Below, one piece after another: positions 1 to 42,617 of a stretch of 42,617 bases of DNA (position 1 is the first letter of the stretch; the number at the start of each line of letters is the position of its first letter). The stretch covers positions 6,588-49,204 of the forward strand of contig MNHO01000002.1 of the NCBI GenBank assembly GCA_001919285.1. The letters are read 5' to 3'. The position numbers were made by a program, and so were the translations under genes. Under the pieces are notes generated by a model that had not been told where the DNA came from, did no database searches, and was given only the letters and a program-made list of their open reading frames with translations. The DNA comes from an archaeon 13_1_40CM_2_52_13 (GTDB lineage: Archaea; Thermoproteota; Bathyarchaeia; 40CM-2-53-6).

Positions 1-3000
1 TCGCCTGGCGACATCGTGACAGTCAACTCGGCGCTCGCGGCAGGCACGATTACTCCTTCCGCGCCTACGATCGACAGCGGACAATCGGTCACTTTAGCCG
101 CCAGCCCATCAGGTGGAACCGCACCCTACTCTTACCAATGGTACTCCGATGCTAGCTGTACCAGTTCCATCAGTGGGGCGACTGGCTCAACCATCTTCGT
201 CTTACCCGGCGCGACTACAACTTACGCATACAGGCTGAGCGATGCATCGCGCGGCACTCCAGCGAGCTCGCAATGTTCGGCGGCCGACACTGTCACAGTC
301 AATTCTGCTCTCGTGGTAAACCCAATCACTCCATCAAATCCGACCATCGATAATGGCCAATCCATCACTTTGACATCCCATGCTTCGAGTGGCACTGCCC
401 CCATTTCGTATCAATGGTATTCTGATGGGATATGCGGAATATCCATGACTGGAGCAACTTCATCAACCTACATCACATCCCCAACATCAACGACTACCTA
501 CTCGTACAAGGCAACAGACTCTGCATTCTCGCCCGTAACAATGTGCTCAGTCGGAGATACAGTAATCGTCGCGCCTGCACTAGCAGCTGGAGTGATAACA
601 CCTGGTACTCCGTCCATTGACAATGGTCAAAGCATCACTCTGACAGCGCATCCATCAGGTGGAGCCCCGCCATACACTTACCAATGGCATTCGGGCACAA
701 GTGCCACGTGCTCATCCGATACGACTCAGCTTGGAACCGCCGGGACTCAAATAGTCTTCCCGACCGCGAGCACATATTATTGCTACACAGTCACGGACGC
801 GACCTCCTCGGCGCAGTCATCCCCGACAGATCAGGTATCGGTCAATGCCAATCTGGTAGCGGGGACCGTCACACCGCCAGCTCCTGCTATCGACAGTGGG
901 CAGTCGATCACCTTGACGGCGAATCCCTCAGGCGGGACCGCTCCGTATCATTATCAGTGGTACTCGAGCACGAACCCGGCATGTCCTTCGGGCACACCTT
1001 TGGCCGCAACAGCTACCCTCTCTGGAACTCCCGCAACCAGCACTTACTATTGCTATACGGTAACCGATAGTTCGACCGGTACCCCGGCCGTGAGTGTAAC
1101 TTCTGCCGCCTTCCTAGTCACCGTGAACCCGGCTCTCGCGGCAGGCCCAATCACACCATCAAGTCCTAGTATCGATACCGGTCAATCGATCATTCTGACT
1201 GCCAATCCAACAGGTGGTACGACACCTTACCAATACCAGTGGTATTCAGGGCTGAATGCTAGCTGCTCTTCGGATAATACACCGATGGGCACTGCTTCGA
1301 CCCAGGCAGTAACTCCCACGTCGTTGATGTACTATTGCTACCGAGTAACCGACAGTTCGATTGGCGCGCCGACAGCCAGCGCGACATCGGTGACAAACCT
1401 TGTCGCTGTGAGCCCCCAGCTAGTTGCTGGCGCGATCACTCCGTCCTCTCCATCAATCGATAACGGTCAATCAGTCGTATTAACCGCCAAACCTTCGGGC
1501 GGAGTTGGACCCTATTCTTACCAGTGGTACTCAGATGGAACATGCACGACATCAATTCCATCAGCGGCTTCGTCAACATACACCGCATCGCCCGCGTCTA
1601 CTACCCCTTACACCTACAAAGTAACGGATTCTGCCTATTCTCCAGCCTCAGTCTGCTCGCCCAGTAACACGGTTATTGTCAACCCAGTTCTGATCGCTGG
1701 ACAAGTCTCACCATCCAATCCTACGATTGACGCGGGTCAGTCGATTGCATTTACTTCTCATGCGTCTGGGGGTACACCGTCATTATCATATCAGTGGTAC
1801 TCGGATGGAACATGTAGCGCGTCCATTCCAGGCGCGACTCTTCCAACATACACTGCAATGCCAACTGCAACTGCTACCTACTCATACAAGGTGACAGACT
1901 CCGCTTTCGCACCCACATCGCAGTGCTCAGTCGGGGATACAGTGATAATTGTTCCTGGATTGGTCGCAGGTGCCATCACACCTTCGACACCATCAATTGA
2001 CATTGGTCAGAGCATTAGGCTGACAGCAAATCCATCAGGCGGAGCCATGCCCTACTCCTACCAGTGGTACTCGGATGGCACATGCATTACTGCAGTCCAG
2101 TCCGCAACTTTGTCAACGTACAATGCTGCCCCCACTGCGACCGTCACATACTCCTACAGAGTGTCAGACTCAGCGAATTCTCCGGCGTCGCAATGTTCAG
2201 TCGGTAACACCATTACCGTCAGCTCAACGCTTGTGGGAGGCGCACCAAGCCCATCCTCCCCGACAATCGACGCCGGCCAAAGTATCCTGCTGACATCCCA
2301 CGCGTCCGGCGGCACGTCCCCCTTCTCCTACCAATGGTATTCAGACGGCTCCTGCATTACACTCATACCCGGCGCTACTTCGTCCACCTACACAGCCTCG
2401 CCCACATCAGCGGCCAGTTATTCATACAAAGTGACTGATTCCGCCTATTCTGCATTTTCAGTCTGTTCGCCTGGTAACTCCGTTGTCGTCAATCCCGGGC
2501 TTGTGGCGGGTTCCATCACTCCGTCTTCTCCTGCCATCGACAGTGCTCAGTCGATTACTCTCACAACACACGCGAGTGGTGGTACACCTCTTCTGTCCTA
2601 TCAGTGGTACTCGGATGGCACATGCACTTCGCCAATCCCGGCGGCTACATCGTCAACCTATTCAGTCTCACTCTCTTCAACAACTACCTTCTCGTACAGA
2701 ACGACTGATATGTCCCAGGGCAGTCAGCCAGGAAGTGCCTGCTCACCCGGGGACACGATCACCGTAAACCCTCTATTGATCGCAGGGCCGATTACACCTT
2801 CAGGTCAGATAATCAATAATGGACAGCTGATCACCTTGACATCCGCACCTTCCGGCGGAACGACACCATATTCGTATCAGTGGTATTCGTCATCTGGCTG
2901 CCCCGGCGGAAGCCTGATCACCGGCTCAACATCATCGACCCTAGTCGCATCCCCATCTTCCACCACGACCTATTCCTACAAAGTAACAGACTCGTCCTAT

Positions 3001-4938
3001 TCTCCGGCTTTTCAGTGCTCATCAGGGGACACGGTCAGGGTGAATCCCACACTTGCCGCGAGAGCGATTACACCAACCAACCCCACCATTGACGCAGGCC
3101 AGCAGATCGTTTTGACAAGCCAAGCTTCAGGAGGAACGCAACCATTTTCCTACCAGTGGTACTCCGACGCCAGCTGCCAGACAGGCATAACCGGTGCGAA
3201 CCAGCAGACCTACCTGGTCTCGCCCAGCGCCACTTCTTCCTACTCGTACAAGGTAACTGATTCTGCAAATCCTCCCGTCTCAGAATGTTCACCCGGCAAC
3301 ACGATAACCGTCAACACGCAATTGGCGTCCGGGTCGGCTACTCCTAGTTCCCCTGCAATCAATAACGGGCAGTCGATTACATTGACGGCAAATCCCTTTG
3401 GAGGAACAGCGCCCTACCATTACCTCTGGTATTCATCAACGAGCTTAGCCTGTCCCGCGGGTGCCTCGCTTGGAACATCCGGCACTCTGCTGGTGACGCC
3501 AACGACGAACACATACTACTGCTACACAGTGACCGATTCCTCAACAGGTAATCCTCCCGCCACTGCGACCTCCGGGATCGATCTAGTAAGTGTCAACACG
3601 GCGCTTACTGTGAGCGCAGCCACCGCCACTCCACCTACCATAGACTTTGCTCAGTCGGCAACTCTTTCCGCAGCGTTTAGCGGTGGTACCGCGACCTACG
3701 TATGCCAGTGGCTCCAGAAAGCCCCAGGCGCCAGCAGCTACACAAGCTTAGGAAGCTCCTCTGCATGTACATCGCCGTCATCCATTTCAACGGGGACCCT
3801 CACGACCGTCGGGTCTTGGTCCTTCGAGCTTCAGGTCACGGATAGCTCAAGTTCACCCGTCACTGTCACATCCGCTGCAGGCAGCGTTTCTGTAAATGGT
3901 GTTCTATCATCGGCCACGATCTCAGTCAGCGCTATCTCCACAGATCTTGGTCAGTCGTCAAGTCTTGCTACTACAGCCTCCTTTAGCGGGGGTACATCCC
4001 CGTACGTTTGTCAGTGGCTTGCAAAGGCTCCAGGAGCGGCGAGCTACAGCAACCTTGGAGGTTCGTTCTCCTGCAGTGTGGGAGACAAGCCTACTGCTCC
4101 AACCGGGGTCCTGTCGACTGCTGGCCAGTGGTCCTTCGAGCTGAAGGTGACAGATAACGGTTCACCCTCTCAAACCGTCGCTTCCAACGTGGGTCTTACC
4201 GTCAAGAAGGCAACTCCGAGTGTGACTACAACCCTTTCATCCGCTAGTATTACTGCGAATGGCAGTCTTACGGACTCGGCTGTTCTGACAGGCGGCTACC
4301 AGGCGGGCGGGAGTCTAACCTACGAGTTCTTCTTGGGCCCGACCTGTACGGGAACCCCGACGATTGTAGGTTCACCAGTTGCAGTTACGAATGGCTCCGT
4401 CCCGAACTCAGCCTCTCAAAAATTCAGCTCATCAGGGAGCTACAGCTGGACTGCGAGCTACAGCGGCGACAACAACAATAATCCTGCCTTGGGCAACTGT
4501 CAAACGCTAACAGTTGTCACCCCGCCAACATTGTCTGTACCCGGAGCCCAGAGTGTGAGCGCTGGCTCGACCATCCGTTTCATCGTCAACGCTACGGGGG
4601 CTGGAGGATGCAATGGTGTGACTCTAGTATCATCCAGTACCTTACCGGCGGGCGCGACTTTCGGTTCAACCCGGTGTTTCGCCGCGTCCGCGTCCTCAGT
4701 CTTTCTGTGGACGCCCACAGACTCTCAGGCTCCAGGCGATTACATCGTTACTTTCACTGCAACTGACGCCAATCACGCTATGACCAGTTCCCAGGTGACG
4801 ATTCACGTATCCCCGCTGACCAGGGCTGCTCCTCTCCCGATCGTGTCCTATTCAGTCTTTGGCATAGCGGGATTCTCTGCAGTTGTTGTCGTGGCCCTGG
4901 TTCTCAGAAGAGTTCAGACTACCAGAAGAAAGCCCTAG
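1..4938 (+). CDS. Giant exported Ig/PKD-like tandem-repeat surface protein, C-terminal TM anchor; 5' end lies outside the window
   Basis: Frame is open from base 1 (tcg cct ggc gac atc gtg = SPGDIV, matching the repeat motif CSPGDTVTVN), so the GTG at 16 is not a real start. About 13 units of form 'ITPSxPxIDxGQSITLTxxxSGGTxPYSYQWYSDGTC', then 2 variant units (VCQWLxKAPG) and Ig-like domains. C-terminus VSYSVFGIAGFSAVVVVALVLRRVQTTRRKP is a TM helix followed by basic residues. Confidence 0.9.
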   Translation, partial: SPGDIVTVNSALAAGTITPSAPTIDSGQSVTLAASPSGGTAPYSYQWYSDASCTSSISGATGSTIFVLPGATTTYAYRLSDASRGTPASSQCSAADTVTVNSALVVNPITPSNPTIDNGQSITLTSHASSGTAPISYQWYSDGICGISMTGATSSTYITSPTSTTTYSYKATDSAFSPVTMCSVGDTVIVAPALAAGVITPGTPSIDNGQSITLTAHPSGGAPPYTYQWHSGTSATCSSDTTQLGTAGTQIVFPTASTYYCYTVTDATSSAQSSPTDQVSVNANLVAGTVTPPAPAIDSGQSITLTANPSGGTAPYHYQWYSSTNPACPSGTPLAATATLSGTPATSTYYCYTVTDSSTGTPAVSVTSAAFLVTVNPALAAGPITPSSPSIDTGQSIILTANPTGGTTPYQYQWYSGLNASCSSDNTPMGTASTQAVTPTSLMYYCYRVTDSSIGAPTASATSVTNLVAVSPQLVAGAITPSSPSIDNGQSVVLTAKPSGGVGPYSYQWYSDGTCTTSIPSAASSTYTASPASTTPYTYKVTDSAYSPASVCSPSNTVIVNPVLIAGQVSPSNPTIDAGQSIAFTSHASGGTPSLSYQWYSDGTCSASIPGATLPTYTAMPTATATYSYKVTDSAFAPTSQCSVGDTVIIVPGLVAGAITPSTPSIDIGQSIRLTANPSGGAMPYSYQWYSDGTCITAVQSATLSTYNAAPTATVTYSYRVSDSANSPASQCSVGNTITVSSTLVGGAPSPSSPTIDAGQSILLTSHASGGTSPFSYQWYSDGSCITLIPGATSSTYTASPTSAASYSYKVTDSAYSAFSVCSPGNSVVVNPGLVAGSITPSSPAIDSAQSITLTTHASGGTPLLSYQWYSDGTCTSPIPAATSSTYSVSLSSTTTFSYRTTDMSQGSQPGSACSPGDTITVNPLLIAGPITPSGQIINNGQLITLTSAPSGGTTPYSYQWYSSSGCPGGSLITGSTSSTLVASPSSTTTYSYKVTDSSYSPAFQCSSGDTVRVNPTLAARAITPTNPTIDAGQQIVLTSQASGGTQPFSYQWYSDASCQTGITGANQQTYLVSPSATSSYSYKVTDSANPPVSECSPGNTITVNTQLASGSATPSSPAINNGQSITLTANPFGGTAPYHYLWYSSTSLACPAGASLGTSGTLLVTPTTNTYYCYTVTDSSTGNPPATATSGIDLVSVNTALTVSAATATPPTIDFAQSATLSAAFSGGTATYVCQWLQKAPGASSYTSLGSSSACTSPSSISTGTLTTVGSWSFELQVTDSSSSPVTVTSAAGSVSVNGVLSSATISVSAISTDLGQSSSLATTASFSGGTSPYVCQWLAKAPGAASYSNLGGSFSCSVGDKPTAPTGVLSTAGQWSFELKVTDNGSPSQTVASNVGLTVKKATPSVTTTLSSASITANGSLTDSAVLTGGYQAGGSLTYEFFLGPTCTGTPTIVGSPVAVTNGSVPNSASQKFSSSGSYSWTASYSGDNNNNPALGNCQTLTVVTPPTLSVPGAQSVSAGSTIRFIVNATGAGGCNGVTLVSSSTLPAGATFGSTRCFAASASSVFLWTPTDSQAPGDYIVTFTATDANHAMTSSQVTIHVSPLTRAAPLPIVSYSVFGIAGFSAVVVVALVLRRVQTTRRKP
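16..3600 (+). repeat. ~13 diverged tandem protein-coding repeats of ~270-300 bp
   Basis: Recurring DNA such as 'ta(c/t)cagtggtactcggatgg(a/c)acatg' and protein motifs IDxGQSITLT / YQWYSD / TYSYKVTDSA. Confidence 0.85.
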
Positions 4939-4984
4939 CCGTTCGAGAAACTTCTCTGCTGGGATTAGTCGTCTTAGTCGCTTG

Positions 4985-7900
4985 CTAGTTGTCCTCGTAG
5001 TTATGAGTTGGATTCCGATAGAGTGGGACGATTCTTACATTCTCAGAATGAGTCTTGGCCATGTGGTCATGTCGAACGCCGATGGGGTTGTGATGTCTTC
5101 TTTTTCGTGCACCCGCGAGCTCAGCGTGCGCTCTGATGTTTAGGACGACAATTGATGATATTACTCCTATCAACCCACCGATGATGAATAGCCACATCGT
5201 GGCGGAGAATCCCCTCGGGAGAATGCAGTTAAGACAGAATCCTCCTGAAGGAGAATTCGAACTATTCGCGACCTGTATTGCTACAGATTTATTGCCCGAC
5301 GCCGCGGGGTTGCTTGGATCAGTCGCGGTGAAGTTTACGACAAACGTCTGCCCAGCTTGGCTCTGACTCGGGGTGAAGGAGAAGGTTCCCGATGCTGTGT
5401 CGAAAGCCATGTTGGAAGCCAACCCTGTAGCCTTGACGTTCACGACCGCAGTGGGGGCAAGTGGGTTCCTAGCATAGACGATGAAACTAAGAGCTGCGCC
5501 GACTGTGGCTGACTGATTCCCGGGCGCGGTAAGAGTAAGAGATTGGGCTGGTTGGATGACAGTTATGAACACGAAGCCCTGAACGGGAGTCACACCGTCC
5601 GTGACAATGAAGCTGACTGTGAAGGTTCCAGTTTGCGCTTGAGTGGGTGTCCATGTGAAAGTTCCGCTCGGCGCAGTTCCTGCCGCGGCTGAGAACGAGG
5701 CGCCTGTAGGAAGCTGGGAGCCGGAGATGGTTAGAACAGGAGCGGGTATAGATGTGTCAGATGCGCTAACCGTAAAGGTGAGGGTCGCAAGCGCGGTAAC
5801 GGTCTCGGTTGAGGGAAGGTTCAGTGTCGGTGGCACATGAGTTCCGAGGAAGTTGAAAGTCGCGGTCGCGGTATGAATCAACCCTCCACTAGTTCCGGTT
5901 ATTGTTAGCGAGTAGGTAGCCGGAATCTGGGAGCTGCAAGAGACCGTTGCCGTGCCATTACTTGTGAAGGACGTCTTTGTGATTGAGTTACAACTTAGCC
6001 CAGAGGGAACGGACGCGGTTAGTATCAGCGTGCTCGTAAACCCATGTATGAGGCTAACGGTTATGGTGGACGTGGCGGAGGAGCCAACGTTGACAGCTGA
6101 AGGTGAGGACGCTACTATTGTGAAATCTGGAGGAATCCCAAAGGTGAACGAAGCTGTCGTCGTATGAGTCAGTGCACCATTCACTGCGGTAATCGTCACA
6201 GTGTAGACGTTCTGGCTTGTTGAGCTACAGGAAAGGGTCGCACTTCCTGAGCCTATGACAGTACCAACACTCAGAGAGCCGCAGGTTAGTCCTGAGGGTA
6301 CCGTGTCGGTAATCGTGATCGTTCCTCCGAACCCGTTTATCGCAGTCAGTGAAATTGTGGAGACTGATGAGGATCCTGGAGCGACCGCCGATGGTGAAGT
6401 AGCGCTGACTCGAAAGTCTCTGAAGTTGAAGGTGGCAATTGTGATGTGAACTAACGCTCCGTTGGTTCCGATTATTGTGAGGAGGTATGTTCCCGCAACG
6501 TTGGAGCTGCATGAGATTGTCGCGCCGCCGGAGCCGCTAATGGTGGTGGGGCTAATCGAGCCACACGTCAATCCCGAGGGTGGGGTGTCTGTAAGGGTGA
6601 CTATCCCGGTGAACCCGTTCTGGGCTGCTGTGGTGATTGTTGAGGTTGCGGATTGGCCCGCGTTTGTTCCTGCCGGACTAGTTCCAGTCAGCGTAAAGTC
6701 CGGTGCAGGGGGACCTAGGCTCAAGAATCTTAGTAGGCAGCCCCATCCGGGTGGGTTGCTGGCGCACTGCATTGCCCCGTATATTCCCGCGTTTGGTGTG
6801 TCCGTCCAGCTTCCCGCTGGCCACCAGATCCAGTTGATTCTCTGAGGCGTATTACTGTCATAGAGGTTGGTTAGGGCTTGTATGAAGTGGAATGTTGTCG
6901 TTGTATATCCTGCGCTTCCCGTTAGGATCTTGTCCGGCGCACAACTCGTGCACAAGGGATCTGGTCCTCCTTCAGTGTTCAGCGCTGGCCATCCTGAGGC
7001 GGTCATGCCTGCGACAACGGCTTGGTAGTATTGTTGGGCCATCGAGTCCGCGGTGGCATTATTCCAGTTGCTGGAGGAGTAGCCCATGTAGCTGTGGAGG
7101 CTGATGAATATCTTTCCTGTAGGGGACTTGCCTAGCGGGTCTGTGACGCTTGGGAATCCGCCTGCCCAGTTGCTCAGTGAGCAGCCGTAGCTGCAGATGT
7201 TCTGGACAACGATCCAGTGAGTATCGCCTTGAGCTCTTGCCTGGTTGATCCATAGCTGATACTCTTGAGATAGGGTGGTAACGCACGCTGAAGCTCCTGA
7301 GCACATGTTGTTGTTTGTGCTGTATCCTGCGCAGGCGGAAGTACTGTAGCATGGCTCGTTGATGGGTTCCCAGATTATCTGGGAGTAGCTGTTCTTGAAC
7401 TGATTAGTGACTCCAGACCAGAAGTTTAGCCAGCATGTGGCTGTAGAAGAGTTGAACACGTCTGAGTATCCGTGGTAGTCGACGATTATCCAGAAACTGA
7501 AGTGTTGCGCGATCGTGATTGCACGTTGAAGATTCGTTGCGCTGTAGGCGCTCATGTATTGTGAGCCGGTGCATGAAGGATCAAAATCAACTCTCACCGT
7601 GTTGTATCCCATAGCTTTCAACTCGATGAGGAGGAGCTCCATGTTCGTCGCGGACTCTCCTGGGAACACCACGGATGGTGTTGATGTTGGCGGTTGCTGA
7701 ACGCCTCCTCCTACAGCGGCTTCGTCTAGTCTGATTCCGCCCCATCCTATCAGGACTGGGACGGAGGTTGTTCCGGCGCTGGGTAGTACGCTGAGTGTTT
7801 GAGAAGTCGTGGAGGTCTTGCCTGCATTGTCAGTGACGGTTAGTGAGATGGTGTACGTCCCGTTCGTGAATGACTGGGATACGGGATTTCCTGTTTTGCT

Positions 7901-9514
7901 TGTTCCTCCGAGGTTCCAGCTGTAACTGTATGGGCTGGTTCCACCGTTTGCAGTCGCAGTGAAGGTTACTGATTGACCCGAAATCGGAAAAACCGGACTG
8001 GTAGTGAAGGTTGCGGTCAACGCGCCAGGAGGAGAAATCGTGATGGTTTGTAATGTTTGGACGCGGGTCAGTGCTGTGTCCGTCACGTTCAGTGAGACTG
8101 TGAAGGTGCCTGACGTGCTAAATGTGTCTGAGGGGTTCTGACTAGTGCTGGAGCTTCCGTCCCCGAATTTCCAGCCGTAAGTGTATGGAGATATTCCTCC
8201 GGCTGCAGAACCACTGAATGTTACGGACTGACCGGATGTAGGTTGGCTTGGGCTGAACGTGAAGCTTGCGGCGAGGGCTGGCACAGGGGAGACTTTGACA
8301 TTCTGAGTTGATTTGGCTGACCCAGCAATTGAGTCTGTCACGGTAAGCGTGACCGTGTAGTTCCCTGTCGTACTGTAGGTATGACTAGTGGTTAGGCCGG
8401 TGCTGGTAGCACCATCACCAAACGACCACGAGTAAGTGTAGGGAGCGGTGCCCCCAGTCCCAACCGCCGTAAAGCTGACGAGAGTGGAGGCGATCGGGGT
8501 TGTTGGTAGATAGGTGAAGCTTGCTGAGAGCGGTGGAGGAACTATCGATCCGAAGATGTCGGACATTGACGAGTCTCCAGAGACTACGCTCGTGATGTAT
8601 GGTAGTCCCCAGTTCGCCTCGATAGTGTGAAGACTGTTGTACTCCGTATAGCCGCCCGTGGATGTGTATCCGACTCTGATCATGCTACCGTATTCGACGT
8701 TCGGGCTGGGATCATATTCGTCCCACCATAGGTAGAGAAAAGTTCCAGGAGTCTTGAGCAAGCTGCTTCCAAGAACTGAAGTCGCGGATGGACCGCTTAG
8801 TGTACCAGTTCCGACGAGCAGGGTCTGTAAGTAAGCATCACCGGTCGACACTGAGTTATCATGCATATTGTGAGAATCGGTCGGTGTGAACCAGATGTAG
8901 TTGGCTGGAGCGGCCGAGTTGAGATAGTTGATGAAGGCTGTGTTCCCTCCTGAGCTTGAGGATCCGTAGAGGGTCAGGCCCGATGGAGTTGACTGGCCCG
9001 TGCAGGTGAAAGCGCCTGTGACACATGTGTTCCATGTGCTTGTCTCGCCTATCCATGGAAAGTGGTCGGCTCCTCTTGGACATCCATCTTCACAGAAGGC
9101 TGCTGAGGTCAATCCGGCAGTAGTAAGCTGGCCCGCAATAGTTGGATCGCTCCTGCAGGGACTTGAGGATCTCGGACACCAGCTGTCACCGACTGTCTGA
9201 AGCCCGGTTACAAAAGCCTGGTAGCATCCTGCACTGCATCCGCCTATCCCCTGGCCGTAGCTGTGATAGTTGGATATGGTAGTGCCTAGTTTGGCGAGGC
9301 TGTTTATGAAGGGAGCAGAGTTGGATCCTATTACCGAACCATAGTTCTGGTTCTCCATTGCGATAATCACGATATGGTTGAAACTACTGCCCGTCGGAGC
9401 GGCAGATGCCGTTGCGGGCAAGGAGAGAAGTATGATACCCACTGAGAGGGCCACAAAGAGCCCTGCGAGTGCTTTTCGATCTAATTCTTGAATTACTCTC
9501 ACTTCTTTTTTCAA
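4985..9514 (-). CDS. Multimodular exported protein: phosphoesterase (phospholipase C/acid phosphatase-like) domain + PKD repeats + GH5-like glycosidase + Ig-like repeats + C-terminal TM
   Basis: N-terminal hydrophobic signal; HIVIIAMENQNYGSVIGSNSAPFINSLA and FLYLWWDEYDPSPNVEYGSMIRVGY...YNSLHTIEANWGL resemble PF04185; three PKD units (YSWSFGDG, YGWKFGDG, YSYSWNLGG); GH5-like YNTVRVDFDPSC, WIIVDYHGYSD, QIIWEPINEP, NTEGGPDP; C-terminal MWLFIIGGLIGVISSIVVLNI. The start may be GTG at 9502, given a TATA-like sequence at about 9519-9524 on the minus strand. Confidence 0.85.
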   Translation of the reverse strand: MKKEVRVIQELDRKALAGLFVALSVGIILLSLPATASAAPTGSSFNHIVIIAMENQNYGSVIGSNSAPFINSLAKLGTTISNYHSYGQGIGGCSAGCYQAFVTGLQTVGDSWCPRSSSPCRSDPTIAGQLTTAGLTSAAFCEDGCPRGADHFPWIGETSTWNTCVTGAFTCTGQSTPSGLTLYGSSSSGGNTAFINYLNSAAPANYIWFTPTDSHNMHDNSVSTGDAYLQTLLVGTGTLSGPSATSVLGSSLLKTPGTFLYLWWDEYDPSPNVEYGSMIRVGYTSTGGYTEYNSLHTIEANWGLPYITSVVSGDSSMSDIFGSIVPPPLSASFTYLPTTPIASTLVSFTAVGTGGTAPYTYSWSFGDGATSTGLTTSHTYSTTGNYTVTLTVTDSIAGSAKSTQNVKVSPVPALAASFTFSPSQPTSGQSVTFSGSAAGGISPYTYGWKFGDGSSSTSQNPSDTFSTSGTFTVSLNVTDTALTRVQTLQTITISPPGALTATFTTSPVFPISGQSVTFTATANGGTSPYSYSWNLGGTSKTGNPVSQSFTNGTYTISLTVTDNAGKTSTTSQTLSVLPSAGTTSVPVLIGWGGIRLDEAAVGGGVQQPPTSTPSVVFPGESATNMELLLIELKAMGYNTVRVDFDPSCTGSQYMSAYSATNLQRAITIAQHFSFWIIVDYHGYSDVFNSSTATCWLNFWSGVTNQFKNSYSQIIWEPINEPCYSTSACAGYSTNNNMCSGASACVTTLSQEYQLWINQARAQGDTHWIVVQNICSYGCSLSNWAGGFPSVTDPLGKSPTGKIFISLHSYMGYSSSNWNNATADSMAQQYYQAVVAGMTASGWPALNTEGGPDPLCTSCAPDKILTGSAGYTTTTFHFIQALTNLYDSNTPQRINWIWWPAGSWTDTPNAGIYGAMQCASNPPGWGCLLRFLSLGPPAPDFTLTGTSPAGTNAGQSATSTITTAAQNGFTGIVTLTDTPPSGLTCGSISPTTISGSGGATISCSSNVAGTYLLTIIGTNGALVHITIATFNFRDFRVSATSPSAVAPGSSSVSTISLTAINGFGGTITITDTVPSGLTCGSLSVGTVIGSGSATLSCSSTSQNVYTVTITAVNGALTHTTTASFTFGIPPDFTIVASSPSAVNVGSSATSTITVSLIHGFTSTLILTASVPSGLSCNSITKTSFTSNGTATVSCSSQIPATYSLTITGTSGGLIHTATATFNFLGTHVPPTLNLPSTETVTALATLTFTVSASDTSIPAPVLTISGSQLPTGASFSAAAGTAPSGTFTWTPTQAQTGTFTVSFIVTDGVTPVQGFVFITVIQPAQSLTLTAPGNQSATVGAALSFIVYARNPLAPTAVVNVKATGLASNMAFDTASGTFSFTPSQSQAGQTFVVNFTATDPSNPAASGNKSVAIQVANSSNSPSGGFCLNCILPRGFSATMWLFIIGGLIGVISSIVVLNIRAHAELAGARKRRHHNPIGVRHDHMAKTHSENVRIVPLYRNPTHNYEDN

Positions 9515-10047
9515 CTCACTTATATCGGATTCGGTTTCCCTGCGCTATTGGCGGGGGATTCGTTCAGTGTCGGAGCGAAGAACCAGACTCTGTTTGTTGA
9601 GCGAGTTCCCCGGCAAGATCAAATATACGCTGAAGATTCAGAAAGGCAACGCTGAACCGGTTTGCGGTCGATCCCGGTTCATGAGCCGATCTTCGCGTGG
9701 ATCATCCTGTGGGGTGGTTTTCGGCTCCAACTGTTTCACTATTCTGAGGTACATCTCTGGAGAGAACGGTATAGTCGCGAGTAGCTGCGGCTATTTGTCG
9801 CGGGCGTCTCTAGGCTTGAGCCCGAAGTTGGGTTGTGCGCTAGCACCATACATCCTGCTAAAAAAAAGGTTGGATCTCGAAGCGCCCACAGCCACCGCTT
9901 GAGGTGAATCCGGATGAGTGCTCAAGAGGAGAGTCAGGAAGACCCATTCCCTGAACCTCTCAGCAGATTCTCGATGGCTGCCGGGATTAGAGAGACTCGA
10001 GGTCTCCATCGCTCGACAACAGAACTGGTCTTCAAACACTGTTTATA

Positions 10048-10073
10048 ACGTTGACCGTTGAACGCGTCAACGT
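10048..10073. repeat. 8-bp perfect inverted repeat ACGTTGAC-N10-GTCAACGT just downstream of a TATA-like tttataa
   Basis: Read directly: gtttataACGTTGACcgttgaacgcGTCAACGTaacc. Confidence 0.6.
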
Positions 10074-10404
10074 AACCTGAGCAGCCTCTGGCTATCGCCG
10101 TCAATACAGTGCCAGCCCAGGGCCATCGTGAAGCGTGACATGGTCCCGGAGCGATCGAGGTTAGTATTGGAGTTTATTTGCCTGATTCTGCCTTGTGCTG
10201 GAGTACTCCGGTCGTTCTCGGAGCGCGCCGAAATTCGTCCGAGAAGAATGGCATTTGCTTGCGGGTGAGTTGTCCCACTTGAAGAAAGCTTATCGTACAG
10301 GATTCGTAAGTTCTCATTGGCTTAGAATGCGACATGCCCGACCCCTAACCACATCGACAAGACCTTGGGTCGCCCCTCAAGCATTCTCAGAGGGAGAGCT
10401 ACTC

Positions 10405-12186
10405 ATGGAGTCTCCGAGGTCGGAAGCTCAGGTCGATCTTGCCAATCTGATCGTGATAATAGCGTTAGTGACCGTCGCCGTTTCCTTGTTTTTCCTAACC
10501 GCAGCAACGGTGCACTTAGGCGAGCTGCCTCCTGACTCCTTCTTCTTCGTCTCTCAGCTGCCCCTAGGCTACTGGCTGGGTCTACTCGCATCTGTGAGCC
10601 TGTTTTTGCTTCGCAACCGTGTGAAGGATCGGGCTAGGACTCTACTGGAAAGCTCCGCGCTTATTCTCTTCTCCGCGTACTTGTTCGCATTGCCTTCACT
10701 AGTCTATCAGGATCCCCGAGTGTTGGACAGTTATCAGCATGAGGGTGACGCATTAGTCCTCCTCAACTCGGGCGGTTGGTACAACGGGCCGGTTTGGTAT
10801 GTGTACCAGTTTCCTGGCGCTTACACATTTTTTGCACAGCTGACCGCGGTTGCGGGTATCGATCCGTTCCAATTGATCAAATACTATCCTGCCGCGCTTG
10901 CTGTGGTTCTGGCTATCCTTCTGTACGCGACGACGAGGACGCTCGGTCCGAACTATTCAGCAGTCTCTTCGGGCTTCATTCTTAGCGGTCTCTGGTTCCA
11001 GCTTCATCTCTCCCCACAGAGCCTTGAGCTGATCCCCTACGTTGGGATAATCTACATCCTCGTTAAGATGATCGATGATGAGCCGAGACGTAAATTGTGG
11101 TCTATCATCGCCCTCGTCTCGGTCCCGGTCCTGGTGATGACTCACCCAGAGACCCCGCTGGTTTTGACTTTAGGCACGGTCGCCTTCTTCTTACTCAAGC
11201 CATTGGTCTCTGCGGAGAGAATCAAGACCATGCGGTCAAACCTCTTGGTGATCGGACCCTTCTTCCTGGCACTCTCAATCATGGTGCTCGTCTGGTGGAC
11301 GGCCATCGCATCAGGGGCGCTTGCGCAGGTCGAGTCAATCGTCAAGGGTGCACTGGCGATCGGATTGGGCGGGATTTCTCATGGTGCGCCTAACGTGCCT
11401 ACTACGCCGGCGCCCAGCTACCAGACGGTCATTCTGATCCAGGAGACGGTCGCTGTCTCCGTATGGCTTCTCGGTCTGTCATTACTGCTCTTCGTCCGAA
11501 GATTCCGGACGAGGGAATATTTCCTTGCAGGATTGTTTCTAGCGGCCATCTCCACGATACCTGTTGCATTGTTCGCTAATGCCGATGTGTTGCAGAGAAG
11601 CTATCTCTTCTCCCTCTTTCCCACAGGTCTACTTCTTGCATCACTTCTAGAACGGGGAAATGTTCTCAGACTAGGCGCACTGCCTCTCGCCCGGCTGGTG
11701 GGAGCGGGGCTGATTCTGATGATGATCGCTTTCTCAATGCTGATGCCGATAGCTCGTTACGGAGGGGATTCTTTCGACTATCTTCCACAATCCTCTCTGT
11801 TTGTTTCAGACGTGGCATCCGGTCTCACGTCGAATTCCGTAATGTTTCCCCATCCCGGGGAATATGGCTGGAGGTTCTATGCCCCGTCCCACGGTAACCT
11901 AGGCGCGGTCCTTCTAGAGCAGAAGAATATCGCCGGTCGTCCAGGCGGGTACGTCAAGTTCGACACGTACGCCGAGTTCAACCTGACCTTTACCCAGGCT
12001 GATAACACGTCAGATTACATTCTAGTATCGAACTATTATCAGAATCTGTACTTGTTGAGATTTGGTTCTGGGTCCACTTACCTTCTAAACCTGAAAATGG
12101 CCTTCGAAGCCCAGGCAGCGATGAACTTCAACCTCGTCTATTCGACGGGGACCGATCGTCTCTACGAGAACAGGAATCTAAGCTGA
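10405..12186 (+). CDS. Polytopic membrane protein, possibly GT39/ArnT-like glycosyltransferase
   Basis: Many hydrophobic segments from MESPRSEAQVDLANLIVIIALVTVAVSLFFLTA onward. The ORF track starts at 10195 (GTG), but ATG at 10405 with 'agggaga' upstream fits a membrane protein N-terminus better. Confidence 0.65.
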   Translation: MESPRSEAQVDLANLIVIIALVTVAVSLFFLTAATVHLGELPPDSFFFVSQLPLGYWLGLLASVSLFLLRNRVKDRARTLLESSALILFSAYLFALPSLVYQDPRVLDSYQHEGDALVLLNSGGWYNGPVWYVYQFPGAYTFFAQLTAVAGIDPFQLIKYYPAALAVVLAILLYATTRTLGPNYSAVSSGFILSGLWFQLHLSPQSLELIPYVGIIYILVKMIDDEPRRKLWSIIALVSVPVLVMTHPETPLVLTLGTVAFFLLKPLVSAERIKTMRSNLLVIGPFFLALSIMVLVWWTAIASGALAQVESIVKGALAIGLGGISHGAPNVPTTPAPSYQTVILIQETVAVSVWLLGLSLLLFVRRFRTREYFLAGLFLAAISTIPVALFANADVLQRSYLFSLFPTGLLLASLLERGNVLRLGALPLARLVGAGLILMMIAFSMLMPIARYGGDSFDYLPQSSLFVSDVASGLTSNSVMFPHPGEYGWRFYAPSHGNLGAVLLEQKNIAGRPGGYVKFDTYAEFNLTFTQADNTSDYILVSNYYQNLYLLRFGSGSTYLLNLKMAFEAQAAMNFNLVYSTGTDRLYENRNLS

Positions 12187-12208
12187 TAGCCCAAAGTTAG
12201 AAACATTG

Positions 12209-12829
12209 CTACGACGCGCTGAACCACACCTGCAACCAATTTCCAACTTGAGAGGTCTGCCCAGGGTATCCGTACTGGAACGAGCCTGAGGCAGGGTCGA
12301 AGGTCCAGAGTTCAAAGATTAGTCTGAAGTTCGCGCCTGACATAGTTCCAACTGGCGTCGAGCTGACGGCCGGTTGAGCGTTGAATGTGATATTGAGATA
12401 GGTTAGTTGCCCAGTCTGGTAGCTCGACTCGATTGTCCAAGTAAAGTTGATTCTTGATGTTTCACCGTCGTTGATGAACCGGTCTGTTCTCCCAAGTTCC
12501 GGAAGTGTGGTTGAGGGGGTAGTTGCGTTCGGGGTTGGGGTGGAAGAGTTGCCGATTCGCGCGATTATCATTACGAATTCCGCCTTGTTCATTCTGTTTG
12601 TGACTGCGAAGGTCCAGTTCTGGGTCTGACCGGTGGGGACGGTGAGGTTGCTGTTGGTAATGTATCCTTGAAGTCCTCTCTGCGAGTATAGCCCGAATCC
12701 GATGAAGGATTGGCTGGGCTTGGCGCTCATTGCGTAGAAAGTCACGGAGCTAAAAATGGCCGTGAGGGAAACGAAGAGGACTAGGAAGAGGGCGAGTCTA
12801 TGTTGCGTGTTCTCTACCTCCATAGTCAA
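12209..12829 (-). CDS. Single-TM exported protein resembling the C-terminal extracytoplasmic part of DUF1616 proteins
   Basis: N-terminal TM (RLALFLVLFVSLTAIFSSVTFYAMSA), then 'FIGFGLYSQRGLQGYITNSNLTVPTGQTQNWTFAVTNRMNKAEFVMIIARIGN'. The start overlaps the end of the upstream gene by 32 bp. Confidence 0.65.
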   Translation of the reverse strand: MTMEVENTQHRLALFLVLFVSLTAIFSSVTFYAMSAKPSQSFIGFGLYSQRGLQGYITNSNLTVPTGQTQNWTFAVTNRMNKAEFVMIIARIGNSSTPTPNATTPSTTLPELGRTDRFINDGETSRINFTWTIESSYQTGQLTYLNITFNAQPAVSSTPVGTMSGANFRLIFELWTFDPASGSFQYGYPGQTSQVGNWLQVWFSAS

Positions 12830-13319
12830 TTCTTGCCTTCAACAGCCTTCTCCGTCTCAAAAGCTGTCGGATTCGATTAACTTCTAGAATAGCGAGTGCT
12901 GAGAGAAGAGCCAATACGATTGCGAGAGTGTAGGATAGTGCCGTACGATACACCGTGGCAGTTTGAGCGATGCTGGCTAGACCCTGAGCTTGGGAGGAGA
13001 CCTGTGTGGAGATGTTGATTGATTGAACAGCATACTGCACCGAAAGGGTCACATTCCCCTGTCGCAAGGACAGGTCCGCAGCTTCTTCATACTGAAGAGC
13101 AGTGTTGAGTTGGGCTGTTAGAGGTAGAAGGTCTGCATTAGATGCGCCTAGCTGTTCGGCTGTCTGGATAGCCTGGAAAGCTTGCACTAAATCTTGCCTT
13201 GCGGTGATGAGCTCGCTTGATTGTGCCCGGACGAGATGTGGCGAGGTTATGAGAAATATTGAAGAGAGAAACAGGCAAACTAGTAGTGTGAGGGATCTCG
13301 GGCGCAAGGTTCTCATCAC
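12798..13319 (-). CDS. Exported protein with signal peptide and C-terminal TM, function unknown
   Basis: Signal-like SLTLLVCLFLSSIFLITSPHLVRA; C-terminal TM (TALSYTLAIVLALLSALAILEV) followed by a basic tail. Confidence 0.65.
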   Translation of the reverse strand: MMRTLRPRSLTLLVCLFLSSIFLITSPHLVRAQSSELITARQDLVQAFQAIQTAEQLGASNADLLPLTAQLNTALQYEEAADLSLRQGNVTLSVQYAVQSINISTQVSSQAQGLASIAQTATVYRTALSYTLAIVLALLSALAILEVNRIRQLLRRRRLLKARIDYGGREHAT

Positions 13320-13327
13320 GGCTCAAG

Positions 13328-13948
13328 TTGTTTGAGGAGCCTGAGAACTTGACGAATATAAGGAGGGAGCTCGTCATCGAGTTTCTTCAAAAGTATCATC
13401 CTTCCTCTGTGACAGAACTGAGGAGTAGGCTCGCGGTGGAAGGGATCCGCTCGAACGATGAGGATCTCCTCAGTATTATTGAGGAGCTTCAACGTGACGG
13501 AGAAATTCGGCTTCTGACTCCCGTCTCTCTCGACTCCTTCCCGCGCTTCCTGGCCGATATCAGCTATTCATGGTGGATCCATGTGACTGTGCTGGTCTCA
13601 TTTGCAGAGATACTCCTGGTTCTATACAATGTGCAAAGTCCATTCTTTGGAAGCTTGAGGCTTCTCTTCGGTCTTGGACTGCTCGGATTCTTGCCTGGTT
13701 ACGCCACCGTTCAGATACTGTTTCCCAAAGACCAGCTCGATCTTTTGGAGCAGATCTTGTTGAGCATATTTCTCAGCATTATAGTTTCGATCGCCCTCGG
13801 GGTGGTTCTTGGTGCTGGTTACTTTTTCAATCCCTCCTCCGGCGTGCTCCTGTCCAGCACTTATGCGATTGCCGCGAGCGTTCTCGCTGGTTATCGTCGA
13901 TATTCTATGTTCCGAGCTTCGCGGAAGCGAAAGTTTCGATCTGTTTGA
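13328..13948 (+). CDS. N-terminal winged-helix-like segment fused to a DUF1616-like 4-TM domain
   Basis: RRELVIEFLQKYHPSSVTELRSRLAVEGIRSNDEDLLSIIEELQRDGEIRLLTP (wHTH-like), then GSLRLLFGLGLLGFLPGYATVQILFPKDQLDLLEQILLSIFLSIIVSIALGVVLG (DUF1616-like). TTG start; a second TTG 21 nt downstream is possible. Confidence 0.7.
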   Translation: MFEEPENLTNIRRELVIEFLQKYHPSSVTELRSRLAVEGIRSNDEDLLSIIEELQRDGEIRLLTPVSLDSFPRFLADISYSWWIHVTVLVSFAEILLVLYNVQSPFFGSLRLLFGLGLLGFLPGYATVQILFPKDQLDLLEQILLSIFLSIIVSIALGVVLGAGYFFNPSSGVLLSSTYAIAASVLAGYRRYSMFRASRKRKFRSV

Positions 13949-13974
13949 CGGGCTCCCGCATGATTGAGTTCGGT

Positions 13975-14913
13975 TCAATTCGAGATGCGTTTCGCTGTAA
14001 GGTAGCCGAAGCTGTGGCCTATCATGGTAACAGTGAACCCGTGCCTCGAAAGAATTCTCGGTATGTCGAGAGGACCGCTATGGAATTCTAATACGATCTC
14101 GCTGATTGACTCTAGCGCTTTAGCTGGTAACGTTCGGATGATTCCATACTCGCATCCCTCGCAGTTCATCTTGAGAAAGTCGATGTTCTGAACGTTGAAC
14201 CGTTTCATTATTTCTTCGACGGTTACGGTCTCGATCTCCAACGTGTCATCAGCGGTGCTGTAGGGTTCTGCAATCTGCGTGATGTTTGGAGTCTCCGCGT
14301 TGACTCCGAGTTTGGACTCTCCAGTTCTGGTCGACAGGGCTACGTTGAGCAGTATTACTCTGTCTTCGAGGTTGTTTAGCTTGACGTTTTCTCTAGCCAA
14401 CTCCAAGCTTCTGGGGTCAGGCTCGAGTCCGATGACTAGTCTAGCGCCTCGTCTTGCGAAGTAGATGGCGGAGTCGCCATTGTACGCTCCAACGTCTACG
14501 ACGACTTTCTGGTTGAAATCGGAGCCGTAGACTTGTCGAACAAAGATCTCCGATACTAGAGAAATATCAGTACCTTGGTTGAGTCTACACTTAAGCACTG
14601 TCCCCGGCTGGGGGGATAGGAGGAGATAGTCGTTGTCGACGTGTCTTATCTTCCATCCTCGGTTGAGGAGTTTCGCTAGTCCTATTAGGTTGTAGATGGA
14701 CGGGTCGTACCAGCGGTGGTAGTGGTGGAGCGCTTGCGAGAGGCTTGAAGGCTTTCTGGCGAGTGGGATAGTGTTGCCGGTTTTCAGAACCACTTTGCTC
14801 AAAGGTTTTCGTGTGATGTAGTCTGTGGCTATCTCGATCCAGTTCTTGTAGGTCCGCTGGAGAAGCAGAAAGGCGTTGAGCTGGTCTCTTAGAGTCCTGG
14901 CGTTGAGGGACAT
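13975..14913 (-). CDS. FkbM-family SAM-dependent methyltransferase
   Basis: VVVDVGAYNGDSAIYFARRGARLVIGLEPDPRSLELARENVKLNNLEDRVILLNVALS...DFLKMNCEGCEYGIIRTLP. Confidence 0.85.
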   Translation of the reverse strand: MSLNARTLRDQLNAFLLLQRTYKNWIEIATDYITRKPLSKVVLKTGNTIPLARKPSSLSQALHHYHRWYDPSIYNLIGLAKLLNRGWKIRHVDNDYLLLSPQPGTVLKCRLNQGTDISLVSEIFVRQVYGSDFNQKVVVDVGAYNGDSAIYFARRGARLVIGLEPDPRSLELARENVKLNNLEDRVILLNVALSTRTGESKLGVNAETPNITQIAEPYSTADDTLEIETVTVEEIMKRFNVQNIDFLKMNCEGCEYGIIRTLPAKALESISEIVLEFHSGPLDIPRILSRHGFTVTMIGHSFGYLTAKRISN

Positions 14914-14935
14914 TTCGCTCGCTGATTTCCGATGG

Positions 14936-16108
14936 TTATTGTGGGATCATCGGAGCGTCGAGCGCCTGCTGGCCTCGCCTGTTCGCGTCTATCTTCGTCC
15001 ACACTAGCTGCTTGTTTCCTCTGGATTCTTGGATGATCGCTGCCAGCATGGTGATATTGTTCGAGAGATATGTGCTGGCGGCCGTTCTCAGGCTTGGCAC
15101 GGCGGCGACTATTACTGTTCCAATCGCAACTAGAGCCGCGACCAATAGGTTGGTGATCATCACCCATCCCGTTAGGATGATGAATATTGGGAAGATGATT
15201 GGATTTATTGCGTAGATGAAGAACTCCATGGGAAAGATCAGTCTCGAAAAAACGTTCTTTCCAGACAATAGTCTCTTGTGTTTGAGGAAGGCCTGGAGCA
15301 CGTGCTGTCCTCGCCGGATCTTCTGTGTAAACCTGATTCCCCAGGCCGGCGGGGCGGGATCGAAGAACACGACATCTTCGGCGCTTATTGCTCTGAAGCC
15401 TTTCTCTATCATGCAGAGCGCGGCACAGGTGTCGTCGCCTCCAACGTTCGGATCGAACCCTGTTTGGTCTTGGCGACGGAAGACCTGAATTTCACCCTCA
15501 CCCACCGGCGTGCTGTGGAGTTTTGACTCTGTGATTCTCAGCATTCGGTAGATGGAACGGTATGATCCTTCGACGTTTCCGGCCATTGTCTCGTTTGAGC
15601 TTGGAATGTGATGGACTCCCGAGACTGACCCTACAGTAGGGTCTGATAGGTATCTTGCAGCGTTTCCAAGCGCTTGTCTGTCCCATTTGCACTCGGCGTC
15701 ACTGATGCAGACCAGTTCGCCCAGGGCATGTTTCAACCCAATGTTAAGGGCGCCTGATTTTCCGGATCTCTCCTTCTCTTCAACGACCTGCCCTCTGAGA
15801 CGATTCTGAGCGAAGAAATCCCTGGCCAGGTCTGCGGTATTGTCGGTCGAACCGCTATCAACAACGATAACATCGATTCTATCAGACGGGTAGTCCGAGA
15901 GCGAGATGTTTGACAGTTTCTCCTTGATGACCGTCGCTTCATTGTATGTGGGAATGATGATGCTGATAGTGGGCTGTCTCTCCGATCCGATCGCGAGATT
16001 GTAGCCGCGTCTCGAACCGATCCTCTTCATGACGCCGAAATAAGCAAGCGGCACGCCCAGGTGAATTGTACCGGCAGCGATCCAGAAGATCAGGAGAAGG
16101 CTGGTCAA
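14936..16108 (-). CDS. Glycosyltransferase family 2 with C-terminal TM segments
   Basis: TISIIIPTYNEATVIKEKLSNISLSDYPSDRIDVIVVDSGSTDNT...ICISDAECKW...GGDDTCAALCMIEKGFRA...RRGQHVLQAF. Confidence 0.88.
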   Translation of the reverse strand: MTSLLLIFWIAAGTIHLGVPLAYFGVMKRIGSRRGYNLAIGSERQPTISIIIPTYNEATVIKEKLSNISLSDYPSDRIDVIVVDSGSTDNTADLARDFFAQNRLRGQVVEEKERSGKSGALNIGLKHALGELVCISDAECKWDRQALGNAARYLSDPTVGSVSGVHHIPSSNETMAGNVEGSYRSIYRMLRITESKLHSTPVGEGEIQVFRRQDQTGFDPNVGGDDTCAALCMIEKGFRAISAEDVVFFDPAPPAWGIRFTQKIRRGQHVLQAFLKHKRLLSGKNVFSRLIFPMEFFIYAINPIIFPIFIILTGWVMITNLLVAALVAIGTVIVAAVPSLRTAASTYLSNNITMLAAIIQESRGNKQLVWTKIDANRRGQQALDAPMIPQ

Positions 16109-17640
16109 GATAGAATCTCGCTCGTAAAGCCATCAGCTCCATAGCCGGTAACCAATTCCGCTTGTAAGTTCGCTGTTCCATCGGGAGAAATAATCGCTAG
16201 ATGTCCATCTGTTAATTCCCAGCGGGCTCTTCCTCGAAGCTTCCACCAGTCAGCCATTTCACCAAGAGTCATGATGCTGCACTGAGGATCAGAGGCAAAG
16301 TTCTCGAGAAGCCTCTCATATTCGTGAACATTCTCTTCCCGTGCAAGCTCGTAGTCTGGATGCACGAGCAGGATGCAGGGGCCTCCGAGACCCCGTATCC
16401 ACTTGGAGAAGCGCATCCACATGTCAACTGCGACCGACGGTTCGAGTCCGGCGACCCTGATTAGCTGATGATCTTGCGGAAGCGAGACAGGAATCTCCAA
16501 CGTGTCAGATATTTCGAACGGGAAGACTGTGCCGACCCCATGAGGGCGGAGGGAGGTTGGGGACAGAATTTCCCACGAAGGGCAGGAGGAATCGTACGAG
16601 TAGCCTGCCTTCGCCGCGGCTGAAACCAGGTCCGCGTTGTGTTGTAGAAGCGGGGATCGGAATCCGCGAACCTCCTCGCCTGTCAACTTTTCCAATACCT
16701 TTTTGCAGTCTTGAAGCCGTCGGACCTTCTCTTCAGAATCGAGGAATATGAGTCTCCCGTCATGTGCAGTATCGTGGGCACCAACTTCACCGTTCTCGGT
16801 CAGAAGGCGAAGCGATCCCGGTGGCAGCGGATATCGGGCGCTTGGAACATTCCAAGTCGACCGGATTCTCAGATTTCTTTCTACGGACAGGAGTCTGGGA
16901 GCTCCCTTGTCAAGACCGGCCTCTGTCTCGACGTCATGAGTCACAGCGAGAGCGTAGGATTTTCCGCGCCTCCAGAAGGCAATTCGAGCAATGGGGCCTG
17001 AGGATAGGATTAAGCTGGCCAAGAATATTGTCCTAAGGCATTCAACAGGTCCCATCTTTTCCTCGGTGATCTGACCCGCTCCCTCGGAGGATCGGAATGA
17101 TCGGTCTCGAAGGAATCGCGGTATTGACTGGTACGAGAAGGGCAGTTTGGTCGCCAGCCAGAACTTCCTGCTGGGTCTGTCTTCGAATCCACCGTAGACT
17201 CTTCTAACGTATTCGCCTACAAGGTCTACGCTAAGTAGATAGGTTTCCGTTCCATGGATTTTCGAAAGGATCGAAAAGTCTCCGGATCGCAGAATCGGAT
17301 CTAGATTGGGTCCGGAAAATTCGTAAACGTCCGTTCTAAGCCAAACCTCAACGTCCCGCGCTACCGAGAGAGTGATCGCTGCCTCCTTTGGGGTCAGTGT
17401 GAGTCCGTGGTCGCGGGCAACCGTCTCGGCGCCGTCTCTACCAGTAGGCGAGACGATAACCGCAGCATCTCTCGCCGGCGCCGTCTGGTTGACAGTTGTG
17501 AAGATGGTATGTTGCTCGCCTGGCGGTGCTCTGGTCCGCCAGGGTATTTTCCAGAACTCGGCATACCCGCTCAAAATCTTCGAGTCGGACGGAGTAGCGG
17601 CTTGCAGGACGATCGGTCGATACTGCGATACAAGTGTCAA
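16105..17640 (-). CDS. Polysaccharide deacetylase (CE4/NodB-like)-containing protein
   Basis: SYALAVTHDVETEAGLDKG...GEVGAHDTAHDGRL...EKLTGEEVRGFRSPLLQHNADLVSAAAKAGYSYDSSCPSWE. 4-nt overlap with the next gene. Confidence 0.75.
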   Translation of the reverse strand: MTLVSQYRPIVLQAATPSDSKILSGYAEFWKIPWRTRAPPGEQHTIFTTVNQTAPARDAAVIVSPTGRDGAETVARDHGLTLTPKEAAITLSVARDVEVWLRTDVYEFSGPNLDPILRSGDFSILSKIHGTETYLLSVDLVGEYVRRVYGGFEDRPSRKFWLATKLPFSYQSIPRFLRDRSFRSSEGAGQITEEKMGPVECLRTIFLASLILSSGPIARIAFWRRGKSYALAVTHDVETEAGLDKGAPRLLSVERNLRIRSTWNVPSARYPLPPGSLRLLTENGEVGAHDTAHDGRLIFLDSEEKVRRLQDCKKVLEKLTGEEVRGFRSPLLQHNADLVSAAAKAGYSYDSSCPSWEILSPTSLRPHGVGTVFPFEISDTLEIPVSLPQDHQLIRVAGLEPSVAVDMWMRFSKWIRGLGGPCILLVHPDYELAREENVHEYERLLENFASDPQCSIMTLGEMADWWKLRGRARWELTDGHLAIISPDGTANLQAELVTGYGADGFTSEILS

Positions 17641-17642
17641 TT

Positions 17643-18371
17643 CTAGTGTCTCGCGCCGAGTCGGAGTAGGACTATCGGACCTACTATCTGCTGCCAGTCT
17701 TTCAATGGGGATATGTGGGAGTATGACTCTCGTTTCGTATGGGAGTAGATCTTTGACACTGGCCGCTCGGTGAATCTGTAGCCCAGCGTCAGGACTTTGT
17801 AGTGGAGATAGTATTCTAGCTCGTATCCGTTCAGCCAGTCTTGCCAGATGTTGATCTCAGGATCCTCAAGTATCGAAGCCCTGTAGGCTCTAAAGCCGTT
17901 TGTAACTTCGGTGCATCTGACCCCTGTAAGGAAGGTCCAGGCAAATGGGAAGAGACGCGTGAAGATTCTTCTCAAGAAAGGTGTCCTTTCGCCTCTTCCT
18001 CCCGGGAGGAATCTTGATCCTTGGACATAGTCGTAGCCGTTCTTGGAGATGGGCTCTGTCAGACGCGAGATTTCTCTGGGATCGTCCTTGCCGTTACCCG
18101 CCATAACGACGATCAGGTCGAATCCGTGGGAGAGCGCATATCGGTAGCCCTTCTTGATCGCGAAGCCTATACCATTCCTTGCAGGGTTCTTGATAATAGT
18201 AACGGGAACTTGGGTCCTCGCTCTGGAGTCGTCGATTTCCTTTAGGATCGTTTCGTCGGGGTAGTCTACGACTAGGCAGACTTCGTCGACCGATTCGGGC
18301 GTGAATCTTTCGATTACGGTTCCAATCTTGCCGATTTCTCGATAGACCGGAATTATCGCAAGGCGTCTCAT
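17643..18371 (-). CDS. Glycosyltransferase family 2 (dolichol-phosphate sugar synthase-like)
   Basis: LAIIPVYREIGKIGTVIERF...VCLVVDYPDETILKEIDD...RNGIGFAIKKGYRYALSHGFDLIVVMAGNGKDDPREISRL...YVQGSRFLPGG. Confidence 0.85.
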   Translation of the reverse strand: MRRLAIIPVYREIGKIGTVIERFTPESVDEVCLVVDYPDETILKEIDDSRARTQVPVTIIKNPARNGIGFAIKKGYRYALSHGFDLIVVMAGNGKDDPREISRLTEPISKNGYDYVQGSRFLPGGRGERTPFLRRIFTRLFPFAWTFLTGVRCTEVTNGFRAYRASILEDPEINIWQDWLNGYELEYYLHYKVLTLGYRFTERPVSKIYSHTKRESYSHISPLKDWQQIVGPIVLLRLGARH

Positions 18372-18874
18372 CGACTAGTTCTAACTCTACTACTAGACAG
18401 GTGGCCGTTCTGTTCGTCGGGTGCGGGTCTTGAACCCACGACTCTCGCGGGAATACCCACAGCGATGGCATTGTCAGGTACGTTTTTCGTGACGACTGAG
18501 CCCGCGCCTATCAGAGCGTTTTCACCGATCTGTACTCCCGGGTTTATAGTGCTCCCCGCTCCGATGGATGCGTTCTTCTTGACTCTCGTGTTGAGCCGTG
18601 TCCATTCTCCGTGAGCTCGCGGGTGCTTGTCGTTGGTGAACGTGACGTTAGGCGCTATGAAGACATTGTCTTCTATGACTACTCCGGTCGGTATGAAGAC
18701 GAAGGGTCGGATCTTACAATTGTCTCCGATGGAGACTCCTTCTTCAATGTACACGTAGGAGTCTATCTTCGTGTTCTTGCCAATCTTGCATCCGTACAGG
18801 TTTACCTGGTCGTAGACGCGTGAGTCGCGTCCTATTGTTGCTTTCTTGATTACTGAGTATTTGGGACGTTTCAT
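18368..18874 (-). CDS. Hexapeptide-repeat (left-handed beta-helix) acyltransferase, WbpD/WlbB-like
   Basis: IGKNTKIDSYVYIEEGVSIGDNCKIRPFVFIPTGVVIEDNVFIAPNVTFTNDKHPRA...IGAGSTINPGVQIGENALIGAGSVVTKNVPDNAIAVGIPARVV. Confidence 0.9.
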   Translation of the reverse strand: MKRPKYSVIKKATIGRDSRVYDQVNLYGCKIGKNTKIDSYVYIEEGVSIGDNCKIRPFVFIPTGVVIEDNVFIAPNVTFTNDKHPRAHGEWTRLNTRVKKNASIGAGSTINPGVQIGENALIGAGSVVTKNVPDNAIAVGIPARVVGSRPAPDEQNGHLSSSRVRTSR

Positions 18875-19893
18875 TTTGCCGGTATCGCCGGGATTATCGG
18901 GAGCTGGACTTGAACTGTTCGGTCTTGGAACATTGACTCTCTTGAGGCTTCCAGGAGGGCTACTACTCTTGCGCCTAGTATTCCGTCAGACTGGTTCGAG
19001 TACGGTGTCGAATCCTGGTTGTTGCGGATACAGTCGTAGAAGTGGCGTATTTCATCTCCAAGCGTGTTGCTGACCGAGACCGGGATCTCTCGTCTGCCTC
19101 CCTGTAGCTCGAGAGCGAGCTTCTGTTCGACGCAGTCAAGATTCGCTGTCCCCTTGCTTCCAACAACAGTAACTTCTCTTCGCTTATCTCGGTCTAGCCA
19201 GCTGAGCTCTACGTGAGCGATTAGGCCTCCCTTGTAGTCTGCGGTTATGAAAGCTAGTTCTTCATTCTGCTTGGTCCTGTAGCCTCGTCCCTTGCACGCG
19301 AGCTTCTCGGGCCAGGCGTCGACGAGATAGTTGCAGATGTCGAAGGGGTGGGGAGCTAGGTCGGTTATGACCTCCCTCAGTAGTTGAGGGTTCATGAGGG
19401 CCGTCCATCTTAGACGCAGATAGTACACGTCTCCTATGCCTCCGTCGGCGAGGACGCGCTTTAGTTCTCTGACACCGTTGTTAAACCGGTGAATGTGTCC
19501 TACGCAGAGGACTGCTCTGTTCTCATTGGCAAGCCTTACGAGTTCGTATGCTTCCTCGGTCCTCAGGGTGAGAGGCTTCTCGACGAGTACATGTTTGCCT
19601 TGTCGGAGGAATGTTGCGGCTACTTCGAAGTGGGTGCTGTTTGGAGTACAGATATGGACTCCGGTTAGTGACGGGTCCATTGCGAGAGAGTGATAGTCTG
19701 TTCGATATTCGAGGTTTCCGCCAAATTCTCTTTTGCATTGGGTGAGTGATTCTGGAAAGTTGTCCACGATGGAGTGGAGTTGGCTTGAGCCTGTTGCTCG
19801 ACTAATGTCAAGGGTTTCGCGTATTACCTTCTTTCCCCAATAGCCGCCGCCAATAACAGCTATGCGCAGAGGGTTCATTTTTCTTGGAGCCAC
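18871..19893 (-). CDS. Gfo/Idh/MocA-family oxidoreductase, UDP-sugar 3-oxidase-like
   Basis: LRIAVIGGGYWGKKVIRE...VHICTPNSTHFEVAATFLRQGKHVLVEKPLTLRTEEAYELV...VGHIHRFN. Start GTG 19893 or ATG 19878. 4-nt overlap with the acyltransferase gene. Confidence 0.88.
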   Translation of the reverse strand: MAPRKMNPLRIAVIGGGYWGKKVIRETLDISRATGSSQLHSIVDNFPESLTQCKREFGGNLEYRTDYHSLAMDPSLTGVHICTPNSTHFEVAATFLRQGKHVLVEKPLTLRTEEAYELVRLANENRAVLCVGHIHRFNNGVRELKRVLADGGIGDVYYLRLRWTALMNPQLLREVITDLAPHPFDICNYLVDAWPEKLACKGRGYRTKQNEELAFITADYKGGLIAHVELSWLDRDKRREVTVVGSKGTANLDCVEQKLALELQGGRREIPVSVSNTLGDEIRHFYDCIRNNQDSTPYSNQSDGILGARVVALLEASRESMFQDRTVQVQLPIIPAIPAK

Positions 19894-19896
19894 GCT

Positions 19897-20091
19897 TTAG
19901 TTCGAAGATTTCAGACTCGCAGCTTCAAGATTCGGCCTGACCAGAGCATACGATCCCCTACGCATGTCGACGGCTGTGAAGATATCTCGGTCTTGCCTCG
20001 TAATTCCCACCGCGATTATCGTGGCTTCCCCATTCTCTGCTCTTATACTTCTTGGTGAGGGGGGATATTCTGCAACAAATTCATGTCTCAA
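19897..20091 (-). CDS. Possible small protein (~64 aa) leading the glycan operon
   Basis: Internal TTG start gives MRHEFVAEYPPSPRSIRAENGEATIIAVGITRQDRDIFTAVDMRRGSYALVRPNLEAASLKSSN. Its stop is 4 nt upstream of the GTG of the next gene. The longer 20274 start overlaps the GT4 gene and is unlikely. Confidence 0.3.
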   Translation of the reverse strand: MRHEFVAEYPPSPRSIRAENGEATIIAVGITRQDRDIFTAVDMRRGSYALVRPNLEAASLKSSN

Positions 20092-20193
20092 GATATGTTT
20101 GGATACACCGTGAGATGTGGAGTGGCCCGAGTCCGGAATTGAATAAATAGCTGGCAGGGAAATAGTCTCACACGTGAGCGTTCGAGATCTCTG

Positions 20194-21303
20194 TTGGACA
20201 GTATAACAATCGTGAGCCCGCGCTACCCTCCATATGTTGGAGGAGTAGAGACTCACGTTTCGCAGCTGGCACAACGAGCGACGAAATTCTTCCGACGAGT
20301 CTCCGTAATCACAACAGACCCTCTGGGCAACCTACCTTCAATTCAGAATGTTGATGATTATCTCACAATCTTCAGAATCAAATCCCTTGCCCCCCGGGAG
20401 AACTATCACTTTCCCTCCCCCTCAGGCTTATTCAAAGTGCTCAAACAGTCTCGTCCGCAAGTTCTTCACTTGCACTGCATCCACGACATTCCAGGTCCCA
20501 TCGCGGGGATCATGCGAGGAAACAGCTCACTGATTTTCACTCCCCACTATGTTGGCCGCTTGAACTCAGGGCTGGGACGCATTCTCTTTAGAGCTTACCG
20601 TCCATTCATCAGAGAACTCGTCGCCCACGTTCCAAGAGTAATCTGCATCTCCAGATTCGAGGCTCGTCTGATGACCGACACTTTCCCGGAATCTGCAGGA
20701 AAAGTGGAAATCATCCCGAACGGGATTGCTTCTGACCTCAGAGAGAAGAACCAGTGGCGAGAGCCTGAGGAGCCGACGATTCTCTACGCGGGTAGGTTGG
20801 AGAGATACAAGAACGTCGACAAGGTCATGAGGGCGGTCGCGAAATTGCGGGAGAAGAACGATAGGCTGAGGATGAGAATCGTTGGTAGGGGCCCAGTAAA
20901 GGGCGAGCTCGAAAAGTTATCACACACCCTTGGATTGAACGACGGTGTGGAATGGTACGATAGACTTCCACAGAGGGACCTCTTTCCGCTGTACGCGTCC
21001 AGCACGGCCGTGGTTCTTGCTTCAGAACATGAGAACTGGGGTAATACTGTAGCTGAGGCTATTGGGGTGGGTGTTCCTACGATTGTTGCGAATGCTTCCT
21101 CCCTCGCAGAGTTTGTTGAGGAGGGCCTTGCGGTCCCCGTCGAGCCCCCGATGGACGAGCTGAAGCTTGCAGCGAAGATTGGTGAGGTTATCGATGATCC
21201 GAAGAAATTCTCGCCCAAGGGGAAACAGTCACCCTTAATCATCTCGTGGGATGAGGCGGCCGAAAAGACGTTCGCACCGTGCATGTCGCTAGTCAATTCG
21301 TGA
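20194..21303 (+). CDS. Glycosyltransferase family 4
   Basis: VSPRYPPYVGGVETHVSQLAQRA...TILYAGRLERYKNVDKVMRAVAKLREKNDRLRMRIVGRGPVKGELEKLS...LYASSTAVVLASEHENWGNTVAEAIGVGVPTIV. Confidence 0.9.
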   Translation: MDSITIVSPRYPPYVGGVETHVSQLAQRATKFFRRVSVITTDPLGNLPSIQNVDDYLTIFRIKSLAPRENYHFPSPSGLFKVLKQSRPQVLHLHCIHDIPGPIAGIMRGNSSLIFTPHYVGRLNSGLGRILFRAYRPFIRELVAHVPRVICISRFEARLMTDTFPESAGKVEIIPNGIASDLREKNQWREPEEPTILYAGRLERYKNVDKVMRAVAKLREKNDRLRMRIVGRGPVKGELEKLSHTLGLNDGVEWYDRLPQRDLFPLYASSTAVVLASEHENWGNTVAEAIGVGVPTIVANASSLAEFVEEGLAVPVEPPMDELKLAAKIGEVIDDPKKFSPKGKQSPLIISWDEAAEKTFAPCMSLVNS

Positions 21304-21319
21304 CCGGAGAGGTTTCGGA

Positions 21320-22375
21320 ATGAGTTTTCTTGAGGAGGTAGGAATTGTCAAGACAGCCCGCAGAGAGGCCGAATCTGTCCTGCTGGCAAGAGCTGTGATT
21401 AGAAGAGAGCCGATTCATCCGATCAACAAGGAGAGGTTCCTGAAGCTAGCAAAGAACAACAAAGTTACTCTGAGAGCCGCGCCAATTCTCAACGCGCCAG
21501 CAGAGGTTGTTGACGAGGCCAAGACCGAGTTTGCCGAGGCAATGGAGTTGTACGATCTGATGAGTAAAGAGTTCCAGAAGTTGGGTGTATCATTTGTTGT
21601 GATAAAATCCTTCGACTCATTGCCTGACATGGGACACGACCTTGACTTTCTCTTACCTCACTCTTCCGAGTTTGGAGAGGCAAGAGGGATGCTCTTGGAC
21701 AAGTTCAGAGTCAAGCCTCAGCCACTAACACACTGCGACAAGTTGGTGGGAAAGTTCAGCTGCTTCCTCCCAGGCTTCAAACACGACTTCGAATTGTATC
21801 CGACAATCAGCCAGCTCGGCGAGCAGCACGTAGAACCAAACAATATTCTACGGGACCGAAGGATCGAGAAGATCGAGGGCCGGAACGTCTGGGTAACATC
21901 AGACCTGGACCGAGTGCTTATCAGAATAATTCATGCAATGTTCCGCCACAACTTCCTGAAACTATCAGACGTCATAGACTTTGAAGCGTTATCAAGAAAC
22001 TGTTCAACGCAAGAGATTCTCGACGCAGTTGACAAGGCCGATATTGGAGACGCGTTCCTATTCTTCATCGGTGCCATCGATCGATTCTTGAAAGCTTGCG
22101 GCGTTGAGAGCCCGACAATGCGAGATCTGACACAAGCGGGACAGAAGAGGTTCGGAAAGGATCGACTGGGAGTGCTACGGAGAGACAGGCTCGTGCTCCC
22201 GTATAGGATACCAACCGTCGCAATCATACTCATCTTTCTACTCAAAGGAGCGAGAGAAGCATCAAAGGGAAGATGGCGTAGCTCGCTGAGCTGCCTTGTA
22301 ACTCCGCCCCTTCTCTTCCTCGACTTCATCAACGCAGTCTCCCATAACCGACTCTTGGGCAGGAGGATCTGGTAG
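21320..22375 (+). CDS. Nucleotidyltransferase-like protein (NTP_transf_5-like), substrate unknown
   Basis: Possible catalytic signature FVVIKSFDSLPDMGHDLDFLLPHSSEF and FKHDFELYPTISQLGEQHVEP; ATG start with ggagagg 8 nt upstream. Confidence 0.55.
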   Translation: MSFLEEVGIVKTARREAESVLLARAVIRREPIHPINKERFLKLAKNNKVTLRAAPILNAPAEVVDEAKTEFAEAMELYDLMSKEFQKLGVSFVVIKSFDSLPDMGHDLDFLLPHSSEFGEARGMLLDKFRVKPQPLTHCDKLVGKFSCFLPGFKHDFELYPTISQLGEQHVEPNNILRDRRIEKIEGRNVWVTSDLDRVLIRIIHAMFRHNFLKLSDVIDFEALSRNCSTQEILDAVDKADIGDAFLFFIGAIDRFLKACGVESPTMRDLTQAGQKRFGKDRLGVLRRDRLVLPYRIPTVAIILIFLLKGAREASKGRWRSSLSCLVTPPLLFLDFINAVSHNRLLGRRIW

Positions 22376-22376
22376 A

Positions 22377-23000
22377 CTGAAGACCATCATAGTAACCCTC
22401 AGCGGGACCCACGGAACAGGCAAGTCGACGCATGCAGGAAGAACCTACTACCTTCTCAATCATTCGGGACACAAATTCTCTTATCTCAGACATCAAGATC
22501 TTATCGATCCTTTTGGGTTCATCCTGAGAAGAGGAGCCAGGGTCCTTGGTTTCGCCCAGACAAACCAGCTCGAGAGAATGAAGCCTGTTAGGGTTCTCTG
22601 GTCGCTCTACTTTCTATTCGTCTACTGTCCACTGCTTGTCGGCGGAATCAGAATACGGAGAGCGTTGGGGTACAGTGTCGTTGCTGACCGTTATCTCTAC
22701 GATCTGATCGTTGCCTTCTGGGGCAATCAGACCCATGTTCCACTTGAGCATCTGCTCGTCTGGATAATTCCGAGGCCGGACGTGTCGTTCATTCTGGATG
22801 CTGACGAGGAACGTATACTTGCCAATAGGCCCGAGCATACCGCTGAGTTCATTCGGAATGAGAAGAGGCTCTATGACGGAGTTGCCAGGTACTTCGGATT
22901 GGAGAAGATTCGGACAACAACTTCGGCGGCCACGACGTGGAAGCGAATGGTGGCCGAGATCGAAGCGTCCCTCCAACAGGCTTCGTCGAGAAACAACTAG
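22377..23000 (+). CDS. P-loop nucleotide/sugar kinase-like protein (thymidylate kinase fold); ORF track begins at an internal Met (22578)
   Basis: The frame extends upstream of 22578: (CTG)KTIIVTLSGTHGTGKSTHAGRTYYLLNHSGHKFSYLRHQDLIDPFGFILRRGARVLGFAQTNQLERMKPV... Walker A GTHGTGKST; later VVADRYLYDLIVAF. AGGAGG at 22361-22366 sits 10 nt before CTG 22377; no ATG/GTG/TTG lies in this frame around 22341-22376. Confidence 0.8.
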   Translation: MKTIIVTLSGTHGTGKSTHAGRTYYLLNHSGHKFSYLRHQDLIDPFGFILRRGARVLGFAQTNQLERMKPVRVLWSLYFLFVYCPLLVGGIRIRRALGYSVVADRYLYDLIVAFWGNQTHVPLEHLLVWIIPRPDVSFILDADEERILANRPEHTAEFIRNEKRLYDGVARYFGLEKIRTTTSAATTWKRMVAEIEASLQQASSRNN

Positions 23001-23014
23001 CTTGGGTGGTTTTG

Positions 23015-24541
23015 GTGAAGGCGATGATTATTGGGCTCGACGCCGCCTCGCCTCCACTCATCGAGAGATGGATTGACCGTCTCCCCAACCTACGAACTCT
23101 CTATCAATCGGGGACTCATGGAACCCTGTTATCAATAGTTCCTCCCTCCAGCGTTCCTGCGTGGCAGTGTTTTGCGACCGGGAAGAACCCGGCAAAGATC
23201 GGCGTCTGGGGCTTCCTTTCCATCGGGCCGGATCGACGACTGAGACATGGAAAGACGACGGAGGAAATCGGTTGCCTCTGGGATACATGTGGAAAGGCAG
23301 GTCTCAGGGTCGGGGTCTTCAACATTCCCGGAACCTATCCACCCTATCCTGTAAACGGTTTCATGGTATCCGGATTCCCGACACCACCAGGAAAGGATTG
23401 GGCGTATCCGAAGGATCTGATGAAGAGACTAGATCAGACAGTCGACGGCTACGAGATCGATGTTCCGCTCACAAAGCCCTCCGAAATGCGTGGCGGCGAG
23501 GAAGCCTATCTTGCCCAAGTGGAGAGACTCCACACGAAGAGTTTGGAATCGGCAAAACTACTGCTAGAGTGGTTCAAACCAGATCTATTCTTCATGACTC
23601 TGCAAGGCATCGATATGGTCCAACACGATTTCAGCCGATACATGGACAGGCCTGAATCAGAATATTCTAATGTGGTTCGAGACTGGTATATCCGGCTCGA
23701 CCAGGCAGTTGGCGAACTGAGAGAGTTCACAACTCCGGAGACCTACCTGCTCGCTTTGTCAGACCATGGTTCAATGCCGATCACTACATCATTTCACGTC
23801 AACGAATATCTCAAAGCGCAAGGCATTCTGAAAGTCAAGAACCGTTCAGAGAAGAAGAGCCGTGAAATCTATACGCCGTTGCGAAAGATGATCCTCAAGA
23901 CTCTGCCGCCCAACGCGATCAAGGCTGTCTACAGGCTGACTCCTGACAGGATCGCCCACAAACTTACTGTCTCCGCCCAACACGAGAGGACCCTGACTCG
24001 ACTGGTCGATAGCATTGATTGGAGTAACACCAAAGCGTTCTCTACGGGAGGTCCTCAAGCAGCCATCTACATCAACTCCACAAATTACAATGCTGGATCA
24101 CTACAGAACCCCGAACTGCGCGCCGAACTTGTAGAGAATCTGGAGACTATGCTGGGTGAGCTTACTCATCCATCAACCGGCGAAAGGATACGCGCCGTGT
24201 ACCATCGTAGGGAGGACACGTTCCAGGGTCCCTACGCGATGGAGGCTCCGGACCTCGCCGTTGAGTTATTCGGGAAAGACGAAAAGATCCACATCAACAT
24301 TACACTCGGGTCAGGAGAAATCTGGACCTTCGCGCCGCATCTGTCATCCGAGCACGTTCGAGAAGGATTCTGGTGCATGACAGGACCAGGCGTGCCAAAG
24401 AATCTGAGATTAGATGCGAGTATCCTTGATCTGGCTCCGACCCTCCAGAAAATGCTGAGGCTAGAAGTCTCTCAGGACGTTGACGGCAAGATCTTAACCC
24501 AGCTGTTAGGGCAGGCCATCGTAATCCACGCTGAAGACTAG
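23015..24541 (+). CDS. Alkaline phosphatase superfamily protein (type I phosphodiesterase/nucleotide pyrophosphatase-like)
   Basis: MIIGLDAASPPLIERWIDRLPNLRTLYQSGTHGTLLSIVPPSSVPAWQCFATGKNPAKIGVWGFLSI...PDLFFMTLQGIDMVQHDF...YLLALSDHGSMPITTSFHVNEYL. Start GTG 23015 or ATG 23024; the tracked start (22937) lies inside the kinase gene. Confidence 0.88.
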   Translation: MKAMIIGLDAASPPLIERWIDRLPNLRTLYQSGTHGTLLSIVPPSSVPAWQCFATGKNPAKIGVWGFLSIGPDRRLRHGKTTEEIGCLWDTCGKAGLRVGVFNIPGTYPPYPVNGFMVSGFPTPPGKDWAYPKDLMKRLDQTVDGYEIDVPLTKPSEMRGGEEAYLAQVERLHTKSLESAKLLLEWFKPDLFFMTLQGIDMVQHDFSRYMDRPESEYSNVVRDWYIRLDQAVGELREFTTPETYLLALSDHGSMPITTSFHVNEYLKAQGILKVKNRSEKKSREIYTPLRKMILKTLPPNAIKAVYRLTPDRIAHKLTVSAQHERTLTRLVDSIDWSNTKAFSTGGPQAAIYINSTNYNAGSLQNPELRAELVENLETMLGELTHPSTGERIRAVYHRREDTFQGPYAMEAPDLAVELFGKDEKIHINITLGSGEIWTFAPHLSSEHVREGFWCMTGPGVPKNLRLDASILDLAPTLQKMLRLEVSQDVDGKILTQLLGQAIVIHAED

Positions 24542-24548
24542 CTCTTTT

Positions 24549-25892
24549 TCACGAAGATAGCCCTAGACCAACTCCGAGATAATTGAATCCGTCAAAGTCG
24601 TCCCGCTTGATTATTCTCCGGGCATCGACAATGTTTAGAGTCTTCATATTCGACTTGTAGTCGCTAGGCTTCAATTTTCGGAACTCGTCCCACTCTGTCA
24701 TTACAATGCAACAGTCAGCACCCTTGAGGCAAGAAATAGCATCTTGCATCAGCTCTACCCTATCACCCAGAATCCGACGGGCGTTCTCTACCGCCATCGG
24801 ATCGTAAGCCGAGACCTTGGCACCGTTCTTCAACAACTCGTCAATAACACGTACCGATGCGGCCTCTCTCATATCGTCGGTGCCTTTCTTGAACGCTAGT
24901 CCAAGAACCGCGATTCGACAATTGTCCAAGGACCCCAAGAGTTTCTTCGAAAGATTGACGATCTCTGATGCCTGTCGCTGGTTGACTTCCTCGACAGCGG
25001 TAAGAAGAAGCGGATCATAGTCTTTGGAACGACCGAACGAGATCAGGGCTTGGAGGTCTTTGTGGAAGCAGGACCCACCGTAGCCAGGACCGGCTTTGAG
25101 ATAGAGGGGACCGATTCGAGGATCTAGGCCGATGGCCTTTGCAACCGTCTCTACGTCTGCGTTGGGGACACGTTGGCATATGTTGGCAATGGTGTTGATC
25201 GTGCTTACCCTGGTCGCGAGGAACGCGTTACTGGCGTACTTAATGGTCTCAGCAGTTGTCGGGTCAGTTACAATGGTAGGGACTTTTGATTTTGAGTAGA
25301 TTCGCCTGTAGAGTTTGGTAAGAGTCGTGCTCGACTTGGCATCTGACGCGCCTATTACGATCTTGTCGGGATGGAGGGTTCCATTTATGGCGGATCCTTC
25401 GGCGAGAAACTCGGGGTTGCTAGATAGTCCCAGCTCTGGGCCGCAGACCTTCTCGCTTGACGCTTCAAGGACAGGTCTGACCACGTCGGTTGTGGTTCCT
25501 GGGGTAACTGTGCTCTTAACGACGACGTGATGATAAGCTGGAGATCCTGCGATGGCAGATCCCACATCTTGAGTCGCCTTCTTCACGTAAGTGAGATCGA
25601 TGGATCCATCTTCTCTGCTCGGCGTCCCAACAGTCAAGAAAACTGTGCTTGAATCAGAAACCTGTGATGCATCTGTCGTAAACTCGATTCGTCTCTTTCT
25701 CACCACTGTTTTGAGCATCGGTTGAAGCTGTGGCTCGTGAAATGGTGGGTGTCCCTTCCGAAGTTCTTCGATCCGTTTTTCGTCAACATCTACTCCGATG
25801 ATTCGGATTCCCCTTGATGCCATGACAGTCGCGGTGCAGAGGCCGACGTAGCCTAGACCGACGAAAGAGACCGATTCGGGTTGTCGTCCCAT
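24549..25892 (-). CDS. ugd: UDP-glucose/GDP-mannose 6-dehydrogenase family
   Basis: VSFVGLGYVGLCTATVMASRGIRIIGVDVDEKRIEELRKGHPPFHEPQL...FLAEGSAINGTLHPDKIVIG...YASNAFLATRVSTINTIANIC...GPGYGGSCFHKDLQAL. Confidence 0.93.
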   Translation of the reverse strand: MGRQPESVSFVGLGYVGLCTATVMASRGIRIIGVDVDEKRIEELRKGHPPFHEPQLQPMLKTVVRKRRIEFTTDASQVSDSSTVFLTVGTPSREDGSIDLTYVKKATQDVGSAIAGSPAYHHVVVKSTVTPGTTTDVVRPVLEASSEKVCGPELGLSSNPEFLAEGSAINGTLHPDKIVIGASDAKSSTTLTKLYRRIYSKSKVPTIVTDPTTAETIKYASNAFLATRVSTINTIANICQRVPNADVETVAKAIGLDPRIGPLYLKAGPGYGGSCFHKDLQALISFGRSKDYDPLLLTAVEEVNQRQASEIVNLSKKLLGSLDNCRIAVLGLAFKKGTDDMREAASVRVIDELLKNGAKVSAYDPMAVENARRILGDRVELMQDAISCLKGADCCIVMTEWDEFRKLKPSDYKSNMKTLNIVDARRIIKRDDFDGFNYLGVGLGLSS

Positions 25893-25910
25893 GCTAGCTC
25901 AGCCGGCGGG

Positions 25911-25922
25911 GGGCTTATATTG
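25911..25922. promoter_or_regulatory. Shared TATA-like element between divergent ugd and galU
   Basis: gggCTTATATTgt reads as CTTATATT on plus and AATATAAG on minus; ~25 nt from the ugd ATG (25892) and ~45 nt from the galU GTG (25962). Confidence 0.4.
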
Positions 25923-25961
25923 TTGAAATTGGTAGAGCGATTAGTACCGGCTGATTGTTGC

Positions 25962-26828
25962 GTGTTAAGGAAAGCAGTTATTCCCGCAGCAGGCTTGGGC
26001 ACAAGGCTTCTGTCCGCTACTAAGGAGCAGCCGAAGGAGATGCTGCCGATTTTCTCCAGAGCAAAGAACGGAGACCTCTGTCTCAAGCCAGTCGTCCAGC
26101 TGGTATTCGAGCAGCTCTACCTTGCCGGCTTTCGCGAATTCTGTTTCATCGTAGGAAGAGAGAAGAGAGCGATAGAGGACCATTTCACGCCTGATTTCTC
26201 TTATGTGTCGATGCTTCAGAGCAAGGGAAAGACTGGTCCCTCGGAGGATCTGAAGTCATTCTATGAGATGATCGAAGGGTCCACTCTAGTCTGGATTAAC
26301 CAGCCGGAGCCTCGGGGTTTTGGAGACGCGGTGTTAAAGGCGAAGACGTTCATTGGAGCTGACAGTTTCTTAGTACACGCGGGCGATACTTACATTCTAT
26401 CTGAGAACTCGAGACACCTCAGGCGCTTGATTGACAGCAGTGAGGGTTCGAAAGCCGACGCGGCCTTCCTAGTTCAGCAAGTTCAAGATCCTCGGCGGTA
26501 TGGGGTTGTAGAGGGCGATAGAGATTCTGCTGGAGTCGTCCGGGTGTCACGCGTTGTGGAGAAACCTCAGAAGCCAGCGTCCAACTTGGCGATAATGCCA
26601 GTCTACGCTTTCCACTCAGTGATTCTGAAAGCGTTGGAAGTTACTCAGACAGGTTTTGGCGGCGAGATCCAGTTGACTGATGGGATTCAAAAGATGGTCG
26701 ACTGGGGGTTAAATGTGCGCGCGGTGGAGTTTGAGAAAAGCGACATTCGTCTGGATATTGGTTCTCCCGAGTTGTACTGGGAGGCCCAGAATCTCTCGTA
26801 CAAGTATTCGAATCCTGCTCCAAAGTAG
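25962..26828 (+). CDS. galU: UTP-glucose-1-phosphate uridylyltransferase
   Basis: VLRKAVIPAAGLGTRLLSATKEQPKEMLPIF...PVVQLVFEQLYLAGFREFCFIVGREKRAIEDHF...EPRGFGDAVLKA...FLVHAGDTYI. The tracked start (25881) overlaps the ugd start; GTG 25962 fits the family N-terminus. Confidence 0.9.
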   Translation: MLRKAVIPAAGLGTRLLSATKEQPKEMLPIFSRAKNGDLCLKPVVQLVFEQLYLAGFREFCFIVGREKRAIEDHFTPDFSYVSMLQSKGKTGPSEDLKSFYEMIEGSTLVWINQPEPRGFGDAVLKAKTFIGADSFLVHAGDTYILSENSRHLRRLIDSSEGSKADAAFLVQQVQDPRRYGVVEGDRDSAGVVRVSRVVEKPQKPASNLAIMPVYAFHSVILKALEVTQTGFGGEIQLTDGIQKMVDWGLNVRAVEFEKSDIRLDIGSPELYWEAQNLSYKYSNPAPK

Positions 26829-26834
26829 CTAGCC

Positions 26835-27356
26835 TTACGTTTCCTCTCTAGTCATCCGGCTCAGGATCAGGCTAGCTTCACTCTTCACGTTGGTATTCGT
26901 GTCTACCACGACGAGGCCCTTGGACGGCTGACCGTACAGTACTAGGGAATTGTTGGGGGACTCTACGATGCACGGTAGTGCAAGTAGATCTTCCTCGCCC
27001 TCGACGACAATCAGGGCCTCCTCGTCCTTCATGGCCCGTTTGATTGTCTCCCATGCCTCGAGTGTGATGACTCCGGCTGGATTCTTTACGTGGTAGGTTT
27101 TCTTGACCTTGAGGTTGAATGCTGCTGTGGGTCTTCGCATCGAGATGTGATCGAGTATTCTAAGATCGACTCTGATTCCAGCAACAAGGGTTTCTCGGGA
27201 TACTACGTCCCCAACGGCGACGACCCTTCTAGGATTAGTTTGGCCAATAATCGAGTTCAATTCTGACATTGTCCTTGCGGGACTTCCTGGGAGGAGTCTG
27301 CCGAACGGTTCCTTCAACCTCTGGAGATCAGCTTGGCTTGGTCGCAGTGAGATCAT
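26835..27356 (-). CDS. GTP-dependent dephospho-CoA kinase (DUF359)
   Basis: KEPFGRLLPGS...VAVGDVVSRETLVAGIRVDLRILDHISMRRP...VKNPAGVITLEAWETIKRAM...LIVVEGEEDLLALPCIVESPNNSLVLYGQPSKGLVVVD. Confidence 0.92.
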   Translation of the reverse strand: MISLRPSQADLQRLKEPFGRLLPGSPARTMSELNSIIGQTNPRRVVAVGDVVSRETLVAGIRVDLRILDHISMRRPTAAFNLKVKKTYHVKNPAGVITLEAWETIKRAMKDEEALIVVEGEEDLLALPCIVESPNNSLVLYGQPSKGLVVVDTNTNVKSEASLILSRMTREET

Positions 27357-27737
27357 CTAATCGTCTCCCTTTGGCGAGTCGACGTTAACGACTGCTGGGC
27401 CGCTACCGACGAGAATGTTTACGACCAATAGCTCGTGGTCCTTGTCTGAATTGATATCTCTGTGAACAAGCCTAGGTGGAACGTGAAAGAAGTCTCCAGG
27501 GTTCAGGTCGGCCGTTTCGTTTCCTTTTAGAAAGTATTCGAGTTGAAGCCTACCCGAGACAATGTACCCGTAGAGGTGGTGCGTCCCGTGATGGTGCCAT
27601 CCGGAGACGACTCCAGGGGCGACTTGTGACTGAGAGACGATAGCATTCTCAGATTCGAAAGCCTTCCTTCGGATGATTCCTTCGGTTGAGTATCCAGCTC
27701 CGAGTTCGGCGCTCCTTACGATGTCGATGCGAGGCAT
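27357..27737 (-). CDS. Cupin-domain protein
   Basis: SQVAPGVVSGWHHHGTHHLYGYIVSGRLQLEYF...LNPGDFFHVPPRLVHRDIN. Confidence 0.85.
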   Translation of the reverse strand: MPRIDIVRSAELGAGYSTEGIIRRKAFESENAIVSQSQVAPGVVSGWHHHGTHHLYGYIVSGRLQLEYFLKGNETADLNPGDFFHVPPRLVHRDINSDKDHELLVVNILVGSGPAVVNVDSPKGDD

Positions 27738-27919
27738 GATTGCACGGAACGCGGCCTGATACTAAGACCTAGCTACATTTCGAGTCCACCGAATCCCGAA
27801 GGGCTTGAGGTCCAGCTAGGCAAATCAGGATATTTACTCCCCAGTCCTAAGTAATTGTTCGGGAGTGAGAACCAACGCCGCTTCGAAATGCCGATGTTGG
27901 TCAGGTCAAGCTAGCATAC

Positions 27920-28747
27920 TTGGGAGCGGGTATAGGCGAGCCGGTCGTATTCGTTCATGGAATACCAACCGATTATCGTGCATGGAACGGCCAAATTGAG
28001 CCCTTCTCGGAGAAGTATCACGTTATCGCCTACAGTAGACGTCTCGCCCAGCCGAATCAGAATAGCATGGACTATGAGAAGAGCACGATCGAAAACAATT
28101 CCGCAGATCTTGTTGGCTTGATAGAAGAACTTGGAATTTCCCCCATTCATTTGGTGGGCCACTCCTACGGTGGTTTCGCCTCGGCGTTCTGCGCATCAAC
28201 CAACCCGCAATTGATTCGGACTCTGACGCTGATCGAACCAGCGGTCTCAACTATTCTACTGAAGAATCTGAAGAGCAAGTCAGGATTCCTAGGCCTATTG
28301 CTCGAACATCCTTCAATAGCCGTCTCGGCCGCGAAATTTCAGCGAAACTCGTTGAACCCCTCTCTCAAGGCATTCCGCCAGGGAGATTTCGATGCCGCCC
28401 TCAGATACAATCTTGACGGCATAATGAATCGGCATGGAGCATTCGAACAGTTTCCCGAACAAGTGCGCATAATGGTGAAGGAGAATGAGAGGACGGTTGG
28501 AGAGCTAATGGCGGAAGTACCCGTGTTTGGCAGAGAAGAAGCGTCCAAGATATCCGCGCCAACACTTCTGATCCATGGAACCGAAAGCCCGACGGTACTG
28601 CACGCCATCGTCAACCGACTAGGAAAGGCGATTCCCAAGAGCGAAATCTCAACGATTTCCGGAGCTGCACACTTCCCGCATTTCGAAAAACCCCAGGAAT
28701 TCAATCAACTCTTGCTTGGTTTTCTCTCGAAGCACGCATCGAATTGA
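27920..28747 (+). CDS. Alpha/beta hydrolase; N-terminus uncertain
   Basis: GEPVVFVHGIPTDYRAWNGQIEPFSEKYHVIAYSRRL...IHLVGHSYGGFASAFCA...APTLLIHGTESP...ISGAAHFPHFEKPQEFNQLLLGFL. Confidence 0.85.
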   Translation: MGAGIGEPVVFVHGIPTDYRAWNGQIEPFSEKYHVIAYSRRLAQPNQNSMDYEKSTIENNSADLVGLIEELGISPIHLVGHSYGGFASAFCASTNPQLIRTLTLIEPAVSTILLKNLKSKSGFLGLLLEHPSIAVSAAKFQRNSLNPSLKAFRQGDFDAALRYNLDGIMNRHGAFEQFPEQVRIMVKENERTVGELMAEVPVFGREEASKISAPTLLIHGTESPTVLHAIVNRLGKAIPKSEISTISGAAHFPHFEKPQEFNQLLLGFLSKHASN

Positions 28748-28774
28748 TCAGAACCGAATCTTAGGGCTGCTCAG

Positions 28775-29680
28775 TTGGACGTTTACCTCGTCGATGGTAC
28801 CTACGAGCTGTTTCGCCACTTCTACGCTATGCCTCCTCATTCGAACGAGCGGGGCGAGGAGGTCGCTGCGACGCGGGGAGTGTTGGGAAGTATTGCTGGG
28901 ATGCTTGAATCGGGAGTTTCGCACATCGGGGTAGCGACCGACCATGTCATTGAGTCCTTCCGCAACGATCTCTGGCCGGGGTACAAGACGAGTGAGGGTG
29001 TGGATCCTCGTCTACTTGCGCAGTTTCAATTGCTTGAAGAGGCGCTCGAAACCATGGGAGTTGTAGTCTGGCCAATGGTCGAATTGGAGGCCGACGACGC
29101 TCTCGCGGGCGCGGCGTTGTCTCTTAGCCGAATTTCTGCGGTGTCGCGCGTTTACATCTGCACCCCCGATAAGGACTTGGCACAGTGCGTGAGAGACGAT
29201 CGTGTGGTCCAGCTCGATCGTCGAGCGCGACAAGTCCGGAACGAGGCTGGGGTCCGTGAAAAGTTCGGCGTCTCGCCAACGTCCATTCCCGACTATCTCG
29301 CCCTGGTAGGGGACACTGCTGATGGATATCCCGGTCTCACAGGCTGGGGCGATAAGTCTGCTGGAGCGGTTATCGGTTTCTACGGGCACCTCGAAGCTGT
29401 TCCTAGGTCGGCTATGGACTGGAAGGTTACTGTTCGGAGAGCCGACAGTCTTGCTGAGACTCTCCAAGAAAAATTCAAGCTCGCGTTGTTATTCCGTGAT
29501 CTCGCCACCCTACGAACGAAAGAGCCGAGGATCCGCTCGACGAACGAGCTTCGTTGGCATGGACCTGGCCCCAGCTTTGCCACCGTATCCGAGCGACTGG
29601 ACGATCCTCAACTAGTCAAACGGGTCGCTGACATTGCAGCTAATCGGCAATCCAAGAGTCGCACGTCGGACCGTCGATGA
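28775..29680 (+). CDS. Stand-alone 5'-3' exonuclease (Pol I N-terminal / PIN-like 5'-3' exonuclease family)
   Basis: MDVYLVDGTYELFRHFYAMPP...TRGVLGSIAGML...VATDHVIESFRNDLWPGYKTSEGVDPRLLAQFQLLEEALETMGVVVWPMVELEADDALAGAA...ICTPDKDLAQCV...VREKFGVSPTSIPDYLALVGDTADGYPGLTGWGDKSAGAVI. Confidence 0.88.
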   Translation: MDVYLVDGTYELFRHFYAMPPHSNERGEEVAATRGVLGSIAGMLESGVSHIGVATDHVIESFRNDLWPGYKTSEGVDPRLLAQFQLLEEALETMGVVVWPMVELEADDALAGAALSLSRISAVSRVYICTPDKDLAQCVRDDRVVQLDRRARQVRNEAGVREKFGVSPTSIPDYLALVGDTADGYPGLTGWGDKSAGAVIGFYGHLEAVPRSAMDWKVTVRRADSLAETLQEKFKLALLFRDLATLRTKEPRIRSTNELRWHGPGPSFATVSERLDDPQLVKRVADIAANRQSKSRTSDRR

Positions 29681-29724
29681 CAGGCCTAATGTAACCCGAC
29701 TCGCGGCCACGTGCGCCGGTTGAG

Positions 29725-30369
29725 ATGTCAAGGAGTAAATTGTTCTTCGACGTAGCTACATCTCTAGATGGTTTTATCGCTCCTGAAGGAATGGACTTGG
29801 CGCACGCGAACGATCCAGAATTCAAACAGTGGATGAGCCAATGGATGAAGCTGCAGAACTGGGTCTTTAAGCAACAGTTCTTTCGCAAAAACCTCAAGCT
29901 CGGCGACGGCGGTGAGTCCGGCCGTGACAATCGAATGTTGGAAGAGACCTTCAACCGCACGGGCGTGAGCATCATGGGAAAGAGAATGTTTGACGGGGGA
30001 GAACGCTTCTGGCCAGAAGAAGCGCCCTTCCACACACCAGTCTTCGTCTTGACTCATCAGGCTCGCAAGCCCTGGGAACGCCCAGGCGGCACCACTTTCT
30101 ACTTCATCAATGATGGGATAGAGAATGCACTTGGACAGGCGCGAAAGGCATCAGGCAACCGTGACATAAGAATCGCGGGAGGCGCCAACGTCATCCAACA
30201 GTATCTTAACGCTGGATTAGTCGACGAGTTTACGATCCACTATTCACCGGTGTTCTTCGGCCACGGAGCGCAGCTGTTTTCGGGAACGAGTAAGGACATT
30301 GGTCTGAAAATCAAGGAGGCAGTTGCATCTAAGGAAGTTACGCACGTTACATTCGACGTGGTGAGGTGA
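29725..30369 (+). CDS. Dihydrofolate reductase family (RibD C-terminal-like) protein
   Basis: KLFFDVATSLDGFIAPEGMDLAHAND...GVSIMGKRMFDGGERFWPEEAPFHTPVFVLTHQAR...RIAGGANVIQQYLNAGLVDEFTIHYSPVFFGHGAQLFSG. Confidence 0.88.
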   Translation: MSRSKLFFDVATSLDGFIAPEGMDLAHANDPEFKQWMSQWMKLQNWVFKQQFFRKNLKLGDGGESGRDNRMLEETFNRTGVSIMGKRMFDGGERFWPEEAPFHTPVFVLTHQARKPWERPGGTTFYFINDGIENALGQARKASGNRDIRIAGGANVIQQYLNAGLVDEFTIHYSPVFFGHGAQLFSGTSKDIGLKIKEAVASKEVTHVTFDVVR

Positions 30370-30421
30370 AACGATTCGGTCAGTCCAGTCCGATTGTTTC
30401 CAGTTTCCATACCGACTCGTT

Positions 30422-30877
30422 TCAGGCAGAACCATACAGATTCCCGTAGGCCGTCGCGTCGCGTAAGGTGACGAGAGTGTACAGGATCCATGCGATCAAA
30501 GCAACGGCTCCGACGGCTGTTAGTCCTACGGTGAACAATATCAGAGCCGGCTCCAGCAATATGAAGAGCGTGCCGAAGAGCCAGAATAATGCTCCTCTCT
30601 GCATGCTCGTGCGTCTCTTGGCGCTGTTAAGCTTCAATACGCCTATCCGATAGTAGAAGAGTCCTGAGAGGCTAAAAGTGAGAATGGTTAGAACAATGAC
30701 TGTCAGTGTGACTTGGAAGAGAATGGGGTCGATCTGCGCCGAGGAATAACGAGGGTAGAGAAAGAAGAGGAGGAACGTGAAGACCGCCATGGTGGATCCT
30801 ACAAGAGTCCCGGCCCGATTCACATTCGCGGCTGCCAGATCAAGATCCAACCAGCGTTCTTCCCTGGAATCCGACAC
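30422..30877 (-). CDS. Small membrane protein, 4 predicted TM
   Basis: Hydrophobic segments: LVGSTMAVFTFLLFFLYPRY, TLTVIVLTILTFSLSGLFYYR, ALFWLFGTLFILLEPALILFTVGLTAVGAVALIAWILYTLV. Confidence 0.6.
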   Translation of the reverse strand: MSDSREERWLDLDLAAANVNRAGTLVGSTMAVFTFLLFFLYPRYSSAQIDPILFQVTLTVIVLTILTFSLSGLFYYRIGVLKLNSAKRRTSMQRGALFWLFGTLFILLEPALILFTVGLTAVGAVALIAWILYTLVTLRDATAYGNLYGSA

Positions 30878-30964
30878 CGACTAAGTCTCTTCTGCGAATT
30901 CGGTCGAAGAGCCCTTCCACTATTTAGGTACTCGAAAAAATCCTGTGAGGACCATTGGACTAGA

Positions 30965-31327
30965 CTAGAATCCTTCGATCTTGCGTTTCATCCGCGCTAG
31001 CAGATCTACCGCACTATCCGCGTAGCTACTGATCCACCTGTCATGTAGCTCTTTGATAGGGAGCGGGTTGATGTAGTTCCAACGCAAACGCCCGTCACGC
31101 CTTACGATGAGGAGGTCGGCTTTCTCGAGAGCACGGAGATGCTGCATGACGGTACAGCGGTCCAGTTGCTTGAAGTGCTCGCACACTTCTCCGGTGGTTC
31201 TTCCCCGAACCTTGAGCAGGTCGAGTATTTCGCGTCTCCGAGTGTCGCCTAAGGCTTTGAAGATCAGATCGTACTTGTCCTCCCTCTGCATGATGCTATC
31301 TCGAAGTGCTTTCGGCCGACTGCTCAA
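30965..31327 (-). CDS. ArsR-family winged-helix transcriptional regulator
   Basis: KYDLIFKALGDTRRREILDLLKVRGRTTGEVCEHFKQLDRCTVMQHLRALEKADLLIVRRDGRLRWNYINPLPIKELHDRWIS. Start TTG 31327 or ATG 31291. Confidence 0.9.
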   Translation of the reverse strand: MSSRPKALRDSIMQREDKYDLIFKALGDTRRREILDLLKVRGRTTGEVCEHFKQLDRCTVMQHLRALEKADLLIVRRDGRLRWNYINPLPIKELHDRWISSYADSAVDLLARMKRKIEGF

Positions 31328-31352
31328 TGTCGATGCTTGAGTGCGTCCAAAG

Positions 31353-31370
31353 TGTTATAAATATATAACA
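31353..31370. promoter_or_regulatory. Perfect 7+7 bp palindrome TGTTATA-AATA-TATAACA overlapping TATA-like sequence; putative ArsR operator
   Basis: Sequence agTGTTATAaataTATAACAtatcgc, lying between divergent regulator and SRPBCC genes. Confidence 0.65.
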
Positions 31371-31398
31371 TATCGCTGAAAGCGGATTGGAACCGAAC

Positions 31399-31887
31399 AT
31401 GGACCTAAAATTTACGGTACAGACGAAGATTCAGAAACCTGTTAACGAGGTCTTCGACGCTGTTCACAATCCGAAGAAGCTCAGCGGATATTTCACGACC
31501 GGCGGATCAGATGGGCCGCTTGATCAGGGAAGAACGGTGGTATGGAAATTCGACGACGCTGGAAACGAAGTCATAACCGTTCCAGTGAAGGTCCAGAAGG
31601 TTGTGCCGAACAAGTTGATTCAATTCTCCTGGGAGGCCAGCGAAGGGGTCTACGACCCGAAGACCGGAGCGCTTCCGAGCGGTGGCGGATACGACACTGT
31701 CGTGGAGGTGAGTTTCGAGGCTCTGAATGCAAAGGAGACGCTCGTGAAGATTGTTGAGGGCAAGTGGCGGCCTACGGATCGTGGTTTGGACGGCTCATAC
31801 CAGAACTGTCAAGGCTGGACTCACATGAGCATGTGTCTCAAAGCCTACTTGGAATACGGCATCAACCTCCGAAAAGGATCCGTCTGA
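31399..31887 (+). CDS. SRPBCC/AHSA1-domain protein
   Basis: MDLKFTVQTKIQKPVNEVFDAVHNPKKLSGYFTTGGSDGPLDQGRTVVWKFDDAGNEVITVPVKVQKVVPNKLIQFSWEA...VKIVEGKWRPTDRGLDGSYQNCQGWTHMSMCLKAYLEYGI. Confidence 0.85.
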   Translation: MDLKFTVQTKIQKPVNEVFDAVHNPKKLSGYFTTGGSDGPLDQGRTVVWKFDDAGNEVITVPVKVQKVVPNKLIQFSWEASEGVYDPKTGALPSGGGYDTVVEVSFEALNAKETLVKIVEGKWRPTDRGLDGSYQNCQGWTHMSMCLKAYLEYGINLRKGSV

Positions 31888-31933
31888 AAAAATTCTGAAA
31901 CCACAGGCGCCAGTTGCGAAATCCTGTCATCAT

Positions 31934-32512
31934 CTACCCCTTCGCAACGGGGGTTGGTTCGTAATCGAGCCGGACTACTCCGTTCTTGTACGCCTTGTTC
32001 TCAACCAGTTTGAGGTTGAGCCGCCCTTCACCGCGGAAGAATGGCTTGCCATTTCCGAGTAGCGTGGGGTGAAGCCAGATATGGAACAGGTCAACGAGAC
32101 CGGCCTCGGCCAGGCTCTGCACAAGCTTAGGGCTGCCGAACGTGACGATATCCTTCCCAGGTTTTTCCTTCAGCTTGCGAATCTCTCGTAGGACGTCGCC
32201 TCGAAGTAGGGTTGCGTTGGCGTACTTGCCCCATGGGGTTTCCTTGAGAGTATTCGAAGCAACCAGCTTCGGCGTATGGTTCATTACGTCCGAGCCGGGA
32301 GAGGTCTCTTCGGTCTGGTTGGGCCAGGCACCTGCCATGATCTGGTAGGTCTGGCGGCCTAGGAGGAACGTCCCAGCGTTCGCCTGTAGCCTGCTCATGT
32401 CAGCACCCATGCCTTCGCTGTCGAAATCGTTGATGACCCAATCCATCTCTTCTTTGGGACCAACAACGAGGCCGTCTAGAGACAGGAACATGGAGACGAC
32501 AACTTTACTCAT
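31934..32512 (-). CDS. Dihydrofolate reductase family protein
   Basis: MSKVVVSMFLSLDGLVVGPKEEMDWVIND...FLLGRQTYQIMAGAWPNQTEE...VTFGSPKLVQSLAEAGLVDLFHIWLHPTLLGNGKPFF. ATG 32512 preferred over tracked 32551. Confidence 0.9.
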   Translation of the reverse strand: MSKVVVSMFLSLDGLVVGPKEEMDWVINDFDSEGMGADMSRLQANAGTFLLGRQTYQIMAGAWPNQTEETSPGSDVMNHTPKLVASNTLKETPWGKYANATLLRGDVLREIRKLKEKPGKDIVTFGSPKLVQSLAEAGLVDLFHIWLHPTLLGNGKPFFRGEGRLNLKLVENKAYKNGVVRLDYEPTPVAKG

Positions 32513-32560
32513 GGGTAGCAGAGTCCTCGCGAGAGCAGGATTTCCAACCACTAGTTCAGC

Positions 32561-33285
32561 TTATTTCTTCGCTTTCTGTTGCAAGAATTCCAAGATGACT
32601 TTGTTCGCGATGCGTGGCTTTTCAGACAACAGGAAATGCGTAGTCTCGGGAATGACGCATAACTGTGCCCCTTTGATCGACCTGAACAGCTCTAGAGTGT
32701 GCTCTGGAATAACCGCGTCCCGGTCTCCGAACATTACCAACGTAGGAGCAGTGATCTTTGTTAGCTCTTCTCTTTGAATGTCAGGCTCCGTAAGCCATAG
32801 CCTCTTCGTTTTCTCAAACACAACCGGGAAATGGGCGGGACCGTCGGGGGTTGCCTCTTCGTAGCGTTTTACCAAATTCGGTTGGCTTTTTCTGAAGGAC
32901 TCGGTGTCCCCGACCTGATCCAGTCCTGATCCTGAGCGGGTACGGAGTTGGGGTTGAGGCTTCCACCTACACAAACCAAGCGCTTGACGAGGTCCGGTCG
33001 AGAGATGGGGAGGAGAAGAGCGACGATTGCCCCATCGCGCCAGCCTAGGAGGTTAGTCGGGCCGATTCCCAGTTCTTGAATGAAGTCGATTGCATATTGC
33101 GTCATGGTGGCAAAGTGGAAGGGTTCGTTATTGTCCGCGGTGTGTCCGTGCCCGGGCCGTTCGAATGCGGCTACTCTGAGCTGCTTCGATAGTTCGAGAG
33201 TCTGGTTAGAGAAATCTTCGACTGTCCCAAACCCTCCGTGCAACAATAACAGAGGCTCGCCTCTCCCCCGTGTCTGATTGAACAA
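32561..33285 (-). pseudogene. Alpha/beta hydrolase split by a frameshift at ~32902 (ORFs 32869-33285 and 32561-32974)
   Basis: First frame GEPLLLLHGGFGTVEDFSNQTLEL...FERPGHGHTAD...LLGWRDGAIVALLL; second frame carries TAPTLVMFGDRDAVIPEHTLELFRSIKGAQLCVIPETTHFLL. Adding one G at ACACCG^AG restores DWIRSGTPESFRKSQPNLVKRYEEATPDGPAHFPVVFEK. Confidence 0.85.
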
Positions 33286-33430
33286 CTGTGATCCCTAATC
33301 GGGAGATAGGCCTTGGCGGCGGACACAGAGTCGTCCGAGGATTTGGGAGTAGTTCATTTTTGACGATGAAATTTGCCAGAAACTAGGATGCTCATATCGG
33401 CGTTAGTAGCACACAACCGTTCGCACGACC

Positions 33431-35116
33431 TTGTGGGTTCTTGGCGAAGTAAACACCAATAAGGTAGCTAGTCATGTTGAAGGTCGGAAGTTCTTGCCGA
33501 GCCAACGCACGAATGGTCTGAGTAGACTCTATCTTCTCGCGACCTTGATCATTATCACTTCGATCCTAGTGATCCCTTTGCAGGCTTTTGCAGCCAAGCC
33601 TTCAACCCCTACATACGCCAGCATGCCCGGTGTAACAAATGTTCAGGCTAGCCACGCAGTACTAGGAGGGGCAACGGACAGGACGGGCGCATGCGTCGCC
33701 AACGCTAAGTACGATAATCATCACAGTGAATCGTGGATAGCTGTAGACCCGACCAACTCCCACCATCTCGTCGCTATGTCCAAGTTCTTCTTCGACCCGC
33801 AATACTACCTCTTCCACATTGGAGCGTACGTCTCAAGGGATGGCGGACTCCACTGGAAGGATGCTGTTATCCCCGGGTTCGATTGTCAGAGCGCGCCTAA
33901 CAACAGCTGGGTCGACACCACTGATCCGGTTCTGGCATTCGACGCCAGGGGCAACGTGTACTCCGCGTTCCTGCCGTATAGTTTCAAGTACAATCCCGAC
34001 GGGCACCAGGTCTGGGGAGTCGTCCCGAACGACGCCGTCTTCGTCATCAAGTCTGCAGACGGCGGCGACACCTGGACCATTGGAAACCAGGGCGTTGCGC
34101 TGGAGACCTACAGCTCGAGCGGACTGGGGATTACCGCTGATAAGCAGTGGATATCTGTTGACTCGAATCCGCGTAGCCCGTTCGCCAACAACGTCTATGT
34201 GGGGTGGACACTCTTCGCCGGTGGAAGCAACGAAATGTGGTTCTCGAGGTCCAGCGACCAAGGAGCACACTTCTCAACCCCGATCAAGATCTCCAGGCCC
34301 AACAACGATGGACCCTTCAACCAGTTCATAATGATGGGCACCGGACCTGAGGGGACGCTGTACGCCGCTTACACCAGTTCTCCCTCCTCCAAGCATTCAA
34401 TGGTTGATGTCTGGGTGCTCAAGTCCACCGACGGAGGTCAAACATTCTCGGCTCCGATGTTCGCTGCCACGTTTCGCGCTGTCTCGACAGCCGCACTGGC
34501 CAATACTACTTTTCGAGACGGTATAGCAGACAATTTCGCCGTCAACCCTGCAAACGGCCACCTCCTACTGGCGTTGGAGGTTGACAGTGGAAACGGGGTT
34601 GATGTTCAGCTTACAGAATCTCTTGATCGCGGAGTCCACTGGACATCACCTGTTAACGTCAATGATCCTTCGACGGTGAATGACGGGACGGACCAGTTCC
34701 AGCCGACCGTCTCAGCCTCACCGAGCGGGACCGTGGCCGTGGCCTTCTATGACCGACGATTAGCATGCCCAAGCAACGACACGAACATCCTCCCGAACGA
34801 TGCAGGGCGGACTAACTTCTGCATCGACACCACAATCCAGTTCTACACAGATGGACAGCTGGGTCTCCAGGCGGAAGGATCCAACATTCGCGTATCATCC
34901 TCTACTTGGGATCCCCAGAACCCCGGAAGCACGACTGGCCAGCTACCCAGGCCCTTCGGACCAACGACGTCATTGACATTCATCGGAGACTACTTCGGAC
35001 TCGCACTCTCAAACACCACAGCTTACGTTCTTTCAGTCTCCAACCATGACTCGGGAATGAACCCCTCGAACGACCAGCAACAATTCCTGGGGATAGTGCC
35101 CATACCCTCAGCATAG
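33431..35116 (+). CDS. Exported sialidase-like/BNR (Asp-box) beta-propeller protein
   Basis: Signal LYLLATLIIITSILVIPLQAFAA; Asp-box-like motifs SRDGGLHW, SADGGDTW, SSDQGAHF, STDGGQTF, SLDRGVHW. Confidence 0.8.
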   Translation: MWVLGEVNTNKVASHVEGRKFLPSQRTNGLSRLYLLATLIIITSILVIPLQAFAAKPSTPTYASMPGVTNVQASHAVLGGATDRTGACVANAKYDNHHSESWIAVDPTNSHHLVAMSKFFFDPQYYLFHIGAYVSRDGGLHWKDAVIPGFDCQSAPNNSWVDTTDPVLAFDARGNVYSAFLPYSFKYNPDGHQVWGVVPNDAVFVIKSADGGDTWTIGNQGVALETYSSSGLGITADKQWISVDSNPRSPFANNVYVGWTLFAGGSNEMWFSRSSDQGAHFSTPIKISRPNNDGPFNQFIMMGTGPEGTLYAAYTSSPSSKHSMVDVWVLKSTDGGQTFSAPMFAATFRAVSTAALANTTFRDGIADNFAVNPANGHLLLALEVDSGNGVDVQLTESLDRGVHWTSPVNVNDPSTVNDGTDQFQPTVSASPSGTVAVAFYDRRLACPSNDTNILPNDAGRTNFCIDTTIQFYTDGQLGLQAEGSNIRVSSSTWDPQNPGSTTGQLPRPFGPTTSLTFIGDYFGLALSNTTAYVLSVSNHDSGMNPSNDQQQFLGIVPIPSA

Positions 35117-35287
35117 ACAGATTGAGACCATAGACCTCGGAGAACCTTGCACTGCGTTGTAGTTGGTAGTAAGTTGAACGATATGACGGCCGGGACAGGA
35201 AGAATCATTCTTTCGATAAGGAATAATTATTAGAAGGAGATAACCTCTTAAAGAAGAACAGAGAAGACTCATTCAATTTCGATAGAC

Positions 35288-38104
35288 TTGCGAGGCAATT
35301 ACACCGCAAGCTTAGTCATCATCTTCGCAATCGCCTTATCCTTCTCCACGCTACCGGGTCCTCTTGCTGCTATGGTCCATTTTCCCCATGTTCCTTACGC
35401 TCGTGCAAGTCCCGCGCCGGCTACTAGCTGGCTTCCAGCAGGTCCGTCGACCAATACTCAGATTCAGGCGATTTTCGCGAGTGACCTGGCTGAACAGACC
35501 GCGCTTCTTGCCGAAACGGTCGACTTGACCGATGTACCTCTAACACCAACCATGGCGCAGTGTCTTTCCCAGACTGGCACAGTTTGCCCCCAAATCCCAG
35601 GAGCGAACCCTTCTCACTTTGCTGTCACGTCTCCCCTCTCGACTCATGACATTTTTGAGATACAGGTCATGCTGCACAACAACTACTGGGGTATTCCAAT
35701 GAACTATGGTCTTGACGCAGGTTGTACTATTCCGGCTGGGGTAGGTGCTGGTGTCAATGATGCTGCTTGTCCAGGTGTGAGCATCCGACAAGCGGTTGCC
35801 CACCTGATCGACAAGGTTCAGTACTGTGCTTCTAACGGTATTGTGGTCTGCTCTGCGGTCGACAATGACTCTCCCATAACTTCGGGTCTCTTTACCGCTG
35901 ACCCGTGCGGCTGGGATGCGCTCTTCCCTCAGACAGGCCCCAACTGCATTGTTGGCGGCGCTGCAGGAACAGCCTACCATCTGAGCCCTACTACCGCTAT
36001 AGGACATGATACTGGAGGTACTGCTGCAACCTATTCGTGGGAGCCCGCGACTGATAACGGTGGCAAGGCCGATCTCTGCGCGGCAGCACAACACCTCGTC
36101 ACTGCAGGAGTAGCCTCAGGCTTCGACACCGCCACCTGTGTCCTTACAGGCATATCTGTCAACGCTGCGGCTCATCCTGTCAACATCTTCGCCAGAACTG
36201 ACAGACCGGCTCGTCTTGCTCTAGGTGATGGTCTGTTCCAAGACCTCTGCTACCTGTTCACAGGTCACTGGACTGATGGTGCATGTCAGGTTGTCGCGAC
36301 GACCACAACAGGGTGCTCGGGCACTTGCTACGTTACCGATACTCGTGGGACTTTCACTCAGTTCCAAGGCTTCACAACCAGCAACATCGGCATCAATGAT
36401 AACTGGTGGCTATACACAGGCGGTTTCGGCAGCGTCTTTCCTTTCGACAGTCTACTCTACGGAGAGTTCAACAGCCAGGGCGTCTCTGGAGGCGCATGGG
36501 ATCAACCGCCATGCTCTTCTCTCGCCACCCCCTCCACTAGTCCCCCCAACTACGAATATGCTTGTGTTCCAGCGTACGATACGATTAGCAGCCAGATGGA
36601 GTTCTCCCCCTGCCTGACGGCTCCCGGAGACCCGACACCCGCGCAGACTCATCTGACCGTTACCTTTGGAGACTGTTCGGGAACATCGAAGCTGAGTGCT
36701 CAGAGTGCTGGCTACCAGACCGAGGACTTGTATGGTAAGCTGGAACTCTTCATTCCCATCTACAGCCCCTCGGTACAGTTCGGTTACCTCGCCAAGTGGA
36801 ATAATGTGATCAACAGCCAAAGCTCGGGCGTAGCCAATCTCTTCACATGGTTAGACGCTTACGATAGTGTAACGCACTCTACCACTCTGACTCAGGGATT
36901 TGCCGCTCCGACGAAGAGCCTCAATCCATACGCGGCTAGTTCTGTGTTTGACTTTCAGACGATAGGGAACGTATACGACAGCCTCGGTTCTCTGAACCCG
37001 GCCCAGAGCGGAGAGTACTTTGACTATCTGACTAGCGGACACTCGACTCCGTGCAATACGAACTTGTCGATCCCATGTGATCTTGCACACCTAGGCTATA
37101 CGCCACCATCCGGAACCATCGGCACTCTCAGATTCTCGCTTCGTCCAGACATCTTCTGGCAGAGCGACACCTCCGGCGCTCACCCTGCACGTCCCTTAAC
37201 GTCTTGGGATGTCAAGTTCACCTATTTCACGTTACCCAGTTGTCCCTTTCAAGGTGGGTTGTGCTTCTCGTCAATTATCGACATCCACGTTCTTGACAAG
37301 GCCAACTTTGACATCAACCTCAACACCATCGGACCATTTACATTGATTGGACCCTTTGGTGTTCCGAGTCTCACCATTGTCCCTGGGCGCTACTGGTCCT
37401 CTACCTGTAGCGGCGCAACTTGGGACAACGACGTCAACGCAGGCAGTGTTCCAACCAGCTGCATGGCTGTCACAAGCCAGATGTCGACCATTACCTTCGA
37501 CCCGCTTTCGTCAACACCCAACAACGGGGTCTCTCCTGGGATTCTGATAGGCTCAGGACCCTTCGAGTGCCAGTCGTCTAGCGGAGTCGTCGGAACGGGC
37601 TGTTCCAGCACAGGCACGCAGAACCCGCCACCTGGCGGCTCTTACACTCTCACAAGGTTCGGGTGCAACCGAGCCACAGGCACATGCAATGCTCCAGGCG
37701 CGAACCCGACATCAACATACTTCCGCAGTGATGGAAACCTCGCTCTAGCCATATGGGCCGGGACCAACGGTGACTCCACCCACGACCTGATCACGATAAG
37801 TAGCGTGGCCTTCTGCTTCAACAAGCCGGTAGGCACTCCGAGCTGTGCTCAATGGCAGCGCGGAATCGGCAACCCAGGCACAGGCACGATAGTAAACGTC
37901 AGTCAGGTCAGCGCGGTCATCAGGTTCTCCCAAGATGGAAACTGGGTCTCACCGTTCAACTGGCTACCAGGCATACCTCTTGCATGCTGTCCTTTCATGT
38001 CCAGTCCGCCGGTTGGGATACAGAGTGCACCACCAGTACTAGTCGAGGGTACGAACACCCTCAGTCCGTGCAGTATCGACCCTGTAAACGGATACGACTG
38101 CTGA
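35288..38104 (+). CDS. Extracellular solute-binding protein family 5-like (peptide/nickel ABC type)
   Basis: Signal SLVIIFAIALSFSTLPGPLAA; two regions in SBP_bac_5 style, e.g. SIRQAVAHLIDKVQYC, FDFQTIGNVYDSLGSLNPAQSGEYFDYLT, LRFSLRPDIFWQSDTSGAHPARPLTSWDVKFTYF. Confidence 0.75.
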   Translation: MRGNYTASLVIIFAIALSFSTLPGPLAAMVHFPHVPYARASPAPATSWLPAGPSTNTQIQAIFASDLAEQTALLAETVDLTDVPLTPTMAQCLSQTGTVCPQIPGANPSHFAVTSPLSTHDIFEIQVMLHNNYWGIPMNYGLDAGCTIPAGVGAGVNDAACPGVSIRQAVAHLIDKVQYCASNGIVVCSAVDNDSPITSGLFTADPCGWDALFPQTGPNCIVGGAAGTAYHLSPTTAIGHDTGGTAATYSWEPATDNGGKADLCAAAQHLVTAGVASGFDTATCVLTGISVNAAAHPVNIFARTDRPARLALGDGLFQDLCYLFTGHWTDGACQVVATTTTGCSGTCYVTDTRGTFTQFQGFTTSNIGINDNWWLYTGGFGSVFPFDSLLYGEFNSQGVSGGAWDQPPCSSLATPSTSPPNYEYACVPAYDTISSQMEFSPCLTAPGDPTPAQTHLTVTFGDCSGTSKLSAQSAGYQTEDLYGKLELFIPIYSPSVQFGYLAKWNNVINSQSSGVANLFTWLDAYDSVTHSTTLTQGFAAPTKSLNPYAASSVFDFQTIGNVYDSLGSLNPAQSGEYFDYLTSGHSTPCNTNLSIPCDLAHLGYTPPSGTIGTLRFSLRPDIFWQSDTSGAHPARPLTSWDVKFTYFTLPSCPFQGGLCFSSIIDIHVLDKANFDINLNTIGPFTLIGPFGVPSLTIVPGRYWSSTCSGATWDNDVNAGSVPTSCMAVTSQMSTITFDPLSSTPNNGVSPGILIGSGPFECQSSSGVVGTGCSSTGTQNPPPGGSYTLTRFGCNRATGTCNAPGANPTSTYFRSDGNLALAIWAGTNGDSTHDLITISSVAFCFNKPVGTPSCAQWQRGIGNPGTGTIVNVSQVSAVIRFSQDGNWVSPFNWLPGIPLACCPFMSSPPVGIQSAPPVLVEGTNTLSPCSIDPVNGYDC

Positions 38105-38132
38105 TTCAAGCAATTATCGTAAAGGATGAGTC

Positions 38133-38522
38133 TTGAAAAAGTGCCCGGGTTGTGAGTCAATAAACTCCGATGATGATTCTGTCTGCGGAGTCTGCGGGAG
38201 AAGCCTCTCTGAAGTTGTTTCCAAAGACCCCGAGGAACTCAATGTCAGTCGCGGACTTAGACCTAAGTCTCCCCCGCCTAGCCGAAGAACTCTCTTCGCG
38301 ATAGTAGCCGTAGCTGTGCTGGCCTTGATCGGTACGGGCCTCTACATCATGTTGTTTGTCGCCCTCTACGGCGCGTTGATCTTGGTCTCAGGCATTGTGT
38401 CTCTAATTTTTCTCCTCGACTCACCGAACGTTAAGCTCGGAGAGGGGTTTGGGCCTGGAAGAAGAGAGGTGCTTAGAGAGGAGGAAGAAGAAAGGGAAAG
38501 AGAGACAGGAGAAGCAGACTAG
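38133..38522 (+). CDS. Zinc-ribbon membrane protein
   Basis: TTG start; KKCPGCESINSDDDSVCGVCGRSLSEV (CxxC..CxxC), hydrophobic FAIVAVAVLALIGTGLYIMLFVALYGALILVSGIVSLIFLL, charged tail. Confidence 0.7.
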   Translation: MKKCPGCESINSDDDSVCGVCGRSLSEVVSKDPEELNVSRGLRPKSPPPSRRTLFAIVAVAVLALIGTGLYIMLFVALYGALILVSGIVSLIFLLDSPNVKLGEGFGPGRREVLREEEEERERETGEAD

Positions 38523-38756
38523 AATGGTTGGTACGCTATTGAGCGTAAATCCTAGAGACCGAAGTGTCCGCTCTACTCAACCACCGACTTTTTCGCATCG
38601 AGCGCAGATATTGAAGCGGCCCTTCGCGGGTGCGCGTTCACTCCCTATCTTTTCACTCCAGAATTCTCAAATGTGAAATCTCGCCCTTTGCGAAATCCTC
38701 GTCCATGCAGGGCTAAGTGACGTCTGCACACACAGGCTGAAGGGCCAAAGACGCTC

Positions 38757-38808
38757 TTCGTTCCTATTAGAACGAATAGATGGAACGAAACTAAGTTTCT
38801 ATCTCCAT
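38757..38808. other. Two overlapping, mutually exclusive hairpins in an ORF-poor region
   Basis: Hairpin A: TTCGTTCC-TATT-agaacg-AATA-gat-GGAACGAA (38757-38789). Hairpin B: ATGGA-ac-GAAAC-taa-GTTTC-tatc-TCCAT (38780-38808). Confidence 0.35.
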
Positions 38809-39181
38809 GGCAGACTTACAAGGTTAACGTTGGAAACAGCCTACCCCTTTACTATCCGTAAACGAGATCGAATCGCAGATTCTCGGCTCTGGGCCTTGTT
38901 TCTAGCGAATCTGAAATCTGTCGCGCTTAGAGGACCAGATCTCAGAAGCGTTCTTCGTGGTCGTTCCTGGAACCAAGGTTTCATCGATTAGAGCCCGACG
39001 TCAAATTCTGTGTATGCTCACCAATGGGGGAACACAAACAAGAATTGCGCGTCCAAATTCTGACAAGCGGAAATGATGGGCGCACACGCTTCGATGATAA
39101 TTGTCTGGGTTCTTAGGAGTTGTCGACCAAGAATTAGGTAAAGCGTCACAGGCCCCTAGCCGAGCGTTCCGTGAAATGATT

Positions 39182-39627
39182 TTATTTTGAGGATTTCCTG
39201 GATGGGCTCGATATCGCTAGCCGGTAACCATCAGGGTCCGCGAAACGCGCTTCCCGTTCTCCCAGGAATCCTTCGGTTTCTCGCTGAACCGTATCCCTTG
39301 GTTTCTGAGCTGTCGGTACCAGAAATCAACATTGTCGACTTCAAACTCAATCCCGACGGGTTGATCCCTATCCCACGGGCGAGCACGGTCGCGCCGAAAC
39401 GGGTGCAGGCCTATCTGAAGCTTGTTCGGTGTGAGAACGGCAACATATTCGGGAGAGAAGTCATGCAGTACTTTGAAGCCTAGTTTTTTAGTATAGAACT
39501 CTCTAGAGCGCTCTACATCTTTCACTCGTAGCAACACCTGGTGCAAGCGTAACCCAACCTTTCTTGAGCGCGTGAAATCGTCCGGTGCTCCCGCGGTATT
39601 ATTGTTGCCGCTTTGGAAAGAGCGCAT
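39182..39627 (-). pseudogene. VOC (glyoxalase/bleomycin-resistance-like) protein with frameshift near 39268-39276
   Basis: LRLHQVLLRVKDVERSREFYTKKLGFKVLHDFSPEYVAVLTPNKLQIGLHPF...VGIEFEVDNVDFWYRQLRNQGIRFSEKP, then the family ending appears in another frame: GFLGEREARFADPDGYRLAISSPSRKSSK* (stop at 39182). Confidence 0.8.
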
Positions 39628-39816
39628 AAGTTGACTTTGCCATTATTGTTGATATCATTGGTTGAGACACATAGAAAATGCATATTGCCACCGAAAAGGC
39701 CAAAGGCAGAGGTCCCCCCAGGGACAGCTTACTGTATTGGACCCCGCTTTATCTGCCTGATGGACGGCTAGGTAAAAAAAAGCGGACTTATATCCGGGAG
39801 CCGAATTTCGATCGGC

Positions 39817-40248
39817 ATGGCACCTCAACTTCCTACTGACAGGATAAGAAATCGAGCAGTCCCTGCCCTCGCAGTCCACGACGCACATCGTGCGCTTGAC
39901 TTCTATGCCAAAGCTTTCGGTGCGAAGGAGGTCTCTGAAAGAATCCCGTGGGAGGGAAAGATTGGCCATGCTGAGGTCGAAATCGAAGGGGCGCGTGTGA
40001 TGGTCGCCGACGAGTTTCCAGCGTATAACAGGAGTCCGAAGACGCTTGGCGGCACACCCGTGAGCATCCACATCGATGTAAGGGACGTGGACGAGTTCTT
40101 TGCACGAGCAGTCGGGGCTGGGGCGAAGGTGCTTCAGGCGATAAAGGACGAGCCCTACGGAAGAATCTGCAAGCTAGAGGACCCGTTCGGGCATACCTGG
40201 TTTTTCAGCACGTCACCCGCCTCGCGCGGGTCCGAAGCCTCCCAATAA
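39817..40248 (+). CDS. VOC-family protein (PhnB/glyoxalase-like)
   Basis: VPALAVHDAHRALDFYAKAFGAKEVSERIPWEGKIGHAEVEIEGARVMVADEFP...PVSIHIDVRDVDEFFARAVGAGAKVLQAIKDEPYGRICKLEDPFGHTWFFST. Confidence 0.9.
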   Translation: MAPQLPTDRIRNRAVPALAVHDAHRALDFYAKAFGAKEVSERIPWEGKIGHAEVEIEGARVMVADEFPAYNRSPKTLGGTPVSIHIDVRDVDEFFARAVGAGAKVLQAIKDEPYGRICKLEDPFGHTWFFSTSPASRGSEASQ

Positions 40249-40522
40249 TCTCGGTCGCCAATACGTTCCTGTTAATTGCAGCCTTTGGAGAGTTGCCACG
40301 CAGCTGGTGTCGCGACAGTTCGGTCAAACTTCTTGGCCTCTTGTCGAGGGACCTCAATTCGAATAGGGAATCTCGAATTGGAAGGCTGGTCGAGCGTAGG
40401 CTGATTGTGCAGAAATTCCCTTTGATGCTTGCGGGATCGTTGCATGGACGGCAGTAGCAACCCCCTAGAGTTGTCGAAGCGAAAAAATGTGGGAGGTTTG
40501 GGTTTGGAGTTGGAACTAGTCT

Positions 40523-42376
40523 TTATGGGGTAACTTGGCTGATGAACGTGCCCCAGTTAGCGATGAGGCTGCGGGGGAGGTTCGGGATGTACTCTGTGCC
40601 CATCCATATGTTGCCAGCTGAATCGGCGGAGGCCGCGGAGTAGTCTCCCCATCTAGCTGTCCTGTTGGGCGAACCGAAGAAGTGGTAGCCTGAAAACCCG
40701 TCTTCTGGTGCCGTCCCTGCGCCGGCTATGTGTATGCTTCCTGAACCGCTGGCCGCGTCTACTGAGGAGTAGGCTGCGCTGGGAAAGTCGTTGGGGCCGA
40801 CAAAGGTGAAGGCCATGACTCCTTGGCCTGAATTGTTCACTCCGATGGCTGGAAACATGACACTTGCGCCGCCCGCGGCAGCAACATAGCCCTGCTTTGC
40901 GATCGAACCTCCGACGGTGGACCCTGACAGGGTGGGTGTGACGATGAAGTAGGCGATGCCGATCGTTGTGGGATTGTCCCTCGGAACTTGTACGACCGTA
41001 TTGACGGCGCTCCACAGCTTGCCGCTGGCGAAGACTACTTGGTTCATGCGGTCGTCATTTCCGGCAAGGAGTTCCAGCTTCTCTTTCTGCCCGCCCAAGG
41101 ATGGAATTGTCATAGTACCCAGGGGCCTGGCCCCGTCTTTTTGGAGAGCGTCGGGAGGCTGGCCGTAGGTCTCGCTGGTGATTATGCTTTGGCTGAGATT
41201 GAGGGTTGGGGTTGGATTTGCGAGTGTGGAGGTGCCAGTCAGGGCCCAGATGGCGATTCGGTTATCCGTTGTACTGAAGAAGTCCAGGGCGCTGAGGAAA
41301 TATTCGGTGTTGGCCTGGAAAGAACCGCCGGGTGGTGTTGTCGCGGGCTGGATGGTGTACCAGATCCCTCCAGCGTCGGGGGTCGGAATAGCGCCTGTAT
41401 TGAACATGACCACTGTGGGCAATATGCCGCTGGCGAGCGCGGTCTTCGACATGGCGTAGATCTGAGCTCCATTGAAGACGCCGCCCAGTCCGTTGAGTAA
41501 CGATGTGGAGAACTCGTTTGTGCTGATGTAGAAGCCGTTCGCATCGGCGCCGATTAGTGGCTGGTCTCCGAAGCAAGGACATCCCGAGTGGATGGGAGTG
41601 CCGTTCGAGCCGTCGTCCGAAGTGAAGAGTTCGTACATGTTCCACATGCCTGCGGGTGTACCCGTCTGGCTAACCGCCAGAAGGATTCTAGACGGGCTCA
41701 GTGAAGCCGCGGTGGAAGGATCGAGGTCGATCTCTAAAACTGTTAGAAACCAGCGATTCGTGCTAGAGTCGAAGTAGCACCGGGGGTCGGCGGTGGAGTT
41801 GCCGAAGACGAGTGGGGTCGTCCTTACGACCTCTGGCTGGAGATTGAAGAATTGATTGATGGCAGTGGTTCCCGTGAGAGTCGATCCTGACGTCGTGTAG
41901 ACCCTTAGCGCCGTGTTGATGATTTCTAGGACGAACCCGTTTCCGACGCAGAGACCCTGGTCGGGCGGCTCCTTGTTAAACTGTGTATTAGTGTACGGAC
42001 CGGTACCGGCTAATCTCTGGTCCCGGTGAGTGATGCCGTCGAAGCCAGAAAATCCTGGATTCGATGTGGCTATGGCGTTGGCGGTCGGCGTTGGAATGTG
42101 CTTAGCTGGGAGGTGTGCCGCATTGCTTCCTGATTTCGGGATCAGCTGGTCTACTGAGGGACCGCCCCTAATCTCCAGGGAGTTTCCGTCATCCGTCGCG
42201 CTAGCTGCGGTCAGAGAAGTGAAGCTAGACGTACCTGTGTATACGAGGTGGGTGTAGGCCGGATTCTGGGTCTGGGCCGAGCTTGTGGCTCTAGCGGACG
42301 AAATGGTTGCTAAGTTGGCTGAGAGTGCGACGAGTATCGTGAGACAGAGTATCCTGCGAGCTTTAATGCTGACCAA
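40523..42376 (-). CDS. Large exported protein, function unknown (possibly beta-propeller)
   Basis: Signal peptide ARRILCLTILVALSANLATISSARA; repeated F/Y-rich beta segments (PRCYFDSSTNRWFLTVLEID, GDQPLIGADANGFYISTNEF). Confidence 0.75.
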   Translation of the reverse strand: MVSIKARRILCLTILVALSANLATISSARATSSAQTQNPAYTHLVYTGTSSFTSLTAASATDDGNSLEIRGGPSVDQLIPKSGSNAAHLPAKHIPTPTANAIATSNPGFSGFDGITHRDQRLAGTGPYTNTQFNKEPPDQGLCVGNGFVLEIINTALRVYTTSGSTLTGTTAINQFFNLQPEVVRTTPLVFGNSTADPRCYFDSSTNRWFLTVLEIDLDPSTAASLSPSRILLAVSQTGTPAGMWNMYELFTSDDGSNGTPIHSGCPCFGDQPLIGADANGFYISTNEFSTSLLNGLGGVFNGAQIYAMSKTALASGILPTVVMFNTGAIPTPDAGGIWYTIQPATTPPGGSFQANTEYFLSALDFFSTTDNRIAIWALTGTSTLANPTPTLNLSQSIITSETYGQPPDALQKDGARPLGTMTIPSLGGQKEKLELLAGNDDRMNQVVFASGKLWSAVNTVVQVPRDNPTTIGIAYFIVTPTLSGSTVGGSIAKQGYVAAAGGASVMFPAIGVNNSGQGVMAFTFVGPNDFPSAAYSSVDAASGSGSIHIAGAGTAPEDGFSGYHFFGSPNRTARWGDYSAASADSAGNIWMGTEYIPNLPRSLIANWGTFISQVTP

Positions 42377-42458
42377 TCTTACTTGGCTCCTAGAATTTTC
42401 GTCAATAACTATCCTGTTGGATTCTTAACACTTTACCTCGTCGTCTGGCGCAGCCTAA

Positions 42459-42617
42459 CTGGAGGTCTTTGGACCCGGCTTCACCACGCTAGCTGATACT
42501 TGGAAGTTCCACGCTGGAACCTGGACTCAGCTGTTCCCGTCCACTTCTCCTTCGCCACGTGTCGCAGCATCAATGGCTTACGACGCGGCCGATGGCTATG
42601 TTCTCCTCTTCGGAGGT
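42459..42617 (+). CDS. Kelch-like repeat fragment running off the right edge
   Basis: Open frame LEVFGPGFTTLADTWKFHAGTWTQLFPSTSPSPRVAASMAYDAADGYVLLFGG; absent from the ORF track. No ATG/GTG/TTG before the repeat; in-frame TAA at 42456. Confidence 0.6.
   Translation, partial: MEVFGPGFTTLADTWKFHAGTWTQLFPSTSPSPRVAASMAYDAADGYVLLFGG

Follow-up and report, generated by a model that had tools for sequence, protein, structure and literature searches.

A kinase and a nucleotidyltransferase-like protein encoded side by side in a glycan locus almost certainly work together, because the pair recurs across Thermoproteota, sometimes as one fused protein. We found it in a 42,617-nucleotide stretch of contig MNHO01000002.1 (the window) from the bathyarchaeial genome 13_1_40CM_2_52_13. 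There, the genes for the nucleotidyltransferase-like protein (NTase) and the thymidylate-kinase-fold kinase (Kin) lie between those for a glycosyltransferase (GT4) and an alkaline-phosphatase-superfamily enzyme (PDE). We tentatively read this locus, with a confidence that falls a little short of even, as one version of a two-enzyme module for phospho-modification of Thermoproteota surface glycans.

Table 1. Genes and sequence motifs of the locus and its surroundings, in window coordinates.
Feature	Position	Strand	Basis or remark
Glycan genes: FkbM methyltransferase, GT2, deacetylase-like, AglJ/dolichyl-P-hexose-type GT2, hexapeptide acetyltransferase, GFO/IDH dehydrogenase	13975..19893	-	Pfam, NCBIfam
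GT4-family glycosyltransferase	20194..21303	+	TTG start; PF00534 1.6e-30, PF13439 2.3e-20
NTase, PF14907-like, Pol-beta-fold nucleotidyltransferase-like (core)	21320..22375	+	ATG start; PF14907 1.7e-5, below cut-off
NTase DxD motif (D107, D109)	21638..21646	+	Near-invariant in family; D109 in at least 90% of broad set
NTase candidate third catalytic acid (D156-F-E158)	21785..21793	+	D156, E158 invariant in family; D/E or His in distant members
NTase D217, downstream Asp	21968..21970	+	Sole invariant residue across all 18 aligned sequences
Kin, thymidylate-kinase-fold P-loop kinase (core)	22377..23000	+	CTG start; PF02223 0.0016, below cut-off
Kin P-loop GTHGTGKST	22404..22430	+	G10, T11, H12, G13, G15, K16, S17, T18 invariant in family
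Kin DRYLYD motif	22686..22703	+	Asp at dTMP-kinase Ser/Thr position
PDE, alkaline-phosphatase-superfamily phosphohydrolase/phosphodiesterase (family-specific accessory)	23015..24541	+	GTG start; PF01663 4.8e-34
UDP-glucose 6-dehydrogenase-like (UGD)	24549..25892	-	TIGR03026 3e-131
GalU-like UTP-glucose-1-P uridylyltransferase	25881..26828	+	TIGR01099 7.8e-58, below cut-off

The earlier note had described four co-directional, closely spaced genes, and all four ORFs were confirmed at the positions in Table 1. They are intact and separated by 16 bp (GT4/NTase), 1 bp (NTase/Kin) and 14 bp (Kin/PDE). Comparison with the nearest relative indicated purifying selection on every one of them (dN approximately 0.18–0.21, dS at least 2.4 or saturated). 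The CTG start of Kin is credible because its relatives begin at the same codon, there ATG, GTG or TTG. GT4 carries both domains of a GT4 glycosyltransferase, PF13439 and PF00534, above cut-off. The placement of the cassette within a glycan locus also held up, based on Pfam and NCBIfam neighbours both in the window and elsewhere in the phylum, and most genes of the block at 13975..19893 stay beside NTase-Kin-PDE in relatives.

Conservation of gene order in relatives had been set in advance as a check on the earlier reading. NTase is carried by 19 of the 21 genomes of the soil-Bathyarchaeota family, nearly always at a shared position within the glycan locus, and in 17 of those 19 NTase, Kin and PDE are contiguous. 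The two remaining family genomes (G009 and G019) lack all three genes jointly. Taken with the recurrence of NTase-Kin and its fusions throughout the phylum, the order in those 17 genomes is far beyond chance. GT4 lies directly upstream of NTase in only 7 of the 17. Full-length relatives of PDE occur in other Bathyarchaeia away from the NTase-Kin pair. We therefore rejected a fixed four-gene unit, as the earlier note had proposed it: GT4 is variable, PDE is lineage-specific, and what extends across the phylum is the kinase and the NTase. NTase, Kin and PDE diverge at about the rate of GT4 and the deacetylase, whereas the hexapeptide sugar-nucleotide enzyme diverges more slowly; this fits the expectation for enzymes acting on variable glycans.

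Of 398 Thermoproteota genomes, 62 contain NTase relatives. Outside the seed set there were 59 loci; at 25 of them NTase is fused to, overlaps or directly adjoins a kinase relative, and at 37 such a relative lies within 2.5 kb; at the other 22 it was farther than 2.5 kb away or not found, some of the contigs being short. Three natural fusions (L165, L176 and L096) show both domain orders. We rejected chance or local synteny alone as the source of the pairing, given that the pairs are divergent, have different neighbours and occur in either gene order, and that the fusions show either domain order. Of 44 pair loci, 33 have a GT2 or GT4 gene no more than 5 kb away, versus 0 of 17 dTMP-kinase loci searched within 1.5 kb. 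A tblastn search of plasmids with a Kin-NTase fusion gave no match.

NTase is a remote relative of PF14907 (NTP_transf_5, an uncharacterised nucleotidyltransferase family), scoring 25.0 bits against a gathering cut-off of 31.2. Since paired relatives exceed the cut-off (among them L094, L165 and P0001) and reach 50.2, 50.9 and 66.7 bits, we regard the window protein as a divergent PF14907 relative. Among 14 control genomes the cut-off was reached in only two, both bacterial. A PDB sequence search with NTase returned non-significant matches only (E at least 0.39). Foldseek placed the AlphaFold2 model (pLDDT 88) nearest to MenT1 among solved structures (E 1.3e-4, probability 1.00, TM-score 0.67 on the target). 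The model, the conserved DxD and the third acid together identify a Pol-beta-type nucleotidyltransferase fold, with predicted activity. In some distant NTases, Asn replaces the first Asp and His replaces the third acid, so not all NTases need share one chemistry.

Kin shares its fold, P-loop and DR motif with dTMP kinases (TIGR00041/PF02223) and differs from them by an Asp in place of Ser/Thr. Its AlphaFold2 model (pLDDT 91) matched dTMP kinases in Foldseek with probability 1.00. The family scores were low: 18.6 bits for PF02223 (cut-off 27) and 18.1 bits for TIGR00041, whose equivalog cut-off is 83.25. The last position of DRYxx[S/T] is Asp in Kin and in 42 of the 43 paired kinases that were aligned; all 20 dTMP-kinase rows of the alignment have Ser/Thr there, and a separate housekeeping Tmk is encoded elsewhere in the same genomes. 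The TIGR00041 score, the separate Tmk and DRYxxD rule out Kin as the housekeeping dTMP kinase. We based nothing on the kinase trees, in which the split separating paired kinases from dTMP kinases was weakly supported (46). Intact active sites in NTase and Kin had been the other check set beforehand, and both proteins keep their catalytic motifs and adopt the expected folds in the models.

PDE is a full match to the type I phosphodiesterase/nucleotide pyrophosphatase family of the alkaline phosphatase superfamily (PF01663, 118.9 bits; cut-off 23) and possesses the metal and nucleophile residues expected of it. D9, S46, D200, H204, D250, H251 and H447 are invariant in 14 relatives; their metal and nucleophile roles are ones that we presume from knowledge of the superfamily. 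Judged by these positions, PDE keeps the expected catalytic residues, with Ser rather than Thr as the presumed nucleophile. It is probably cytosolic, since the protein begins directly with the catalytic domain. A PDB search with PDE yielded nothing significant and no solved close relative. PDE was not seen at pairs outside the family, where a different PF01663 protein occurs in G003 alone.

Phospho-modification of a glycan or lipid, suggested in the earlier note, would be consistent with these features. The linkage of Kin and NTase is shown; we infer that they act in sequence on one substrate, and our proposals for substrate, donor and PDE role are conditional in the same way. Kin, which has the thymidylate-kinase fold but is distinct from dTMP kinase, would phosphorylate an acceptor of the glycan pathway, which may be a sugar, an alditol or a lipid-linked saccharide. 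The PF14907-type protein would then act on the phosphate added by Kin, transferring a nucleotidyl or glycosyl group to give a phosphodiester-type decoration or cap. The operon of soil Bathyarchaeota additionally gained PDE, which most likely hydrolyses the phospho-ester to edit, trim or recycle it. Some points count against this proposal: kinases of the thymidylate-kinase fold usually phosphorylate phosphates, and nucleotide-type substrates also fit; some distant NTases depart from the usual catalytic acids; and 22 of the 59 loci show no nearby Kin.

The nearest precedent comes from a bacterial lasso peptide, pseudomycoidin, in which PsmK phosphorylates a Ser and addition of hexoses to the resulting phosphoserine requires the NTase-like PsmN (PMC9266682). 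There too, the genes are adjacent, the phosphate is made by a kinase and an NTase-like protein is needed for the further group, PsmN being likened to our NTase by its description (PMC9266682). The precedent differs in its peptide substrate, its bacterial host, the lack of a glycan locus and its kinase, since the lasso-peptide kinase is annotated as HPr-kinase-like (PMC7533575), whereas Kin has the thymidylate-kinase fold. Neither lasso peptide genes nor an HPr-type kinase were found among the annotated ORFs of the window.

Activation of a nucleotide sugar or nucleotide alditol is a less likely but serious alternative. Kin would phosphorylate a sugar, free or already phosphorylated, PDE would remove another phosphate, NTase would make the NDP-sugar and GT4 would transfer it, as in the GDP-heptose route (HddA/GmhB/HddC) or with HldE and FKP. 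Kinase, phosphatase, NTase and glycosyltransferase steps each have a good counterpart among the four genes, and the glycan context of the pairs agrees. HldE and FKP are themselves kinase-NTase fusions in sugar activation, and the fusions found here resemble them. However, NCBIfam identifies no sugar-activating family for NTase or Kin, only the weak dTMP kinase match, and shows the HldE, FKP and HddA/GmhB/HddC families to be unrelated to our pair, although the same chemistry may be possible by other folds. NTase has a Pol-beta fold, unlike the RmlA/GalU and HddC enzymes. Also against it, the pairs diverge like glycosyltransferases, and those outside the family, G003 apart, lack any PF01663 protein.

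We consider it improbable that the role of the pair is to make or recycle a phosphorylated polyprenyl or archaeal lipid carrier (for example, by polyprenol phosphorylation), with PDE cleaving the spent ester. An AglJ/dolichyl-phosphate-hexose-type GT2 adjoins the cassette, flippase-like genes lie beside some NTase-Kin pairs, and the models show a long hydrophobic helix in Kin (residues 69–96) and hydrophobic C-terminal helices in NTase. However, no membrane-spanning domain was seen, and a carrier function should be universal, not confined to 62 genomes of 398. A toxin-antitoxin pair, with a MenT/AbiEii-like NTase toxin and Kin as antitoxin, is very unlikely: MenT1 toxin chains are the closest solved structures and an NTase toxin of M. 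tuberculosis is known to have a kinase as its antitoxin, but NTase shares only the fold (11–13% identity) and has no AbiEii match in Pfam, its partner is a P-loop kinase, its near-constant glycan-locus site in 19 of 21 family genomes is unlike patchy toxin-antitoxin loci, glycosyltransferases are its neighbours across the phylum, and a neutralising partner is hardly to be expected where NTase and Kin are fused.

Phospho-modification of surface glycans by Kin and NTase stays our preferred reading. Our literature search on PF14907, the kinase-NTase pair and Thermoproteota phospho-glycans found nothing relevant, and the pair is undescribed there. Little is known about phosphorylated glycans in Thermoproteota. 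More speculatively, the pair could represent a phylum-wide, undescribed archaeal system that equips surface glycans with phosphate-linked caps or branches, combining a new kinase family ([DE]RxxxD, thymidylate-kinase fold) with a PF14907-type transferase, to which soil Bathyarchaeota added a dedicated phosphohydrolase. PF14907 is still labelled uncharacterised, and a conserved, sometimes fused pair in dozens of archaeal genomes offers a directly testable entry point, the fused protein holding both domains in one purifiable, assayable product. If confirmed, the system would account for proteins likely annotated as thymidylate kinases and would constitute new archaeal cell-surface chemistry.

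The four genes that the earlier note had read as a candidate phospho-glycan cassette, namely a glycosyltransferase (GT4), a nucleotidyltransferase-like protein (NTase), a thymidylate-kinase-fold P-loop protein (Kin) and an alkaline-phosphatase (AP)-superfamily phosphohydrolase/phosphodiesterase (PDE), are all present and co-directional, with intergenic gaps of 16, 1 and 14 bp. Relatives are mostly soil 'Candidatus Bathyarchaeota' MAGs (e.g., BA_21 and 13_1_40CM_3_52_10), plus UBA185. The source genome is 1.5 Mb and 52% complete. Kin begins with an unusual CTG codon; relatives use ATG, GTG or TTG as their start at that position, which supports this reading. Compared with the nearest relative, locus L021 (72–75% protein identity), most differences fall at the third position of codons, with dN about 0.2 and dS at least 2.4 or saturated, so all four genes are maintained as proteins.

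Coordinates of the features discussed (window positions unless a locus or genome is named)
Feature	Position	Strand	Pfam match	E-value, standing
GT4	20194–21303	+	PF00534	1.6e-30, firm
NTase	21320–22375	+	PF14907	1.7e-5, below cut-off
Kin	22377–23000	+	PF02223	0.0016, below cut-off
PDE	23015–24541	+	PF01663	4.8e-34, firm
1640-aa ORF	16-4938
1509-aa ORF	4985-9514
ORFs resembling its parts	L034 263-1759, 2230-3852
Dehydrogenase/acetyltransferase pair	18368-19893
DegT-type aminotransferase genes	L026:11059-12231, L024:8140-9258
Tandem dTMP-kinase genes	G000:C3:4634-5979 (L157, L159)
Tandem Kin, one NTase	L089:8804-10306
Two NTases, one Kin	L174:6146-9583
Kin2	L034:6763-7506, L035:12779-13435, L023:4381-5076, L024:2286-3038, L097:1377-2072

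NTase relatives were found in 19 of the 21 genomes of the source genome's soil family, and in 17 of these 19 the three genes NTase, Kin and PDE run contiguously in one direction. Genome G008 has all three inside 3.3 kb with Kin inverted behind PDE, and G003 carries a divergent set ordered NTase–PDE–Kin–GT4, its members again PF14907, PF01663, Kin and GT4. Kin and PDE were not found in the two genomes without NTase, the incomplete MAGs G009 and G019. The proposed order thus holds for NTase–Kin–PDE, but GT4 is not a constant member: it lies immediately upstream of NTase in only 7 of the 17 contiguous-order genomes, the others having no GT4 relative at that position. The family unit is therefore this trio rather than a fixed quartet, and for the phylum as a whole a four-gene framing is too broad.

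The surrounding glycan locus mostly keeps GFO/IDH dehydrogenase, hexapeptide acetyltransferase, AglJ/dolichyl-phosphate-type GT2 and deacetylase-like genes. The window's dehydrogenase/acetyltransferase pair is WbpB/WbpD-like by gene order and has no DegT-type aminotransferase gene, which adjoins it in several relatives. By eye, the 1640-aa ORF, not far from this locus, has many imperfect Ig-like repeats and a C-terminal membrane anchor, and is likely a surface protein; the 1509-aa ORF starts like a secreted phosphoesterase ('FNHIVIIAMENQNYGSV'), followed by PKD-like repeats and an apparent cellulase-like domain. In L034, sequences resembling the 1509-aa ORF form separate ORFs.

Residues D9, S46, D200, H204, D250, H251 and H447 of PDE are invariant among relatives, and we take them to be the metal-binding and nucleophile residues expected of the AP superfamily. 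PDE begins directly with its catalytic domain and is thus probably cytosolic. Full-length relatives occur away from the pair of NTase and Kin in other Bathyarchaeia (e.g., about 100 kb away in G059), indicating local recruitment.

The pair itself extends beyond the family. The family NTase profile matched four further genomes in the class, each having a relative of Kin no more than about 1.5 kb away, and a broader profile (A4) matched 62 of 398 Thermoproteota genomes in many families. We fetched the surroundings of 60 A4 matches, searched them with NTase and Kin profiles, and recovered the NTase ORF at 59 loci. Kin overlapped NTase, lay within 100 bp or was fused to it at 25 of the 59, and lay within 2.5 kb at 37 (23 and 33, respectively, of the 44 flanked on both sides by 2.5 kb or more of DNA). 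Kin comes first at most loci, although both orders occur. Natural fusions are Kin–NTase in L165 (536 aa, both Pfam families above cut-off) and L176 (540 aa, order judged by match position), and NTase–Kin in L096 (595 aa). Fusions in opposite orders, together with pairs of only 15–25% identity that have different neighbours, rule out shared synteny alone as the cause. Parts of the module have been duplicated locally: L089 has a tandem pair of Kin genes ahead of a single NTase, and L174 has a single close Kin with two NTases next to it.

The AlphaFold2 model of Kin (pLDDT 91) has the thymidylate kinase fold (probability 1.00), and its profile matches solved dTMP kinases at 8e-22. We rejected it as the cell's dTMP kinase, given that 17 of 18 genus genomes, the window's own included, encode one over the curated cut-off elsewhere, and that 42 of the 43 paired kinases aligned have Asp where DRYxx[S/T] has Ser/Thr. 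The window's own genome carries two tandem dTMP-kinase genes above the TIGR00041 cut-off; G009 also has tandem matches, on a single contig. For NTase, a confident AlphaFold2 model (pLDDT 88) resembles nucleotidyltransferases of the Pol-beta type, most closely the toxin MenT1 (E 1.3e-4, TM 0.67 on target), then TM1012. Family NTases keep an IKSFDSLPDxGHDxD stretch, a DFE strand and D217; the broad set keeps K96, D109 and D217. In some distant members Asn replaces the first Asp and His the third acid.

This conserved module is tied to glycan genes. Of 44 pairs, 33 have a GT2 or GT4 gene no more than 5 kb away, 24 of them as a direct neighbour, and 13 have sugar epimerases nearby. In a small control, GT2/GT4 occurred within 1.5 kb at 0 of 17 canonical dTMP-kinase loci versus 13 of 23 NTase loci that had similar flanks, a count that includes self hits. 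Relatives also encode, in these glycan loci, another TMK-like kinase (Kin2) that is distinct from Kin, sharing 19-23% identity with the window's copy. In L023, L034 and L035 it is followed by a protein that opens with '..VCFVGDDAHPPWNHA..', and 'PPWN' proteins like this one flank NTase or Kin in L038 (GT4 by Pfam), L164, L168, L169, L204 and L218.

The open-access papers searched hold no description of a kinase–NTase system, so it looks undescribed, but the evidence for this is weak, as most of the subscription literature lay outside that search. The best functional precedent is the lasso peptide pseudomycoidin, in which a kinase phosphorylates the C-terminal Ser and hexoses on the resulting phosphoserine require NTase-like PsmN, a review leaving open whether PsmN itself is the glycosyltransferase (PMC9266682). 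Here, Kin would phosphorylate a molecule of the glycan pathway, and that phosphate would then be the target of the NTase-like enzyme. The chief alternative is a nucleotide-sugar activation pathway made up of a kinase, phosphohydrolase and NTase, as in the HddA/GmhB/HddC route; HldE and FKP are kinase–NTase fusions. However, sugar-activating enzymes usually have a different fold from NTase, NTase, Kin and PDE diverge at about the rate of GT4, outpacing the hexapeptide sugar-nucleotide enzyme, and the Kin or NTase duplicates suggest acceptor diversity. On these grounds we moderately favor phosphorylation by Kin followed by NTase action. The phospho-glycan role proposed in the earlier note, while unproven, is plausible.
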